NCBI RefSeq assembly: GCF_010993705.1
Contig: NZ_WOFO01000001.1
Location: forward strand, 834,132 to 898,131
DNA length: 64,000 bases
Direction of reading: 5' to 3'
From: Cyclobacterium sp. SYSU L10401
Lineage (GTDB): Bacteria > Bacteroidota > Bacteroidia > Cytophagales > Cyclobacteriaceae
In this document: positions 1 through 64,000 of the stretch, piece by piece
Position numbering within the stretch: the stretch's first letter is position 1
How the letters are laid out: every line of letters starts with the position of its first letter
Notes under the pieces: generated by a model
What the model saw: only the letters and a program-made list of their open reading frames with translations
Databases searched by the model: none
Told to the model about the DNA's origin: nothing
Translations under genes and position numbers: made by a program

Positions 1-72
1 GAATTGGAGGATTTGTTGTCAGGTTAAATTGAAATTTTTAATTACATTTAAAATCCACCATTTGAATGAAAT

Positions 73-2139
73 ATGTTTAATAAAACAGTACCAAAAAGCA
101 GCTTCCTGCTACTTTTATTTTCTTTTTTGTGGTTTCACGAATTGCGAGCACAGAAAGATTGGAAGGCGATTCATACTGCGGAAGACCTTTACCAGGCCTA
201 TCCTGAGACGGTTAAGGGGATGTTCGAACACCTGGATTTGACCCATCCTGGTATGGAAGAAGTGAGAGCCACCAAAGAAAAGGGAGAGTGGGTAAATGCT
301 GCAGAAAATTTACTCGATTACTATAAGAAAAGCACCAATGCCCGGGATCTCCGAAAGACACTGCCTGCTTCCACTGACCAAACCATTGCCCAGGCAGACA
401 CCATTTTACAGGACATTTTTACCATTCAGAATGTCAGCGGCAAGGTTCCCCTGCTCCCGGATGGGCATCGGGATTGGTATTATAAAGGACCTAATAATGA
501 CAGGGAGTGGGCCTGGCTTTCCAACAGGCACAGCCAATTGTTACAGGTCATGAATGCCTATTTTGAAACCGGAAACCCAAAATACGCTTCTTATGTGGAT
601 ATGTTTCTCCGGGATTTTATCATCAAGAGCATGCCCTATCCCGGGGAAAAAGGAACGGAATCCATATGGAGGGGATTGGAGGTAGCCGCCAGAGCAAAGG
701 CCTGGTCCAGGGTTTTTTATGGCATGTTGGAAAGTGAACACCTTTCTCCCGCCACCCGATTGTTGGTGCTGAGTAGCTTACCGGATCATGCCCATTATTC
801 CAGGAATTTTCATGGTGGAAATAATTGGCTGACCATGGAAATCTCCGCACTGGCTACGATAGCAGCGTATTTTCCAGAATTTAAGTCCTCCGATGATTGG
901 TTGGATTATGCCATTGAAGCCATGACAGCAAGTATGCGGGACCAGGTATACCCGGATGGGGTTCAGACAGAGTTGGCTTCGCACTATCACAATGTCTCTT
1001 TGCATAATTTTGAACTTTTTAAATCCTTATGTGAAGAGGCAGGCCGCGAACTGCCGGACTATTTCACCCAAACCATAAAGGAAATGTATGGATACATTGC
1101 CAGGGCGGTAAGACCAGATGGCCACCGTATCCTGAATAATGATGGAGACAGGGGAAGTGATAAAGAACTCATTCTGCTTGGTGCTGAAAAATTTGACCAA
1201 CCGGAATGGACTTTTATAGCCAGCAATGGAGCCAGGGGTAGGGTACCAGAAGAAGGCCCTTCTTACTTCTTTCCCTGGGCAGGGCAATTGATTTCAAGAA
1301 GTGGGTTTGATGAATCGGCCCATTGGTCCTTTTTTGATATGGGGCCCTGGGGCAGCGGTCACCAGCACAACGATAAATTGCACCTCTCCGTGTCGGCTTT
1401 TGGCAAGGACTTTCTGGTAGACGCTGGAAGGTTTGCCTATACCGGAGCAGTAGCCGAAAAATTCAGGCCTTACGCCAAAAGTAGCAAGGGGCATAATGTG
1501 TTGCTCATAGATGGAAGTGGACAATTAGCAGGACCAACCCATGCCTCTGAAGCATTGAGCCAGAAATTTGTAAAAATAACACCTGATTTTGATTATGCTT
1601 CCCAAAGTTTTGACCGATTTGAGGAGCTGGAAGGTGAGGTTACCCACATTCGCAGCCTGGTCTATGTACGCGACGAATTCTGGGTGGTGGTAGACCGGGT
1701 AATTACTGACTGGCCCAGAAAAATTACTGCCTTATGGCACTGGCATCCGGAGATTGACCCCGTCCTGAATGGGTTAAAGGTAACAGGCAAAGGGAAAGGG
1801 GGGAATTTGTCAGTCATCCCTGTCGGAGACAAACTTAACTATGAAGTCCAGATGATAAAAGGCCAGGAAAGCCCTGAAATTCAGGGTTGGTACAGCCCGG
1901 AATATAATCTGTATGAGGGTAATGTTGCCAGTACTTACGATTTAAGCGTTGGAAAATCGACGAATATGGTCTGGCTACTAGTCCCTTCGAAAGTGGAAAA
2001 TGCCAGAACTACAGCAAGCATTTTATCTGAGAGCGATGAAATGGTGGAGTTGGAAATAACGAAAGACAACCAGAAATGGCAGTTGATTATTCCCTTTCTT
2101 GATAGTGAATCAGCCCATTTACGAGAAAACAATAAATAA
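73..2139 (+). CDS. Heparinase II/III family polysaccharide lyase, secreted
   Basis: Probable secreted lyase that cleaves uronic-acid-containing polysaccharide by beta-elimination. The protein has 688 aa, with an N-terminal hydrophobic signal sequence ending near residue 27. An alpha-helical toroid follows (about 50-370), then a beta-sandwich heparinase II/III domain (about 390-640). Candidate active-site residues in the expected order are Asn250/Asn251 (NNW), His304-Tyr305-His306 and His430/His432 (GHQHND). This arrangement fits PL12/PL15/PL17-type lyases, but the substrate cannot be read from the sequence. The ATG at 73 is the first in frame with the signal peptide. The gene stands alone and is followed by a hairpin terminator shared with the convergent SulP gene. 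Confident on fold, unsure on substrate. Confidence 0.85.
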   Translation: MFNKTVPKSSFLLLLFSFLWFHELRAQKDWKAIHTAEDLYQAYPETVKGMFEHLDLTHPGMEEVRATKEKGEWVNAAENLLDYYKKSTNARDLRKTLPASTDQTIAQADTILQDIFTIQNVSGKVPLLPDGHRDWYYKGPNNDREWAWLSNRHSQLLQVMNAYFETGNPKYASYVDMFLRDFIIKSMPYPGEKGTESIWRGLEVAARAKAWSRVFYGMLESEHLSPATRLLVLSSLPDHAHYSRNFHGGNNWLTMEISALATIAAYFPEFKSSDDWLDYAIEAMTASMRDQVYPDGVQTELASHYHNVSLHNFELFKSLCEEAGRELPDYFTQTIKEMYGYIARAVRPDGHRILNNDGDRGSDKELILLGAEKFDQPEWTFIASNGARGRVPEEGPSYFFPWAGQLISRSGFDESAHWSFFDMGPWGSGHQHNDKLHLSVSAFGKDFLVDAGRFAYTGAVAEKFRPYAKSSKGHNVLLIDGSGQLAGPTHASEALSQKFVKITPDFDYASQSFDRFEELEGEVTHIRSLVYVRDEFWVVVDRVITDWPRKITALWHWHPEIDPVLNGLKVTGKGKGGNLSVIPVGDKLNYEVQMIKGQESPEIQGWYSPEYNLYEGNVASTYDLSVGKSTNMVWLLVPSKVENARTTASILSESDEMVELEITKDNQKWQLIIPFLDSESAHLRENNK

Positions 2140-2143
2140 AAAA

Positions 2144-2179
2144 AAAAGGACATCTAACCTGAAAGAAAGATGTCCTTTT
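2144..2179. terminator. Bidirectional hairpin terminator
   Basis: Perfect 12-bp inverted repeat (2144-2155 with 2168-2179), core AGGACATCT/AGATGTCCT with a 12-nt loop, an A-run on the left and a T-run on the right. It lies between the convergent lyase and SulP genes, so it can terminate both transcripts. Confidence 0.85.
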
Positions 2180-2186
2180 TAATTTT

Positions 2187-3749
2187 TTAATTTAATACAG
2201 AGGTGTTCTCTTTGTCTATATTGATGACTTCGACAGTGATGTTTTTTTCCCTGGCGTTAATCTGAAAATCTTTGATGACTTCTATCACATCATAATCAAT
2301 GATTTTAGAATTGCTACCATCGATAACGACCTTTTTGTTTTCTCCGACTTGTTTGAGGGTTTTGATTAGGGAACCCTTGTTTAGAAAGCTTACCTCCTCA
2401 GCAAGAATGATATGGATGATGGAATCATCGTCTTCCCTGGAATCTTTGAAAAAGTGAGAATTTTTGTAATTCCGCTTAAGGATGTACACAATACCTACAA
2501 TCATGCCCATACCGATACCTTTTAGCAGATCGAAGAAAATGATACCCAATATGGTTATCAGGAAAGGTAAAAACTGGTCCCAACCTAATTTATACATGGA
2601 TTTAAAAAGAGATACTTTAGCTAGTTTGTAACCAATCACCAATAGTATAGCGGCCAAACTGGAGAGTGGAATCAAATTTAGCAGGTTCGGGATGAGCAAT
2701 ACACTCAGCAACAACAAGACTCCATGGAATATGGCAGACATTTTGGTTTTACCACCTGAATTGATGTTTGCCGAACTTCTTACGATCACTGCAGTAATGG
2801 GCATCCCTCCCACGAAACCATTGACTAAATTTCCTGCTCCCTGGGCCAAAAGTTCCCGGTTTGGCGGAGAAACCCGCTTTTGTGGATCTATCTTATCAGC
2901 AGCCTCCAGGCTTAAAAGGGTTTCCAGACTGGCGATGATGGCAATGGTTATGGCCACAACCCAAACTTCGGGGTTGAATACTCCCATGAAATCTGGGAAA
3001 AACAAATGCTCACCAAGACTGGAAAATCCGGTGATTTCCGGAAGGGTAACCTTATCTTCCGAGTCAATGTAAAGATTAGGGATAACAAATTTAAAAAATT
3101 TATTTACTCCAATACTGAGAAATACTGCCAGCAGGGGTCCTGGTATAAATTGCAGATAGCGGTGGTTTTTAATGGCCGGTTTATCCCATAAAATTAAAAT
3201 TAACAAGGAAACAACTGCTATAATCACTGCTCCATATTCAATGGTTTCCTGAAGTGATTGAAGTGCCATTACAGCTTGCAAGTCATTGACCAATGGAATA
3301 AAATCCTCCACCAGTTCGCTTGAGTTGGTGCCAAAAACAAAAGGCAATTGTTTGATGATCAATATAATACCAATCCCAGCCAGCATTCCCTTGATTACGG
3401 ATGTAGGGAAATAATAGCCAATTACCCCTGCCTTGATGTATCCCAGTACCACTTGAATGGCCCCGGCAATCACAAGTGCTGTCAAAAAAAGCTCATAGGC
3501 TTGCAAATCCTCAATGGCATTCAAAACGATGACGGTAAGTCCCGCAGCTGGCCCGGAGACTGCAGTATGGGATCCTGAGAGAAACCCTACTACGATTCCA
3601 CCCACTATACCAGCAATTACACCTGAAAATAGGGGGGCTCCTGACGAAAGTGCAATACCAAGACAAAGGGGAAGAGCTACCAAAAAAACCACTAATCCGG
3701 CAGGTAAATCTGAGCCTAAGTGTGAAAAATATCCTTTTTTATTCGACAT
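2187..3749 (-). CDS. SulP family inorganic anion transporter with STAS domain
   Basis: Inner-membrane transporter of the SulP/SLC26 family, moving sulfate, bicarbonate or a related anion. The 520-aa protein begins with the typical DLPAGLVVFLVALPLCLGIA segment, followed by about 10-12 hydrophobic segments up to about residue 425. A short cytoplasmic STAS-like domain lies at about 435-515. Length is normal for the family. Substrate is not determinable; single-gene SulP proteins in marine Bacteroidota are often proposed to carry bicarbonate or sulfate, but no carbonic anhydrase or sulfate-assimilation gene is adjacent. It is a monocistronic minus-strand gene ending at the shared terminator. Confidence 0.9.
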   Translation of the reverse strand: MSNKKGYFSHLGSDLPAGLVVFLVALPLCLGIALSSGAPLFSGVIAGIVGGIVVGFLSGSHTAVSGPAAGLTVIVLNAIEDLQAYELFLTALVIAGAIQVVLGYIKAGVIGYYFPTSVIKGMLAGIGIILIIKQLPFVFGTNSSELVEDFIPLVNDLQAVMALQSLQETIEYGAVIIAVVSLLILILWDKPAIKNHRYLQFIPGPLLAVFLSIGVNKFFKFVIPNLYIDSEDKVTLPEITGFSSLGEHLFFPDFMGVFNPEVWVVAITIAIIASLETLLSLEAADKIDPQKRVSPPNRELLAQGAGNLVNGFVGGMPITAVIVRSSANINSGGKTKMSAIFHGVLLLLSVLLIPNLLNLIPLSSLAAILLVIGYKLAKVSLFKSMYKLGWDQFLPFLITILGIIFFDLLKGIGMGMIVGIVYILKRNYKNSHFFKDSREDDDSIIHIILAEEVSFLNKGSLIKTLKQVGENKKVVIDGSNSKIIDYDVIEVIKDFQINAREKNITVEVINIDKENTSVLN

Positions 3750-4083
3750 AGTTTAGTTATTTTTTTAGTAAAATCGGTCTTTGCAAGTTGATTGTCTTCC
3801 TTCCTATCCATTAGAAATGAGACTGAAAACCCACAATTTTCTAGTTAAACAGCCAATATTAGCTTTTTTTATGATTTTGATAAGCAAATTTTATGCAAAA
3901 GGGTTCATTTCTACATGGATTTGATAAATAATCTCAGTCATGACCTTTTCCGAAATCCTTTGTGGTTATCTTTTTGAATCACCTGACATGATGACTTTTG
4001 CCTGTTTTTAAGAAATTTAGTTCCATTTTTAAGCAACAAAAGTCAAGTTTTGGCTGGTGAAATCAGGCTTTATTTCCTGGGTT
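3750..4083. other. Intergenic stretch without recognisable gene
   Basis: 334 bp between two minus-strand genes (SulP and purB). Moderately AT-rich, with no open frame resembling a protein, no tRNA and no strong hairpin. It presumably holds the SulP promoter, but I find no clear TAnnTTTG box on the minus strand. Confidence 0.5.
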
Positions 4084-5427
4084 TTACTTACCCGTATACG
4101 TAAAAGGGCTTATTTTGCCCAATTCCTCTTTCACCACATCCTTTACTTCCAGGGTTTCAATAAATGCTTTCAGGGAATTTTGGCTAATTTTATGATGGGT
4201 TCGGGTAAGGGCTTTTAAAGCTTCGTAGGGTTTGGGGTATCCCTCTCTTCTCAAAATGGTTTGTATGGCTTCAGCCACTACTGCCCAATTATCCTCCAGG
4301 TCACTATTGATAGCATCCTGGTTAAGCTCAAGTTTTTCTATTCCTTTTGTCAGGGAACGCATAGAAATCAGCATATGTGCCATAGGTACGCCAAGTACAC
4401 GGAGGACGGTACTATCGGTCAGGTCCCGCTGAAGTCTGCTGACAGGCAGCTTGGCCGAAAGGTGCTCCAATAAGGCATTGGCTATCCCCAAATTCCCCTC
4501 TGCATTTTCAAAATCAATAGGGTTCACTTTGTGGGGCATCGCAGAGGAGCCGACTTCTCCGGCTTTAATGCTTTGTTTGAAATAATTCATGGAAATGTAT
4601 TGCCAAATATCTTTGCTGAAATCCAGAAAAATGGTGTTAATTCTTTTGAGGGCATCCATGTGTGCCGCCAGGTGGTCATAATGCTCAATTTGTGTGGTCG
4701 GAAAGCTTCTTTTCAGGCCAAGCTTCTGAACCACAAAATCACCTGCAAATTTTTTCCAATCAATTTCCGGATAGGCTACATAATGCGCATTCATGTTACC
4801 TGTGGCGCCTCCGAATTTGGCGGCGAAGGGGATGGCATGAATTAATTCCAATTGCCCGTCCAGGCGACTCACAAAAACCTGAAGTTCCTTTCCCAAACGG
4901 GTAGGGGATGCGGGCTGTCCATGCGTTTTGGCCAGCATGGGTACGGCATCCCACTGCAAGGACCGCTTGGCTATTTTTTCTTTTACTTCAAGAATTGCAG
5001 GTAAAATAATTTCCTGAATGCCGTCCTTGTACATCAGGGGAATGGCGGTGTTGTTAATGTCCTGAGACGTGAGGCCAAAATGAATGAATTCGGATACCCT
5101 TTCCAATCCAAGAGTAGCAAATCGGTCTTTGAGAAAGTATTCTACTGCCTTCACATCGTGGTTGGTGGTCTTTTCAATGTCTTTGATTGTTTGCGCATCT
5201 TTTTCTGCAAAATTTTTCTCAATCTCCCTAATGGAATCAAAATGGGATTGTTTTACACTTGACAATTGAGGCAAGGGGAGTTGACAAAGTGCGATAAAGT
5301 ATTCAATTTCAACTTTCACCCTGTACCTTATCAAAGCAAATTCAGAAAAGTAAGCCATCAGGGGACTTGTTTTGGAACCGTAACGGCCGTCAATTGAAGA
5401 AATCGCAGAAAGGGGAGTCAGTACCAT
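4084..5427 (-). CDS. purB: Adenylosuccinate lyase
   Basis: Cleaves SAICAR to AICAR and adenylosuccinate to AMP, each with release of fumarate, in purine synthesis. The 447-aa product aligns by eye with the long E. coli-type PurB: an N-terminus of the form LTPLSAISSIDGRYGSK and the fumarase/aspartase signature SSAMPHKVNPIDFENAEGN in the second half. I chose the ATG at 5427 over an in-frame ATG 30 bases upstream because homologues begin a few residues before SSIDGRY. A TAATTTTG box (minus strand, 5455-5462) lies just upstream and could be the -7 element, though no matching -33 element is obvious. Confidence 0.95.
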   Translation of the reverse strand: MVLTPLSAISSIDGRYGSKTSPLMAYFSEFALIRYRVKVEIEYFIALCQLPLPQLSSVKQSHFDSIREIEKNFAEKDAQTIKDIEKTTNHDVKAVEYFLKDRFATLGLERVSEFIHFGLTSQDINNTAIPLMYKDGIQEIILPAILEVKEKIAKRSLQWDAVPMLAKTHGQPASPTRLGKELQVFVSRLDGQLELIHAIPFAAKFGGATGNMNAHYVAYPEIDWKKFAGDFVVQKLGLKRSFPTTQIEHYDHLAAHMDALKRINTIFLDFSKDIWQYISMNYFKQSIKAGEVGSSAMPHKVNPIDFENAEGNLGIANALLEHLSAKLPVSRLQRDLTDSTVLRVLGVPMAHMLISMRSLTKGIEKLELNQDAINSDLEDNWAVVAEAIQTILRREGYPKPYEALKALTRTHHKISQNSLKAFIETLEVKDVVKEELGKISPFTYTGK

Positions 5428-5511
5428 AGGTTTAGAGATGCTTATTTTGAAGCACAAAATTAATTCTTATTATTGAAATGGCGAGGCTAGGGCTGGAATA
5501 AATTAAAATAA

Positions 5512-5539
5512 AAAAGGCTCCCAAATACGGGAGCCTTTT
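5512..5539 (-). terminator. Hairpin terminator after DUF4397 gene
   Basis: 11-bp inverted repeat (5512-5522 with 5529-5539; core AAGGCTCCC/GGGAGCCTT) with a 6-nt loop. On the minus strand it is followed by a T-rich run. It lies 23 bp beyond the stop of the DUF4397 gene and upstream of purB. Confidence 0.85.
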
Positions 5540-5562
5540 AAAATAAACATTGTTAAAGCGTA

Positions 5563-6297
5563 TTAATAGTTGGGATAGTTTCTGATTAATTGCAGCCGCA
5601 GCGCATCTGCAGAATTGCTCTCTGCCTGTACCTTTCCCCTGATAACCAGGGTATAGATCCTTCCCTCCCGAAGATGGATATCATTGATCCTAGCTAATTC
5701 TTCGCTGCCCTCATCGGATCTTAGTATCAGGTCGGTTTCTCCCATGTCCACGGGGACAAAGTCCGTTATATCCATGAATTCCCTATCATTGATCAATGGA
5801 CCTTCCTGATTTCTTTGGTAAACACTCACATTCGGGATGTCTGAACTAAGGTTGACCAAACGAATCAGGGCCTTACCCTCATCCGGTGTTTCCAGGCTGT
5901 CTTCGGTAAAGAGGGTTTTTACCTGTTCTCCGACTTCTGTCATGAAAAAGGAATAAACCTTTTCTATTTCAAGGGTAACGGTTGTATCCAAAACGGATTC
6001 CTGTGTCACAGGATCTTTGAAGGAGAAATTTCGCTCCCCGGTATAGAAATACCAGTAATCGATGTACTGACCAAAATCAAATGATTTTCGGTCATAAACC
6101 TTGTTGTCTACCTCAATTTTAATTTCATTATTTGCCCGGGTCCCATTGAAAAAGGATACATAGGCAGTAGGAGTATTCTCTAAATTTCCCTCGTCCATAT
6201 CCAGACAAGAAAAGGTAAAAGGGATCGTGACCAGGATCCAGGCCTTTCTCCAGCTGACCCTGCTGCTTTTTAAGTAGTTTAACATTTGTGCTTTCAT
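5563..6297 (-). CDS. DUF4397-type lipoprotein
   Basis: Surface or periplasmic lipoprotein of unknown function, 244 aa. A hydrophobic stretch ends in TFSC at about residues 27-30, a plausible lipobox with the Cys as lipidated residue. The mature part contains the DUF4397-like pattern: a beta-strand with AYVSFFNGT, then a second unit with IRLVNLSSDIPNVSVYQ. These domains are beta-sandwiches common in Bacteroidota secreted proteins. The Met at residue 5 is an equally possible start. It is monocistronic and followed by a good terminator. Confidence 0.7.
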   Translation of the reverse strand: MKAQMLNYLKSSRVSWRKAWILVTIPFTFSCLDMDEGNLENTPTAYVSFFNGTRANNEIKIEVDNKVYDRKSFDFGQYIDYWYFYTGERNFSFKDPVTQESVLDTTVTLEIEKVYSFFMTEVGEQVKTLFTEDSLETPDEGKALIRLVNLSSDIPNVSVYQRNQEGPLINDREFMDITDFVPVDMGETDLILRSDEGSEELARINDIHLREGRIYTLVIRGKVQAESNSADALRLQLIRNYPNY

Positions 6298-6461
6298 TCA
6301 ATAGTTTGGTTTAATCTTGTGTTGCCAATACGCTTTAAAAGGTAAAAGTGCTACAGTAGCAAGGAAAATATTTTAAAACAAATGGAGAACCTAAAAGAGC
6401 GACTGATAGTTAGCATTATGAAATTAATGTTTTGCCTGTAGGTAATTGAAGGCAGGAATGT

Positions 6462-6469
6462 TATTTTTG
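6462..6469 (+). promoter_or_regulatory. Candidate -7 box of ferredoxin reductase gene
   Basis: TATTTTTG matches the Bacteroidota -7 consensus TAnnTTTG and lies 34 bp before the ATG at 6504. No TTTG is found at the usual 19-21 bp spacing upstream, so support is partial. An AGGAG sequence sits just before the ATG, an unusually classical ribosome binding site for this group. Confidence 0.4.
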
Positions 6470-6503
6470 AACGTTAGGAAATAAAAATATAGCCATAGGA
6501 GAA

Positions 6504-7604
6504 ATGTTATTTAATTTATTTAATAGGGATAAGGAAAAACCCCAAAAAAAGGAAGATAATTATTTAACCTTAAGGATCAGGGAAACTGTGATGGAGACAG
6601 CAGATACCATGACCGTTTATTTTGAACAACCCGAACCTTTTCTGGAATACCAGGCGGGTCAGTTTTTAACCCTGATTTTAGAAATAGATGGTAAACAGGT
6701 AAGAAGGTCTTACAGCCTTTGCACCTCTCCATTTGTCGACCCTTTTCCCGGGATTACAGTGAAAAGGCTCAAGGGAGGTCTGGTTTCGAACTACATCAAT
6801 GATCATTTTTTCCCGGGGAAGCGGGTTGGGGTGATGAAGCCTTTAGGCAAATTTGTGACTACGTATCACTCAGAAAATCGTCAGGTTTATGGCATGATTG
6901 CAGGAGGAAGTGGAATCACGCCAATTATGGGTATTGTTAAATCCATTCTGGTAAATGAGCCCCATGCCAAAATTCATTTGCTGTATTGCAGCCGCTCCCT
7001 GGAAATGATCATCTTCCGAGAAGTATTGGAAGACCTTCAGAAAAAATTTCCTGGTAGATTGTTGGTCAGTCATCAACTGAGTCAACCCGAGGCTGAATGG
7101 GAGGGAAGCTGCGGCAGGTTGGATCAGGAGAAGGTAAAACAGTTTTATCTGGAAAATTTCGGGTCTTTTGAGCCAAATCAAAAGTTTTTCATTTGTGGCC
7201 CGGAGGGACTCATGGAAACCAGCCGGAATGCCTTGCAACAGCTCAGTATACCTGGAGAGGCAATCCTGACGGAGAGTTTTTATCTGGACAAAGAGGAAGA
7301 CAATCCTGAGGCCGATTTGGGGGATGTCATCAGCCGACCTGTGAAAATTATTTTGGAGGGTGAAGAATATGCCTTCGATGTGGGCCCTAAAAAAACCATC
7401 CTGGAGGCTGGCCTGGATGAGGGTTTGGATATGCCTTACTCCTGTCAAAGCGGCTTGTGTACCGCCTGTATGGGAAAATTGATTTCTGGAGAAGTGAAAA
7501 TGGATGAGGATGCCGGTTTGAGCGAGCAGGAAATCAAAGCAGGATACATCCTCTGTTGCTCTTCCAAACCTGCCGGTTCGGATGTAGTCATTCAAATTGA
7601 ATAA
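6504..7604 (+). CDS. PaaE-like ferredoxin--NAD(P)H reductase with 2Fe-2S domain
   Basis: Cytoplasmic flavoprotein that passes electrons from NAD(P)H through FAD to a C-terminal plant-type 2Fe-2S cluster. 366 aa, three domains in order: FAD-binding barrel (about 20-120, with RRSYSLCT), NAD-binding domain (about 125-245, with GGSGITPIMG), and ferredoxin domain (about 275-360) with cluster ligands in a C-x4-C-x2-C ... C pattern (CQSGLCTAC and later LCC). This is the architecture of PaaE/HmpX-type reductases. No phenylacetate genes are nearby, so the partner is unknown. Its stop overlaps the start of the next gene (TAATG), indicating translational coupling. Confidence 0.9.
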   Translation: MLFNLFNRDKEKPQKKEDNYLTLRIRETVMETADTMTVYFEQPEPFLEYQAGQFLTLILEIDGKQVRRSYSLCTSPFVDPFPGITVKRLKGGLVSNYINDHFFPGKRVGVMKPLGKFVTTYHSENRQVYGMIAGGSGITPIMGIVKSILVNEPHAKIHLLYCSRSLEMIIFREVLEDLQKKFPGRLLVSHQLSQPEAEWEGSCGRLDQEKVKQFYLENFGSFEPNQKFFICGPEGLMETSRNALQQLSIPGEAILTESFYLDKEEDNPEADLGDVISRPVKIILEGEEYAFDVGPKKTILEAGLDEGLDMPYSCQSGLCTACMGKLISGEVKMDEDAGLSEQEIKAGYILCCSSKPAGSDVVIQIE

Positions 7605-8110
7605 TGGATAGGGATTTACTGATTTTGAAGTTGAAGAAAGATTTCAGGCTTTTGGAGACCAAGGTATTGCTATTGATTGCAGTTCCCTTGCCCCTTTTCT
7701 CCTTTGCCTACTTGTATACCAGTAGTGGCAACCTGCAGTTTGATTTGCCAGTTTTCCCTCAGATATTCAGTCATTTGATATTTGCAGTGGTTATATCATT
7801 GTTGTTATTCCAGTATTTTGCCTTTCAAAAGAAGGTAGGTCCCATAAGGAATAGTCAGGCTTCATTGAATGAAAAAGTGATGTGTTATGGCAAGGCCACC
7901 TATGCGAGGTATTGGCATTTATTCTGGGTTGGTATACTGAGTGCAACAGGCTTGTTTTTTTTCGATAATCAGGTGTTTACCATTGCTTATGCCCTGAATT
8001 TGATATTTATTTCTCTCGGAAAACCTACTCCAGACAGGATTATCAGAATCTTGAAATTGAAAAAAGAAGAAAAGGAAATGGTCTATCAGATCAATCGAAG
8101 GGAAAACTAA
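7604..8110 (+). CDS. Small integral membrane protein, unknown
   Basis: 168 aa. Four hydrophobic segments are visible (about 21-38, 53-70, 104-122 and 124-138), with a basic, Lys/Glu-rich C-terminal tail. I do not recognise a family. The ATG overlaps the stop of the ferredoxin reductase gene by one base (TAATG), so the two are very likely co-translated. It may help a membrane-linked redox function, but that is only inference from position. Confidence 0.75.
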   Translation: MDRDLLILKLKKDFRLLETKVLLLIAVPLPLFSFAYLYTSSGNLQFDLPVFPQIFSHLIFAVVISLLLFQYFAFQKKVGPIRNSQASLNEKVMCYGKATYARYWHLFWVGILSATGLFFFDNQVFTIAYALNLIFISLGKPTPDRIIRILKLKKEEKEMVYQINRREN

Positions 8111-8163
8111 ACCCGGCTAATGCCATGGAGACGAAGAGGAAACGCCAACGCATTGGCCGGGTT
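8110..8163. repeat. 13-bp stem-loop between convergent genes
   Basis: Inverted repeat of 13 bp (8110-8122 with 8151-8163; outer arms AACCCGGC/GCCGGGTT, inner five pairs including one G-T). It encloses a 28-nt loop and begins on the last base of the membrane-protein stop codon. No T-run follows on either strand, so it is not a textbook intrinsic terminator. It may still stop or stabilise the transcripts of the two convergent genes. Confidence 0.6.
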
Positions 8164-8189
8164 ATGAAAATGGATGCCTGCCCTATTTG

Positions 8190-9107
8190 TCAAATGGGCT
8201 GAATCACGATGTTTCCTGAGCTGATCTTGCCTTTTATCGTAGGGTAATTTCCGTTCCGAATAACCAGTGATTTGGATTTGGATTGTTGGTTTATCCGGAT
8301 ATTTCCGGAGCCAGCCTGCAGGTCAAAATTATAGGTTTTGAAATCACTTGGCGTGCTGATTTGAATATTCCCGGATGAGCCACTTAATTGGGTAGATTTT
8401 CCTAAACCTGCATGATTGGCTTTGATGTTACCGGAGGTGATTTCTAACCGGCCCAATTCACCTATATTCTCAAGGCGCATGTTTCCGGAGGTAAGGCTGG
8501 CATTCAAAATTCCTGCCACCTCCTGGGCTTTTAACTGCCCGCTGGTAGCCTTGAAGTCTACATCCCCCTCAATATTTGATAGGGAGGCATTGCCAGATGT
8601 CAGCCGGCAGGAGACATTTCCACTGATTTTTTGCAGGTTTAGGTTTCCCGAACTTCCTTTTATCCAGATTTTCCCTGCCAGGTTTTCTACATTGACTTGG
8701 CCTGAGCTGATTTCAAGGTGAGTCTCACTGGCGTCGACACCTGATACTGCTAACGTGCCCGAACCACTTTTTATATCCAATAGCAGGTTGGTAGGCCCCT
8801 TCAGATGGATGTGTTTTTTAGAATTCCAATTTCCCTTTGGAGGGTTATAGGCGATTTTCAGGGTGTTGCCTACCGTTACCATTATCAGGGACTTGTCAGT
8901 AATTTCATTTTCTCCCAACAAAGCATTAAGAGAGATTTCTTTCAGTCCTTCCTGGCCTTCATATTTTATGGGGATGCCACTGGATTTAATTTCTAGTTTT
9001 TGTATCCCTGAAAATGACTTTTCTATCAGTTCCTGGGCCTCTATGGACATCAAACCCAGGAAGAGCAGGAGCAGAGTTAATGTGCTGAGCTTTAAATTAT
9101 TTTTCAT
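8190..9107 (-). CDS. Secreted DUF4097/GIN-domain-like beta-repeat protein
   Basis: 305 aa with an N-terminal signal sequence (cleavage probably after EAQ, about residue 25). The rest is a ladder of short beta-strands in which SSGN, TSGN or TSGQ recurs about every 17-20 residues. This is the right-handed beta-helix pattern of DUF4097/DUF2807 ('head GIN') proteins. Such proteins are exported to the periplasm or outer membrane; their biochemical role is unknown. It is the last gene of the operon that starts with the ECF sigma factor, 19 bp after the outer-membrane barrel gene. Confidence 0.75.
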   Translation of the reverse strand: MKNNLKLSTLTLLLLFLGLMSIEAQELIEKSFSGIQKLEIKSSGIPIKYEGQEGLKEISLNALLGENEITDKSLIMVTVGNTLKIAYNPPKGNWNSKKHIHLKGPTNLLLDIKSGSGTLAVSGVDASETHLEISSGQVNVENLAGKIWIKGSSGNLNLQKISGNVSCRLTSGNASLSNIEGDVDFKATSGQLKAQEVAGILNASLTSGNMRLENIGELGRLEITSGNIKANHAGLGKSTQLSGSSGNIQISTPSDFKTYNFDLQAGSGNIRINQQSKSKSLVIRNGNYPTIKGKISSGNIVIQPI

Positions 9108-9126
9108 GAATGAGTATAGGTTTAAA

Positions 9127-10152
9127 TTAAAATACGATTCCGAAACTGAAGGGGTGTAGCTCAGGACTGAGGGAATTGTGAAACAAGGGATTTAAATCAT
9201 AGGTGGTGAAAAACGTGATGCTTTTAAAGCCAACTTCACCCCGGATGCCGTACCTGAAATTATTCAGGTAGCTTCCTGCGGGTAATTTATCCTTGTTTCG
9301 GGAGGAGCCGCCAATTTCCCGGTATACAAACTTACTTCTGCCTCCAAGCCGGTAGCCGGCATAGGGACCAATACCGATGCGCAGCCCGTTTCTGCCATTG
9401 TCATTGAGTTTGCCAAAATCAAGTTTAAACATGGTTAGGGCGTTTAGGTAGGAGGCGGATATCTTACTCTTAAAGCCGTTGACATCCGTCCTGTTTACCA
9501 TGTTGATGCCATCCTCCGAACCAATGGCCTGGTAGCTGGGATTATCGAGTTTAAAATTGTACCAGCTAATGCCCAAACCAAAATCCCAATAAGCACCTTT
9601 GGTTATTTTTTGACTTGCCATCCAGTGAAAGCCTACATTCCAGCTCCCCCATCCTTTGGGGCTGAAAGCAGATCCGGCTCCGGGGATGGTACCATTTTCA
9701 AAATAGCTGTTGATACCCAGATCTGTATTCAGATATGTTCTGAAAGGGGGATCTTTCTTTTCTTTAGGGCTGGTTTCCATCTTCACTTTGGTCCTGCCAC
9801 CAGTTTCATCTACTATGATCTTATACCTGCCAATGTTAACTTCTGTTTCTCCCACATTTTCATAGATACTTACGATTTCCTTGTTGCCATCTTTTTGCCT
9901 CATCTCGATGACAGTAACTACCCCTTCGCTTTCATTTTCCGGAATGTTGAGTTCTTTAATAATCTGGTTGATATCCATGCTTTTCAAGCGCTCAAAATCC
10001 TCCGGGTTGTCTATCAGAAAAACTACTTTTCCGGATTTTCCAAACTCCACAATAATGCTGTCATTGACAGGCTTCTCTTCTGGAATGACAGGATTTCCAA
10101 ATGCCAGTTGCACAAGGGCCATCAGTAGTATGGCGATTAAATACTTTTTCAT
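9127..10152 (-). CDS. Outer-membrane beta-barrel protein with N-terminal periplasmic domain
   Basis: 341 aa from the ATG at 10152. An upstream in-frame TTG at 10173 would abut the previous gene's stop, but the signal peptide starts cleanly at MKKYLIAILL. After the signal peptide comes an acidic domain of about 120 residues (about 25-145). About eight amphipathic strands follow, rich in Gly, Tyr and Phe, ending in Phe (SFGIVF), which is typical of outer-membrane barrels. The function of neither half is known. It is the third gene of the ECF sigma operon, 21 bp after the anti-sigma-like gene. Confidence 0.75.
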   Translation of the reverse strand: MKKYLIAILLMALVQLAFGNPVIPEEKPVNDSIIVEFGKSGKVVFLIDNPEDFERLKSMDINQIIKELNIPENESEGVVTVIEMRQKDGNKEIVSIYENVGETEVNIGRYKIIVDETGGRTKVKMETSPKEKKDPPFRTYLNTDLGINSYFENGTIPGAGSAFSPKGWGSWNVGFHWMASQKITKGAYWDFGLGISWYNFKLDNPSYQAIGSEDGINMVNRTDVNGFKSKISASYLNALTMFKLDFGKLNDNGRNGLRIGIGPYAGYRLGGRSKFVYREIGGSSRNKDKLPAGSYLNNFRYGIRGEVGFKSITFFTTYDLNPLFHNSLSPELHPFSFGIVF

Positions 10153-10173
10153 ATTTATCAGGTGTTTATACAA

Positions 10174-10932
10174 TTATCTGTTTACTCTCTTTTCTCTTTT
10201 ATTACCCAGGGAGGCGAAAAGGTTGTTTTTGGCATCTTGTAACTCACCAAAACCCTCGTCTACTTTATTGAAAAACCCACCAATTTTATTTTCCAGTCCA
10301 TCTACCAGTTTTTCTTTATCGGGTTGTAAGGCATAGCCTCTGGAGACAATTCTGACCGTGTAATCATCTTCTGTCCCGATCTCTCCTTGCGAAGCTTCTT
10401 CCTGGGCCAGGTCTATATCTGGAACAGGGATGAACTCCTGCCACTCAGGTTCTATTGCTGCAGGAGGGTCAGGCATAAGCTCCTGCTTTCTGGGAGCGGC
10501 GTTTTTGTCTTCAGCCTGCGCAATTAAAGGGCTTTCTTCTGTCGTTTTTTTGGGAAGTAACGGAGTGTTTGCTGAGCTTTTTTGTTCCTTTTCGTGCCGT
10601 ACTACTTGCTCAGGTTCATTGGTCTCAACCTGATCTGTATCATCATCCGTTTCTTCCTGGCTGACATAAGTTTCTTCGGATTGAATGCTTTTATTCATGT
10701 CCTGGGAGAGGGGCTGATTGATCTCAGGCATTTCAAACCTGATTAAGAACCAGCTGAAGCCCAATAACAAAACTGCAGCGGCTGCCCAGCCTTTCCAAAA
10801 GACAATTACCGGCTTTTTCTTCTTTTCCAGCCTGCTTGAAATCTCCTCCCATACCCAATCTTCGGGGACTACCTGATGATCCGATAGCCTTTGACGGATT
10901 CTTTCATCGAGATGATTCTTCTTATCCTCCAT
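10174..10932 (-). CDS. Single-pass membrane anti-sigma-like protein
   Basis: 252 aa. The short cytoplasmic N-terminus (about 1-45) contains Trp-rich VPEDWVWEEISSRL, as in many Bacteroidota anti-sigma-like proteins. One transmembrane helix follows (about 46-63). A long acidic, low-complexity periplasmic region rich in Glu, Gln and Pro (about 70-200) leads to a C-terminal segment of basic and amphipathic character. The start overlaps the end of the sigma factor gene by 11 bp, so the two are coupled. It probably sequesters the sigma factor at the membrane; this is inferred from position and topology, not from a recognised anti-sigma domain. Confidence 0.7.
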   Translation of the reverse strand: MEDKKNHLDERIRQRLSDHQVVPEDWVWEEISSRLEKKKKPVIVFWKGWAAAAVLLLGFSWFLIRFEMPEINQPLSQDMNKSIQSEETYVSQEETDDDTDQVETNEPEQVVRHEKEQKSSANTPLLPKKTTEESPLIAQAEDKNAAPRKQELMPDPPAAIEPEWQEFIPVPDIDLAQEEASQGEIGTEDDYTVRIVSRGYALQPDKEKLVDGLENKIGGFFNKVDEGFGELQDAKNNLFASLGNKREKRVNR

Positions 10933-11491
10933 TGTTCTTCTCTTTTTGTTGATTTGGTTTCAGCTTTTGCTGAAGTATTGCTCTTGACCTGCTTAGTTGG
11001 GATTTGGACGTGTTTTCCGAAATGCCCAGCATTTCTGATATTTCCCTGTGGGAGTACCCTTCAATGGCATAAAGGTTAAAAACCGTTCTGTAGCCCAGAG
11101 GAAGAGCAGCTATTACCTGAAGCAGTTCTTCTGTATCAAAATCTCCAATTTGTGGATTGAACTCAACCATTTCCGTTTGCGTATCCCAATCTACCTCCAT
11201 CCGTAATTTTTGGTTTTTCCTGAGCGTGAGCAAGGCCTGTGTTACTATGATTCGTTTCATCCATCCTTCAAAACTTCCAGCATTTTTAAATTGCGATAAA
11301 TTTTCAAATATTTTCATAAACCCCTCTACCAAAACGTCTTGTGCCAAATCATGATCCTTGATGTACCTAAGGGATATGGCTAGAAATTTACCGGAATACT
11401 GTTCATACAATTCCCTGCAGGCTAATCTTTCACCTTTTAAGCAAGCTTCGATCAAAGCGGTTTCTTCCGTAAATCTGTTTTTGGCTGGCAT
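10922..11491 (-). CDS. ECF-type RNA polymerase sigma-70 factor
   Basis: 189 aa. Region 2 is at about 20-90 (ELYEQYSGKFLAISLRYIKD, then AQDVLVEGFMKIFENL). Region 4 is at about 115-170, with the helix-turn-helix around YSHREISEMLGISENTSKSQ. It is the first gene of a four-gene minus-strand operon with an anti-sigma-like membrane protein, an outer-membrane barrel and a DUF4097-like protein. It therefore probably controls an envelope response and perhaps its own operon. A 14-bp palindrome sits 27 bp upstream of the start. Confidence 0.93.
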   Translation of the reverse strand: MPAKNRFTEETALIEACLKGERLACRELYEQYSGKFLAISLRYIKDHDLAQDVLVEGFMKIFENLSQFKNAGSFEGWMKRIIVTQALLTLRKNQKLRMEVDWDTQTEMVEFNPQIGDFDTEELLQVIAALPLGYRTVFNLYAIEGYSHREISEMLGISENTSKSQLSRSRAILQQKLKPNQQKEKNNGG

Positions 11492-11518
11492 TATTTATGG
11501 CTTACAATTAGGTAGATA

Positions 11519-11532
11519 CATTTGACCAAATG
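11519..11532. promoter_or_regulatory. 14-bp palindrome upstream of ECF sigma gene
   Basis: CATTTG-AC-CAAATG, perfect 6-bp arms, 27 bp upstream of the sigma-factor ATG on the minus strand. Placement is right for an operator or promoter element, but no regulator is assigned and a 6-bp arm can arise by chance. Confidence 0.35.
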
Positions 11533-11621
11533 ATGGTTGCATGCCAGCATGAAATTAATGAAAAATTTTTTTTCAGGCCTTACAAATAGCTTTTAAAAAA
11601 TTGAATGTCAATCATTTGTAA

Positions 11622-12164
11622 TCAGTAGGTTGCCTGGTAATCAATAAGTATTTTTATTCTATTCCATCCGCTTTTTTCTATGGTTACCGGATGAATGTAG
11701 CTGTCCAGATCAAAGACATTAGCGAAATAACCTTTTTCTTCTACGGTAAATATGGAATACCTGCCCGGCGGAAGTTCTACTTTAAAATAGCCCTCTTCAT
11801 CGGTTTCAACCTCCTTCACCAGGGGCGTTTCAATATCACCAAAAAGGTAATCTCCCAGGTTGGCCTGGTTGATATGCGTGAGTTCATGGATTCTCAAGGT
11901 TCTTTTGGTGGGTTTTCCAACTTGCTCCGGTGCAGCCTGTTCTTTGTTTTCAGAGAATTGGGGCATTTGGTTGCCTTCTACCCAAAATACCTGTCCTTCT
12001 ATACCGGCCGATTGGTCCCTATCCCTTGGTTTTTGTGGATCATCTGTTTCCTTTTTTTCTTTCATTTCCTCCGCTTTTTGAGACTTAATTTTTGAGGATT
12101 TACAAGAAAAAAGGCAGCAGGTGGCCAATAGCCCATAAGCGAATAATCTTACAACTGTTTTCAT
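11622..12164 (-). CDS. Lipoprotein with carboxypeptidase-regulatory-like domain
   Basis: 180 aa. The N-terminal hydrophobic segment ends in LFSC (Cys about residue 21), a good lipobox. A highly charged Lys/Glu/Asp linker (about 25-55) precedes a beta-sandwich region. The last third reads as a carboxypeptidase-regulatory or transthyretin-like repeat (VETDEEGYFKVELPPGRYSI). No function can be assigned. Its gap to the ECF sigma gene downstream is about 130 bp and contains a palindrome, so it is probably a separate transcription unit. Confidence 0.65.
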   Translation of the reverse strand: MKTVVRLFAYGLLATCCLFSCKSSKIKSQKAEEMKEKKETDDPQKPRDRDQSAGIEGQVFWVEGNQMPQFSENKEQAAPEQVGKPTKRTLRIHELTHINQANLGDYLFGDIETPLVKEVETDEEGYFKVELPPGRYSIFTVEEKGYFANVFDLDSYIHPVTIEKSGWNRIKILIDYQATY

Positions 12165-12231
12165 AAAAAGTAATTAAAAATATTCCCGATAAAATTATGA
12201 ATTACAAGAAGGTCAAACACCAGGACCTACC

Positions 12232-13632
12232 CTAAATTCCTGAAAATAGTTCAAATGACTCCAGGTATTGGGGACAGATGGTGTTCCATTCAAATTTGTC
12301 TTTCAAAATTCCGGCCAGTTTTTCGCTGGCCTGTTTTTCTCCATGCACCAGAAAGGTAATTTTTGGTTTGGAAATGAAATGCTCACACCATTGGATCAAC
12401 TCGGTCTGGTCAGCATGTGCGGACAATCCATCAATAAAATGGATGTTGGCTTTTACGGCTACGTCTATGCCATAAATTCGGCAAATTTTGTCACCATCAA
12501 GGATTTTGCGCCCCCTGGTGCCTTCAGGTTGATAGCCCACAAATATTACACTGTCATTCTCATTTGGTAAGCGGTGATACAAATGGTGTAATATCCTTCC
12601 TCCGGTAGCCATGCCGCTGGCAGAAATAATGATGGCATTGCCTTCCAGGTGGTTCAGACTCATGGAAGCCTCCTGGTCTCTGTAGTAATGGAGGTTTTTA
12701 TGAAGAAATGGGTTAGCCTCCCGATCTTCCAAGGAGGGACCAAGATGGTGGTAGTGGGAGAATTTTTTGTAAAGTCCTGTCACATCGATGGCCATAGGAC
12801 TGTCCAGGTAGATGGGGATATCTGGAATGAACCCTTTTTCCTTCAGGCGATGAAGGTAGTATAGGATCATTTGGGTTCTTCCCACAGCAAAAGAAGGAAT
12901 CAGGGAAACGCCTCCATTTTGGTAGGTAGTCCGGATGATTTGTGCCAATTGTTTGTCCAGGTTTTCGGATTCATTGGTTCGGTCCCCATAGGTGGATTCC
13001 AAAAAAACAACATCTCCAAAAGGTATTTCAGCAGGTGGGTTCAAAATGGGGTCCTTGTATCTACCCAGATCCCCTGAAAAAATTATTTTCTTTTCCTGAT
13101 TATCTCCCTTGATTTTTAGTTTTAAAATAGCAGCACCAAGGATGTGTCCTGCATTGTATGCGGTAAGGCTGATGGAATCATTTAATTTTAATTCCTCTTC
13201 AAAAGAAATGGGCTTCAATAGAGGAAACACACTTTCTGCATCTTTTTGGGTAAATAGGGGCAGGGGCTTTTTATGTTTAGAATACCCTTTGCGGGCTGCA
13301 AATTTTGCCTCTTCCTCCTGAAGCTTTCCGGCATCCAGCAGCAGTATTTTTACCAATTCAAGCGTAGGTTCGGTGCATACAATCTGCCCCTTGAATCCTT
13401 CTTTGACAAATTTGGGAAGGTAGCCCGAATGGTCAATGTGGGCATGTGTTAACAAAACCATGTCTACATCCGAAGGATCTGTAGGAAAGCTATCCCAGTT
13501 ACGAAGCCTGTAGTCCTTTAGGCCCTGGAATAAACCACAATCTACCAGTAGCTTAAATCCACCAGCCTCCAGCAAAAATCTGGAGCCGGTCACAGTACCT
13601 GCACCACCCAAAAACTTTACTTTTACATCCAT
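12232..13632 (-). CDS. MBL-fold beta-CASP nuclease-like protein (CPSF/YSH1-like)
   Basis: 466-aa metallo-beta-lactamase protein with a beta-CASP insert, the architecture of archaeal and bacterial CPSF-like RNases. Visible motifs are THAHIDHSGYLPKF (motif 2, metal-binding HxHxDH), AYNAGHILGAA (motif 3), GDLG (motif 4) and the C-terminal LSAHADQ typical of beta-CASP enzymes. The start at 13632 (MDVKVKFLGG) is chosen because the fold begins there. The open frame continues upstream into the 3' end of the PspC gene, which would add 43 unlikely residues. Likely an RNA-processing or degrading enzyme in the cytoplasm; specificity unknown. Confidence 0.88.
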   Translation of the reverse strand: MDVKVKFLGGAGTVTGSRFLLEAGGFKLLVDCGLFQGLKDYRLRNWDSFPTDPSDVDMVLLTHAHIDHSGYLPKFVKEGFKGQIVCTEPTLELVKILLLDAGKLQEEEAKFAARKGYSKHKKPLPLFTQKDAESVFPLLKPISFEEELKLNDSISLTAYNAGHILGAAILKLKIKGDNQEKKIIFSGDLGRYKDPILNPPAEIPFGDVVFLESTYGDRTNESENLDKQLAQIIRTTYQNGGVSLIPSFAVGRTQMILYYLHRLKEKGFIPDIPIYLDSPMAIDVTGLYKKFSHYHHLGPSLEDREANPFLHKNLHYYRDQEASMSLNHLEGNAIIISASGMATGGRILHHLYHRLPNENDSVIFVGYQPEGTRGRKILDGDKICRIYGIDVAVKANIHFIDGLSAHADQTELIQWCEHFISKPKITFLVHGEKQASEKLAGILKDKFEWNTICPQYLESFELFSGI

Positions 13633-13690
13633 CTGACTTCTCTTAATTTGCGGACCTGAAAGTAAGAAAAAAGCGGTTGATACCCATTGA

Positions 13691-15589
13691 TTATTCCATA
13701 AAATACCTTTCCTGAAATTGGCTTCTTGACAGGCTGTCCGCCGTGGATTGCCTGTGATCATTGATACAATTCAAACATAGCAGACCATCTTCATTGAATA
13801 CCCAATGGTGTCTACTGCTAATATCTCTCGATTTATAGCCATGTTGATTCAGCGTGTTTTTCAAAATGGGCAATAAAGACCTATCCAGGACAAAAGGTTT
13901 ATTCATTGGCAGGTAGAGTGTCTGATTCAATTCCTGCATCCGAAACTTCGCTGGTTTGGGAAAAGTCAATATTTTGCTGAATACCAATACACTGTCCTCC
14001 ATTTGCAGGTTGTAGTTGACAGAAGATGCATTTTTTAAGGCATCCTCCCGGGTTGAACCTTTGGAGGAAAAACGTTGCTCCACATAAATTTTATCAGCAT
14101 CATGTCCCCTTATCTGAAGGTGCACCAATCCCCAGTCTTTATTTTCCAACAAACCATCTTCTCCTTTGACCAAAAGCGTTTCCTCTGGCACTTCCAATTC
14201 CTGATTTACGGAATGGATTGCCCCAGACTTAAACTGGCTGATGATTTTGGGTGCCTGAAACGAACAGATCAATATACTCAAAATCCATATTCCAAACATG
14301 ACAAAACCAAACCTGCCATCTATCAGGTTTCTTTTGATTAGCACACTCAGGCCCAGGAGTACCAAAGCGATGCTGGGGATCAATGCGATAACAGCAGCCG
14401 CTATTGCCAACCAAAATGGTAAAAGTTCTCCAATCGCTTCAATGGGAAACCCATCCATGACATAATTCCAACCACTTTGACTCAATATTTCAGAATATAA
14501 TCCAAGGAAACCAAGAGGTATTATGATCAGGATCATGCCCAGAAAAAATATGATGAGTCCGAAGACGACACGGACCACCTCCAGTAAAAATCTCCCAAAT
14601 GGACCAAGGGCTTTGCCAAGACCATTTATGACCATGCCAAGAAATCTAAATGGAGCAAGTACAACGGACTTGGCTGCAGATTCCTTTCTGGTGGATTCGC
14701 TGGAGAGGTTTTGCTGTAGGGTGTTTTCAATGTTACTCAGGGTGATGGCGCCTCCTTTCATTTCTATCCTTTCTGTGATGGATTTGGCCATGGGGGTAAT
14801 GATCCAGAGGATCAGGTAGAGTACAAAGCCAGAGCCACCGGCAAATATCAAACCCACAAATGCCAGCCTCATCCAGATAACATCAATATTGAAATAAGCA
14901 GCCAGGCCACTTCCTACGCCACCCATCACCCTGTCATCGGGGTTTCTGTATAGTTTTTTAATGTTTTTGTCTTCCGGCCTTTCATCCGATACCGGTAGAA
15001 TGATCCAAAGCAGGATATAGGCGGCGACTGTCCACCACCCGATGGCCATTCCCAAATGCAACCGGTCAGAAAAGAATGGTATGGGTAGGTTGTTAAAGCT
15101 AAGGCCACCACTGAAGACCAGCAATATGGCAATCAACCTGGTCCACAGGGGATCAATGGAAAGGTAGTTGGCGAATCCGGCACAAACACCACCCAGAATT
15201 TTTGTATGTACGAGTCGGGTTAGTTTTTTATAGCCTTTTCCGGAGTTTTGATTGGGAGGGGTTATGTACTTGTAGAAATCATTATGCCCTTCCTCCGATT
15301 TGTTTCCTTCCTGCATGTCTTGCTCCACAGCCTTAAAATCTGCTATGGTTCCCATTTTATCAATCAGGTTGCTCACATTTTCTGCAGTGATGACCTGCTT
15401 GTTGTTCTTCAGGTTGCTGAGAAAAATTTCAGCAATCCTGTTTTCTATGTCCGTAATGATTTCCTGATTGTCCTCATATAAGGAGAAATGCTGGTTGATG
15501 GCATCCAGATAATGCTTTAGCGAGGTATAACCATCCTCTTCAATGTGAAATAGTATCCCGCTGATATTTATACTTATTGTCTTCTTCAT
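13691..15589 (-). CDS. Membrane protein with two PspC domains
   Basis: 632 aa. An N-terminal cytoplasmic region (about 1-125) is followed by two PspC-type domains: about 130-205 (with GGVCAGFANYLSIDPLWTRL) and about 215-285 (with GGVGSGLAAYFNIDVIWMRL). Each contains paired transmembrane helices. Several further hydrophobic segments lie at about 335-470, and a C-terminal soluble domain of about 150 residues may face the periplasm. PspC proteins act in envelope-stress signalling in other bacteria. It lies 51 bp downstream of a PadR regulator, a recurring pairing in Bacteroidota, so the two probably form an operon. Confidence 0.88.
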   Translation of the reverse strand: MKKTISINISGILFHIEEDGYTSLKHYLDAINQHFSLYEDNQEIITDIENRIAEIFLSNLKNNKQVITAENVSNLIDKMGTIADFKAVEQDMQEGNKSEEGHNDFYKYITPPNQNSGKGYKKLTRLVHTKILGGVCAGFANYLSIDPLWTRLIAILLVFSGGLSFNNLPIPFFSDRLHLGMAIGWWTVAAYILLWIILPVSDERPEDKNIKKLYRNPDDRVMGGVGSGLAAYFNIDVIWMRLAFVGLIFAGGSGFVLYLILWIITPMAKSITERIEMKGGAITLSNIENTLQQNLSSESTRKESAAKSVVLAPFRFLGMVINGLGKALGPFGRFLLEVVRVVFGLIIFFLGMILIIIPLGFLGLYSEILSQSGWNYVMDGFPIEAIGELLPFWLAIAAAVIALIPSIALVLLGLSVLIKRNLIDGRFGFVMFGIWILSILICSFQAPKIISQFKSGAIHSVNQELEVPEETLLVKGEDGLLENKDWGLVHLQIRGHDADKIYVEQRFSSKGSTREDALKNASSVNYNLQMEDSVLVFSKILTFPKPAKFRMQELNQTLYLPMNKPFVLDRSLLPILKNTLNQHGYKSRDISSRHHWVFNEDGLLCLNCINDHRQSTADSLSRSQFQERYFME

Positions 15590-15640
15590 GATTTTCTATG
15601 GCTAAGGTTAAGAAAATTAAGTTTAATAACCTGATTGCTG

Positions 15641-15979
15641 CTATTGGTTTTTTGGTTTTTTGAGAATTTGATTGACGGAGTTGTCCAGGTCCAGCCAGGT
15701 TTGATCGAGCTCTTTCAAAAATTCCTTTCCTTCCGGGGTGATGGAATAGTATTTTCTAGGGGGGCCGGTTTCGGATTCTACCCATTTATAGCTGGCTAGT
15801 CCGGAAGTTCTTAACCTGTTTAGAAGGGGATACAAGGTTCCTTCAACAACGATTAGCTGCGCACCTTTGAGTTCATCTATCATATCTGTGGCATAGACTT
15901 CACCCCTGGCAATAATATGTAAAATACAGAATTCCAATATTCCTTTCCGCATTTGGGTTTGGGTGTTTGAAGCTTTCAT
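15641..15979 (-). CDS. PadR family transcriptional regulator
   Basis: 112 aa, a complete small PadR protein. Winged helix-turn-helix with the family landmarks: RKGILEFCILHIIARGEVYA (helix 1-2), DELKGAQLIVVEGTLYPLLNRL (recognition helix region) and the wing GPPRKYYSITPEGKEFL, then a C-terminal dimerisation helix. Usually a repressor released by a ligand or stress cue. It is the first gene of the PadR-PspC pair and probably regulates it. It is divergent from porV2. Confidence 0.93.
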   Translation of the reverse strand: MKASNTQTQMRKGILEFCILHIIARGEVYATDMIDELKGAQLIVVEGTLYPLLNRLRTSGLASYKWVESETGPPRKYYSITPEGKEFLKELDQTWLDLDNSVNQILKKPKNQ

Positions 15980-16372
15980 TTTTTCTTGATTAATAGCTTT
16001 TAGGGATTAAGCCCAATAATTTCATTTCTATTTATGCTGATACAAGAAAAATAATACCAATTTTTTAACAGGTACCTTGTAATACTTCTTTCCAGTATGA
16101 ATCATTTTTGGACATTGACCAGAATCAGACCTGAAATGCGGAATTAAGTCCTTAAAGGGCATGTTTTGGTATTCAAAATGGAGAAAAAAATTCTTTCAAA
16201 ATTGAGCTTCATCAGTCGGACAAAGAAGCCATTCTGAAAATCAAGTCATCTGCGAACAGTTATGTGTTCACTTTTGAACAATACTTTCAGGATTGCGGGT
16301 AAATTTTTAATTTCAAAATATTACCATTGATTATTTTCTTTTTACTTTGCAACAGAATTATTATTTAACCTT
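15980..16372. other. Divergent intergenic region padR / porV2
   Basis: 393 bp. A TACTTTG sequence (16343-16349) close to the porV2 start resembles a -7 box, without a clear -33. A plus-strand frame at 16156-16302 has no ATG but reads like coding sequence for 48 residues; it could be a gene remnant (see findings). No RNA gene is visible. Confidence 0.4.
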
Positions 16373-17488
16373 ATGATTTCCAGGGCTAATTTTTGTGTGT
16401 TGGTAGGGCTGTTGCTGTTTGGATCTGTCAAGGGACAGGGAATTGCCCCAAAATATTCCAATGAATTCATGAATATTGGGATAGGTGCCAGGGGATTGGG
16501 CATGGCAGGTGCCCAGGTAGCTGCTGTGAGGGATGTCACTGCTGCTTATTGGAATCCTGCTGGTTTGATTGGAGTGGCCCATGAGCATGAGTTTGCCCTT
16601 ATGCATGCGGAGTACTTTGCCGGTATTGCCAAATTTGATTTTGCAGCTTATACTACCAATATACAAGAGGACAACCAGATCGCTATATCTTTGATCCGTT
16701 TTGGGGTAGATGATATTCCGGACACCCGCTTTTTATATGATGCTAACGGAGCCCTGAATTATAACAACATTCAATTTTTTAATGCGGCAGATTATGCCCT
16801 TCTGCTCAGTTATGCCCGGGATGTGAGCGATAATTTTAAGTTGGGGGTCAATACCAAGATCATTCATAGAAATGTAGGGAAATTTGCCAAAGCCTGGGGT
16901 TTTGGTTTGGACTTTGGTGCCATTTACCTGTGGAATGGCTGGCGTCTGGGCTTAATGGCCCGGGATGTGACGACTACCTTCAATGCCTGGTCTCACAATG
17001 CAGATTTGGTAAGAGAGATTTATGACCAGACACAGAACGAAATCCCCATTAACAGCATTGAACTGACGCTCCCCAGAGCGATTTTTGGCCTTGCCAAGGT
17101 TTTTGAAATTACTTCTGATATCAACCTTCTTGCCACCATGGATTTCGATTTCACCTTCGATGGGCAGCGCAATGCGCTATTTGGAAGCCGTATTTTCAAT
17201 ATAGATCCGAAGATAGGAGCTGAGCTGGATTATAAAAGCACGGCTTATTTCCGCTTAGGGGCCGGTAATTTCCAAAGATTAACCAATTTTGACGGAAGTA
17301 AGTATTCCAGCTTGCAACCCGGTTTTGGTTTGGGGTTTAAAGCCAGTGAAAAGGTATTGATTGACTATGCATTGACAGATATTGGAAGCATTTCTGAAAC
17401 ACCATTTTCTCATGTTTTTAGTGTTAAAGTTTCATTGAATCCTTTAAAAGAGGATTTTAGGATTTATGGGGGTTGGGAAAACAATTAG
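16373..17488 (+). CDS. PorV2-like outer-membrane protein (PorV/PorQ family)
   Basis: 371 aa with a signal peptide (about 1-21, ending GSVKG). The start of the mature protein has the family hallmark: GIGARGLGMAGAQVA, then TAAYWNPAGL, as in FadL-like PorV/PorQ barrels. PorV shuttles T9SS cargo to the PorU sortase at the outer membrane. This homologue sits directly before a PorU-like sortase, matching the PorV2/PorU2 pair seen in many Bacteroidota. The stop lies 7 bp before the chosen start of that gene, so co-expression is near certain. It is not necessarily the core PorV. Confidence 0.85.
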   Translation: MISRANFCVLVGLLLFGSVKGQGIAPKYSNEFMNIGIGARGLGMAGAQVAAVRDVTAAYWNPAGLIGVAHEHEFALMHAEYFAGIAKFDFAAYTTNIQEDNQIAISLIRFGVDDIPDTRFLYDANGALNYNNIQFFNAADYALLLSYARDVSDNFKLGVNTKIIHRNVGKFAKAWGFGLDFGAIYLWNGWRLGLMARDVTTTFNAWSHNADLVREIYDQTQNEIPINSIELTLPRAIFGLAKVFEITSDINLLATMDFDFTFDGQRNALFGSRIFNIDPKIGAELDYKSTAYFRLGAGNFQRLTNFDGSKYSSLQPGFGLGFKASEKVLIDYALTDIGSISETPFSHVFSVKVSLNPLKEDFRIYGGWENN

Positions 17489-17495
17489 TCAGAGA

Positions 17496-20400
17496 ATGTT
17501 AAGAGTATTTATTTTATTGATTTTCTATGGTGTTAGCTCATCTGTTTTTGGCCAGGCAAGCCAATGGGTGAAATATGACCAGGATTATTTTAAAATCCCA
17601 ACGGCGACAGATGGTGTTTTCCGATTGAGCTATACCACTTTTTCAGCATCTGGCTTGCCATTGGAATCTTTGGATCCCAGAGAAATACAGGTTTTTCACC
17701 GGGGCGAAGAGGTAGCAGTTTACATCCACGGGGAGGAGGATGGCGTTTTTGACCAGGGAGATTACCTGGAATTTATTGGCAAAAGGAATGACGGCACTTT
17801 GGATTCCGCCCTATATGGCAGCCCGGATTTACTACCCAACCCCTTCTACAATACCCATAATGATACCACTGCCTTTTTCTTAACCATTTCCCCCGGTCAA
17901 AGAGGTAAGCGGATGGACACCGCATCCTTACCAGGCGGAGCGGAAGAAATTTCCGGATACCAAAAATCCGCTTTGGAACATTTTGCAGAACAGTATTCCC
18001 TGGGTAAAATTTATTTTCCCGGGGTGAGATTATCCAGCTACGATGAGGGACAAGGCTGGACATCCTCCATTGTCACCAAGGGATCCAGTCGGTCAGTGAA
18101 TTTTTCAAATCTTGGAGAAGTCATAGGGGATAAGTTACCGACACTTGAAATCGGACTTGTGGGTCGGTCAGAAACCCCTCACCTGACCTCTGTTAGGGTC
18201 GGGCCTTCCGCAGGCGCACTCCGGGAGCTGGGACAATATGCATTTGACGACTTTCAAAACAGGGTTTTTCTGGAAAACCTTCGCCCGACTGATTTTTCAA
18301 CTGAAGGCCAACTTTTTGTAAGCATCACCTCTCTCGGTGTAAATAATGCCGTGGATAATATTTCGATCAATTATTGCAGGGTGGTTTACCGATCGAGAGG
18401 TTTATCAGGTGATTTTGAGAAAGAGGTCTTAGCATTTGAGGAGGCGGATAAAATGCTAACCATACCAGGGGTAAGCAGGGATTATGTCGCCTACGATATC
18501 AAAGATGCCAATAATCCGGTTAAATATGGTTTAAATCTGATGGAGGATGAGCTTCAGATTCCCACCGGGAGTCAGGGAAGAGCGGGGACTGTATTGTTAC
18601 AAAATCTCAATCAGGTGAAAGAAATCAATGTATTGCAACGGGTAAGGTTCAGAAATCTCTTGGCGCAAAATGCCAATTTTCTGATCATTTCACATGAGAG
18701 ATTAAGGCGACCGGCCAGTAATTATGGAGACCCGGTGGGTGCATATGCCGCCTACAGGGCTACCCCGGCAGGAGGGGGATTTGACACTTTGACAGTGAAT
18801 GTACAGCAGTTATACGATCAATTTTCTTTTGGAGAAAAGTCCCCACTGGGCATCCGGAATTTTTTAAAGGAATACAATGATCGATTCAGGCCGGAATACC
18901 TGCTGTTGGTTGGAAGGGCATATGGAATGATCAATACGAGAAGGCAGGCAGGGGTAACGTATTTTTACAGAAATAATCCTTCCTTATTTGATTTTCAGGA
19001 ACTGGTACCGGCATATGGTTATCCCTATTCTGACAACCGATTTGTGGTGGGATTGGATCCCGAGGATCCATTGGGACAAAACATAAGTATTGGCCGGATC
19101 CCTGCCAGGACCCCGGATGATGTGGGTGCCTATTTGGATAAGATTAAGGAAAAAGATGCCATGGGAGTTTCTGAACCCTGGCAAAAAAATATTGTCCATT
19201 TGAGTGGAGGCAGATCGGCTTTTGAATTGGAACGGTTTTTTAATTTTCTAAATGGATTCAAAGCGGTAGCCGAAGATGTTTATCTGGGTGGAAATGTGCA
19301 AACGATAAGGAAGAGGTCAAATGAATCTACAGAATTGATCAATATTTCAGATGAAATCAATGATGGGGTGGGTTTGGTGACATTCTTTGGCCATGCCGCT
19401 CCCTCGACCACGGATATTGATATTGGATTTGCGAGTGTCAATGAAATGGGTTATCGCAATGAAGGAAAATACCCGGTATTACTTTTAAACGGCTGCGATG
19501 CAGGGAATGCCTATGGGGATGCCTATACTTTTGGTGAAGACTGGATAGTCACACCAGAAAGGGGGGCATCCAACTTTCTGGCTCATGCTGATATTGGAAT
19601 AGATGTCTACCTCAGGAGGTATAGCGAATCCTTTTATGCCAAGGCTTTTGCAGATTCATCCTTGATTTACCAAAGCCTGGGTAAGGTAAAGGTGGAGGCC
19701 GAGCGACAGCTTTATTCCAGGTACGGAGGCTCGGAAGTAAACCAATCCCATGCCAATCAAATCATACTTTTGGGTGATCCTGCATCCCGCATGTTTCCAG
19801 CCAATAGGGCAGATTATGCCATTTTGCAGGAAGATGTGGTCCTGCAGGGAATAGGGGGGCAACCTTTAAACTCCCTGGCTGATTCGCTCGAGTTGTCGCT
19901 GCTGATCAGGAATTTGGGACGGGTGGATTTGGATTCTGTAAGTTTGGATATTGAGAGGCAATTGCCTGATGGAAGCGTCCTCAGCATTGAATCAGGAATG
20001 ATTACCCCGGTTTTCAGACAGGACACTTTGGTGATTTCCATCCCCAATACGGGAATCAGTTCGTTTGGCGACAATATTTTCACCATAAACATCAATGATG
20101 ACCGGGAGATTGATGAAATGACCTTTTCAAACAATTCCGTTTCCGCTTCCTTTTTTGTTCCCTTAAGCGGCACTTTGAACCTCTTTCCATTGGAGTTTGG
20201 TATCGTTAACGAAACGGAGGTATCCTTGATAGCGCAGATCCCAGGCTTTCTTCAGGAGGCCAGAAACCTGGTCATCCAATTGGATACAACGGCTGATTTT
20301 TCCAGCTCCAGGAGGAGAGAAGTAAGGATAACCACTGAGAATCTGGCCAGGTGGGAGGTAGCGCTTTTTGATAATATTCCAGCAAGGGATTCGCTTACCT

Positions 20401-22523
20401 TTTACTGGCGGACAAGGTTTTTATCCCCCAGAGAAGGTGAGGACGCTTCCTGGAATACCAATAGTTTCTCCTATATCCATAATGGTCCTGAAGGATGGAC
20501 CCAAAGACAATTGCCTCAGTTTTCAGGAAACCAGCTGGATAATATACAGCTCAATTTGACCGATGGAGAATGGCAATTTCAGGAGACGGCCTTGAATATT
20601 GATATTTTCACTTTTGGAGCAGATACGGAAGGATATGATGTAGAGAATACCCAAATCATGTTGAATGGGGTGTCTTATATCCTGGATACATTTAATCGCT
20701 TTTGCCCCAATGGGTCCCTGGGTTTGATGGCTTTTGACCACAGGACCTTAGAGCCTTATTTGCCCGTTCCTCTGGTTACTATTGATGTTTTGGATTCTCG
20801 TTCTTGTGGTCGGGTGCCGCAGGTGATACAGAGTATTCGAAATGCGAGTATCACAGGTCCGAATGGGACCATGTTATTGGATTTTGTGGATGGTATGAAA
20901 ACGGATGATTATGTCGTAATTTTTTCTGTAGGGAATGTTACTTTTTCGGACTGGCCGGATAAGGCCTATTTAAAAATGAAGGAATTGGGAGCAAATGAGG
21001 CTACCCTGCGGAATCTTCAAACAGGAGATCCCTATATCCTATTTGGGAGGAAGGGAATGAAACCGGGTGAGGCAATAGAAGTAGTTCCCGATATCAATGG
21101 GGCGTCTCCAAGGGAGTCCCAGGTGATTTCTTTTGAAACTGATATCACGGGATATTTTCCTTCTGGTAAAATTCTTTCTCCAAGGATTGGGCCTGCCGCT
21201 GAATGGATTAGTTTTTTCAACGAAATCCAAAGTAAAAATCTTTTTGAAAGTGAAAGAAGTAGCATGGGCATAGTCGGGGTAACGCAAGATGGAGGAGAGG
21301 TGCCCTTACTCAGCGACCTGGATGATGAACGGGCGGATCTCTCCCGGTTTGATGCAGAAAGCTATCCCTACCTGAGATTAAGGTATGCCCTGGATGACAT
21401 GGAGACCAATGCCCTGCCTCAATTGGCAAAGTGGCAGGTGGACTATACGGGCGTGCCGGAAGGGGTTTTGGTTTTAAAAGATAAAAGAACATCATCCCAG
21501 CTATTGGAAGGAGAATCGGATGAGCTTGAATTTGAATTTGTAAATATATCCAAGTACGATTTTACAGATTCCATTACCATTGATTATACCTTTCAAAACA
21601 TTGATCAAAAAAGAATCGAGCAGGCAAGCAAAAAAATTCCGGCGGTAAAAGCCGGTGCGGTAGCATCCTTCACTTTGGGTTTCAATTCCGAGGGTAGGCC
21701 GGGGGATAATTCCCTCAATGTTTTTGCCAACCCCAGAATAATACCTGAGCAACTTTACCGAAATAATGTTCTTGACCTTCCCGGTTTTTTTAAAGTAAAA
21801 GGAGATGATCTCAATCCCATACTGGAGGTTAATTTTGATGGTAGGAATATCATGAATGGGGACATTGTTTCTCCCACTGTAGTCATCTCAGCCCTGGTAA
21901 AGGATGAAAATAAAATAGCCCTGAAAAAGGATACGCTGGGTATGGAACTGATGATCCGGAAGCCTTGTGAAGGCTGTGATTTTGAAAAAATAAGTTTCAG
22001 CAACCCGGAAGTGAAATGGTTTGAAGCTACCGAAAACTCGGATTTTAAAATTGAATATCAACCGGGGCCTTTGGAGGATGGCCTCTATACTTTGCGGATC
22101 AACGCCAGCGATGCTTCCGGTAATGAAGCGGGGTCCGATCCCTATGAAGTGAGTTTTGAGGTAATCAATGAGAGTCAGATCACCCACTTTTACCCTTACC
22201 CCAATCCGTTCAGCAACAATGTGCGCTTTGTATTTACGCTCACAGGCTCAGAGATACCCGATGAGATAAAGATTCAGATCATGACCATCAGCGGCAAGGT
22301 GGTCAAAGAGATATTTCAGGATGAATTGGGCCCGGTAACGATTGGGAATAACATTTCTGCCTATGCCTGGGATGGGAAAGATGAATTTGGAGATCAATTG
22401 GCCAATGGCGTTTACATTTACAGGGTCCTGGTCCGGAAAAATGGTCAATTTATGGAGCTGCGCAGCAGTGCAGGGGACAAGGCCTTCAAAAAAGGGTATG
22501 GTAAAATGTACCTGTTAAGGTAG
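17496..22523 (+). CDS. PorU2-like T9SS sortase, C25 (gingipain-fold) peptidase
   Basis: About 1675 aa from the ATG at 17496; an upstream ATG at 17466 overlaps porV2 by 23 bp, but the signal peptide starts at MLRVFILLIF. The order is N-terminal beta domains, a C25 cysteine-peptidase domain (about 460-770), a long beta-rich region, and a C-terminal Ig-like sorting domain beginning near FYPYPNPF and ending in ANGVYIYRV. The catalytic dyad is present: His633 in FGHA and Cys667 in LNGCDAG, 34 residues apart as in gingipains. It would cleave or transfer sorting domains of T9SS cargo at the cell surface. It is longer than classical PorU (usually about 1100-1300 aa) and its specific cargo is unknown. 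Confidence 0.87.
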   Translation: MLRVFILLIFYGVSSSVFGQASQWVKYDQDYFKIPTATDGVFRLSYTTFSASGLPLESLDPREIQVFHRGEEVAVYIHGEEDGVFDQGDYLEFIGKRNDGTLDSALYGSPDLLPNPFYNTHNDTTAFFLTISPGQRGKRMDTASLPGGAEEISGYQKSALEHFAEQYSLGKIYFPGVRLSSYDEGQGWTSSIVTKGSSRSVNFSNLGEVIGDKLPTLEIGLVGRSETPHLTSVRVGPSAGALRELGQYAFDDFQNRVFLENLRPTDFSTEGQLFVSITSLGVNNAVDNISINYCRVVYRSRGLSGDFEKEVLAFEEADKMLTIPGVSRDYVAYDIKDANNPVKYGLNLMEDELQIPTGSQGRAGTVLLQNLNQVKEINVLQRVRFRNLLAQNANFLIISHERLRRPASNYGDPVGAYAAYRATPAGGGFDTLTVNVQQLYDQFSFGEKSPLGIRNFLKEYNDRFRPEYLLLVGRAYGMINTRRQAGVTYFYRNNPSLFDFQELVPAYGYPYSDNRFVVGLDPEDPLGQNISIGRIPARTPDDVGAYLDKIKEKDAMGVSEPWQKNIVHLSGGRSAFELERFFNFLNGFKAVAEDVYLGGNVQTIRKRSNESTELINISDEINDGVGLVTFFGHAAPSTTDIDIGFASVNEMGYRNEGKYPVLLLNGCDAGNAYGDAYTFGEDWIVTPERGASNFLAHADIGIDVYLRRYSESFYAKAFADSSLIYQSLGKVKVEAERQLYSRYGGSEVNQSHANQIILLGDPASRMFPANRADYAILQEDVVLQGIGGQPLNSLADSLELSLLIRNLGRVDLDSVSLDIERQLPDGSVLSIESGMITPVFRQDTLVISIPNTGISSFGDNIFTININDDREIDEMTFSNNSVSASFFVPLSGTLNLFPLEFGIVNETEVSLIAQIPGFLQEARNLVIQLDTTADFSSSRRREVRITTENLARWEVALFDNIPARDSLTFYWRTRFLSPREGEDASWNTNSFSYIHNGPEGWTQRQLPQFSGNQLDNIQLNLTDGEWQFQETALNIDIFTFGADTEGYDVENTQIMLNGVSYILDTFNRFCPNGSLGLMAFDHRTLEPYLPVPLVTIDVLDSRSCGRVPQVIQSIRNASITGPNGTMLLDFVDGMKTDDYVVIFSVGNVTFSDWPDKAYLKMKELGANEATLRNLQTGDPYILFGRKGMKPGEAIEVVPDINGASPRESQVISFETDITGYFPSGKILSPRIGPAAEWISFFNEIQSKNLFESERSSMGIVGVTQDGGEVPLLSDLDDERADLSRFDAESYPYLRLRYALDDMETNALPQLAKWQVDYTGVPEGVLVLKDKRTSSQLLEGESDELEFEFVNISKYDFTDSITIDYTFQNIDQKRIEQASKKIPAVKAGAVASFTLGFNSEGRPGDNSLNVFANPRIIPEQLYRNNVLDLPGFFKVKGDDLNPILEVNFDGRNIMNGDIVSPTVVISALVKDENKIALKKDTLGMELMIRKPCEGCDFEKISFSNPEVKWFEATENSDFKIEYQPGPLEDGLYTLRINASDASGNEAGSDPYEVSFEVINESQITHFYPYPNPFSNNVRFVFTLTGSEIPDEIKIQIMTISGKVVKEIFQDELGPVTIGNNISAYAWDGKDEFGDQLANGVYIYRVLVRKNGQFMELRSSAGDKAFKKGYGKMYLLR

Positions 22524-24017
22524 TTCGCTTACGGACAAAATCAAGACCTTGTCATCTCCTGAAGTGTCTACATTGCTTTTTTCAGCTACCTGCTCCCAAA
22601 ATTCATCTGCTTGAAACAACACGATAATGGATCTTCCGCTAAGCAAGGATGCCAATGCCTGGTCTCTTTCCATCAGCCTTTCCGATTCACTCAGGGGTTT
22701 GTTTTTCCCTTCAATGAATAGGGCTTTTGGCTTAATTGGTGACACCTGCAAATCTACAAAGGAAAGCATTAGCTTTTCAGGGGCATCGGTCCGTATTTCC
22801 TGATGGTGTCCCTCTAATACAGCCTCAATATTCTTTTTGACATCACTTTGGTGAAAATGCTTTGCCAGGGTCAGGGAGGCTACATCCTCCCTTTGCCAAA
22901 GCAGGCCATGTCCGACAAGGGTATGTCCACCGATACATATGGCCAGTAGGACCATTACTTTTTTCTGATTTAAACGAATAAGTGAAGTCCAGGTAGCCCA
23001 GGAAATTACCAAAAGGTAGGGGAAGAGGGTCCGGTAATTCACTTCCTGGTATCCCGACAACTGTTGAAAGGCAAGAAAGCACAGGGTGTAAATAACTCCG
23101 AAAAGTATCAAAGGATAGGTTTTGTTTTCCCTTTTGTTTTTATTCAGAAACAGATAAGCCAGAAGGAAAAATGCCCAGACCAGGGCCAGGATAAAGGCCA
23201 GGGGCTTTGGGATCCGCTGGCTTAGGAAATCTGATATGACAAGGCCTAAGGTTACCTGCATCCAGCTGGCCATATTTTCATAGAAAAGGGCCAAATGATT
23301 TAAGATACCTGGATTAGCATTTGCGTGCTCGGTAAGATGGAATTGTAGGATGTTTTCCGGTACCACCCACTGGAATACAGCCCAGGAAGCAATTATACAG
23401 CCCAGGACAATTAACCAGCGCCAATTAGGGTCTATAAGGATCCAGACCAGTAACAGAGGGATTAAAAAAAGGGTGTTTAATTTTACCCATACCATGAGGG
23501 CAGACAACACACCCAAGGCAGGGAAGTAATGGTTGTCATCCTTGTCCGACCAGATAAATACATATAGCCAAGCCAAAACCAGGAGGTAGAATATGCTATC
23601 TGCATGGGCACTTCCCAGTACCCTGAATGACCACCAGGACAACAGACTAATACCAAATAACGAAAAAATTATTCCGGCATTTTTGTCGGCATGAGCGGCT
23701 ATTTTGTATAGGAAATAGAAAGCAAGAATACCTGTGATGAGGTTTAAAACCAGAATCCGATCAAATAAAGGAATCAAAGATAATGGTAAATTGGAGAGTA
23801 AAAATGGATAAAATGGAGAGAGGGAGGAAAGGGCATCAGGTAAACCAATAGTGATCTGAAAATATCCGATGGTGTCCGGCGAAAGGTGTGAGCCGAATTT
23901 CCAGAAGCTGATCAGGGTGAGGATGAACAGTAGGGAAAATGTTCCTGCAACAATTAGAAAGGAACTGTCATTTTTGAAAAAATTCACCAATTGAGGCGCT
24001 ATATTCTTTTTCTCCAT
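22515..24017 (-). CDS. Polytopic membrane protein, GT39/ArnT-like
   Basis: 500 aa with about 10-12 transmembrane segments in the first 360 residues and a soluble C-terminal domain. The first periplasmic loop contains SPDTIGYF and SPFYPFLL, resembling the loop of GT-C glycosyltransferases that use polyprenyl-phosphate sugars. There is no clear DE/DD motif, so the GT39-type assignment is tentative. It overlaps the 3' end of porU2 by 9 bp in convergent orientation. It might glycosylate exported proteins or lipids, but that is inference. Confidence 0.6.
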   Translation of the reverse strand: MEKKNIAPQLVNFFKNDSSFLIVAGTFSLLFILTLISFWKFGSHLSPDTIGYFQITIGLPDALSSLSPFYPFLLSNLPLSLIPLFDRILVLNLITGILAFYFLYKIAAHADKNAGIIFSLFGISLLSWWSFRVLGSAHADSIFYLLVLAWLYVFIWSDKDDNHYFPALGVLSALMVWVKLNTLFLIPLLLVWILIDPNWRWLIVLGCIIASWAVFQWVVPENILQFHLTEHANANPGILNHLALFYENMASWMQVTLGLVISDFLSQRIPKPLAFILALVWAFFLLAYLFLNKNKRENKTYPLILFGVIYTLCFLAFQQLSGYQEVNYRTLFPYLLVISWATWTSLIRLNQKKVMVLLAICIGGHTLVGHGLLWQREDVASLTLAKHFHQSDVKKNIEAVLEGHHQEIRTDAPEKLMLSFVDLQVSPIKPKALFIEGKNKPLSESERLMERDQALASLLSGRSIIVLFQADEFWEQVAEKSNVDTSGDDKVLILSVSELP

Positions 24018-24228
24018 GAGATGAAATGGTTTGGCCGCTTTGACTTGTAAAGCTAATTAAATTCTTTTAATAAATTTGTGATTTATAATATTTAATTATA
24101 ATTATTAGAAGTTTAATGCTTATATTTATGTTTTAAAACCAATAAAGATATTAATATTATAATACAATCGTCAGATTTATCTATAGGAAGTTCAAATCTT
24201 TGTATATGTTGGTTTGCCCGGATTGCAA

Positions 24229-25956
24229 ATGAAATGTAGCATGGTTGGTTGGATCAAGACCATATGGGCCTGTTTGAATGAAAACCTATTCATTAGAAGT
24301 GGTTTGTGGTATTTTATTGCCTTTGCCTTTTTGAATCCAACAGATCTGCAATCACAGACTTATGGGGGGGCTTCAAGGGTCTTTACCGATCATGATGGAT
24401 ATTGGACTTCCGGTGTTGGGGATATTAGTCCGATCCTTCCCAATGATTCCCACCATTTACTGGGGTTTACCTGGCAGGGAAGCGTATATTCTACTGGCAT
24501 TGATGATGGGAGGTTGAGTCTTGAGGGAGTTGGTTTTTCTCCGCAAGTTTACCAGGCTTTTCCTGTCAGGAACATTACAGAGAAGCCCTCCGGTACCTAT
24601 ATTGGCCTGGGGCAGCTCTATGATGGTGTAGACAATGGCATATCAAACCCTCCACCTTTCCCGGTACCACCCAACCTATCCACATTTTTGACAGATGGGC
24701 TTCAGGGACTCGATTATGGCACCGGAGTAGCGAATATTGCCTCAGGCAATGTTATTTTTGATTTTTCCGGCATCATTGATCCCGACCAAATAGGAGATGG
24801 TATTCCTGATATATTGGTTACCCAATTTGCCGATCCAAGTAGCACCCTTGATGAGATCTTTCTTACTGATGGGGATGGAAACCTGGTGGGAAATTCTTTG
24901 AGTATTGACCATACAGCAATCAATATCCTTGGGCAATGGTCTGCTGATTTTTACGAATTGAACGGTACTGGTGCAGCCTTTGTGAAAAGCCCCAGAGACT
25001 TGCGCTTGTGGGTGGCAGAACTGGAAGCCTTCGGAATCAATATGGGCAATTATGAGCAGGTTAGAAGCTTGCGGTATAGGCTCAATGGGACCAGTGATAT
25101 TGCATTTGCCGCCTATAAAGTGGGGGTGTTTGATATTGTAGCCGCCAATAATGATGAAGGAACAACCAATCAGGAGGAGCCCATAGTTTTGGATGTATTG
25201 GATAATGACCTGCCTGGTGAAATATTGGACCCTTCCTATCTCAGTATATTGGATGGGCCGGATAATGGTTCTTTGACTATCAATACTTTGACGGGGGAAA
25301 TAGAGTATGTTCCAGATCCTGAGTTTTTCGGTATAGACCAATTTACTTATCAAATATGCGGAGAGGGGGGCTTGCAATGTGATGAAGCCCTCGTTACCAT
25401 TGAGGTAAACCAGGTGGCGCTGCCCGTAAAATGGCTGAAGTTTACTGCTTCTACTTTGGCAAATCAGGGTATCTCTCTTGATTGGACGACAGGCTTTGAA
25501 AAAAACACTGCATTTTTTGAAGTAGAAACTTCTGTAAATGGGAGTGAATGGCAGATTGTTGATCGTATTGATGCAGAGGGGTTTTCAAACAGTACAATAG
25601 ATTATTCCCATTTTATTCCCATGAAGGGAGAAGGCAGGTTATTTGTGAGGTTGCGGCAGGTTGATCAGGATCTCAGTGTGGCTTTTTCCGAGGTGGTAGC
25701 GGTGGACTTTCCGGAGGAAGGACAGGTAGACGTCAGACTTTACCCAAATCCGGCGGAAGCAGAACTCATAATTGAAGGCCCTTTTGGTGAAGGGGAGGCC
25801 TTAAAGATTTTCGATATGGCGGGTAGTGAGAAAACGCATTTAATCCATAGTTTGGAAAGGAATGGATTTTCAATCCGGCTGGATGTGCAAAGGTTAAATA
25901 ATGGAATATATGTACTGATATGGGGTAAAGAAAGCCTTAAATTTAAAAAGAATTGA
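24229..25956 (+). CDS. T9SS cargo protein with cadherin-like Ig domain
   Basis: 575 aa from the ATG at 24229. A hydrophobic signal region (about 20-45) is preceded by a longish charged N-terminus; the ATG at 24241 is an alternative. The N-terminal half (about 50-300) is an unrecognised beta-rich module. An Ig-like/VCBS-type domain follows (about 303-394, with LDVLDNDLPGE and FTYQICGE). Next is the standard pre-sorting module (about 395-495, starting LPVKWLKFTA), then a type A sorting domain (about 503-575) with LYPNPAEAE and LNNGIYVL. It is probably anchored on or released from the surface. It lies in the T9SS region but not in an operon. Confidence 0.82.
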   Translation: MKCSMVGWIKTIWACLNENLFIRSGLWYFIAFAFLNPTDLQSQTYGGASRVFTDHDGYWTSGVGDISPILPNDSHHLLGFTWQGSVYSTGIDDGRLSLEGVGFSPQVYQAFPVRNITEKPSGTYIGLGQLYDGVDNGISNPPPFPVPPNLSTFLTDGLQGLDYGTGVANIASGNVIFDFSGIIDPDQIGDGIPDILVTQFADPSSTLDEIFLTDGDGNLVGNSLSIDHTAINILGQWSADFYELNGTGAAFVKSPRDLRLWVAELEAFGINMGNYEQVRSLRYRLNGTSDIAFAAYKVGVFDIVAANNDEGTTNQEEPIVLDVLDNDLPGEILDPSYLSILDGPDNGSLTINTLTGEIEYVPDPEFFGIDQFTYQICGEGGLQCDEALVTIEVNQVALPVKWLKFTASTLANQGISLDWTTGFEKNTAFFEVETSVNGSEWQIVDRIDAEGFSNSTIDYSHFIPMKGEGRLFVRLRQVDQDLSVAFSEVVAVDFPEEGQVDVRLYPNPAEAELIIEGPFGEGEALKIFDMAGSEKTHLIHSLERNGFSIRLDVQRLNNGIYVLIWGKESLKFKKN

Positions 25957-26173
25957 TGGGCAGATTCCTTCAATTTCTAAAGTTCTGGGATTATTTCGTA
26001 CTTTTAACCGTGATGGGGTTTTTGCATTTGCCCCATGCGGCTATATTTTCAAGCTCTGAAAACTACGAAAAATTGCTTTTGATAAAATCATGAAATCGAC
26101 ACGATTAAAATCACCATTAAACCCACAGGGCAATGATTATTTAAATCGTCCAAGATGCTCCCGATTTAGTGTT

Positions 26174-26204
26174 GGGACAGGCTATCCCGATCTTCGGTGC
26201 GGGA
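26174..26204. repeat. REP-like palindromic fragment
   Basis: Short GC-rich patch with several alternative pairings: GGGA (26174-26177) with TCCC (26185-26188), TCCCG (26185-26189) with CGGGA (26200-26204), and CCGA-TCT-TCGG inside. It stands out from the AT-rich surroundings upstream of the isomerase-like gene. It may be a fragment of a dispersed intergenic repeat. No second copy occurs in this window. Confidence 0.3.
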
Positions 26205-26238
26205 CAAGTAGTGACCATTAAGAAACCATTATAAACAC

Positions 26239-27162
26239 ATGAAGACCGACAGAAGAAAGTTATTGAAATCCATAGGTTTAGGATCCGTGGTAGCCTTTAG
26301 TCCCGCAACGTCTTTTGCAAGGACCAAAAAGAAAACCAACTTCAGTTATTGTTTGAATACCAGTACCATCAGGGGGCAAAAAACTGGATTGAAAAGGTAC
26401 ATAGAGATCGCTGCTGAAGCAGGTTACGATGGAATTGAGGTATGGATTGAAGATGTTAAACAATTTATTGCAGGGGGAAATAAGGCGGATGATCTGAATG
26501 GAATGATTCAGCAGCATGGCCTAAGGGTTGAAAATGCCATAGGCTTTGCCCCCTGGATGGTAGCCGATGAGGAAAAGAGCAGGGCTGGATTTCAGCAGAT
26601 GGAAGAAGAAATGGAGCTATTGGCAGCCATTGGCTGCAAAAGGGTCGCCGCTCCTGGTATAGGTGCTGAGGCGCCGGTAGATCTTATGTTAGCAGGAAAA
26701 AGATACAAGGCTTTATTGGAACTTGGAAAGAGAACCGGGGTAATGCCTCAACTTGAGTTCTGGGGGGCATTTGCCCCTTTTCATCATTTGGGGCAGGTAT
26801 TGATGGTGGCAGCCGTGGCCAATGATCCGGATACACGGATACTTCCGGATGTTTACCATTTGTATAGGGGCGGTTCTGGATTTGAAGGGTTGAAATTGAT
26901 TAACGGTAATGCCATCGAGATTTTTCACATGAATGACTACCCTGGAGATATTCCGAGGGAAAAGCAGCAGGATAAGGATAGGGTATACCCTGGAGATGGC
27001 ATAGCGCCATTGAAGCAGATCATAACTGATCTTAAGGAGATGGGGGGTGATAAAGTGCTTTCACTGGAACTATTTAATCCTGGTTATTGGGAAAAGGACC
27101 CTCTTGAAGTAGCAAAAACAGGATTGAAGAAAATGAAGCAAGCTGTGAGTTCTGCTTCCTGA
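26239..27162 (+). CDS. Exported TIM-barrel sugar isomerase/epimerase-like protein
   Basis: 307 aa. The N-terminus carries a twin-arginine signal (DRRKLLKSIG, then a hydrophobic stretch to SFA, about residue 28). The mature part is an AP-endonuclease-2-type TIM barrel. Candidate metal-binding residues are the Glu of GIEVW, the Glu of PQLEFW, LPDVYH, FHMNDYPG and a late LELFNPGYW. This resembles hydroxypyruvate isomerase and sugar phosphate isomerase/epimerase families, many Tat-exported members of which occur in Bacteroidota. The true substrate is not known. It is single-gene, with a strong terminator downstream. Confidence 0.85.
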   Translation: MKTDRRKLLKSIGLGSVVAFSPATSFARTKKKTNFSYCLNTSTIRGQKTGLKRYIEIAAEAGYDGIEVWIEDVKQFIAGGNKADDLNGMIQQHGLRVENAIGFAPWMVADEEKSRAGFQQMEEEMELLAAIGCKRVAAPGIGAEAPVDLMLAGKRYKALLELGKRTGVMPQLEFWGAFAPFHHLGQVLMVAAVANDPDTRILPDVYHLYRGGSGFEGLKLINGNAIEIFHMNDYPGDIPREKQQDKDRVYPGDGIAPLKQIITDLKEMGGDKVLSLELFNPGYWEKDPLEVAKTGLKKMKQAVSSAS

Positions 27163-27193
27163 TTATTAGTAACCCATCAGGATATAAAAAAAA

Positions 27194-27216
27194 ACGCCAG
27201 GCGACAGCACTGGCGT
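27194..27216. terminator. Bidirectional hairpin terminator
   Basis: Stem ACGCCAG/CTGGCGT (27194-27200 with 27210-27216), 9-nt loop, flanked by an A-run on the left and a T-run on the right. It serves the convergent isomerase-like and DUF6600 genes. Confidence 0.88.
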
Positions 27217-27233
27217 TTTTTTATCCTGGCTAT

Positions 27234-28688
27234 TTAATTACCCCGCCTTGACCGGGCAGAAGGGGCCGTAGCAGTTCGGGTACGTTGGCCTGCCTGGCTT
27301 TTGGGTGCCACTCTTGTGTTGGCTCTGCTCCGGTTTACGGTTGAATTACTCCGTCGGGAAGTGGAGCTTTGAACTTGTTGCCTTCTCTGGGTGGGTGCCT
27401 GCCTGGTCACTGTACCGGAAGGTGCAGACCTCCTCACCTCCTGTCTGGAATTTCCAGGGTTAATTTTTCGGGTATTCGGTGTCATTTTCCTTTGGCCGGA
27501 AGTCACTCTCTGTGTATTCGGGCTTACTTTCCGCTGTTCAGGAGCAACCCTTATATTGGCTTGTCTTTGAGGAGCCCTGGTATTTGTCTGGACTTGATTC
27601 CTGTTATTCGAAGGAACCGACTGCCTTTGCCTTATATTGGGGTTTGTTACCCTTGGATTAGTGCTAGTGTTTCCTTGCCTGTTAAAATCAACTTGTGACC
27701 TTCCGGATCTGAGTTCATTGTTACGGGCATTCACTTCATTTCTTCCTGCATAACGGTTGTTTGTTACCTCCCTGTTTTTTAGGGCTTCTGTCCTTACGGA
27801 GCTACGGGTATTGGTAGCTGGCATGGTTGCCCTTCTATCGTTGAGAACCTGATTGCTACGTGAAGGTTTATAATCTCTTGAAGAAGTGAAATTTCTGGGC
27901 CTGACATTGTTATTTGGTCTTACCGTATTGCTGGCTCTCCTGATTTCCGGTTTGTAAAGGCTCAGGTTATTGTTATTGATAGAAGCTCTGCCTGGTCTCC
28001 CACCTTCCCTTACCTGATGGACGGGCACATTCCTGCGGGTTACCCGGCGCAATTCCGATCTGCTGGGCCCGGTAATATAGGTCTGATTGTTGTAAACATA
28101 GGTATTGTTGATGATCGTGGTTTGGTTGTAAATTACATTGACATTCCTGCCTGGCAGATAGTATCTGTAGATATTTCTGCTAAGTAACCTTCTCCTGGGT
28201 ACGAATACCCAATGGGAGTAAACCGGGAATCTTACGGAAGCATAAAATTGTACCCTTGGACCAAGGGGAAACCAACCATAATAACCCCTACCGGATCTCC
28301 AGTTGACCCATGCCGGACCCCACTCATATCCCGGAATCCAGGCCCAACCATACATGTCACTGAAAAACCACCTGCCATAATGGAAAGGAGCCCATCCCCA
28401 GTCATACATGGAAACCCAGGTGTTGCCGTAAGAAGACATAACCCAATGTCCATTCGTACGATAGGGTTGAAATCCCTGTTCTACGTAAGGAATCCAGATA
28501 AATCCATAATGTGGATCTTCCACCCAGTCCCCATAGGGGCTCAATTCATCATAAAATACCTGAAAGGAAACTGCAAAAGGGCTTGCTTTGATTTCATTAA
28601 AATTGCCCATGTACAGAAACAAGAAACTGAAAATAAAAAACCTGGTGACATTTACCATTCGGGACCGATTACTTATGGGATTTTTCAT
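27234..28688 (-). CDS. Secreted DUF6600 protein with Arg/Asn-rich tail
   Basis: 484 aa. A signal peptide (first 35 residues; the Met at position 11 is an alternative start) precedes the DUF6600 region (about 45-170). That region is dense in Trp, Tyr and Gly with repeats such as YGDWVEDPHYGFIWIP, WGWAPFHYGRW and WAWIPGYEWGPAW. The remaining about 270 residues are low-complexity, strongly basic and rich in Arg, Asn, Ser, Thr and Gln. This looks like an intrinsically disordered, highly positive surface segment that could bind DNA, RNA or acidic polysaccharide. Function unknown; monocistronic. Confidence 0.8.
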   Translation of the reverse strand: MKNPISNRSRMVNVTRFFIFSFLFLYMGNFNEIKASPFAVSFQVFYDELSPYGDWVEDPHYGFIWIPYVEQGFQPYRTNGHWVMSSYGNTWVSMYDWGWAPFHYGRWFFSDMYGWAWIPGYEWGPAWVNWRSGRGYYGWFPLGPRVQFYASVRFPVYSHWVFVPRRRLLSRNIYRYYLPGRNVNVIYNQTTIINNTYVYNNQTYITGPSRSELRRVTRRNVPVHQVREGGRPGRASINNNNLSLYKPEIRRASNTVRPNNNVRPRNFTSSRDYKPSRSNQVLNDRRATMPATNTRSSVRTEALKNREVTNNRYAGRNEVNARNNELRSGRSQVDFNRQGNTSTNPRVTNPNIRQRQSVPSNNRNQVQTNTRAPQRQANIRVAPEQRKVSPNTQRVTSGQRKMTPNTRKINPGNSRQEVRRSAPSGTVTRQAPTQRRQQVQSSTSRRSNSTVNRSRANTRVAPKSQAGQRTRTATAPSARSRRGN

Positions 28689-28844
28689 GGCGTATAAGAA
28701 TTGATTGTTAATTACTCATACGACAATAAATGTACCATGTTGCATAAAAAGCTTTAAAACAGATTAAAATAACAAAAAATTGAAAAAATAAAGAATAAAA
28801 GGCTTTTATATGTCGGTATTTAAATGAATATTTTGTATTAAAAG

Positions 28845-29012
28845 CTAGTTTTTTAACGCGTCAATTTTTTTTGCTATCTCCTCTGCTTCGGTCATTAATT
28901 GATCAGAACGTGTCCTGTCCTGATGGGAAACCTGATGCGCTTTTTGCATCAATTTTTCGTATTGGTCCTGTAACTTTTCAATCTCTGACTTCTTTTTGAA
29001 TAATCCGAACAT
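28845..29012 (-). CDS. Lacal_2735 family small protein
   Basis: 55-aa coding region. The product starts MFGLFKKKSEIEKLQDQYEK and ends KKIDALKN. Start motif, length and the Lys/Glu/Gln-rich coiled-coil character match the Lacal_2735 family of small cytoplasmic proteins found throughout Bacteroidota; their function is unknown. The protein is probably one or two helices. It lies between DUF6600 and the MORN-repeat gene on the same strand and fills what otherwise looks like a 370-bp empty gap. Confidence 0.8.
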   Translation of the reverse strand: MFGLFKKKSEIEKLQDQYEKLMQKAHQVSHQDRTRSDQLMTEAEEIAKKIDALKN

Positions 29013-29059
29013 AAACTTTTTTCTTTTTGTAACACTTAAAGAACTGCTACTGTTTTGAT

Positions 29060-30643
29060 TTAGTCAAAGTTTTGAAAAAGCTCACTCTCTTCGGGCATTT
29101 CCTCAGGAACAACTTCGTCATTTTTAAAATTGATCATGTCTTCCAGATTACCAGATCTGGAATAATATTTCCAGGGGCCTTCTTTTCTGCCCTCCTCCAT
29201 TTGGCCTTCAGAGGCTAGTCTCCCATTATCATGGTAATATTTCCAGGTGCCCTCAGGTTTTCCGGAGGTATAATTACCTTCTGATTCTTTTTGCCCGTTG
29301 ATGTAATAGGTAATTCGGGTACCGTTCCCATCTTTGAGGGTGCCGGGATCCAGTTTAGCAGAGCCGTCGTAATTGTAATATTCGCTGACATTGATGAGTC
29401 TGCCAAAGTCCCAGAATTCTTCTTGTGTCAGTTGTTTGTTGTCATAAAAAAGGCCCCACACCCCGTCTTCCTGTCCTAAGAGATAACTTCCGACTGATTT
29501 CAGCTGCCCGCCGTCGTAATAATAAAACCATTGACCGGCTTCATTCCCCAACTGATAGTTGCCTTCCGCTATCAAAATACCGATTTTATTGAAATATTTC
29601 CAAAGACCAGATTTCAAGTCATTCTTATAGGCGCCTATGGAGTATAATTTTCCCTCCGGATAATAGTTTTTCCATATGCCTGAGCGGAATCCATTTTCAT
29701 ACTGACCTCTGACAGAGGGCTTTCCATTGCTGTGGTTTTCAATGTATTCACCTACAGGTACACCCAGATCATAAGTGACCCTTTTTGCCAGAGATTTATC
29801 CGGAAAATATTCTTCCCACTGGCCTACAGGAATATCATTTTCGTACCGTTCCACCCTTGCTGTTCTCTTATTTTCATAATAATAGGTCCATGTACCGGTT
29901 TTATTACCAGATTGGTCGTAGGTTTTTTCAGATTCCAAGGTTTTGGTATCGGGAAAAAAGCTTGTCCATTTGCCTGCTTTTTTCCCATCCCGGAAAGTTC
30001 CTTCTTCCTGAATCCTTCCTGATGGAGAAAATCTTTTGAAATCCCCATCGGTACGATTGTTTTTGTAATTGGCTTCGATGATTAACTCTCCATAAGGGGA
30101 ATATTCTCTATACGGGCCTTCCTTTAACCCATCCTCAAAACTTATTTCTACGGCTTTCTCTCCGTTTTCATAATAAAAAACCCATTCTCCTGTCTTTTTC
30201 CCATCCGTAAATTTCCCTTCGGTTTTGACTTGTTCAGGATCAGCATATCCCGATCGGCCCTGATTGCCATAATATTCTTTATAGGGACCAATCAAAACGC
30301 TATCCTGATAAACGGCTTCCTTGATCAACGCCCCTCCCAAATCAAATTCCTGAAAGCCACCGCTCAGCTTATTATTTTTGTATTCGGCTACTATATGACG
30401 CTGCCTATTGGAGAAATAAATGATCCACTCACCATCCTTGACCCCTTCATCAAACGTTCCCTGCTGGATGAGAGCATTGTTTTTGGGATTGATAAATTTC
30501 CAAAGGCCATCCATTTTGCCATTCACCATTACCCCATTGCCCATTAGGGTGGAGTCATTATTGTAGATGTTTACTACCTGACCTTGTCCATAGGAAAGTG
30601 CAACTGAAAAGACCGAGAAAATCCAGGCAAATATATATTTCAT
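29060..30643 (-). CDS. Exported MORN-repeat protein (YwqK-like)
   Basis: 527 aa from the ATG at 30643, where the signal peptide MKYIFAWIFSVFSVALSYGQ begins; a longer in-frame start would only add 14 polar residues. The mature protein is built from about 18-20 repeats of about 22-24 residues of the MORN_2 type. Recurring cores are GxWxYYYENG, EGxYKNDxKxGxWK and GPWKYYSRSG. It probably forms an extended beta-meander in the periplasm or on the surface. Annotation pipelines often call such proteins 'toxin-antitoxin system YwqK family antitoxin'; nothing here supports a toxin-antitoxin role. Confidence 0.8.
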   Translation of the reverse strand: MKYIFAWIFSVFSVALSYGQGQVVNIYNNDSTLMGNGVMVNGKMDGLWKFINPKNNALIQQGTFDEGVKDGEWIIYFSNRQRHIVAEYKNNKLSGGFQEFDLGGALIKEAVYQDSVLIGPYKEYYGNQGRSGYADPEQVKTEGKFTDGKKTGEWVFYYENGEKAVEISFEDGLKEGPYREYSPYGELIIEANYKNNRTDGDFKRFSPSGRIQEEGTFRDGKKAGKWTSFFPDTKTLESEKTYDQSGNKTGTWTYYYENKRTARVERYENDIPVGQWEEYFPDKSLAKRVTYDLGVPVGEYIENHSNGKPSVRGQYENGFRSGIWKNYYPEGKLYSIGAYKNDLKSGLWKYFNKIGILIAEGNYQLGNEAGQWFYYYDGGQLKSVGSYLLGQEDGVWGLFYDNKQLTQEEFWDFGRLINVSEYYNYDGSAKLDPGTLKDGNGTRITYYINGQKESEGNYTSGKPEGTWKYYHDNGRLASEGQMEEGRKEGPWKYYSRSGNLEDMINFKNDEVVPEEMPEESELFQNFD

Positions 30644-30882
30644 ATGATTATAATTGTTTTTTAACGGCCATATGGAATCTCGCATTTTTAATAATCACCC
30701 CACTGTGTGACGCGTTGGCCAGGCTCGATTTCATGAGTATTTCAGATCAATTTACAAAGTGATACGGATTGTGTTTGTTACGGGTTCCAATTTACATTAT
30801 ATAGTTAAAAAATTATATTTAGTTTGGAAAAAGTTTAATCCTTTTTATGAAAAGGGTGGTTTTATTTCGGATATCTCCTTTT

Positions 30883-31470
30883 TTATGACCCATGCTGGGG
30901 CATCCAAAAAAGTATGTTTTCTATTTCTTTCATAATTTCATCCTTCAAGCTTTCGGAATCAACCCATGGAATGGGTTTGATCAATTGGAGGTGAGCGAAG
31001 GCTTTTAGGTGGTTGGTCAACTTTAAAGGGCTAAATGTATTGGCTTTCTGGTGTTTCTTTTCGTCAATAATTTTCCCGTAAGCCCATAAATCGGAAAGGC
31101 AGACCTGAAATGATTGTAGGCTTGCCCAATGGATCATTTTTTGGGGATCACTAAGGCAGGGGTGATTTTTACCGAAATACACCATGACAAATATACCCCT
31201 TCCCCACCAGTGAAGCACGCGGATATTACAGCCCTGGTACTGGTCAAAATCCCTGAGAACATCCAGCACCTGGTAGGGGCACTGTTGCAATTCATTTCCT
31301 TTACTAATCTTAATTCCCAGATGGTTTTGGTGGGCTTTTGTTAACCAATCGCTGGGGATTTGATTGGCTACCTGGGCAAAAATCCGGGTAAACCTTTTTT
31401 TTGCTTCACTGATTTTTTCAAAAAGCAACCTGTTTTTCGTGATCGCCAATAACTCCTCATCATCTAACAT
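30883..31470 (-). CDS. Hypothetical protein downstream of fabH
   Basis: 195 aa from the ATG at 31470, which lies 11 bp after the fabH stop; a longer frame would run into fabH. No signal peptide or membrane helix. The sequence has several Trp and His residues (RVLHWWGRGIFVMVYFGKNH) and a charged N-terminal helix. I recognise no family. Tight spacing suggests co-transcription with fabH and perhaps a link to fatty-acid or surface-lipid metabolism, but this is inference only. Confidence 0.65.
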   Translation of the reverse strand: MLDDEELLAITKNRLLFEKISEAKKRFTRIFAQVANQIPSDWLTKAHQNHLGIKISKGNELQQCPYQVLDVLRDFDQYQGCNIRVLHWWGRGIFVMVYFGKNHPCLSDPQKMIHWASLQSFQVCLSDLWAYGKIIDEKKHQKANTFSPLKLTNHLKAFAHLQLIKPIPWVDSESLKDEIMKEIENILFWMPQHGS

Positions 31471-31481
31471 AGCTTCAGTAA

Positions 31482-32480
31482 TTACCAACGGATCAAGGCA
31501 GAAGCCCAGGCAAAACCACTTCCAAAGGCTGCCAGGCATACCAGGTCATTCTGTTTAATCCTCCCCATTTCCAATGCTTCACTAATGGCAATAGGAATGG
31601 TAGCCGCAGTAGTGTTGCCATAAGTCATGATATTGTTAAAAACCTGATCATCTTCAAGTCCCAGTTTTTCCTGGATGTATTGGCTGATTCTCAGGTTTGC
31701 CTGATGGGGAATCAACAGGTCCAGGTCCCGGCTGGTCACCTTATTGGCATTCAGGGCCTCCTGGATTACCTCGGAAAACCTTACTACGGCATGTTTGAAC
31801 ACCGCATTACCGTTCATCTGAAGATTAAAGGACCCACTGTCAATCAGTTCCTGGGAAACCCTTACCTCTCTACTGCTGCCGGGATCTTTTACAAAAAGTT
31901 CTTCAGCGTGATCTCCATCCGCATGTAGGTGGGTAGAAAGTATTCCTTTATGGGGGTTGTTACTGGCTTGAAGCACCACTGCCCCTGCTCCATCTGCAAA
32001 AATCACGGCACTGGAACGTCCTTCATCACTTTTGTCAAGAGCCGAGGATTGGATTTCTGCCCCCACCACCAGAATGTTTTTGTACATACCTGTTTTGATA
32101 AACTGGTCTCCTACGGACAAGGCATAGACAAAACCTGAACAAGCATTTCTGATGTCCAGGGCTCCTATTCCCTGTAAACCGAGCTCTCTTTGTAATAGGA
32201 CCCCATTTCCGGGGAGGAAATAATCCGGGGTGATGGTAGCAAAAATGATAAAATCGATTTCGTTGGTAGGGATCCCGGCATTGATAATGGCCCTTTCCGC
32301 AGCGGTTTTAGCCATGCTGGTAACGGTGTCTTTTCCCGGGGTAAACCACCTTCTTTCCTTGATGCCGGTACGCTCCACGATCCAGGCATCATTGGTATTC
32401 ATCATAGAAGAAAGCTCCTCGTTGGTAACGATTCGTTCCGGGAGATAATGGCCGGCGCCTGATATGAAGGAATTTTTCAT
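31482..32480 (-). CDS. fabH: 3-oxoacyl-ACP synthase III
   Basis: Condenses an acyl-CoA starter with malonyl-ACP to start fatty-acid synthesis. 332 aa, full length. The catalytic triad is present: Cys114 (NACSGF), His259 (IPHQAN) and Asn289 (YGNTTAA). Not in the usual plsX-fabH context; it heads a two-gene unit with an unknown protein. Bacteroidota often hold several FabH-like paralogues, so it could serve a specialised starter unit rather than bulk synthesis. The start at 32480 is the natural MKNSFISGAGHYLP. Confidence 0.92.
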   Translation of the reverse strand: MKNSFISGAGHYLPERIVTNEELSSMMNTNDAWIVERTGIKERRWFTPGKDTVTSMAKTAAERAIINAGIPTNEIDFIIFATITPDYFLPGNGVLLQRELGLQGIGALDIRNACSGFVYALSVGDQFIKTGMYKNILVVGAEIQSSALDKSDEGRSSAVIFADGAGAVVLQASNNPHKGILSTHLHADGDHAEELFVKDPGSSREVRVSQELIDSGSFNLQMNGNAVFKHAVVRFSEVIQEALNANKVTSRDLDLLIPHQANLRISQYIQEKLGLEDDQVFNNIMTYGNTTAATIPIAISEALEMGRIKQNDLVCLAAFGSGFAWASALIRW

Positions 32481-32926
32481 TGTTGGAGGGGTGCTAATTC
32501 AGGAACAAATATGTCATTTTAAATTGAAAAATCAATTTTGGCATTGATTATGGATTTCCATCTTTGCCAATGCAGCTTAAATCACCCTTATTCTTGTTTG
32601 GCATAAAATTATTTCTTCTTAAAACATTATTAATTATAGATTAATTATAATCTATTATTTGAGGTTCTTTCCTCAAAAAATGTATTTCATCGTCTATTTC
32701 GAAAGGCTTAGGGGAAAGTGTGGTTTTTTTGTGGAAATAATTTTTCTTCCGAATGTTGCATCAAAGAATAAAATTCTGTTTTTTATAAATAAAACATGCT
32801 TAATCAGAAAAAATTATTTATGTATTTGGAATACATAATTTAATATTTGTAAAAATGAAAGACAGAAAATTATTGATCAATTCCTTTTTTATGAATTAAA
32901 TGTTACCTAACCAAAAGAAAACTGAA
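32481..32926. other. Palindrome-rich intergenic region fabH / lyase
   Basis: 446 bp, strongly AT-rich, divergent between fabH and the T9SS lyase gene, with no credible ORF. It holds three inverted repeats: ATAGATTA/TAATCTAT (32636-32643 with 32648-32655), TTTGAGG/CCTCAAA (32658-32664 with 32671-32677), and the 9-bp-arm palindrome at 32818-32838. It also contains a half-site ATGTATTT at 32680-32687. Most likely a regulated promoter region. Confidence 0.6.
32818..32838. promoter_or_regulatory. Palindromic operator-like site upstream of lyase
   Basis: TTATGTATT-TGG-AATACATAA, perfect 9-bp arms. The inner 17 bp (32820-32836) differ at only two central bases from the palindrome at 49799-49815 near the start of the EPS operon. 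Eight bases after the inner palindrome comes TATTTGTAAAAATG; its last 12 bases (32846-32857) also occur just after the -7 position of the EPS promoter. Probable binding site of an unidentified dimeric regulator. Confidence 0.6.
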
Positions 32927-35503
32927 ATGAATCGGACAGTAAACAAAGTAATAGCTACCCAAAATAGGTTTATAAAAGGAGCGATTGTAAGTGCTTTTTT
33001 AATCTTTTTTACGACTATAGTAATTAATGGTGAAACTATTGGTGCAAAAAATACTTATAATGATATTGAACATAGATTTGATTTACAAGATCAAGATACT
33101 GTTCCTTTAAATGATTTGGGAGAAGAATTATGGAAGGCTGGACATGAAAGCGGTACACAAGAGGAGTGGTTACATAGTGGTGGTGGGGGAGAGTTTAATA
33201 GCAATAGGGGAGATAGTTATGTAAGCACAGAAGTGGCAAGGTCAGGAGAACATTCCCTGAAAATGTCCATTAATACCACAAATGGTGGAGGTCATGCAAC
33301 AAGAAATTACCGATGGGCAGAGATTGCCGACCATAAAGATTTAATTTTTACCCAATATGTTTACTTTCCGAATAGAATCGATTTTGATAGGAATAACAAT
33401 TGGTTTAACCTGATTCAGACTAAAGGTGTGAAGTTTGCTCCGGGAGGAGCGGGAACAGGTCCGGATCAGATCAATTTACCTCATTTTGTGCTGGGGCTGG
33501 AAGTTCGTGGGGGTGCTGGAAGTGGCGGAGCCAACTATTTAAGTCTGGCTGACTTGCAAAAATTTTGGGGAAGCGAGCCTGATGTAATCTGGAAAGCCCC
33601 GGCAGGAATAGACCTACCTGTCAAGAAGTGGGTTAAAATTCAAATGCGCATCATTCAGGATAGGGGAGACAAGGGTAGGGTACTTGTTTGGCAGGATGAT
33701 ACCTTGATTATTGATACAAAATTTAGAAATACCCTTCGACCGGAGGTAGACATTAATATGTATAGTATCAATGCCTACGCCGATAAAACCTATCCCAATG
33801 TTACCAATATTTACCTCGACGATCTTTCCATCAACCTACCAGGATCATCGGTAGAGGAAAAGGAACCCGTTTCAATTTTGGAGCCGGCAGTATCCATCAT
33901 CGTACCCCAAAACGAATTCAGAATTGTCAAAGGAGAACCATTGACAATTGAAACCGAGGTATCTGCCGACCCCAGCCTTGATGTTGATCTGGTAGAGTTT
34001 TTTATCAATGGGGAATGGGTAGGGGATATAAAAAACTCCCCATATAATTTTAATTTGACTGGTCTTTCAGAAGGGGAATATCAGCTTAAGGCAAAGGTTT
34101 GGGATTCCCGGAGAGTATTTTCTGAATCCAAAGAGGTAAGTTTTATGGTTTTGCCAAAGGAAGAAGAAAATGCAAAACAATCCGAACCTATTCCTGATGA
34201 AACGGGGGAACTTCCTTCCAATTCAGTTTTAAACTATAGCTTTGGAAGTAACCAATCAGTAGTATATGATGAAATGGTTTATTTTCCCGATCCAGTAGCT
34301 GAATTTATACTGGGGACTTCCTATAAGTACAGCAATGCTGAGGCAAGTAATATAAAGCTTTTCCAGCAGGAAAGAAACTCTCCTGATCTCAGGCTAAAGA
34401 TCCCTGTCAAAAATGGGAATTATTCGGTTGTCACCTATCATAATGAACTCTGGTTTGGTAGGAAGGGCCCGGCTGCCAAATCCGGGCAAAGGGTATTTAC
34501 CATTCAAATGGAGGGTAACTCCGTTCAAAAAGATTTGGATCTTTTTAGGGAAAACAATAACAAACCCATTCGATTGACATTCAATGATATTGAGGTAGTT
34601 GATGGATTTTTGGATATCAGGATGATTGCTTCAGTTAACCGGGCCACAATATCTGGACTTTCTATAATTCCTGAAGAGCTGAATGAAAAACCCTTGCCAG
34701 CGGAAAATGAATTTCAAATGGCATTAAATGTGGGAGGTAGGGAATCAGCAATCTATGAAGATTACGAATTTGAAGCAGAAATAGGTGCTTTTGATTTTTT
34801 TAATTCTCCCACTACCTATTCTGATGATGCATCCAGTAAAGATGTCTTGTTTCAAACCGAGCGCCACGGACTAAATTTAACCTATAAAATCCCCGTACCC
34901 AATGGCAAGTATTTGGTTAAAACCTACCACAATGAACTTTGGTTTGGGAAAAAGGGCCCAGCGGCCACTGCAGGCAATAGGGTATTTAGCATTTCTTTAG
35001 AGGGGAAGGTAGTGAAAAACGATCTGGATCTTTTCTTGCAAAGTAACAACCAGCCCCTGGAATTAATCTTTGAAGAAGTAGAGGTATTGGATGGAGTCCT
35101 GGACCTTGAATTGGAAGCATCTTCCAACAGAGCTACCCTTTCGGGTTTGTCCATCACGGGGTTTGCTCTCAGCTCAGGTTCAAATCTAAGGATTCAACAA
35201 ACTTCGTCAGATCTGCAGGATTTTGAGGAGGACAAAAAGAACATTTCAGCAGCGTCTGTTTCTTTATATCCCAATCCTGCTGTTGACCAGATTTACCTTG
35301 AGGGAAACGGCCAGGAATTTCAACAATTTATTATACATGATAGTTTTGGAAACTTTTTGTATGAATTTGATCCGAAAGAACTCAAAAGCGGCAATAATCG
35401 GTATCTTCTATCACTTTCAGGTATAAAGGAGGGGATCTACCTAATCAGTATTATTCAAAAGGATAATACGGTAGAGAGGTTGCGTTTTCTCATTGGATCT
35501 TGA
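32927..35503 (+). CDS. T9SS-exported polysaccharide lyase-like protein with two malectin-like domains
   Basis: 858 aa from the ATG at 32927 (an upstream ATG at 32900 adds 9 residues). Signal anchor about 17-40. A jelly-roll domain resembling heparin lyase I-like polysaccharide lyases lies at about 65-305 (NNNWFNLIQTKG, WVKIQMRI, IYLDDLSI). An Ig-like domain follows (about 320-405). Two malectin-like carbohydrate-binding domains (about 430-580 and 595-755) share YHNELWFGxKGPAA and RVF. A type A sorting domain (about 780-858; SLYPNPAVDQ) ends the protein. It faces the EPS operon and shares its palindrome, so its substrate may be the polymer made by that operon. The lyase family and active site are not certain. 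Confidence 0.75.
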   Translation: MNRTVNKVIATQNRFIKGAIVSAFLIFFTTIVINGETIGAKNTYNDIEHRFDLQDQDTVPLNDLGEELWKAGHESGTQEEWLHSGGGGEFNSNRGDSYVSTEVARSGEHSLKMSINTTNGGGHATRNYRWAEIADHKDLIFTQYVYFPNRIDFDRNNNWFNLIQTKGVKFAPGGAGTGPDQINLPHFVLGLEVRGGAGSGGANYLSLADLQKFWGSEPDVIWKAPAGIDLPVKKWVKIQMRIIQDRGDKGRVLVWQDDTLIIDTKFRNTLRPEVDINMYSINAYADKTYPNVTNIYLDDLSINLPGSSVEEKEPVSILEPAVSIIVPQNEFRIVKGEPLTIETEVSADPSLDVDLVEFFINGEWVGDIKNSPYNFNLTGLSEGEYQLKAKVWDSRRVFSESKEVSFMVLPKEEENAKQSEPIPDETGELPSNSVLNYSFGSNQSVVYDEMVYFPDPVAEFILGTSYKYSNAEASNIKLFQQERNSPDLRLKIPVKNGNYSVVTYHNELWFGRKGPAAKSGQRVFTIQMEGNSVQKDLDLFRENNNKPIRLTFNDIEVVDGFLDIRMIASVNRATISGLSIIPEELNEKPLPAENEFQMALNVGGRESAIYEDYEFEAEIGAFDFFNSPTTYSDDASSKDVLFQTERHGLNLTYKIPVPNGKYLVKTYHNELWFGKKGPAATAGNRVFSISLEGKVVKNDLDLFLQSNNQPLELIFEEVEVLDGVLDLELEASSNRATLSGLSITGFALSSGSNLRIQQTSSDLQDFEEDKKNISAASVSLYPNPAVDQIYLEGNGQEFQQFIIHDSFGNFLYEFDPKELKSGNNRYLLSLSGIKEGIYLISIIQKDNTVERLRFLIGS

Positions 35504-35527
35504 ATTTTGTACCATGAATAGATAAAA

Positions 35528-35558
35528 AAGGCGATTTACATGAAGGTTAAATCGCCTT
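35528..35558. terminator. Bidirectional terminator between lyase gene and EPS operon
   Basis: Perfect 11-bp stem (35528-35538 with 35548-35558; AAGGCGATTTA/TAAATCGCCTT) with a 9-nt loop, an A-run on the left and a T-rich tail on the right. It marks the 3' end of both the lyase gene and the 13-gene EPS operon. Confidence 0.85.
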
Positions 35559-35562
35559 CATT

Positions 35563-36519
35563 TTATTTCTGAATTGTCCAGACTTCCTTTTCGATTTGGT
35601 TCAGAATTTCGGGATTACGATCCAAATCAAATTTTCTTGCAAACAAATAATCGTCCGGAAGATCCTTGATTTTTTGGATGTCTTCTGCTGTAATGAATCT
35701 GGGAGAAGGCTCATCCTTACCCGACCAGTTTGCATAGGTAAGCGAGTGTTTAATTTTGTTTGGGCTCTCTTTGTGAATTTCCCATACCAGACTCTGAAAT
35801 AACATTTCATCAGGTAAGTTGGAGTGTTCCATGTACCGCAAGAGGTCAGGGTGATCCTTCAAAAAGGTAAGGATCTTTGAGGTAGTTTCAGGGCCAAGAG
35901 CCCACCAGGTATCCCCTCCATAAGGTATGATATATGCAGGAAAGGTTTTACTGGGCAATAAGGTTTTTATTTCTCTTCCTTTTTTTCGAATAGTAAGTTT
36001 AAGCAGCTTTTTCAAGGATCCAAGGCTATAGAATTCCTTTGATTGAAAGGAAGGAAGCTGTACAAAATCGCCTCTTTTGTCAGATAAATCTATTTTATAC
36101 CAGTGAATACGGTCCTTACCTCCGTTTGTCCAATAAGGGGTAGGGAGGGGAAAACTGGATATGAAATCAACTCCGGCATTTTTTTGAAAAAAGGATTTGA
36201 TGTAGTCCCCATTTCTAATGGGGTAATCTTGTCCACTCAAAAGTATGGAATACCCGTTCTTATCACTATCGGCTACCCTTTTGAGCATGGTCAGGGTGGC
36301 TTTAACAATTCCAATTCCTCCCCAGTTGCAGTGTTCGCGTTGGCCTTCTGGAATCAAATAAAGGTTCGAGAAATCCTTTAATGCCTCCCTGAACGGAAAA
36401 GGGTTGGTTTTCAAATCTATATGTACATAAAATCTGGTGTTCTCTTGATTTAATGCTACAACCATTTTCTTAACCTGAAATGGATTGGTATGAGCAAGGA
36501 TTAAATAATTGATGGTCAT
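35563..36519 (-). CDS. GT14-type (core-2/I-branching) glycosyltransferase
   Basis: 318 aa, similar to beta-1,6-GlcNAc/xylosyl transferases of family GT14. Recognisable positions are YLILAHTNPFQV, FYVHIDLKTNPF, CNWGGIGIVKATL, LLSGQDYPI, GGDTWWALG, and PDEMLFQSLV with the conserved acidic residue. Cytoplasmic, no signal peptide. It is the last gene of the EPS operon, 16 bp after the deacetylase gene. A paralogue lies near the other end of the same operon (46266-47165), with the same NWGG, SGQD and PxEILFQ landmarks. Confidence 0.85.
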   Translation of the reverse strand: MTINYLILAHTNPFQVKKMVVALNQENTRFYVHIDLKTNPFPFREALKDFSNLYLIPEGQREHCNWGGIGIVKATLTMLKRVADSDKNGYSILLSGQDYPIRNGDYIKSFFQKNAGVDFISSFPLPTPYWTNGGKDRIHWYKIDLSDKRGDFVQLPSFQSKEFYSLGSLKKLLKLTIRKKGREIKTLLPSKTFPAYIIPYGGDTWWALGPETTSKILTFLKDHPDLLRYMEHSNLPDEMLFQSLVWEIHKESPNKIKHSLTYANWSGKDEPSPRFITAEDIQKIKDLPDDYLFARKFDLDRNPEILNQIEKEVWTIQK

Positions 36520-36535
36520 TGGTTTATAGCAATGG

Positions 36536-37381
36536 CTAAAACAAACGAAACAAAGATTGGATTCCCGAGGATTTGACGATCAGTTCATTGATATTTTGAG
36601 TGTCATTTGGGTCCAGTCTCTTTAGTTCGAGAGGTTTACTGTGAATGGAATTGAATCCAGGCTCTACAGTAAACCCGCATAAGTAACCCGCCTCTTTCGC
36701 AAAATTGACCTCTCTTTTAGTAAAACTTCCATTCGGATAGGCGATGGCATTTATCGGCTTCTTCATTTTTTCTTCCAGAGCAAATTTTGATTCGGTAATT
36801 TCCCGCTTTGATTCTTCATCTCGGCAGTTACTTAGAATAGGGTGCGAAACCGTATGGGATTGCACGGAAGCCCAGGGTGCCATTTCTGCTATCTGAGTAG
36901 CAGTCAATGCCTGTTTATCAGGATGCTCTTCTTCCGAATGGAATCCTCTCGCTTGCAATATTGAGAGGCGTTCTTCATTAGGGATCCGTTTTAGATGCCC
37001 GATTGTTTTTTTATCCATCTTCTCCAAAAACCAAAAATGTTTGCCTGTATCAACGATTCCCGAACATAGAAATATGGTTACTGGTACCTGGTATTTTTTA
37101 AATACAGGAAGCAAAGAATGGTTTTTAATGTGTCCGTCATCAAACGTAACCACCATGGCTTTTTTGGGGATTTTACCGGGATCTTTTTTTTGAATGGCCG
37201 CAATCATCTCATCCATAGAAATGAAATTATAATGTTTTGAAAGATAGGCAAATGACCTCTCAGCAGTATCGGGATCTATGTCGTGAAAAACCAAAACTGA
37301 AATTTTATTTCTTTGGATAACCTCCCTAAAAAATACTGGAAGGCCGGAATACCGCAGCAGGGCGAAAACTATTTTTTTCAT
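36536..37381 (-). CDS. Polysaccharide deacetylase (NodB homology, CE4)
   Basis: 281 aa. CE4 motifs are visible: VVTFDDGHIKN (motif 1; the two Asp, one of which is catalytic), SHTVSHP (motif 2, metal-binding His pair) and AIAYPNGSFT (motif 3). The N-terminal hydrophobic stretch is weak, so it may act on a lipid-linked or cytoplasmic oligosaccharide. It probably removes N- or O-acetyl groups from the EPS repeat unit. Gap of 30 bp to the preceding TIM-barrel gene, so same operon. Confidence 0.88.
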   Translation of the reverse strand: MKKIVFALLRYSGLPVFFREVIQRNKISVLVFHDIDPDTAERSFAYLSKHYNFISMDEMIAAIQKKDPGKIPKKAMVVTFDDGHIKNHSLLPVFKKYQVPVTIFLCSGIVDTGKHFWFLEKMDKKTIGHLKRIPNEERLSILQARGFHSEEEHPDKQALTATQIAEMAPWASVQSHTVSHPILSNCRDEESKREITESKFALEEKMKKPINAIAYPNGSFTKREVNFAKEAGYLCGFTVEPGFNSIHSKPLELKRLDPNDTQNINELIVKSSGIQSLFRLF

Positions 37382-37411
37382 AAAAGTCTAAAATTAATTT
37401 AATCTGGAAGC

Positions 37412-38278
37412 CTATCCATGAACCAAAACCGAGCAGCTCTCAATAATTGATTTTGACTGGTGGATATTCGCCCTAGATGAGGCACCGAATAGTATTGACT
37501 CTACTCCCTCCAGAGAACAAACGTATTCAAAAGCCTCTTTAGGAGGCACGGCTCCGGCTGCCAATACCTGCATGGCCACCAACCTGCATCTTTTTTGTGC
37601 AATCACTTCTTCATATTTTTTAATTCCTCCAGACATCCTGAAACCTATCTTGTTGATGGAAGCACAAACGGTCGGGTTTTCGATTCCGGCTTTCTCCAAA
37701 CTATCCAGTAATAAGGGTAAATTCATTGTAATAAACCCTGGTTCGGCTTGATATTTTTCTTTGATGTGCCTGTAAAAGGTAACGAGGAAGTCAGTCATTC
37801 CCAGTCCCAGGAGTAAATCCGTAATCACGTTTTGCACCCATATTACTGGTGTATTGATTCCTTTGAACATTTTCATTTCAGCATCAATCATAAGCCTAGC
37901 CAACTCATTGAAGTCTTTCTTCATGAAGGCCAGGCCTCCCTTCGCAAAAGTGCTGAAAATATTTCCTGGTACAAATTGTTTAATGGTTCCCAAATAACCC
38001 AATTCAGTCACTGCGTTGGCATATTTGTGAGCATACGGCATGCATGGGTATAACTTAAAATCTTTGTACTTGTCATTTCCTCTGATGCGGTTACAAATTT
38101 CACCAATCCGATCATGCGTTGTACACATAAAGGTATTGATCCCTTCATCAATGGCACTATCTAATACAGCCATGATGGCATCGTCTTCCTGAAACCGAAT
38201 GGTTTGTGCCCTTGCTTTTTCATCTGAACTGTGGTTAACACCAAAAAATTGGTTGTCACCGAATAGTACTCTTTCCAT
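37412..38278 (-). CDS. TIM-barrel protein, aldo/keto reductase-like C-terminus
   Basis: 288 aa, no signal peptide. I do not recognise a named family. The alternating strand/helix pattern suggests a TIM barrel. The C-terminal segment (VLAAGAVPPKEAF, then VESILFGASSRANI) resembles the cofactor-binding end of aldo/keto reductases, but the usual Asp-Tyr-Lys-His tetrad is not evident. It lies only 7 bp after a Gfo/Idh/MocA oxidoreductase, so the two may act in sequence on a sugar nucleotide or lipid-linked sugar of the EPS pathway. Confidence 0.6.
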   Translation of the reverse strand: MERVLFGDNQFFGVNHSSDEKARAQTIRFQEDDAIMAVLDSAIDEGINTFMCTTHDRIGEICNRIRGNDKYKDFKLYPCMPYAHKYANAVTELGYLGTIKQFVPGNIFSTFAKGGLAFMKKDFNELARLMIDAEMKMFKGINTPVIWVQNVITDLLLGLGMTDFLVTFYRHIKEKYQAEPGFITMNLPLLLDSLEKAGIENPTVCASINKIGFRMSGGIKKYEEVIAQKRCRLVAMQVLAAGAVPPKEAFEYVCSLEGVESILFGASSRANIHQSKSIIESCSVLVHG

Positions 38279-38285
38279 GGTTTTG

Positions 38286-39296
38286 TTATTTACTGTCTGT
38301 GATTAATTTAGAAATAAGTTGGTCGGTATAGGATGCGCTTCGGAATGAACTTTTATTGTTCGTTTCAGAATTATTGATACACTTAATAAAATGATCGATT
38401 TGAGAGGAGTATTCTTCCCCCCGCAGGTAATAATCTACATTAGGAGTCAGTTCTGTGAGGTATTTTATTGTCCAACCTTTGGGTAAGTCTAATAGCTCGT
38501 TGGCCTCTTTTAAAAAGATTTTTACCTCAGTAGCATCTGCGATTATTTTCCCTTTTTTACCCAAAATGGTTATTTGGGTGTTCATTTTCCTATGTGTCTC
38601 GTCGCTCCAGTTTACTGATAATTGGCCACTGAGTCCATTTTGGAGGATTATGCTGGAATACACGGCATCTTCTACATCATTGGAGTAAATTCGCTTTAAT
38701 TGAGTGCCGGAAACATCCATGGGTTTGTCCAGTAGAAAATGTATCAGATCAATGGTGTGCGAGGCATAGTCATACAGGCACCCGCCTCCCTGACCTTTTT
38801 GGGATCTCCAGGTGCTCCCTTTTTCTCGTAGAACTACCGGACCGTAAGATTCACCGCTAAAGTGGTACAATTCTCCCAATACGTTCATTTGAAGCAATAT
38901 TTTCACCTCATTGAAGGTGCCCAGAAACCGGTTATGATAGCCTACCTGGTTGACCAGTTTTTTCTTTTCGGCTTTCTCTGCTAATACTTCGGCATCCTCG
39001 GCTTTTAACACAAAGGGTTTTTCACAAAATACATGAAGAGAACGATCGAGTGCATAATGCACCATCTCCGTATGAAATTTGGTTGGAGAGGCAATCACGA
39101 TAGCATCCAGATCCATCTCTGTAATCATTTTTCGGTAATCTGTAAAACATTGGAATCGTGTATGTTTCTTAAACGCATCAATCACCAATGAGGAGCTGTC
39201 ACATACCGCTACCAGCTTTACATCCGGATGCGCTCCCAGAATGGCACAATGGGAGATGCCCATTTTACCTAAGCCTATAATTCCTGTTCTTATCAT
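38286..39296 (-). CDS. Gfo/Idh/MocA family sugar oxidoreductase
   Basis: 336 aa from the ATG at 39296. The Rossmann motif GIIGLGKMGISH begins at once, whereas the longer frame would add 20 basic residues. The N-terminal NAD(P)-binding domain ends near the family motif FCEKPF, with the catalytic-type Lys. The C-terminal alpha/beta domain has the conserved GGGCLYDYASHTIDL segment with its His. Probably oxidises or reduces a nucleotide sugar for EPS synthesis. It is in the middle of the operon, 49 bp after pssE and 7 bp before the TIM-barrel gene. Confidence 0.88.
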   Translation of the reverse strand: MIRTGIIGLGKMGISHCAILGAHPDVKLVAVCDSSSLVIDAFKKHTRFQCFTDYRKMITEMDLDAIVIASPTKFHTEMVHYALDRSLHVFCEKPFVLKAEDAEVLAEKAEKKKLVNQVGYHNRFLGTFNEVKILLQMNVLGELYHFSGESYGPVVLREKGSTWRSQKGQGGGCLYDYASHTIDLIHFLLDKPMDVSGTQLKRIYSNDVEDAVYSSIILQNGLSGQLSVNWSDETHRKMNTQITILGKKGKIIADATEVKIFLKEANELLDLPKGWTIKYLTELTPNVDYYLRGEEYSSQIDHFIKCINNSETNNKSSFRSASYTDQLISKLITDSK

Positions 39297-39345
39297 TTTT
39301 TTGATTTTAAAATTATTTTGTTTCAATTTATTTTTAATCGATACC

Positions 39346-39825
39346 TCAAAGGGCATCTATGTATCTGTCTAGAAAGTCAATGATATTTTGCTTTTTAGAG
39401 ACGAAAGGTTTGGGTTCAAATTCTTTGATTTGGAGCAGTAGCTCCTTTAAATCGTCCGTTTCCCTCCACCCTAAGAGATAATTTTCTTTTTCAAATTCAG
39501 TTAAGATTTCCATTTGATGCTCATCCACAACCTCTCCGTACTTGGGCATGCGGGGAATAGCAATTATTTTTTTACCCATTTTCAGTCCTTTTAATAGAGA
39601 CCCTGATCCTGCATGGGAGATGATGATGCGGGCTTCCCTATATAATTGATCCAGTTCCTCCATCGGAAGAAAAGGTTTGTAGGTAAGGTAGTGGGATGGA
39701 AAGTCGGTAAATCCATTCTGAACAATTACTTTTTCCCGGATAATTCCCTCCCTGCAAAGACTATCAATGGCCACCAGTGGCCGTTCAAATTGAGTTGGAA
39801 AAGTTCCTAATAATACAAGAATCAT
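39346..39825 (-). CDS. PssE/Alg13-like glycosyltransferase catalytic subunit
   Basis: 159 aa, equivalent to the C-terminal GT-B domain of GT28 enzymes (Alg13, Cps14G, PssE). It begins with MILVLLGTFPTQF and has the nucleotide-sugar-binding stretch IISHAGSGSLLKGLKMGKK followed by PRMPKYGEVVDEHQ. It works with the adjacent PssD-like subunit as a membrane-associated transferase, often the second step of EPS repeat-unit assembly. Short length is normal for this split family. Confidence 0.87.
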   Translation of the reverse strand: MILVLLGTFPTQFERPLVAIDSLCREGIIREKVIVQNGFTDFPSHYLTYKPFLPMEELDQLYREARIIISHAGSGSLLKGLKMGKKIIAIPRMPKYGEVVDEHQMEILTEFEKENYLLGWRETDDLKELLLQIKEFEPKPFVSKKQNIIDFLDRYIDAL

Positions 39826-39873
39826 AATTTTGTTAATAGTTAAATGAAAAGAATCAGTAGTTCTCGATGAATG

Positions 39874-40362
39874 TTAATAGATCCCGCCCAGATAGATTGC
39901 TTTCTTATAAAACTTCTGTGGTTCAGGCCACTGTATAATGAATTTATCTGCAATGGGATATATCAAATCAGCAGAAGCTGCCCGGGATTTGATCCTCGCA
40001 TAGGATAAAATCCAAACGATTTTAACTCCCATTGATTTCCCTAACAAACACATGGGTACAGCCGTATGGCTGCCGGTTGTGATGATGGCTTTTGGAAAAT
40101 GTCCTAAAAGTATTTTTAGGGTTAGGAAAAAATTTACCAGTAAATGAATAAAGAAATTAAGGTTTCTTTTCTTCCCCTTTGGCCTTCCCTTTAGAAATTT
40201 CATATTGAATTGGCGTGCATAGGGAAGAGTGGAAGGTGCTTTCTCCGTAATGATGAGGTAATCGTATTTAATAAACCAATCCTTTAATTCCATTATTTGG
40301 GCTAGATGCCCACCATCCGAGCAAATAAGAATTATTTTTTTCTTTTTTTCTATGTTTTCCAT
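39874..40362 (-). CDS. PssD/Alg14-like membrane subunit of split glycosyltransferase
   Basis: 162 aa, like Alg14, Cps14F and PssD. It starts with a basic tail and IILICSDGGHLAQIMELKDW and has one hydrophobic segment (about 70-90). ITTGSHTAVPMCLLGK and the C-terminal FIIQWPEPQKFYKKAIYLG are typical. It recruits the PssE-like catalytic partner encoded 48 bp downstream and supplies the acceptor site. Complete, not a fragment. Confidence 0.87.
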   Translation of the reverse strand: MENIEKKKKIILICSDGGHLAQIMELKDWFIKYDYLIITEKAPSTLPYARQFNMKFLKGRPKGKKRNLNFFIHLLVNFFLTLKILLGHFPKAIITTGSHTAVPMCLLGKSMGVKIVWILSYARIKSRAASADLIYPIADKFIIQWPEPQKFYKKAIYLGGIY

Positions 40363-40415
40363 ATTTCAATTCTGCCTATTTACACCCTTGACTATTTGTT
40401 TTATTGCTGTTCTTT

Positions 40416-41444
40416 TCAGGAAACGGTTTCTGTTGCCTTTAATGTATGGGACACCGGCTGAGGTAAATCCATAGCCTTTAGGTAGTGTTTTGCCAGGCTT
40501 TTGGCAATGGCCTGGTGCTGGTATATTGACTTTTTTAAAAAGGCTTCCCGGATTCCACCACGCTCCTCTTGAAACGTTCTGATCAACAGGTTTGCTAACT
40601 CCTCTACTTCATGTGAAGAAGCCACCCGGCAATTAGGAACCTCATCCACAATTTCTTTTACATCACCTACCGGTGTAGCTACCACAGGAAGGTTGCAGCA
40701 AAGGGCTTCTTTTACTACCTGAGGGGATCCTTCTGTTTTTGAGGTCAGCAGCAAGCAGTCCGCTTTATTTAAAAGTGACCGTACTTCTGAGCGGCTTAAT
40801 TTATCGATGCAGGCAAAGTTTACCTGATGCGAAACCTTTTTCCTTACTTGCTCTATTACCCTGAGAAATAGTGGGTAATCTTTGACTTCTCTGGAAGGAC
40901 TACTTGGGAATAAAACCAATTTTGAATTTCCAGAAGTACAGGTGGGTAGTTCGGGCTTGAAGAATTCAGCATCCACCCCACATGTTACAACCTCCACGTT
41001 TTGGTTGTAGGGATGGACAAGATTTTTCATGGCCTCATTTTGTACAAAGATCTGATCTGCCTTTGGTAGAATTTTTTTTGTCAACCAAACTTGCCACCCA
41101 TTTTTCTTCCTTTTTTGGATATCGCTTCCGTGCAATGTTAAGAATACCTTTTGGCGGGGTTTGAAGAATAATAGAAATATCCCGGATAGTCCATAATGCA
41201 CATGTATAAGATCAAAGCTTCTGGATTGAATAATTCTTGGGATGGACAAGATAGATTTCAGGTATTCCCATTTTCCCTGATAAACCGAATCAATCAATTT
41301 AACCTCAACCTGAAGGGGGATTATTTCAGATAAATCCTGGATTTGTTCCTTAATGAAAATACCGTCAACAGGGTGATCTTCGGTTGGGTACATATTGGTC
41401 ACGTAAAGTGATTTTATTGTCTTTTTTGGCATGGTAATAATCAT
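40416..41444 (-). CDS. GT4 family glycosyltransferase
   Basis: 342 aa, GT-B fold. The N-terminal domain has MYPTEDHPVDGIFIKEQ and IHVHYGLSGIF. The C-terminal domain has LTSKTEGSPQVVKEALCCNL, the E-x7-E-type donor-binding motif of GT4. The start ATG shares one base with the stop of the upstream GT gene (TAATG on the minus strand); an ATG four codons later is also possible. Part of the EPS operon; sugar specificity unknown. Confidence 0.87.
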   Translation of the reverse strand: MIITMPKKTIKSLYVTNMYPTEDHPVDGIFIKEQIQDLSEIIPLQVEVKLIDSVYQGKWEYLKSILSIPRIIQSRSFDLIHVHYGLSGIFLLFFKPRQKVFLTLHGSDIQKRKKNGWQVWLTKKILPKADQIFVQNEAMKNLVHPYNQNVEVVTCGVDAEFFKPELPTCTSGNSKLVLFPSSPSREVKDYPLFLRVIEQVRKKVSHQVNFACIDKLSRSEVRSLLNKADCLLLTSKTEGSPQVVKEALCCNLPVVATPVGDVKEIVDEVPNCRVASSHEVEELANLLIRTFQEERGGIREAFLKKSIYQHQAIAKSLAKHYLKAMDLPQPVSHTLKATETVS

Positions 41445-42538
41445 TATCCGACTTGATATGAAATGCGATGAGAAAGCAGAAGTGATTCCAGATAAGGAGC
41501 CAGATTATTTCTGGCAATGTATTGCCAGGAATAATCGTTGCATACCCGGCGAATTTTTTCCGAGTCGAACTCATTTAATCTTTGAATCAGTTTTTCCAAC
41601 CCCCTGGCGACCGATGCTTCATCGTCCTGTATGAGTTCACCACTGATATCTGTGATGATTTTGGCGTTTTCCACTGTAGCAGTGGCCAGCACGGGCAAAC
41701 CAGAAAGTAAATATTCATAGGTTTTTGTAGGAGGCTGATGCGTATAATACGGGGTTATGGGGACGTAAGAAATTCCTATGGTCGCCTCTTCAAAATACCC
41801 GGACAACTGATCATTGTGTACATAGCCTGTAGTCCGAATCACATTTTCCAGTCCATGTGATTGGATGTAATCTTCAATTTCTGTGCGCTCATTTCCAGGT
41901 CCGTCACCGATTATGGTTAATGTAATGGGGGGCTTCACCAATTTATTGTCAGACATATACCGGTATAGACCCCGAATAAATACCAAGAGATTTCTGTTTT
42001 CCAGGGTGCCTACATACAATAAATTCGCATGGTTAAAAGATTTATTCCCGGAGCAGAATTTCTCCCCACCTAAGGGAAGGAAATGATACTTTGTAAAACC
42101 CAATTTATTGGCCAGTCCATGACTCAGGATGGAAAGGTGAGGAAACCTGACTGCCTCCCACTTCAATAGTTTGTCTTTGACAAGGTTGATTAGGGCCTTA
42201 TCCGTATCGGTGGCTGTTCGTATATCGAGATTGAAGGTTTGTTGCGGGTTTTGCCAGCGAAGAAAAGTACAGCCGGGAAAATACACCAGAAATACCAGGT
42301 CATAATTGCCGGACCCGATTTCCATATTGATTTTTTTCAAAAACCGATACCAGCGTATCAATTTGTTGCCTTTTCTGGCAAGATACTTTGTCCGTACACC
42401 GGGAACTACGATTTTTGGCAAACCAAAATCCCAACTCAAGTGTGTGATTCGGAAATCATTTTTCAGGTAATACCCAAATTTATATGGGTCTACATGGTAT
42501 CCGTATTGGGATTTGGTGACGATCAGTAAATTTTTCAT
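41444..42538 (-). CDS. GT4-like glycosyltransferase
   Basis: 364 aa, GT-B fold with a clear C-terminal glycosyltransferase domain: NLLYVGTLENRN, LTIIGDGPGNE and the donor-binding region PTKTYEYLLSGLPVLAT. The N-terminal acceptor domain is divergent. Cytoplasmic. It overlaps the next GT gene by one base, and its start lies 25 bp after the GT2 gene, so all belong to one transcript. Confidence 0.85.
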   Translation of the reverse strand: MKNLLIVTKSQYGYHVDPYKFGYYLKNDFRITHLSWDFGLPKIVVPGVRTKYLARKGNKLIRWYRFLKKINMEIGSGNYDLVFLVYFPGCTFLRWQNPQQTFNLDIRTATDTDKALINLVKDKLLKWEAVRFPHLSILSHGLANKLGFTKYHFLPLGGEKFCSGNKSFNHANLLYVGTLENRNLLVFIRGLYRYMSDNKLVKPPITLTIIGDGPGNERTEIEDYIQSHGLENVIRTTGYVHNDQLSGYFEEATIGISYVPITPYYTHQPPTKTYEYLLSGLPVLATATVENAKIITDISGELIQDDEASVARGLEKLIQRLNEFDSEKIRRVCNDYSWQYIARNNLAPYLESLLLSHRISYQVG

Positions 42539-42563
42539 TTCATTTTGTTGTAAAAATAATAGC

Positions 42564-43589
42564 TTAAAAACGCCTGTACCTGATGAGGCACCTTACCAGT
42601 AATTTGATGCTTTGGTACAGATCCGCTGGATAAATCTTTTTGGTTTCTTTCAGGTAATAATAAAAAACAGGTAAGCCTATTTGAGAAGATTTTTTGCTTA
42701 GAAAGAAAAAGATGCTCCCCAGCACTTCGGCAAATGCTTCTGAATCATAGACTTTTTTGATCTCGTTTTTCTCCTGAAGGAAAATCAGCCAGTCAAAAGC
42801 TTCCTTATAAGAAGGGTAGGTTTGAAACAAATGGGTAGAACCAATTTTGCGGTGCATGCGGAGTTGGTCCTCAGTAGGAACTATCTCAAGTTCCCGTAGC
42901 GATTTTTCATAAATCAATTTATGTATGATAAAACTTCGTTCTTCTGCATTCTCAAAACTTTTCATGATGCTGGTGTCCGAATCGCGGTAATAGTACAGGG
43001 ATTGAGGGATATTGGCCACTGGGAATTTCCTACAGGCTTCCCAATAAAAATCGTAATCCTCGGCAACGGCGAGTCGGCCATCGAATGCGAGACCAGCTTT
43101 TTTCACCCAATCCAGGCGATACATGGCTGTTGCATTCCAAATGGCGGGCTTGAACAACAACAGTGCTTTAATCCGTTCGTGATCAGTAGGAGATTTGGAA
43201 ACTTCGGATTTTTTTTCATCAAATCTGGTAAGCCAGGTGCCACATATTCCGATGTGCGGATGAGTATCCATGAAGTTTAACTGTTTTTCAAACCTATCGG
43301 GTGCTATGAGATCATCACAATCCATCCAGGCCAGAAATTCTCCTTTGGCTTCATGTAGCCCCCTGTTTCGGGTAAAGGAAATTCCCTTGTTCTTACCGTT
43401 ACTGAGAATGCGAACTCTGGGATCGGTAAGTTTCCGAATGATTTCCAGGGAGCCATCCTCTGAGCCGTCATCGATAATGATGAGTTCAAATGCCGAAAAA
43501 CGCTGCTCAAGCACACTGTCAATAGCTTCTTGCAGATGCTTTTCACCGTTGTAAACAGGCATGACTACAGATAATTTGGGAGCTTTCAT
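42564..43589 (-). CDS. GT2 family glycosyltransferase
   Basis: 341 aa, GT-A fold. The family start VVMPVYNGEKHLQEAIDSVL, the nucleotide-binding IIIDDGSEDGS and the DxD-type metal site WMDCDD are all intact. No membrane segment predicted. ATGA overlap (4 bp) with the upstream Wzy gene shows tight coupling. It adds one sugar to the EPS repeat unit. Confidence 0.9.
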   Translation of the reverse strand: MKAPKLSVVMPVYNGEKHLQEAIDSVLEQRFSAFELIIIDDGSEDGSLEIIRKLTDPRVRILSNGKNKGISFTRNRGLHEAKGEFLAWMDCDDLIAPDRFEKQLNFMDTHPHIGICGTWLTRFDEKKSEVSKSPTDHERIKALLLFKPAIWNATAMYRLDWVKKAGLAFDGRLAVAEDYDFYWEACRKFPVANIPQSLYYYRDSDTSIMKSFENAEERSFIIHKLIYEKSLRELEIVPTEDQLRMHRKIGSTHLFQTYPSYKEAFDWLIFLQEKNEIKKVYDSEAFAEVLGSIFFFLSKKSSQIGLPVFYYYLKETKKIYPADLYQSIKLLVRCLIRYRRF

Positions 43590-44869
43590 AGGTTAATGAG
43601 CTTTTCTTTTGAGTGAGAGGGAGTTTGCTTATTTATTTCCCCTGTAGCCGAAGAATTTTCTATCAATTTCCAGAGAATTTCCTTTTTCTTTTGGTCCATA
43701 TAGGAGCGGTGATAGATGTAAAGGGCAAAAATGGTAGCGATGAGGTAATGGTAATGGTAAACCGAATACCAGGTAAAACTGGTAAGCAACAAATACCATA
43801 GATAATATTTTACATATACATGTCCTCTGGGTATGGGTAAAACAAAACTTTTGTACCACATCAATCCGAATCCCAAAATTGCAAAAACTCCAAACATGGC
43901 ATAAACAGCAATTATGCCTACATCAGATAGAAAATATTCGTGAGTGTTACTAAGCCTTTCCATGAATTTGCCATAAGAAGATATTCCCCAGTTTGGAGCT
44001 CCATTCCCAAAGATTTGGCTTAGGGTATTTGGAGAAAATTCGGTCAGGAAATATTTGCCGGCCTGAACCCGAATGTAATTTTCCCCCAATTTTGAATCCC
44101 TTTGCTGCGCTTCTATGACACCTTTAATCATGGGAATGTCTGCATTTACCAGGATGATTAATCCTCCGGCAAATGCGCCCAGGATGAGGGATTTTTTTAT
44201 CAGAGACTGACTTTTAAAGAAATGGTAAAAATAGATCAGGAATACTCCTGCAATAAATTGTCTGGTTACCTGCATTACCGGCACAATTAAGCCTATTAGT
44301 GCCAATCCCATATACATCCATTTATATCGATCATTTTGAGTGATTTTGGTGATGGCGATAAAAATAGATAGGATAAATATACCTGCGCCCGGGAAAATGA
44401 TGCGTATAGCCCCTCTTTGCTCCGAAAACTCCTCCCCCGAAATGGGTTTCCCAAAGAATACGGTATGGGCATTGGCATATTGAAAAAAATACAGTAAAAC
44501 ATACAGTAAACCGTAGCCCAGAATAATTTTTTCAAGGGTGCTTATGGAGATTTTTAGGTGAAGTAAAAGGAAAAACAGGGGCCATAACATGTATTGGGAA
44601 GTCTCCAATAAGCTGTCTTTAAATCCCTGCCCCCATGAAAAAAGGGCCATCACCATGGAGAGAATGATGGAAAATGAGATCATCTGTACGGGTAGGACGA
44701 AGCCACCCTTTCGGTCAAACAAATACAAACTGGAAATCAAGACTGTTCCCAACACCGCCACAAACTCCAGGTAATTCACAATTTTTGGATTGATGAATTT
44801 GGCATCAAAAAAATTAAGGCTTACGATTACCAGGAGTAAAAGGAATACTATGGGTAATTTTTCTTTCAT
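43586..44869 (-). CDS. O-antigen ligase/Wzy-like polymerase
   Basis: 427 aa with about 11-12 transmembrane segments and one larger periplasmic loop (about 250-320), the topology of Wzy/WaaL proteins. Primary sequence of these proteins is poorly conserved, so polymerase is inferred from topology and from its place between the flippase and GT genes. Starts and ends overlap the neighbours by 4 bp. It would polymerise undecaprenyl-linked repeat units in the periplasm. Confidence 0.78.
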   Translation of the reverse strand: MKEKLPIVFLLLLVIVSLNFFDAKFINPKIVNYLEFVAVLGTVLISSLYLFDRKGGFVLPVQMISFSIILSMVMALFSWGQGFKDSLLETSQYMLWPLFFLLLHLKISISTLEKIILGYGLLYVLLYFFQYANAHTVFFGKPISGEEFSEQRGAIRIIFPGAGIFILSIFIAITKITQNDRYKWMYMGLALIGLIVPVMQVTRQFIAGVFLIYFYHFFKSQSLIKKSLILGAFAGGLIILVNADIPMIKGVIEAQQRDSKLGENYIRVQAGKYFLTEFSPNTLSQIFGNGAPNWGISSYGKFMERLSNTHEYFLSDVGIIAVYAMFGVFAILGFGLMWYKSFVLPIPRGHVYVKYYLWYLLLTSFTWYSVYHYHYLIATIFALYIYHRSYMDQKKKEILWKLIENSSATGEINKQTPSHSKEKLINL

Positions 44870-46269
44870 ACTGATTTAGCCAAAGTGTAATTTCTGAAAA
44901 AATATATACCAGTAAGGATCAGCACCAGGATCCCAACCAGCACTTTATAGGTTAAAGTAATATTTCCCGCTACAAAATAGGATAAACCAAACAATACTGC
45001 GGCAGATACCCACATGAGTCCCCTGTCCTCTATTTTGAAGTGTAGGGTTTTACGGAATACATACCAGAGATAAAATTGGAAAATGGCAAAGGAAAACACC
45101 ATGCCCGATGCTAGTCCCAAAGCACCATATTGGCTGCTCAAGAATAAAATAGGAGTAGAAAACAGCGAATTGACAATGCCCAGGCGGAGGATTTTTTTCT
45201 CGTTGTTGGTGGCCCCAAAGATGGTACCGATCAGGCTGTCTACGGATGTAAGGAATAAGTACCACACCTGTAGCTGACAGACAAGGACAGCGGGCAGGTA
45301 ACTTTCCGGAAATATTAATTCAAATAATTCTTTTGCAAAAAGTGTGAAAAGAAAACAAAGCAGCATACCCAGTAGCATGTAATATTTAAATCCCAGGCTG
45401 ACAAAGTTTTGGAATTTGGCCTTATTAGTAACCCAAAGTGCGGATAGGTTCGGGAAGATAGCCACCAGACCAAAATCCAATACAAAGGAAATCGGGCCTG
45501 TTAATCTTTCAGACAGGTTGAAATAACCAATTTCCTCACGAGTCGAATTGATATCCAGAAAGTTATTGGTGAATTTGGTGTAGGGCAGCATGACCAGAAC
45601 CAGGGCCAAATAAGGCCAGCTTTCTTTCAGCAGGGAATAGGAGGAAGTCACAAACCCTTTCATTTTCCCCAGGACGAGCCCTTGCTTGCGCAAGGTGATG
45701 TGAAAAACGAAGTTTTTAATCAGGTTTAAGGCCAGAAAAGAGTAAAAGAGAAAGGGTACATCCATATAAGATCCCGGTAGAGCAAATATCCAAAGAAACC
45801 ATACTATACTGAATGCTAAATTGATTATAGACGGGGGGAGCATTTTTTGATGTCCCAGGAATGCCGTTTCAAACAACTTTCCAAAACAGGAAACCAATGC
45901 AAATAGAAGAACGAAAAGTAATTCCTGTCCATGCAGGTTACCCAACAAATGGTTGTATAAAAGGTAAATTGCTCCCAGCACCAAAAGTGCAAGCGTTCTT
46001 AATATCGCACCGTTATAAATCAGGTCTTTAGAACGATTCGGATCTCTGGCGATGCTCCGGATTACTATGTTTCGGATTCCTAAATCTCCTATTGTCAAAA
46101 GAAGTGTACCCTGAGCAATCAGGAAAGTATACAATCCGTAATCGTCCGGATGGAGAATTTTGGTGATTTTCAATACCGTTAACAAACCAATCAATTGGGA
46201 CAGGATGCTCCCAAATGTCAGGTAAGAGAAATTTTTGAAAACCTTATTTTGAAAAAGATTCCTTATCAC
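44866..46269 (-). CDS. Oligosaccharide flippase, Wzx type
   Basis: 467 aa with about 12-14 transmembrane helices. The start FKNFSYLTFGSILSQLIGLL and the later LGIRNIVIRSIARDP are typical of the polysaccharide synthase/Wzx family. It moves the lipid-linked repeat unit across the inner membrane. It overlaps the GT14 gene upstream and the polymerase gene downstream by 4 bp each. Confidence 0.88.
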   Translation of the reverse strand: MIRNLFQNKVFKNFSYLTFGSILSQLIGLLTVLKITKILHPDDYGLYTFLIAQGTLLLTIGDLGIRNIVIRSIARDPNRSKDLIYNGAILRTLALLVLGAIYLLYNHLLGNLHGQELLFVLLFALVSCFGKLFETAFLGHQKMLPPSIINLAFSIVWFLWIFALPGSYMDVPFLFYSFLALNLIKNFVFHITLRKQGLVLGKMKGFVTSSYSLLKESWPYLALVLVMLPYTKFTNNFLDINSTREEIGYFNLSERLTGPISFVLDFGLVAIFPNLSALWVTNKAKFQNFVSLGFKYYMLLGMLLCFLFTLFAKELFELIFPESYLPAVLVCQLQVWYLFLTSVDSLIGTIFGATNNEKKILRLGIVNSLFSTPILFLSSQYGALGLASGMVFSFAIFQFYLWYVFRKTLHFKIEDRGLMWVSAAVLFGLSYFVAGNITLTYKVLVGILVLILTGIYFFRNYTLAKSV

Positions 46270-47165
46270 GGTAAAAATGTTTTTTTCTGAGCGCTTACTT
46301 CCTTCTTTATCAATTTCACTAGTTCATATGAAGTGGGGTAATCAAATCTTCTGGCAAAAAGCTTTGTTGATTTTTTAAGTTTGGGAAAGTCAGATTTGTC
46401 CAGAGTGGCCGGACTGTTTCCATTTCTATGTTCCCATAAAACCAGGGTCATGGTATTACCTGTTATTGCAGTTTTGAAAGGAGAATTCATGAGAACGGTT
46501 TGGAATAGAATTTCTTCCGGACACAAAGTATGTTTCAATCGTTTTAAAATGGTCGGTTCTTCAGCCAATCGGTCAATGACGTACCGGACACAGTCACTGC
46601 TTAATGACCACCATACTGATCCTCCATATAGCTTTGGGAATGCAGTAAAGGGTTTGCGGCGGATGCGTAAGAGTTGCTGTACTTTCAGGCAAAGATTGAT
46701 TAATTTCGATCCTGATAGGGTTTTCCGATTAAATAGGTCATAAAAGTTGTAATAATTTAACCGATTTATCTCCCCTTTTGCCCATCTTGATGAGGGTAAG
46801 GGAAATTGCTCGATAAATTGCATCCCTTTATGTTTTCTGTAAAAATCCTTGATTTCCTGGCTACTTTTAATGGGGAAATCCTGACCACTCATACTATGGA
46901 TATAGCCGATTTCCTTGTTTTTCAAGGCTTCTTCTGCTAAAAGAAGCAAAGCTTTCAATAAATTCAATCCACCCCAGTTTACAGTATATTTGCGACTGAT
47001 AAAGACCACATTTTTTTGCTGGGTAAGATTCTTGATTGATGTGCTCTTCAAATTACTTTTTTTGTCCAGATGGATGTAGAACAAGAAATCATCATCAAGT
47101 AGGTTAATATACTCAATTAAATGGTGGACGTTTTTGTAGGCTAAGAATAATACCGCATGTTTCAT
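46266..47165 (-). CDS. GT14-type (core-2/I-branching) glycosyltransferase
   Basis: 299 aa from the ATG at 47165 (an ATG two codons upstream at 47171 is equally possible). Same family as the gene at the other end of the operon: FLAYKNVHHL, FYIHLDKKSN, NWGGLNLLKAL, MSGQDFPIKSS, GGSVWWSLS and CPEEILFQTV. Bacterial GT14 enzymes usually add a branching residue. It is the second gene of the EPS operon, right after the tyrosine autokinase gene. Confidence 0.85.
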   Translation of the reverse strand: MKHAVLFLAYKNVHHLIEYINLLDDDFLFYIHLDKKSNLKSTSIKNLTQQKNVVFISRKYTVNWGGLNLLKALLLLAEEALKNKEIGYIHSMSGQDFPIKSSQEIKDFYRKHKGMQFIEQFPLPSSRWAKGEINRLNYYNFYDLFNRKTLSGSKLINLCLKVQQLLRIRRKPFTAFPKLYGGSVWWSLSSDCVRYVIDRLAEEPTILKRLKHTLCPEEILFQTVLMNSPFKTAITGNTMTLVLWEHRNGNSPATLDKSDFPKLKKSTKLFARRFDYPTSYELVKLIKKEVSAQKKTFLP

Positions 47166-47198
47166 GGTCATTTCAAAAAGTTAGAAGGTGGCTGTATA

Positions 47199-49544
47199 TT
47201 ATATGCTTGCTGTTTTTTTTTCGGAATAATATCCATAACCATATCCGTAACTATGTTCGGATTTGGCATCGTTTAATATCAATACAGGGTTTGGGAATTT
47301 ATTTTTGTCTGCGATTTCGTTGATTAAATTGAGGTGATTGGGCTTGGTGTAATAATACCGTATCACGTAGGCCAGCATGTCGGCATAGGGGGACAAAGCA
47401 AAGGCATCGGCCACCAGGCCAACCGGTGCACTGTCTATGATAATGTGGTCAAATTTATTGCGTAACTCGAGGAAAAGTTCTTCTAACCGGGGACTATTCA
47501 TGAGTTGTATAGGGTTATCCGGTATTTTACCCGCCCCGATTAGGAATATGTTTGGGTTATCTTCTGAGAGGTGAAGAATATCTGTCGTCAAATAGGTTTC
47601 ATCCCTTAAGTATTCGCTTATCCCTGGTTTTTGCGACTTGACGCCAAGCTGTTTCAGGACAGATGGTTTTCGTAAATCAAATTCCAGGATTACGGTTTTC
47701 TTTCCGGATAAACCAATGGTACGGGCAAGGTTTATACTAAAGAAGGTTTTGCCTTCTCCACCAATGCTGGAGGTCGTTAAAATCACCTGATTTGGCTTCC
47801 TCATGGAAGCAAATTTCATGTTTGTCCAAATCAGGTTAATTTGTTCGCCTACCAGGGACTTTCGGCGACCACTTCCCAAATAAAGGTTTTTTCTTTTTTC
47901 ATGGGATATTTCCCCCATCACCGGAACAGGGCAGGCAGCTTCCACATCTTCCTTTTGGCCGATTTTACCAAAAAAGTAATCGTTTAGATAAATCAGGCTA
48001 AAGGGAAAACCAAACCCTAGAATTAAGGCAAATATCATGATTAGCTTTTTCAGAGGCTTTGCAGGATACAGACCAGCCATTGGCGGATCAATCATCCGGG
48101 CATTCGATACGGAAGTAGCAGCAAGAGAAAGTACTGATTCTTCTCTTTTTTTCATTAAATACTGGTAATTTTCTTGTTTAGTGACTTGTTGCCTGGTAAT
48201 GTTTAGTAGTTCCCTTTCAATCTTTGGTACCCGGTTGGCCCTTTCTTCGATTTGCAAGGCGTTTTCTTCCAGACTTTTCCTGGCGATCTGAATACTCCTT
48301 TTACTACTTTGAATATTTTCTAAAAGGTCCGATTTAAGACTAAAAAGCTGTTCGTCCAGGTTTTTTACCAGGGGATTATCTGCCGTGGTTCCATTTAATA
48401 ACCTTTGTCGCTCACGCTGCAGTTCATTGTATTTTTTTACCAAATCTGACAAGGCAGCATCCTCAATTAAAAGAGAACCCTGAACCATTTTTGAAGAATT
48501 GTTGGTCGCCGATAAATTTTCTTCGAGGTTATTCAGCACTTCAATGCTGATGTCATATTCAGATAGTTTTTGTTTGGTATTCCCCGAATTTTCCAGGTAC
48601 AATTGTGATTCTGCACTTAGGTCAGAAATGGAATTTTGGTTTTTGTAAGTTTCAACAGCTTCTTCTATTTCAGCCAGGTCTGCAGTAAGTTTGGCCATTT
48701 GTTCATCAATAAATGCCAGGGTATTAGCCGCAGTGGAATTGACGTTTTTCAACGCCTCATTATTATATACCTCGACCAAGGTCTTTAGAAATTGCTCACC
48801 TTTTTCAGGGATTGGTGCTAAAAGACTCAGAGAAATGACCGTGGAGAGTTTATTTGTTGGCTCAGCATTGATGTTTTCGCTGTATTCATGCGCCATCTCC
48901 CGAAGATTATTGTAGGTAAAATAAATTGTCTTTGGAAGAGGTTCTTCCTGATTTTCATTAAGATGAATGGTGAATTCCCCAAAAAAATTGCTTAACTTCT
49001 CTCCAAAAACATGTTGACTCCTTATGCCTTCTTCCATTTCCAGAATAAAAGATTTGTCGTCCAATATCTCGAGCCGTACCATACCGGTGAACTTTTCGGG
49101 TCGCTCGTTAAAGCTATTGTACCGAATACTTATAGGGCAGCTTTCTCCATAAAGCTCCTCGTACCGGTTAAATCCCTTTTCAACATAAAAGTTGTTGTAA
49201 AGTGACATTTGCTCCAACGATTTTTTGATCAATGAAGTAGATGTCAATACCTCTATTTCATTTTCAATAATATTGGTGGTCTGATAACCATCCAAATCAT
49301 CTAAAACGGTATTGGTTGAAAATCCTTTTTTTGCCTCCTCATTGGTATTTATCATCAAAGTGGAGGTGATTTCGTATTGCTCCGGTGTATAATAAATATA
49401 TGCCAGGGCAGCGGCGCAAAAAAATGAAACCCCCACGAGAAATAAATACCACTTCCTGAGATATTTTTTTAAATAAAATTCAAGGGGAACTGAACTAGAT
49501 TTTCTTAAATCAATTTCCTGGCTCAATAAGTCCTTAATGTCCAT
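47199..49544 (-). CDS. Wzc-like polysaccharide co-polymerase and tyrosine autokinase
   Basis: 781 aa from the ATG at 49544; a longer frame would add 24 residues of no Wzc character. The N-terminal Wzz domain has a transmembrane helix at about 28-50, followed by a long periplasmic coiled coil (about 250-470) and a second helix near 505-525. The BY-kinase domain occupies about 580-750, with Walker A GGEGKT (about 595-600), A' VILEFDLRKP, Walker B HIIIDSAP (about 700-706), and a C-terminal tyrosine cluster (YGYGYGYY). It controls EPS chain length and export by cyclic autophosphorylation. First gene of the operon, behind a leader of about 270 nt. No wza-like or phosphatase gene is in the window. 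Confidence 0.9.
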   Translation of the reverse strand: MDIKDLLSQEIDLRKSSSVPLEFYLKKYLRKWYLFLVGVSFFCAAALAYIYYTPEQYEITSTLMINTNEEAKKGFSTNTVLDDLDGYQTTNIIENEIEVLTSTSLIKKSLEQMSLYNNFYVEKGFNRYEELYGESCPISIRYNSFNERPEKFTGMVRLEILDDKSFILEMEEGIRSQHVFGEKLSNFFGEFTIHLNENQEEPLPKTIYFTYNNLREMAHEYSENINAEPTNKLSTVISLSLLAPIPEKGEQFLKTLVEVYNNEALKNVNSTAANTLAFIDEQMAKLTADLAEIEEAVETYKNQNSISDLSAESQLYLENSGNTKQKLSEYDISIEVLNNLEENLSATNNSSKMVQGSLLIEDAALSDLVKKYNELQRERQRLLNGTTADNPLVKNLDEQLFSLKSDLLENIQSSKRSIQIARKSLEENALQIEERANRVPKIERELLNITRQQVTKQENYQYLMKKREESVLSLAATSVSNARMIDPPMAGLYPAKPLKKLIMIFALILGFGFPFSLIYLNDYFFGKIGQKEDVEAACPVPVMGEISHEKRKNLYLGSGRRKSLVGEQINLIWTNMKFASMRKPNQVILTTSSIGGEGKTFFSINLARTIGLSGKKTVILEFDLRKPSVLKQLGVKSQKPGISEYLRDETYLTTDILHLSEDNPNIFLIGAGKIPDNPIQLMNSPRLEELFLELRNKFDHIIIDSAPVGLVADAFALSPYADMLAYVIRYYYTKPNHLNLINEIADKNKFPNPVLILNDAKSEHSYGYGYGYYSEKKTASI

Positions 49545-49798
49545 GGTTAAATAAAAATTACTGTTAAATAAAAAGGAATTTAAACTTGCTGTTTGGTCAC
49601 AACTTCGTCTGGTCAATCACAAATTCAAGATTGAGATCAAAAGGATCCATCAAAATTGACATGCTATTTTAATGGGAAAGAAGCTGTTTAAAGAAAAAAA
49701 AATATTTAATTTTTTAAATTTAATATTTATAAAATTAAATATTACCTGTCGTCCACAAACAACGCTGTTTTGCTATTTATTTTATTACAAACTTTTTT

Positions 49799-49815
49799 AT
49801 GTATTTAAAATACAT
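49799..49815. promoter_or_regulatory. 17-bp palindrome at the EPS operon start
   Basis: ATGTATTT-A-AAATACAT, perfect 8-bp arms around one base. It covers the expected transcription start of the EPS promoter (minus strand). It matches the site upstream of the lyase gene (32820-32836) at 15 of 17 bases. It overlaps a second inverted repeat, TACATTT/AAATGTA (49811-49817 with 49822-49828). A site in this position would usually act as a repressor operator. Confidence 0.6.
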
Positions 49816-49820
49816 TTTTA

Positions 49821-49851
49821 CAAATGTAAAAAATATTTAATCAAACTCAAA
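49821..49851 (-). promoter_or_regulatory. Bacteroidota-type promoter of the EPS operon
   Basis: On the minus strand: TTTG (49851-49848), 19 bp, TACATTTG (49828-49821). This fits the Bacteroidota primary-sigma consensus of a -33 TTTG and a -7 TAnnTTTG with 19-20 bp spacing. Transcription would start near 49814, leaving an untranslated leader of about 270 nt before the wzc ATG. Confidence 0.6.
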
Positions 49852-50148
49852 TATTTTTTCATATATAAAAAAATGATTTTTGTCAGATTTCCGTTTCCTC
49901 CCAAAGTTAAATTTGGATTAGAAGCTTAAATTTTTCGGTGGAAGCTGACTATCTTATTAATATTTTGGTTTTTTTGTATTTTTAATATGGAAATAACTAT
50001 ATCCGAAAAAGTATGGAATAATATTTTAAAATCTAATAAATCTTTTCAAGAAGCTTTAGGTTATAGCACTTCTTTTTCGGCTTTAAAAATTAAATATTTA
50101 AATTAAAAACAGTAGTAATTATTAAAATATAAATAAAAAAATAAAAAA

Positions 50149-51051
50149 TTATATCTTTCCTTTCTTCTTCAACTGCCAATACCGCATCAGACCGCTTACG
50201 GACATCCAGCTTGGATTCGCATACTCATAAAGTAATTGCAGTTTTTTGTCTGCTCCATGCTGTTCCATTTGACGGGTGGTGTAGGTCTGAAAGGCAGCTT
50301 CAACTGCTTCAATAGGGTTTTCATTATCAAAATGGACCTTCATCCAATTTGCCCAGTCATCCAGCGCATTATCCAATAGGGCAAAGTGTTTGTTGGGGTT
50401 GGTGATTTCCCCGAAGTGCGTCAGGTATATCTTTTCAGGATTCTGATCTAAAATGATCCTCATGGATTTTTTCCAATCTTCCAGATGAATATCGGGAGGA
50501 GGGCAGGGGGGGACCACTGGTCCATCGGATATTTTGACTCCTCCTACATCACCTGTAAAAATATTTCTCCCCAATTGCCAGGCAATGTGATGGCTGGCAT
50601 GACCGGGGGTATGCAGGGAAGTAAAAGTCATATCCCCGATAGGGATGGTTTCTCCATGGGAGGCCGCAACCAATCGGCTCTCACTTATGGATTTCATTTT
50701 GCCCCAAAGCAGCTCCATGTTTTCTTCACCGTAAATCTTAGCTGCAGAATTCCAAAGTCTTTCCGGACTGGCCAGGTGAGGAATCCCAAGTGGGTGCAGG
50801 TAGATTTTAGCCCCTTCCTCCGCAAGTTTCCAGGCCGCACCGGCATGGTCGAAATGGATGTGTGTTAGCAGGACTGCATTCACGTCACCTGGCTTAAGTC
50901 CATGCTGTTGTAAACCCGCCACCAGGCTTTCCCAGGTGCTTTCCGGTCCTGTTTCTATCAGTACATGGCTGTCATTCTGGCTAATCAGAAAGCTGGCAAT
51001 GGTATTTTTTTCTTCCTTAAAGTGCAGGTCAATGATCTTTATCTGGTACAT
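50149..51051 (-). CDS. MBL-fold metallo-hydrolase
   Basis: 300 aa. Metal-binding motif THIHFDHAG (HxHxDH), then HTPGHASHH and TGDVGG, the standard set for the metallo-beta-lactamase fold in a glyoxalase II-like arrangement. A C-terminal helical segment (about 215-290) is extra. Cytoplasmic; substrate unknown. Its start shares one base with the stop of the YedK-like gene upstream, so the two are coupled. Confidence 0.85.
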   Translation of the reverse strand: MYQIKIIDLHFKEEKNTIASFLISQNDSHVLIETGPESTWESLVAGLQQHGLKPGDVNAVLLTHIHFDHAGAAWKLAEEGAKIYLHPLGIPHLASPERLWNSAAKIYGEENMELLWGKMKSISESRLVAASHGETIPIGDMTFTSLHTPGHASHHIAWQLGRNIFTGDVGGVKISDGPVVPPCPPPDIHLEDWKKSMRIILDQNPEKIYLTHFGEITNPNKHFALLDNALDDWANWMKVHFDNENPIEAVEAAFQTYTTRQMEQHGADKKLQLLYEYANPSWMSVSGLMRYWQLKKKGKI

Positions 51052-51749
51052 TATCCGAATAAAGTATAGTTTCCAAACTGATCCATGGGTAAGGTTTTCC
51101 GAATGACAAAAGCACTGTCATTGGCCACCTGATTGACCATAGGAGATACGGTATACTTTGTCATTTCTTCATCAGGATAGGGTCCAAGCATTCCCAGCAA
51201 TTCCTCTTCGGAAGTACGGGTATCCAGCCATTTGGCCTCGTCCTCTTTCTTAAGTATCACAGGCATCCGATCATGTATTTCGGCAGTAAGCTGGTTGGGA
51301 GATGTGGTTAAAATTAAAAATGTATGGGCTGTTTCACCTTTTTCGGTTTCAAACTCCTCCCAGATCCCTGCCAAAGAAAATAAAGTTTCTCCATGCTGCA
51401 CAAAACGATAGGGAACCTTTGTCTTTTTCCCTATTTTTTTCCATTCAAAAAAACCATCAGCAGGTACCAGGCAACGATTTTTTTTAAAGGCAGCTCTGAA
51501 AGTAATTTTTTCAGCGATGGTTTCAGCCCGGGCATTGATGAGTTTACTGGATACTGGTTTGTTTTTTGCAAATGCAGGGGTAATCCCCCAATAAAAATGG
51601 GAAAATCCTTTGGGGCTTTCAGAGGTAATCACAGGGACGAGTTGAGAGGGTGCTATATTGTATCGTGGAACAAAAGGTTCCAGCATTTCAGCTTCAAACC
51701 TGTTTTCCAGGTCTGTTTTTGTTTTGGCAAGTGAGTATCTTCCACACAT
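51051..51749 (-). CDS. SOS response-associated peptidase family protein (YedK/HMCES)
   Basis: 232 aa. Binds abasic sites in single-stranded DNA and forms a protective thiazolidine crosslink through Cys2. Key residues are present: Cys2 (MCGRYS), Asn72 (LINARAET), Glu102 (ADGFFEW) and His159 (EIHDRMPVIL). These lie at nearly the same positions as in E. coli YedK. The initiator Met must be removed to expose Cys2. Translationally coupled to the MBL-fold gene downstream; that link has no obvious explanation. Confidence 0.93.
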   Translation of the reverse strand: MCGRYSLAKTKTDLENRFEAEMLEPFVPRYNIAPSQLVPVITSESPKGFSHFYWGITPAFAKNKPVSSKLINARAETIAEKITFRAAFKKNRCLVPADGFFEWKKIGKKTKVPYRFVQHGETLFSLAGIWEEFETEKGETAHTFLILTTSPNQLTAEIHDRMPVILKKEDEAKWLDTRTSEEELLGMLGPYPDEEMTKYTVSPMVNQVANDSAFVIRKTLPMDQFGNYTLFG

Positions 51750-51784
51750 ATTGAATTGAATTCAGCTTCAGGTAATGATGTAAT

Positions 51785-52753
51785 TTAAAGATAATTTTCG
51801 CTTTGGATAAATTCAAGTGCCCTTATTTCAGACCAGTACCTTTCGGTCCTGGATCTGGGACTAAACCCTACGTGGCCTCCCTGCCTGGGGAATTCCATGT
51901 AAACCTTATCTGAGCGTTCTCCAATTTCCCTGGGATAACAAGATTTGCTTAGAAATGGATCATTCAGGGCGTTTAAAATCAGGCAGGGGAGCCTAATGGA
52001 TTTCAGGAAAGTGAGGGAGGCGTTTTTTTCGTAATAATCCGCCGCATTTTCAAACCCATGCAATGGGGCAGTAAAGGCATCATCAAAAGCCCTGAGCGTG
52101 GAAATGGATGCCAGAGATCTGCCTTGAATTATCTCCGGAAAATCCAGGGCTTTTTCTCGTATTTTTTTCTTTAAGGAAAGGAGAAAATTATAAGCATAGA
52201 TTTTATTTTTGAAATGATCTATCCGGTCACAGGAAGCACTTAGGTCAAGCGGTACAGAAATGGTCACGGCCTTTTTAATCTTATTCTGGCCAGGCCAATG
52301 CTTTTCTCCAAGATACTTGAGAGTGAGGTTTCCTCCCAGACTAAAACCAATCAGGTAAATGGTGCGGTATTTTACAGAAGCATGGCAAACCACCTCGTTT
52401 AGGTCATAGGTGGCACCGGAATGGTAAAAAATAGGTTTCAGGTTGGCAGGGCCGCTGCATCCCCTGAAATTCCAGTTCAACACATCATACCCATTATCAA
52501 AAAACATGCGGGCCATTCCTGTCATGTAGGGTCTTTGGCTATTTCCTTCCAGACCATGGCTGATGATGATGAGTTTTGAGCTGCCTTGCCTCAGCCAGTC
52601 CAAATCAAGAAAATCACCGTCTGCTGTGCTAATTCTTTCTCTTTCAAACCTTAAGCGATGCTTTTCCCTGAACAGTGCAGGGATAATGGTCTGCATGTGA
52701 CCATTAGATAGCAGCTGATGGGGATTGTAATTTGATTTTATAAGTACAGGCAT
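51785..52753 (-). CDS. YheT-like alpha/beta hydrolase
   Basis: 322 aa of the YheT/ABHD1-3 type: N-terminal HLLSNGHMQTIIPALF-like segment (NGHMQT is typical), oxyanion region ISHGLEGNS, nucleophile elbow GFSLGGN (Ser), Asp in LNALNDPFL and His in GGHVGF. The esterase's physiological substrate is unknown. Cytoplasmic or membrane-associated. Its start is divergent from the pyruvate dehydrogenase E2 gene. Confidence 0.88.
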   Translation of the reverse strand: MPVLIKSNYNPHQLLSNGHMQTIIPALFREKHRLRFERERISTADGDFLDLDWLRQGSSKLIIISHGLEGNSQRPYMTGMARMFFDNGYDVLNWNFRGCSGPANLKPIFYHSGATYDLNEVVCHASVKYRTIYLIGFSLGGNLTLKYLGEKHWPGQNKIKKAVTISVPLDLSASCDRIDHFKNKIYAYNFLLSLKKKIREKALDFPEIIQGRSLASISTLRAFDDAFTAPLHGFENAADYYEKNASLTFLKSIRLPCLILNALNDPFLSKSCYPREIGERSDKVYMEFPRQGGHVGFSPRSRTERYWSEIRALEFIQSENYL

Positions 52754-52808
52754 TTGAAAGGCGCAGGCATTCCGGAATCATTTCTTACGTGAAAATACTA
52801 TTATTAAA

Positions 52809-52840
52809 TTTGAATAAACATATTTTAAGAACTATTTTTG
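52809..52840 (+). promoter_or_regulatory. Promoter of the pyruvate dehydrogenase E2 gene
   Basis: TTTG (52809-52812), 20 bp, TATTTTTG (52833-52840): an excellent match to the Bacteroidota consensus. The ATG at 52876 lies 35 bp after the -7 box, giving a leader of about 28 nt. Confidence 0.65.
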
Positions 52841-52875
52841 GATTGCTGAAAACATGAATTCGAATAATATAACTT

Positions 52876-54540
52876 ATGGCCGAAATAATACGAATGCCCA
52901 AAATGAGCGACACCATGGAAGAAGGGGTGATTGCACAATGGTTAAAAAAGGTAGGAGATGAAGTAAAGCCCGGTGATATTCTTGCGGAGGTAGAGACGGA
53001 CAAAGCTACCATGGAACTGGAGTCTTATGATGAAGGGGTATTGCTTCACATCGGTGTGGAAGAAAAAGACGCCGTACCTGTAAATGGGGTCATAGCCATT
53101 TTGGGAGAAAAGGGTGAAAATATAGATGACTTGCTGGAGGAAATCAAATCCGGTGGGGACGAGGCCTCTTCCAAAGACAGTGAACCCAAAAAAGAGGAAT
53201 CAGAGGAAAAAGAAAAATCATCTGATACAAAATCAGAAGCGAAAAGTGAAAAAATTGATACCTCAGGTATCAATGCCACGCTGATCACCATGCCTAAAAT
53301 GAGTGATACCATGCAGGAAGGAACCATTGCCAGCTGGTTGAAAAAGGAAGGAGATGAGGTAAAATCAGGTGATGTTTTAGCCGAAGTAGAGACCGACAAA
53401 GCTACCATGGAGCTAGAGTCCTATGAGGATGGCACCATTTTATATATTGGGATAAAAGAAGGCGATTCAGTAGAAGTCAACGGTGTCATTGCCATTATTG
53501 GAGAGAAAGGGGCCGATTATAAGAAGTTACTTGAGGCCCATAAACAAGAGGCGTCCTCAGAATCGGCAGAAGAAAGCACCAAAGAAGCAGAAGAACCGAA
53601 GAAAGAAACCTCGGAGAAGCAAGAAACCACCAAAAAAGCCGATGCTCCTAAAAGCACATCAAGTGCCAATGGCAGGATAAAGGCTTCTCCTCTGGCCAAA
53701 AAGATGGCCAGGGATAAGGGCATTGATATTTCGCTGGTAGAAGGCTCCGGTGACGGGGGCAGAATCATTAAAAAAGACATTGAGAATTTCGATCCATCCA
53801 AAGTTGCTGCAGCCGATAAGTCCGCCGGGGCAAGGGCAAGCGGTCCTGCTGTGGGTCAGGAATCTTTCAGAGAGGAAAAAGTTTCTCAGATGAGGAAGGT
53901 GATTGCCAAGCGGTTAGCTGAGAGCAAATTCACTGCACCTCACTTTTACCTGACCATGGAAATCAACATGGACAAGGCCATTGAGGCGCGTAAGAGCATG
54001 AATGAAGTGGCTCCAGTCAAAATATCCTTCAACGATATGGTGATAAAAGCTGTTGCGGCTGCTCTAAAACAACATCCCAATGTAAATTCCGCCTGGATGG
54101 GCGATAAAATCAGATACAATGAGCATGTACATATCGGCATGGCAGTGGCGGTAGATGAGGGCTTATTGGTGCCTGTGATCAGGTTTACCGACAGCAAAAG
54201 CCTTTCGCAGATATCCCAGGAAGCCAAATCTCTTGCAGGTAAAGCCAAGAATAAGGAACTTCAACCCAAAGATTGGGAAGGGAACACATTTACTGTGTCC
54301 AATTTGGGCATGTTTGGTATTGATGAGTTTACCGCTATCATTAATCCACCGGATGCATGTATCCTGGCCATAGGAGGAATAAAACAAACCCCTATCGTTA
54401 AAGATGGAGAAATTAAGGTAGGTAACTTGATGAAGGTAACCCTTTCCTGTGACCACCGGGTAGTAGATGGAGCCATAGGATCTGCTTTCCTACAGACTGT
54501 CAAACAATTATTGGAAGACCCTGTCAGGATACTTATCTGA
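52876..54540 (+). CDS. aceF: Pyruvate dehydrogenase E2, dihydrolipoamide acetyltransferase
   Basis: Transfers the acetyl group from lipoamide to CoA in the pyruvate dehydrogenase complex. 554 aa. There are two tandem lipoyl domains (about 1-80 and 135-215), each with the lipoylated Lys in ETDKATMELES. The E1/E3-binding domain is at about 272-310 (ASPLAKKMARDKGIDI). The catalytic core (about 325-554) has the active-site DHRVVDGA (His about 527). Linkers are rich in Glu, Lys, Ser and Ala. E1 and E3 genes are not adjacent. The two lipoyl domains are nearly identical, which suggests duplication or gene conversion. Confidence 0.93.
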   Translation: MAEIIRMPKMSDTMEEGVIAQWLKKVGDEVKPGDILAEVETDKATMELESYDEGVLLHIGVEEKDAVPVNGVIAILGEKGENIDDLLEEIKSGGDEASSKDSEPKKEESEEKEKSSDTKSEAKSEKIDTSGINATLITMPKMSDTMQEGTIASWLKKEGDEVKSGDVLAEVETDKATMELESYEDGTILYIGIKEGDSVEVNGVIAIIGEKGADYKKLLEAHKQEASSESAEESTKEAEEPKKETSEKQETTKKADAPKSTSSANGRIKASPLAKKMARDKGIDISLVEGSGDGGRIIKKDIENFDPSKVAAADKSAGARASGPAVGQESFREEKVSQMRKVIAKRLAESKFTAPHFYLTMEINMDKAIEARKSMNEVAPVKISFNDMVIKAVAAALKQHPNVNSAWMGDKIRYNEHVHIGMAVAVDEGLLVPVIRFTDSKSLSQISQEAKSLAGKAKNKELQPKDWEGNTFTVSNLGMFGIDEFTAIINPPDACILAIGGIKQTPIVKDGEIKVGNLMKVTLSCDHRVVDGAIGSAFLQTVKQLLEDPVRILI

Positions 54541-54562
54541 CAGTCAAAGAATCAATTAATGC

Positions 54563-54590
54563 CAAAAAGTCCTGGAAGTGGGACTTTTTG
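54563..54590 (+). terminator. Hairpin terminator after E2 gene
   Basis: Stem of about 9-10 bp, CAAAAAGTCC with GGACTTTTTG (54563-54572 with 54581-54590), 8-nt loop, followed by a T-run. 22 bp after the stop codon. Confidence 0.8.
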
Positions 54591-54632
54591 TTTTTAGTAC
54601 AGTTATTGAAAGGATTGGGATAAAAAAGGAAT

Positions 54633-55175
54633 ATGGAAAAACTGAAATCAACCACCGTAGTAGCCATCAGTCATGCCGGACAGGTAGCCATTGGGGCAGA
54701 TGGGCAGGCTACTTTGGGAAATACCATTGCGAAGAGCAGTGTCAATAAAATCAGGAAATTGCAGGGAGGAAAAATCGTTACTGGCTTTGCTGGTTCTACA
54801 GCAGATGCCTTCACGCTTTTAGAAAAATTTGAAGAAAAATTAGGTAAGTACAGCAACAATATGAAGCGGGCAGCAGTGGAATTGGCCAAAGAATGGCGAA
54901 CAGACCGGATGCTGAGCAAGTTGGAAGCCATGATGATCATAGCAGATGCTGCTGATGTACTTATCATTTCAGGTACGGGGGACGTTATCGAGCCCGATTT
55001 GGGTATAGCAACCATCGGTTCCGGTAGCATGTATGCCCAATCAGCAGCCAGGGCACTCAAAAAATACGCACCCCAACTCAGTGCGGAAGAAATGGTCAAA
55101 GAAAGTCTGAATATTGCGGCAGACATCTGTATTTATACCAACCATAACATTATCATTGAAAAGGTAAATGATTAA
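54633..55175 (+). CDS. hslV: ATP-dependent protease proteolytic subunit HslV
   Basis: 180 aa. Threonine peptidase; the short N-terminal segment MEKLKS is probably removed to expose the catalytic Thr of TTVVAIS. Family marks are GADGQATLGNT, GFAGSTADAFTL, the basic-helix region EWRTDRMLSKLEAMM and GSGSMYAQSAARAL. It normally forms a double hexamer capped by the HslU ATPase. hslU is not next to it here and may lie elsewhere. Independent gene between two terminators. Confidence 0.95.
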   Translation: MEKLKSTTVVAISHAGQVAIGADGQATLGNTIAKSSVNKIRKLQGGKIVTGFAGSTADAFTLLEKFEEKLGKYSNNMKRAAVELAKEWRTDRMLSKLEAMMIIADAADVLIISGTGDVIEPDLGIATIGSGSMYAQSAARALKKYAPQLSAEEMVKESLNIAADICIYTNHNIIIEKVND

Positions 55176-55177
55176 AT

Positions 55178-55210
55178 AAGGGCCTTCAAAATTTGATTTT
55201 GAAGGCCCTT
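55178..55210. terminator. Strong bidirectional terminator after hslV
   Basis: Perfect 15-bp stem (55178-55192 with 55196-55210; core GGGCCTTCAAA/TTTGAAGGCCC), 3-nt loop and a T-run to the right. It can also end the convergent Dabb gene. Confidence 0.9.
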
Positions 55211-55214
55211 TTTT

Positions 55215-55604
55215 CTAAACTTCAAAGTCATATACCTTCACCTGAGACCATTTATCTTTGTGGTCTTCTACAAACTGAAGGTGAATCGGATCTGTCTGGT
55301 AGAGGTCATGGTCACTGATGTTGTCAAAATAGACGGTCAGTGAAATGTGAAAACTATGGTCCACTACGTCTCTCCGTTGGGTTCCGGCTGGCACACCGAT
55401 TTGGTAGTCTTTTACACTCTCGGTCTGGGCGATTTTCTTGCAGCCATCCATTACGGTTTTAAGATCCTCATCGGGCTTGTGCAGCCAGAAAAACACTTGA
55501 TGTACAATCATGTTTGCGTGGGTTTTAGCGATGGTTTTTTGTGAAATAAATGCTCCTAGTCCCAAAGCAGTCAGGGAAGCCATAAATTTTCTTCTGTTGA
55601 GCAT
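55215..55604 (-). CDS. Exported Dabb (stress-responsive A/B barrel) protein
   Basis: 129 aa from the ATG at 55604. An RRKFM twin-arginine-like signal (MLNRRKFMASLTALGLGAF) starts here; the longer in-frame start would add 38 residues that spoil it. The mature part is a ferredoxin-like Dabb domain (IVHQVFFWLHKPDED, then HSFHISLTVYFDNISDHD). These form dimeric barrels; the cellular role is unknown. Divergent from the aldo/keto reductase gene, the two starts being 78 bp apart. Confidence 0.85.
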   Translation of the reverse strand: MLNRRKFMASLTALGLGAFISQKTIAKTHANMIVHQVFFWLHKPDEDLKTVMDGCKKIAQTESVKDYQIGVPAGTQRRDVVDHSFHISLTVYFDNISDHDLYQTDPIHLQFVEDHKDKWSQVKVYDFEV

Positions 55605-55682
55605 TATTTTTGTATTTTTATTAATAATAGTTTGAAGGATTAAATATAAAAATATATAGTTTAAAAAATTAAAAAGAACGGA

Positions 55683-56669
55683 ATGAAATATAGAAAACTT
55701 GGGAAAACCGGAATGCATGTATCGGAAGTATCATTGGGCACCTGGCAGGTAGGAGGTGGCTGGGGAGGCTCCTTCGACAGGAAAGCAGCTTCTGATATCA
55801 TCCATGAAGCAATTGATCAGGGCATAAATTTTATCGATACGGCGGATGTTTACGATGCAGGCATGAGCGAGGCAGTCGTGGGAAAAATCATCAGGCAGAG
55901 AAATGAGGAAGTTTTCGTGGCCACCAAGTGTGGCAGGCAAATCCAGCCGCATACAGCGGAGGGCTATACACCGCAAGTTTTAAGAGGCTATGTGGAAGCT
56001 AGTCTGAAGAATATGAATCTGGAATCCATTGATTTGATTCAATTGCATTGCCCTCCTACTGAAGTCTATCACCGGCCTGAAATTTTTGGTCTTTTTGAAG
56101 ATTTGAAGAAGGAAGGGAAGATCCAAAACATGGGGGTAAGTGTGGAAAAGGTAGAAGAAGCAATTTTTGCCCTTGACTATCAAAATGTAACTACGGTACA
56201 GATCATTTTCAATATGTTTCGGCTAAAGCCTTCAGAAGAATTTTTCAGTCTTGCTAAAGCGAAAGATTCCGGGATCATTGTCCGGGTGCCTTTGGCAAGT
56301 GGGTTGTTGGCTGGGAAAATTGATGAAAGCACCAGGTTTCATCCGGAAGACCATAGAAATTTCAATAGAGAGGGAAAAGCTTTTGATAAAGGAGAAACTT
56401 TTTCCGGGATTGATTTGGACCAGGGTGTTCAGGCTGTAAAAGAACTGAAAGCCCTGTTCGGAGACAAGGCACCACTGGCAGCTTTAGCCATCAGGTGGGT
56501 TTTAATGTTTGAGGAAGTGTCTACTGTAATACCCGGAGCATCAAAACCGGATCAGGTTAAGGCGAATGTCGAGGCCGCATCCTTAGCGCCTTTAACAGGT
56601 AAAGAAATGGACACGGTGGCAGATATTTACAATAAGTATTTCAAAGCTGAAATTCATGAAAAATGGTAA
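55683..56669 (+). CDS. Aldo/keto reductase
   Basis: 328 aa. Cytoplasmic NAD(P)H-dependent oxidoreductase with the full family pattern: start MKYRKLGKTGMHVSEVSLGTW, catalytic Asp and Tyr in FIDTADVYDAGMSE, Lys in VATKCGRQ, His in LIQLHCPP, and the cofactor-binding VIPGASKPDQVKANV at the C-terminus. Substrate unknown. The divergent Dabb gene could share its control region. Confidence 0.93.
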   Translation: MKYRKLGKTGMHVSEVSLGTWQVGGGWGGSFDRKAASDIIHEAIDQGINFIDTADVYDAGMSEAVVGKIIRQRNEEVFVATKCGRQIQPHTAEGYTPQVLRGYVEASLKNMNLESIDLIQLHCPPTEVYHRPEIFGLFEDLKKEGKIQNMGVSVEKVEEAIFALDYQNVTTVQIIFNMFRLKPSEEFFSLAKAKDSGIIVRVPLASGLLAGKIDESTRFHPEDHRNFNREGKAFDKGETFSGIDLDQGVQAVKELKALFGDKAPLAALAIRWVLMFEEVSTVIPGASKPDQVKANVEAASLAPLTGKEMDTVADIYNKYFKAEIHEKW

Positions 56670-56762
56670 TAAAAAAGCCATGAAAACATGCTTTCACAGC
56701 TTTAGTCAATAAACAATAAACCCAAAATAACCCAATATAAGATAGGTAATGATCTGATATTC

Positions 56763-56794
56763 AATTAATTAAATATAAGTCAATTTAATTAATT
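56763..56794. repeat. 12-bp AT-only inverted repeat
   Basis: Perfect inverted repeat AATTAATTAAAT / ATTTAATTAATT (56763-56774 with 56783-56794) with an 8-nt spacer. It lies in the 344-bp space between the aldo/keto reductase and ssb genes. A weaker hairpin (56674-56694) just after the reductase stop may be its terminator. No coding sequence is visible in this gap. Confidence 0.5.
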
Positions 56795-56927
56795 TATCAA
56801 CCCCTTTCCGGATAAAACTGGGGAAATACGTTTTTTCTTACCTCTTCCCCTTGTTTTGGGAATCAGTAAAATTAGGTAAGCAGAAATGATGACACATTGC
56901 CGATAGGTGAATTGAATACTTAAAAAA

Positions 56928-56957
56928 ACCGGTGGAGCCACCCAAAACTCCACCGGT
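56928..56957 (-). terminator. Hairpin terminator after ssb
   Basis: 10-bp stem ACCGGTGGAG / CTCCACCGGT (56928-56937 with 56948-56957), 10-nt loop; on the minus strand it is followed by seven T. 56 bp beyond the ssb stop. Confidence 0.87.
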
Positions 56958-57013
56958 CCAATGGATAAAAAATCAGTTTTCCGAAAAAATCAGTCATAAA
57001 AGTCAGCGGATTT

Positions 57014-57364
57014 TCAGGCTTTTGCAGCCAATTTTTCTCCCATGAGTAGCACCTCATAGACCTGTACTTCGGTGATGTACTTTTTATTACCTTCCTTGTC
57101 CTCGTAAGACCTACTCACCAATTTTCCCTGAACACAAATTTCTGAACCCTTGTCGGTGTATTTGTGAATGATTTCAGCAGGCTTGCCGAAAGCAACGATA
57201 CTGTGCCAATAGGTTTCATCAATTTTCTCCCCTTTGCCATTTTTATAGGATTCGTTGATGGCCAGGTTCAACCTTACCATTGGGGTGTTTCCATTGACTG
57301 TTTTAAATTCTGCTTTTGCACCCAGTCTTCCAATCAGTTGTACTTTGTTTTTAATAGCGTTCAT
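57014..57364 (-). CDS. ssb: Single-stranded DNA-binding protein, short form
   Basis: 116 aa from the ATG at 57364 (MNAIKNKVQLIGRLG); a longer frame would add 47 residues unlike SSB. It is one OB-fold: GRLGAKAEFKTVNGN, NLAINESYKN, DETYWHSIVAFGKPAEI and SEICVQGKLVSRSY. The protein ends at GEKLAAKA, so it lacks the glycine-rich linker and acidic DDDIPF-type tail that recruits partner proteins. It is therefore probably a paralogue beside a full-length SSB elsewhere. Upstream sits an array of 10-bp repeats. Confidence 0.9.
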   Translation of the reverse strand: MNAIKNKVQLIGRLGAKAEFKTVNGNTPMVRLNLAINESYKNGKGEKIDETYWHSIVAFGKPAEIIHKYTDKGSEICVQGKLVSRSYEDKEGNKKYITEVQVYEVLLMGEKLAAKA

Positions 57365-57457
57365 GACTTTAATTGTTTTAGTTAATAATGTGAATGATTT
57401 CCGAAATGGAACAGGACAAAATTGGGGGGAGGGGCAAAATTTATTCGGGTTTTTTTC

Positions 57458-57497
57458 GTTTAAAACCGTTTGTAAATGTTTGTAAACGTTTTCAAAC
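57458..57497. repeat. Four tandem 10-bp repeats upstream of ssb
   Basis: Four consecutive 10-mers in exact register: GTTTAAAACC (57458), GTTTGTAAAT (57468), GTTTGTAAAC (57478) and GTTTTCAAAC (57488). Consensus GTTTGTAAAC is itself an interrupted palindrome (GTTT-NN-AAAC). The 10-bp period places each unit on the same face of the helix. The array lies between the ssb start (57364, minus) and the zinc-ribbon gene start (57568, plus), so it can control either. Confidence 0.65.
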
Positions 57498-57567
57498 GGA
57501 TACATTTATTTGTTAAATAACTTTTTTTATATATATTATGCTTAATTTTTACTTTAAAAGGACTTTT

Positions 57568-57966
57568 ATGCCGGCACCACCTAAAAAATGTATAAGCTGT
57601 GGAAAGCCCCTGTTTGGTAGGGTTGATAAAAAGTTTTGTGATGATTATTGCAGAAATCACTATAACAATCAAATGAAATCAGGCAGCAACAGGCTGATTC
57701 GTAACATCAACAATGCCTTGAAAAGGAATAGAAATATCCTGTCTAATATTCTACCTGATTCGGAAGATACCGCAAAAATCCTCCGGGGACAAATGCTCGA
57801 AATGGGGTTCCAGTTCAGGTACAGCACCCATACTTACACGAATAAAAAGGGAAACGTGTATGCTTATTGTTACGATTACGGCTATTTAAAACTTGATCAG
57901 GAATGGATCCTTGTGGTCAGAAACAAAGAAGAAAAGAAGGACAGGTCCAAATTTATCAAATCATGA
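57568..57966 (+). CDS. Small zinc-ribbon protein, unknown function
   Basis: 132 aa from the ATG at 57568 (MPAPPKKCISCGKPLFG); an in-frame ATG at 57538 is less likely, since it adds a short AT-rich-derived peptide. The N-terminal Cys4 cluster CISC ... FCDDYC is typical of a zinc ribbon with a basic surface. The middle is Asn/Arg-rich, and the C-terminus has several Tyr and a basic tail. Possibly nucleic-acid binding. It is divergent from ssb with a shared repeat array, and its 3' end overlaps the GH15 gene by 11 bp. Confidence 0.72.
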   Translation: MPAPPKKCISCGKPLFGRVDKKFCDDYCRNHYNNQMKSGSNRLIRNINNALKRNRNILSNILPDSEDTAKILRGQMLEMGFQFRYSTHTYTNKKGNVYAYCYDYGYLKLDQEWILVVRNKEEKKDRSKFIKS

Positions 57967-59743
57967 AATTGGGCTTATCCAGTTTTTTGTCTATCCTGTA
58001 AGCCGCATTAAGCAGGCCAACGTGGCTGTAGGTTTGAGGGAAATTTCCCCACTGGCTGCCGGTATGCTGGTCGACATCTTCAGAAAATAAATTCAGGTGA
58101 TTGCAATATTTGCTTAAGGTTTCAAAACCTTCCATAGCTTCGTCCAATCGGTTGACACAGGCAAGTGCTTCAATGTACCAAAAAGCACAGATCAGGAAGG
58201 TGGTCTCCGGCTCACCGAAATCATCCAGGTGCTTGTAGCGGTAAAATAAATAATTTTTAGCTAACAGATCTTCTTCCAATGCCTTTAAGTGGTTATTGGC
58301 ACTTTCAATATCATTGCCAAAATACCCCATGGTGATCATTTGCAGGGTACTGGCATCCATGTTTTTGGTTCCGATGGCCTGGGCATAAGCCTTTCTTTCT
58401 GGAATGTAACAAGCTTCAATTTTTTTGATGGCCTTGTTTTTTAATTCAATGGCTTTGTTTTGCATGCTCACATCTGAGAGCCGCTCGGCAATTTTTACCG
58501 CGGCGCTGGCTCCTGCCCAGTGAAACAGGAAAGTATAACAATGTTCCTGTTTTAAATTTCTGAATTCCCACAGTCCGGCATCTTTTTCATCCATTGTTTC
58601 TTCTATTTTTTGCAATAGATTGTTGATAAAAGGTTTGCTGTGGCTTTTTTCCGATTCAATAAACCTTTTATCTGCATACAATGGCAACAGGCTTACCAAT
58701 ACCTGACCGTAAAGGTCGTTTTGAATGTGGGTATAGGCCTGGTTTCCAAAGCGCACGGGTTTATTACCCAGGTATCCTTCAAGATCGGCCACCGTTTCCG
58801 GCAACCTGGAGGAGCCTGTAATGGAATAAAGTGGCTGATACCTGCCTTTTTCATCCATAGGCAGGTTTTGGATAAATTCAAAGTAGCGCTCCAATTCCTC
58901 AAAGTGTCCCAGGTGGTTGAATACATTGAGTGTATAGTAGGCATCCCGCATCCAGCAATAGCGGTAATCCCAGTTTCTGGTGGAACCTGGAGATTCAGGG
59001 AGACTGGAGGTGGAGGCAGCTATGATGCCTCCAGTATCTTCATACTGATGGATTTTTAAAACCAGGGAGGAGCGTACGACAAGCCTTTGATAAAAATTCG
59101 GGATACTGGTAGACTTTACCCAGTTTCGCCAATATTGGGAGGTGGCATTCAGGAATTTTTCGATGGTGCTCTCTATGGGTGCTTCCAAAGGATTACCGTA
59201 AGTGAGTACCAGGTAAACCGTTCTTTGCAACCTGAATTCCTGTTCCTCCATGATATAGGTTATAGAACAGTTTGTGGTCAGCCTTACCTGCTGGTCTCTT
59301 CCTGCAAATTGAATGTGGTTGCTGCCAGGAGTAGGTATCAGTTTTCGTTTTCCATAATCTGCCACTGGCTGGCAGTTGATTTTGATTTTGGGTTCCCCCA
59401 CCAATGGCTCAATTTTCCTGACCAACATTAAGGGCTTGAAATAACGGTCGAAATTGAAAAACCGAGGGGCAAAATCGGTTACCTTGTAGTTTTCTCCTGC
59501 AGAAGTTTCTACAAAGGTTTCCAATATATTGGTGTTTTCCTTATAGCCCTGGCGGGAAGTGAACCCCCCATTTTGGGGTAAGATGGTAAACTCCCCCCCC
59601 TTTTCTTTGTCCAACATACTTCCAAAAAGAAAATCGCTATCAAAGCGGGGCAAACAAAGCCAACTGATATTGGTGTTTTTCTCGATATGGGCAATATAAC
59701 TGCAATTACCTATAAGGCCGGTACCGTAAGTATGTTTTTCCAT
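57956..59743 (-). CDS. Glycoside hydrolase family 15 protein
   Basis: 595 aa. (alpha/alpha)6-barrel enzyme of the glucoamylase/trehalase/dextranase group. An N-terminal beta-sandwich (about 1-210, starting with GLIGNCSYIAHIEKNTNISW) precedes the barrel (about 230-590). The barrel contains TRNWDYRYCWMRDAYYTL, the landmark of bacterial GH15, and an acidic residue in the C-terminal ETTFLICAFWYIEAL. No signal peptide, so it acts in the cytoplasm, probably on alpha-glucan or trehalose. Overlaps the zinc-ribbon gene at its 3' end (11 bp). Confidence 0.9.
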   Translation of the reverse strand: MEKHTYGTGLIGNCSYIAHIEKNTNISWLCLPRFDSDFLFGSMLDKEKGGEFTILPQNGGFTSRQGYKENTNILETFVETSAGENYKVTDFAPRFFNFDRYFKPLMLVRKIEPLVGEPKIKINCQPVADYGKRKLIPTPGSNHIQFAGRDQQVRLTTNCSITYIMEEQEFRLQRTVYLVLTYGNPLEAPIESTIEKFLNATSQYWRNWVKSTSIPNFYQRLVVRSSLVLKIHQYEDTGGIIAASTSSLPESPGSTRNWDYRYCWMRDAYYTLNVFNHLGHFEELERYFEFIQNLPMDEKGRYQPLYSITGSSRLPETVADLEGYLGNKPVRFGNQAYTHIQNDLYGQVLVSLLPLYADKRFIESEKSHSKPFINNLLQKIEETMDEKDAGLWEFRNLKQEHCYTFLFHWAGASAAVKIAERLSDVSMQNKAIELKNKAIKKIEACYIPERKAYAQAIGTKNMDASTLQMITMGYFGNDIESANNHLKALEEDLLAKNYLFYRYKHLDDFGEPETTFLICAFWYIEALACVNRLDEAMEGFETLSKYCNHLNLFSEDVDQHTGSQWGNFPQTYSHVGLLNAAYRIDKKLDKPNFMI

Positions 59744-59867
59744 TGAAAAGCTGGTTAAGATCTATAAGACAGAATACGCCATTCTTTTAGGGATAATAAA
59801 AGGATTGGGCAATTAATTTACGAAGTTATTAAAATAAAGACTTGATAGTAATAAAATGATACCTTTA

Positions 59868-60371
59868 TTACTTTAATACCTCCAAAAATTTTCGGGACAC
59901 TTTTACCAGCATGCTTTGATTGATACTCGGTATCCGGATAATAAAGTAATCCTGATTTGATTTTTGGATACATTCGCCTTCAAAACCCTGCAAGGCCCCC
60001 CCCAAAATCCGTACCTGTTCCCCTTTCTCAATATCATCGGTTTCTACCTCTACAGCTACCCCTGTTTCAATTAACCGTTGGATGGTGTCGATTTCACTTT
60101 GTTGGACCATGGCATGCTCCCCTGAAAAATTGATAAATTTAACCGCTCCGCTGATTTGTAAAGCCTCCCAAAGCCTTTCTTTACTGGTGTAGACAAATAG
60201 ATACCCGTTAAACAAGGGTCGCTGTACTTTTTTCTTTCGATCACTCCACTGCCTTATTTCTTCTATCATAGGAAGGTAAACGCTGGTGCCCTTTTCTAGT
60301 AGCCTTTGGGCAACTTTTTTTTCTGCTCTTGGCGCAGTGTACATTACATACCAGTTACATTTTTCCGTCAT
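59868..60371 (-). CDS. UpxY-like (NusG-type) transcription antiterminator
   Basis: 167 aa from the ATG at 60371; ATGs at 60374 and further upstream exist, but the NGN domain starts at NWYVMYTAPRAEKKV. Two domains: NGN (about 1-100) and a C-terminal KOW-like part (about 115-167; GEQVRILGGALQGFEGE). Specialised NusG paralogues of this type act on long polysaccharide operons, normally encoded as the first gene of the operon they control. Here the gene is divergent from manC-fcl-gmd and points toward the GH15 gene, so its target cannot be assigned by position. Confidence 0.85.
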   Translation of the reverse strand: MTEKCNWYVMYTAPRAEKKVAQRLLEKGTSVYLPMIEEIRQWSDRKKKVQRPLFNGYLFVYTSKERLWEALQISGAVKFINFSGEHAMVQQSEIDTIQRLIETGVAVEVETDDIEKGEQVRILGGALQGFEGECIQKSNQDYFIIRIPSINQSMLVKVSRKFLEVLK

Positions 60372-60749
60372 CATATACAGGGTTAAAATCCGAAAGTACC
60401 GAATAATTTGGGTAACCTTCAATACCTGGTTTTTGTAATTTTTTATATTTTTTTTCCCAACCTCATCTGAATAAGCATTGAAATATATTTTTATGCTTTT
60501 TAAATAAAAAATAATGGATTTAAAATAAAACTTTACAGTTTTGATTTTTTTATTTACTTTTGAGAATTAACTCTAAAAAACTGAACCTGAAGCCTAACTG
60601 ACAATGAAACCCTGATTTTATTCAGACATTTTTAATATTTCAAATTAATTGGATTGGTAGGAGTAAGAAGCTTGGGAAATTTTAAAATGAGGACATTTTG
60701 TGGCTTATGGCAGTTTTATTTTTGTAATTAAACAGCGAAAATCGAAATC
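60372..60749. other. Divergent control region UpxY-like / manC
   Basis: 378 bp, AT-rich, no ORF resembling a protein. A second TAnnTTTG match (TACTTTTG, 60555-60562) has no -33 partner at normal spacing; a better promoter lies at 60697-60724. Long leaders in front of manC would be suitable targets for an antiterminator. Confidence 0.45.
60697..60724 (+). promoter_or_regulatory. Candidate manC promoter
   Basis: TTTG (60697-60700), 16 bp, TATTTTTG (60717-60724). The boxes match the Bacteroidota consensus exactly but the spacer is 3-4 bp shorter than usual. The manC ATG follows 25 bp later. Confidence 0.45.
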
Positions 60750-61748
60750 ATGGAAATTGTTAATGTGGTATTATCTGGAGGAGTAGGGAGCCGTTTGTGG
60801 CCGCTTTCACGCAAAAGTAAACCAAAGCAATACCTGCCCATTTTTAATAATGAGTCCCTTTTCCAGAAAACTGTACAGAGGAACTCTGGTATTTGCAACC
60901 AGGTAATGGTGGTGGGTGGCGTAGATAATTACAAGCTTTCCAGGGATATACTGGAGGCAATGGGTATTTCCGCCTACCTGGAGTTGGTGGAAGCTGCACC
61001 TCGCAATACCGCAGCGGCAATAGCATTTGCAGCCCTTTCGGTACCTTCTGATGCCATTTTACTGGTTACCCCATCGGACCACCTGATTGGTGATGTAGAC
61101 AAATACGAGGAGGCCCTGAAGCAGGCGGTGGCTATGGCTCAGAAGGGCGCATTGGTAACCTTTGGGCTGATCCCGACAAAGCCGGAAACCGGGTTTGGTT
61201 ACATAGAACATCAGGGCAATGAAGTTCTTGGTTTCAGAGAGAAGCCGGGTTTGTCCAGGGCAAAAGAGTTTTTGCAGAAAGGCAACTTTTTATGGAACAG
61301 TGGCATGTTTTGCTTCACTGCGGGGACCTATCTGGAAGAACTTCAGAAGTATGAGCCGGAGGTATTGGAAAAGTCAGCTAAGGCATTGGAACATGCAAGG
61401 GATGGCTTTTTGCCACTTGAATTAAGTATGGAAATTCCTTCTATCAGTGTAGATTATGCGGTGATGGAAAAATCAGATAAAATCAAGGTGGTGCCCTCCT
61501 CCTTTTCCTGGTCTGATATGGGGTCTTTTGAAGCACTATATGACTATTTCCAGGTTGGAAGCAAAGAAAGAAGTGGAAATAACCTGGTTTTGGGTACTGC
61601 CAATAAGCATGTGGAATTTGTTGGCCTGGAAAATGTGGTACTGGTAGAAACAGCTGATGCGATCTTAGTGCTGCACAAGGAGCATGCACAGGAGGTCAAA
61701 AAGGTGTATGAAAGATTGGAAAAGGAAAACCCCGGACTATTAAATTAA
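60750..61748 (+). CDS. manC: Mannose-1-phosphate guanylyltransferase
   Basis: Makes GDP-mannose from mannose-1-phosphate and GTP. 332 aa. The N-terminal nucleotidyltransferase signature is LSGGVGSRLWPLSRKSKPKQ, followed by APRNTAAAIA, LVTPSDHLIGD, TGFGYIEHQG and the FREKP motif. It is the short form, without the C-terminal mannose-6-phosphate isomerase domain. First gene of manC-fcl-gmd, with a 4-bp gap to fcl. Confidence 0.93.
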   Translation: MEIVNVVLSGGVGSRLWPLSRKSKPKQYLPIFNNESLFQKTVQRNSGICNQVMVVGGVDNYKLSRDILEAMGISAYLELVEAAPRNTAAAIAFAALSVPSDAILLVTPSDHLIGDVDKYEEALKQAVAMAQKGALVTFGLIPTKPETGFGYIEHQGNEVLGFREKPGLSRAKEFLQKGNFLWNSGMFCFTAGTYLEELQKYEPEVLEKSAKALEHARDGFLPLELSMEIPSISVDYAVMEKSDKIKVVPSSFSWSDMGSFEALYDYFQVGSKERSGNNLVLGTANKHVEFVGLENVVLVETADAILVLHKEHAQEVKKVYERLEKENPGLLN

Positions 61749-61752
61749 AAAA

Positions 61753-62706
61753 ATGTTAGACAAACAGACCAAAATATATGTAGCAGGTCATAAAGGCATG
61801 GTAGGGGCTGCCATTTTCAGGTCCCTAAAAGAAAAAGGTTACCAAAACTTAATTGGCCTGGGCAGTAGTGAATTGGATTTGAAAAACCAAAAGAATGTCA
61901 AATCATTTTTTGAAAGTGAAAAGCCTGAGATCGTGATAGATGCCGCCGCAAGGGTGGGAGGAATCATGGCCAATAACAATTATCCCTACCCCTTTTTGAT
62001 GGAGAACCTTTTGATCCAGAATAACCTGATCGATTTTTCTCTTCAGGCCGGTGTGGAGAAGTTTATTTTTTTAGGAAGTTCCTGTATTTACCCTAAGCTT
62101 GCACCTCAGCCACTCAGGGAGGATGTGCTGCTTACTGCCGCATTGGAGCCAACCAATCAATGGTATGCATTGGCGAAAATAGCCGGTGTAAAAGCTTGTG
62201 AAGCCATCAGGCAGCAATATGGTAAGGACTTTGTGAGCCTGATGCCAACCAATCTTTACGGGCCCTTTGATAATTTTGACTTGGAAACCTCCCATGTTCT
62301 TCCGGCCATGATCAGAAAATTTCATGAAGCAAAAATCCATGGACATGAACACGTCAAACTGTGGGGAAGCGGCACTCCGATGAGAGAGTTTTTGCATGTG
62401 GACGATATGGCAGAAGCGGTTGTTTTTGCCATGGAGCATACCTTTGAAGACAATTTATATAATGTGGGTACAGGGGAAGACCTTACCATCAGATCCCTTG
62501 CTGAATTGATTCAGCGTGTTACCGGCCATCAGGGAGATATCCTCTGGGATAGCAGCAAACCGGATGGAACGCCCAGGAAATTGATGGATGTTAGTAAAAT
62601 GACAGCAGCAGGCTGGAAAGCCAAAATTGGATTGGAACAGGGTATTCAAGACACCTACCAGTGGTTCCTGAAAAATATCGATCAAATCAAACAGGTTAAA
62701 TTGTAA
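61753..62706 (+). CDS. fcl: GDP-L-fucose synthase
   Basis: 317 aa. Epimerises and reduces GDP-4-keto-6-deoxymannose to GDP-L-fucose with NADPH. Extended short-chain dehydrogenase: cofactor motif GHKGMVGAAI, catalytic Ser in LGSSCIYP, and Tyr-Lys in NQWYALAKIAG. RVGGIMANN is characteristic of the family. Its partner Gmd is encoded 32 bp downstream and supplies its substrate. Confidence 0.95.
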   Translation: MLDKQTKIYVAGHKGMVGAAIFRSLKEKGYQNLIGLGSSELDLKNQKNVKSFFESEKPEIVIDAAARVGGIMANNNYPYPFLMENLLIQNNLIDFSLQAGVEKFIFLGSSCIYPKLAPQPLREDVLLTAALEPTNQWYALAKIAGVKACEAIRQQYGKDFVSLMPTNLYGPFDNFDLETSHVLPAMIRKFHEAKIHGHEHVKLWGSGTPMREFLHVDDMAEAVVFAMEHTFEDNLYNVGTGEDLTIRSLAELIQRVTGHQGDILWDSSKPDGTPRKLMDVSKMTAAGWKAKIGLEQGIQDTYQWFLKNIDQIKQVKL

Positions 62707-62738
62707 TATATTTTTATCAGCATTAAATTAAATTATCT

Positions 62739-63878
62739 ATGAAAACGGCGTTAATTACAGGCATTACCGGGCAGGACGGCGCCTATCTTGCAGAACTTTT
62801 ATTATCCAAGGGATACATTGTACACGGAATAAAGCGAAGAGCATCCCTTTTTAATACAGACAGGATTGACCACTTGTATCAGGATCCACACGATGATAAC
62901 AAGCGTTTGTTTTTGCACTATGGAGACCTGACGGATTCGATGAATTTAACCCGGATCATTCAGGAGACCAAGCCGGATGAGATTTACAACCTGGCAGCCA
63001 TGAGCCATGTAAAGGTGAGTTTTGATACCCCTGAATATACAGCCAATGCCGATGGGGTGGGCACACTCCGAATACTGGAAGCTGTTAGACTTTTGGGAAT
63101 GGAGAAACAAACGAAAATATATCAGGCTTCGACTTCCGAGCTGTACGGTTTGGTACAGGCCGTTCCACAGTCTGAAACCACTCCATTTTATCCCAGATCT
63201 CCTTATGCCGTGGCCAAGCTGTATGGGTATTGGATCACGGTAAACTATCGGGAAGCCTATGGGATGTATGCCTGCAATGGGATTTTATTCAATCACGAAT
63301 CTCCATTAAGAGGGGAAACGTTTGTCACCAGAAAGATCTCAAGAGCGGTGGCCAAAATCGCTTTGGGATTGCAGCAGGACCTGTATATGGGTAACCTGGA
63401 TGCCAAAAGGGATTGGGGACATGCCAAAGATTATGTGGATGCCATGTGGAGGATCTTGCAACAAGAAGTTCCCGAGGATTATGTCATCGCAACCGGCGTC
63501 ACTACCAAGGTCCGGGATTTCATTAAAATGGCCTTTGATGAAGTAGGGTTTAAGTTAAAATTTGAAGGGGAAGGCTTGAATGAAAAAGGTATCCTGGAAG
63601 AAATTGACAGGGAAAAAGCGTTTGATATTCTGGGTACTTCCCATTTTAAAGTCAAAAAGGGGGATGTTTTGGTGAAAATTGACCCGGCTTATTTCAGACC
63701 TACAGAAGTTGACCTTTTGATCGGAGACCCGACCAAGGCCATGACCAAATTGGGATGGAAGCCAAAATATGACCTTAAGATGCTGGTAGAAGACATGGTG
63801 CTTTCAGATGTAGGCTTGTTCAAACGGGATATACATTTGATGAAGGGCGGACATAAGGTACTGAACCAGGCGGAGTAA
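62739..63878 (+). CDS. gmd: GDP-mannose 4,6-dehydratase
   Basis: 379 aa, full length. Converts GDP-mannose to GDP-4-keto-6-deoxy-D-mannose. Cofactor motif [28 protein letters not shown], the active-site STSELYG (Thr/Glu region), [10 protein letters not shown] (Tyr-Lys pair) and [13 protein letters not shown] are all typical of Gmd. Third gene of the GDP-fucose unit; a terminator follows, so the operon ends here. Confidence 0.96.
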
Positions 63879-63907
63879 TAAGGATTTTGTTTAATAGGTA
63901 AAATTTT

Positions 63908-63945
63908 AAGTTATGCGTAAAATTTAATTATTTTGCGCATAACTT
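63908..63945 (+). terminator. Terminator of the manC-fcl-gmd unit
   Basis: 10-bp stem AAGTTATGCG / CGCATAACTT (63908-63917 with 63936-63945), an AT-rich loop that can pair further inside, and a T-run directly after. 29 bp beyond the gmd stop. Confidence 0.85.
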
Positions 63946-64000
63946 TTTTAATTTCAATCAGGCTTTAACTTTTATTCCTAATTTAATTTTGTTTTTTCGT

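What the first reader, a model, noticed from the sequence alone, without database searches (positions are those of the whole stretch)
32818..32857. Palindrome upstream of the surface lyase gene is shared with the EPS operon
The 17-mer at 32820-32836 (ATGTATTTGGAATACAT) and the 17-mer at 49799-49815 (ATGTATTTAAAATACAT) agree at 15 of 17 positions and are both palindromic. They lie 17 kb apart at opposite ends of the EPS block. In addition, TTTGTAAAAATG (gene-sense strand) follows the -7 region in both, at 32846-32857 here and at 49824-49813 (minus strand) there. Two independent matches in two control regions point to one regulator that co-ordinates synthesis of a polysaccharide and a T9SS-exported lyase/lectin likely to act on it. 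I know of no described regulator with this site, and none is encoded next to it.
Basis: partly seen in the sequence, partly recalled or inferred. Interest (0 to 1): 0.75.

Follow-up and report, generated by a model that had tools for sequence, protein, structure and literature searches.

The report
Operator of a bacterial slime-polysaccharide regulon
A short palindromic DNA switch sits on the promoters of genes that build, export and probably cut the polysaccharide slime in Cyclobacterium and related bacteria, which suggests that one still unidentified regulator controls them together.

Summary
The two palindromes are the only exact ATGTATTnnnAATACAT sites in the 5.9-Mb genome (0.05-0.08 expected). 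Comparison across Cyclobacterium and its family reveals a regulon. The EPS site belongs to a compact module: a sigma-A-type promoter (TTG-N19/20-TAnnTTTG), 5 nt, then ATGTATTTnAAATACAT at about +2 to +18 (inferred). This module precedes Wzc of EPS cluster 1, two initiating sugar transferases of a second EPS cluster, and a response-regulator/BNR_4 pair. It occurs in 12/12 Cyclobacterium genomes (44 sites, reversed control 0) and in 8 genomes of four related genera (23 sites, control 0, all before such genes). The lyase palindrome has another layout, upstream of a weak -7 box, but is kept before 7/7 lyase orthologues (1-3 mismatches). Best reading: operator of one dedicated regulator, probably a repressor; its identity is unknown. 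The 17-bp core fits the published NsrR (Rrf2) consensus, but none of 26 Rrf2 genes examined carries it, and no NO gene was recognised under a site. Lrp, PadR and an RNA hairpin were tested and not supported. A UpxY-type antiterminator in the window is not linked to the motif. New regulon of a known kind.

The parts
32820..32836 (.). Operator-like palindrome 1 (ATGTATTTGGAATACAT) upstream of the lyase gene, over the inferred -33/spacer region
   Evidence: kept before 7 of 7 lyase orthologues
32842..32849 (+). Possible imperfect -7 box of the lyase promoter (AATATTTG)
   Evidence: sequence; ATTTGTAAAA partly kept in orthologues; inference
32900..35503 (+). Lyase/lectin gene: Polysacc_lyase PF14099, Big_7, Malectin, T9SS sorting tail
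   Evidence: Pfam; TIGR04183
35563..49544 (-). EPS cluster 1 (glycosyltransferases, deacetylase, Polysacc_synt flippase-like protein, Wzc-like chain-length/kinase); likely Wzc start ATG at 49544
49799..49815 (.). Operator palindrome 2 (ATGTATTTAAAATACAT), about +2 to +18 of the EPS promoter (inferred)
   Evidence: orthologues
49816..49820 (-). 5-nt spacer between -7 box and palindrome; predicted transcription start at 49816
   Evidence: -12 to -5 position of TAnnTTTG in F. psychrophilum from PMC9723704 (passages)
49821..49828 (-). -7 box TACATTTG (consensus TAnnTTTG) of the EPS promoter
49848..49851 (-). -33 element TTTG, 19 nt upstream of the -7 box
   Evidence: sequence; TTG at 19-20 nt in 45 of 66 module sites

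Best explanation
ATGTATTTnAAATACAT is the operator of one dedicated DNA-binding regulator, most likely a dimeric repressor, that controls a polysaccharide regulon in Cyclobacterium and at least four related Cyclobacteriaceae genera. Shown here: the site is rare, conserved, and sits in front of EPS genes far more than chance allows; at most targets it is fused in a fixed register to a sigma-A-type promoter (TTG-N19/20-TAnnTTTG-N5-palindrome). Inferred: it covers about +2 to +18; when bound, the regulator blocks open-complex formation or promoter escape at the EPS promoters, and blocks the -33/spacer region at the lyase promoter; when its signal arrives, synthesis (initiating transferases, Wzc), export (Wza) and the secreted lyase/lectin are switched on together. 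A weaker half-site about 21 bp downstream at several promoters, judged by eye, suggests cooperative binding of two dimers. The regulator is not identified.
For: Only 2 exact sites in the genome, both here (0.05-0.08 expected). The module TANNTTTGNNAAAATGTATTTNNAATACAT with up to 3 mismatches gives 90 matches in 42 of 295 family genomes against 7 for the reversed control. All 12 Cyclobacterium genomes have it (44 sites, control 0), and 8 genomes of four other genera have 2-4 sites each (23 sites, control 0). Targets of the 44: 12 sugar transferase 2, 12 the response-regulator/BNR_4 pair, 10 sugar transferase 1, 6 Wzc, 2 glycosyltransferase clusters, 1 a malectin-kelch-T9SS protein, 1 an unassigned gene. 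All 23 of the others precede sugar transferases, Wza, Wzc, a polysaccharide deacetylase or the response regulator, the last cut by a contig end in one case. Wzc promoter module 92% identical pairwise in 6 orthologues against 45% in the 200 bp upstream. Among 98 palindrome contexts (up to 2 mismatches, strand-resolved) in loci found without enforcing spacing, 25 have a perfect TAnnTTTG within 25 nt upstream, and in 24 of these the distance is 5 nt.
Against: No regulator was found, no transcription start was mapped, and repression is inferred from position only. The lyase palindrome has a different layout, and its orthologues carry up to 3 mismatches (p up to 0.05 singly; aligned palindrome 77% identical against 54% overall, with 14 of 357 windows higher). 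The strict register is tighter than simple occlusion needs. 4 of the 17 own-genome sites with up to 2 mismatches lie inside genes. G008 keeps only half the site at Wzc. The second half-site is weak and its search gave a mixed list (30 matches against 3 control over 12 genomes, several not at recognised targets).
Confidence: 0.72

Rival explanations
1. The regulator is an Rrf2-family (NsrR-like) Fe-S protein whose operator class has been kept but whose regulon has shifted from nitric-oxide detoxification to exopolysaccharide, so EPS would respond to NO, redox state or iron-sulphur status.
For: The published NsrR consensus gATGyAT-(N5)-ATrCATc (PMC1274295, passages) contains the 17-bp core exactly, including the odd centre; that paper also reports predicted tandem NsrR sites overlapping the B. 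subtilis hmp promoter. The genome has 3 Rrf2 proteins over cut-off, and one Rrf2 group (next to what looks by eye like a PAPS-reductase gene) is present in 8 of 8 motif-positive genomes tested.
Against: The outer g and c of the consensus are not met. None of 26 Rrf2 genes examined, of 28 over cut-off in 11 genomes, has the palindrome within 4 mismatches in about 350 bp upstream, including one beside what looks by eye like a haemoglobin gene. No gene recognised as NO-related was seen under the 17 own-genome sites, though not every neighbour was annotated. The consistent Rrf2 group also occurs in 1 of 3 motif-negative genomes (G012).
Confidence: 0.12
2. The palindrome with its downstream flank is a promoter-proximal loading element for the UpxY-type NusG paralogue encoded at 59868-60422, which then carries RNA polymerase through the long EPS operons.
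For: NF033644 UpxY at 160 bits against a cut-off of 100; the gene lies 10 kb from the EPS promoter and is syntenic in G003; the palindrome would be in the 5' leader of the EPS transcript; a fixed register suits a factor that meets RNA polymerase early.
Against: The lyase palindrome is probably not transcribed. No UpxY match outside this window and G003 was found in held Cyclobacteriaceae loci of at least 5 kb, though only a small part of those genomes was held. The lyase reads as a single gene with no evident need for antitermination.
Confidence: 0.07
3. The palindrome acts as a 5'-terminal RNA hairpin that stabilises the transcripts or is bound as RNA.
For: Position at +2 would leave one unpaired 5' nucleotide; fixed spacing; predicted energies of -2.3 to -3.7 kcal/mol for four leaders of about 38 nt.
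Against: Among 32 distinct sites, 28 of 40 one-sided changes break the pair (12 keep it as a wobble) and only 2 of 3 two-sided changes keep it; the response-regulator leader folds into a different hairpin; the lyase site lies upstream of its likely -7 box.
Confidence: 0.05
4. The sites are chance similarities of AT-rich promoter DNA.
For: The palindrome is AT-rich, and 22 further family genomes give 23 scattered hits; 9 of the 16 of these that were fetched lie inside genes.
Against: Reversed-pattern controls, conservation, and target coherence.
Confidence: 0.02

Closest known systems
NsrR (Rrf2 family) regulon of proteobacteria and Bacillus
   Same: Operator core ATGyAT-N5-ATrCAT; a repressor; predicted sites can overlap promoters (PMC1274295, passages seen)
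   Different: Targets here are polysaccharide genes; no site at the Rrf2 genes examined and no NO-related target recognised
UpxY/RfaH-type control of capsule and EPS operons
   Same: Dedicated control of polysaccharide operons in Bacteroidota (recalled); a UpxY-family gene is in the window
   Different: UpxY works on elongation in the leader (recalled); here a palindrome is tied to the promoter and also occurs at a lyase gene in another layout
Invertible capsule promoters of Bacteroides (recalled)
   Same: Palindromic or inverted elements at polysaccharide promoters
   Different: At the two window sites there is one palindrome each and only two exact copies in the genome; at sugar transferase 2 a degenerate second palindrome does lie 90 bp upstream
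Bacteroidota sigma-A promoters (TAnnTTTG)
   Same: The -7 box is standard (PMC9723704, passages); TTG at 19-20 nt here
   Different: The operator fused 5 nt downstream is an addition

Membership tests
NsrR/Rrf2 operator and regulon | Operator consensus gATGyAT-N5-ATrCATc | tested here: inconclusive
   17-bp core matches exactly; outer g and c do not
NsrR/Rrf2 operator and regulon | NO-detoxification genes in the regulon | tested here: inconclusive
   All 17 own-genome sites with up to 2 mismatches were located; no neighbour was recognised as NO-related, but not all neighbours were annotated and NO genes were not searched for
NsrR/Rrf2 operator and regulon | Site at the regulator gene | tested here: not met
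   0 of 26 Rrf2 genes examined (of 28 over cut-off in 11 genomes) with a site within 4 mismatches in about 350 bp upstream
NsrR/Rrf2 operator and regulon | Binding by an Fe-S Rrf2 protein | not testable with these tools
   needs protein
Lrp/AsnC autoregulated regulon | Conserved site upstream of the regulator | tested here: not met
   Site with 2-3 mismatches in 9 of 9 Cyclobacterium genomes tested, where the whole promoter is nearly identical; in 8 of 8 other motif-positive genomes the best match has 3-5 mismatches, the 3-mismatch ones at another position
PadR regulon (ATGT-N8-ACAT, recalled) | Half-site spacing and site at the padR promoter | tested here: not met
   Spacing is N9; the one PadR gene found (15641-15979) has no match within 3 mismatches upstream
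UpxY antiterminator family (window protein 59868-60422) | NCBIfam NF033644 above cut-off | tested here: met
   160.2 bits against 100
UpxY antiterminator family (window protein 59868-60422) | Link between UpxY and this palindrome | tested here: inconclusive
   No UpxY in the held loci of other motif-positive genera, but most of those genomes was not held
Bacteroidota sigma-A promoter | TAnnTTTG with TTG 19-20 nt upstream | tested here: met
   66 distinct contexts with perfect -7 box 5 nt from the palindrome; TTG at 19-20 nt in 45 of 66
Structured RNA leader | Compensatory base changes | tested here: not met
   2 pair-keeping double changes against 28 pair-breaking single changes
Invertible polysaccharide promoter | Inverted copies on both sides of the promoter | tested here: inconclusive
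   One palindrome at each window site; at sugar transferase 2 a 3-mismatch palindrome 90 bp upstream could flank the promoter

The most novel reading that the evidence does not exclude
A gas- or redox-sensing Rrf2-type repressor with an unchanged NsrR-class operator has been rewired in one Cyclobacteriaceae lineage from nitric-oxide detoxification to the whole EPS programme, with its operator locked in a fixed register at +2 of most target promoters, so that slime synthesis, export and the T9SS lyase answer to NO, redox or Fe-S status.
Probability: 0.12. Interest if true: 0.75.

Novelty: new member of a known kind. Interest (0 to 1): 0.52.

Why it matters
The top listings of seven searches of the open literature held here showed no paper describing a regulator or operator for EPS clusters in Cyclobacteriaceae. 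This gives a precise, testable regulon: a defined operator, its position on the promoter, its targets in two EPS clusters, and a link between making a polysaccharide and secreting a T9SS lyase/lectin that may act on it. The DNA site can be used directly as bait to find the regulator.

Tried and rejected
Lrp/AsnC as regulator: a 2-mismatch palindrome lies about 50 bp upstream of an Lrp gene. In Cyclobacterium the whole promoter is nearly identical anyway, and in the other motif-positive genera the site is not kept in place. PadR: one gene found in the genome, in the window, no site upstream. Rrf2: three genes over cut-off in this genome, no site at any of the 26 examined of 28. RNA hairpin: no compensation. 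UpxY: family membership met, link to the motif not shown; a weak 3-mismatch site at 60514-60530 upstream of it is poorly kept in G003. Motif in other Bacteroidia: 395 genomes of the class gave only the own genome plus two single hits; that draw held 9 genomes of the family, own included, and none of the 8 other motif-positive ones. Exact palindromes in three other family genomes (G014, G015, G017) lie within or at the start of reading frames. The second half-site search gave a mixed list.

Ascertainment and dropped rows: the pattern enforces the 5-nt spacing, so the 66 of 68 is partly built in, and one search left out 18 loci judged to be chance hits (16 scattered family hits and 2 class hits). 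The figure without enforcement is 24 of 25, and it includes related orthologues. The conservation figure for Wzc leaves out G008, whose site is broken. Of the 23 scattered hits, 16 were fetched and 7 were not; none is counted as a regulon member.

Full report
Observation. In the 5,899,386-base genome the pattern ATGTATTnnnAATACAT has exactly two places, both in this window, and its reversed control has none. Order-0, -1 and -2 models trained on 288 kb of the same genome expect 0.08, 0.05 and 0.08 sites. The 12-mer TTTGTAAAAATG also occurs exactly twice in the window, but in different geometry: in the EPS promoter it overlaps the palindrome, and at the lyase it follows it with a 9-base gap.

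Organism.

Targets in this genome. The EPS site lies upstream of a Wzc-like chain-length/tyrosine-kinase gene (likely start 49544), at the head of a 14-kb EPS block. The lyase gene encodes a polysaccharide-lyase domain, Big_7, malectin and a T9SS sorting tail. One-mismatch sites lie before an initiating sugar transferase (74 kb from the lyase site, 91 kb from the EPS site), before a single-domain response regulator followed by a BNR_4 protein, and before a DRL oxidoreductase. A two-mismatch site lies before a second sugar transferase, which is followed by Wza and Wzc genes. Further two-mismatch sites precede a malectin-kelch gene, and a gene followed by a third Wzc paralogue. With up to 2 mismatches there are 17 sites against 2 in the control. 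All 17 were identified from the list and inspected: 13 are intergenic and 4 lie inside genes.

Conservation. A full or nearly full lyase orthologue is found in 7 of 12 Cyclobacterium genomes, and the palindrome precedes all 7, with 1, 2, 1, 3, 2, 2 and 3 mismatches. First-order resamplings of 300 bp upstream (1000 each) give p from below 0.001 to 0.05. The aligned lyase palindrome is 77% identical pairwise against 54% overall; 14 of 357 windows of the alignment score higher. Wzc orthologues (7 genomes) keep the site within 2 mismatches in 6; in G008 the -7 box and left arm remain and the right arm is broken. In those 6 the block TACATTTG-N5-palindrome is 92% identical, against 45% for the 200 bp upstream and 59% for the 120 bp downstream.

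Promoter module. In the EPS-type sites the palindrome follows TAnnTTTG by 5 nt. In loci obtained without enforcing spacing, 98 strand-resolved palindrome contexts with up to 2 mismatches were examined; 25 have a perfect TAnnTTTG within 25 nt upstream, 24 of them at 5 nt. Over the loci held, with 18 judged-chance loci left out, it is 66 of 68, partly by construction. TTG lies 19-20 nt upstream of TAnnTTTG in 45 of 66. In Flavobacterium psychrophilum the sigma-A box TAnnTTTG spans -12 to -5 (PMC9723704, passages), so the palindrome would cover about +2 to +18. At the lyase the palindrome lies upstream of an imperfect -7 box, over the inferred -33/spacer region. Both positions suit a repressor; this is inference. 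At several promoters (for example sugar transferase 2 and the response regulator in several genera) a weaker ATGnnTTTnAAA half-site lies about 21 bp downstream; this was judged by eye.

Regulon across the family. The module pattern with up to 3 mismatches was run on 295 Cyclobacteriaceae genomes: 90 matches in 42 genomes, control 7. The 12 Cyclobacterium genomes hold 44: sugar transferase 2 in 12, response regulator/BNR_4 in 12, sugar transferase 1 in 10, Wzc in 6, glycosyltransferase clusters in 2, a malectin-kelch-T9SS gene in 1, an unassigned gene in 1. Eight genomes of four further genera hold 23, all in front of sugar transferases, Wza, Wzc, a polysaccharide deacetylase or the response regulator. 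The other 22 genomes have 23 scattered hits; 9 of the 16 fetched lie inside genes, 7 are intergenic. In 395 genomes drawn from the class, a stricter form of the module occurred only in the own genome and in two single hits, one intergenic and one inside a gene; that draw held few family members. Within these samples the regulon is therefore restricted to part of the Cyclobacteriaceae.

Regulator. Not identified. The published NsrR consensus gATGyAT-(N5)-ATrCATc (PMC1274295, passages) contains the 17-bp core, which makes an Rrf2 protein the best-named lead. But none of 26 Rrf2 genes examined (28 over cut-off in 11 genomes) has the site, and no NO-related gene was recognised under a site, with annotation of neighbours incomplete. 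Lrp, PadR and RNA-level explanations were tested and not supported. The window encodes a UpxY-family antiterminator that may act on the same operon, but its link to the palindrome is not shown.

Literature. Searches on Cyclobacterium EPS promoters, Bacteroidetes EPS repressors with palindromes, Bacteroidetes promoters with operators, Rrf2 with EPS, Cyclobacteriaceae regulons, UpxY leaders, and flavobacterial EPS operators showed nothing that describes this site. Two of them had no hits; of the others only the top 8 to 20 titles were seen, out of 28 to 1,764 papers. Only open-access papers were searched. Two papers were seen in passages; the rest as listings only.

Noticed in passing
window 59868-60422 (-): UpxY-family transcription antiterminator (NF033644, 160 bits), a NusG paralogue 10 kb from the EPS promoter; syntenic in G003.
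   Followed up: partly
window 15641-15979 (-) and 13691-15589 (-): The one PadR regulator found in the genome (E up to 0.001), next to a PspC-domain protein gene.
   Followed up: partly
window 10922-11491 (-): ECF-type sigma factor gene.
   Followed up: no
window 16373-22523 (+): Weakly PorV-like protein followed by a very large C25 peptidase gene (PorU-like by recall), that is possible T9SS parts close to the EPS block.
   Followed up: no
L028:8297-10322: Single-domain response regulator plus BNR_4 protein (weak, below cut-off, similarity to an alpha-L-rhamnosidase model); as widely conserved a target of the module as sugar transferase 2.
   Followed up: partly
L229:4482-5295: A degenerate site with a strong second half-site precedes two tandem paralogous small proteins (94 and 88 aa) of unknown function.
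   Followed up: no
L025:9712-9728 and 9802-9818: Two neighbouring palindromes 90 bp apart before sugar transferase 2, the first one degenerate (3 mismatches); they could flank the promoter.
   Followed up: no
L271:1492-1908: Rrf2 gene beside what looks by eye like a PAPS-reductase gene, present in all 8 motif-positive genomes tested and in 1 of 3 motif-negative ones.
   Followed up: partly
L029:9938-9954: One-mismatch palindrome before a DRL oxidoreductase gene, kept in G002, G007, G009 and G010, without the TAnnTTTG module.
   Followed up: partly
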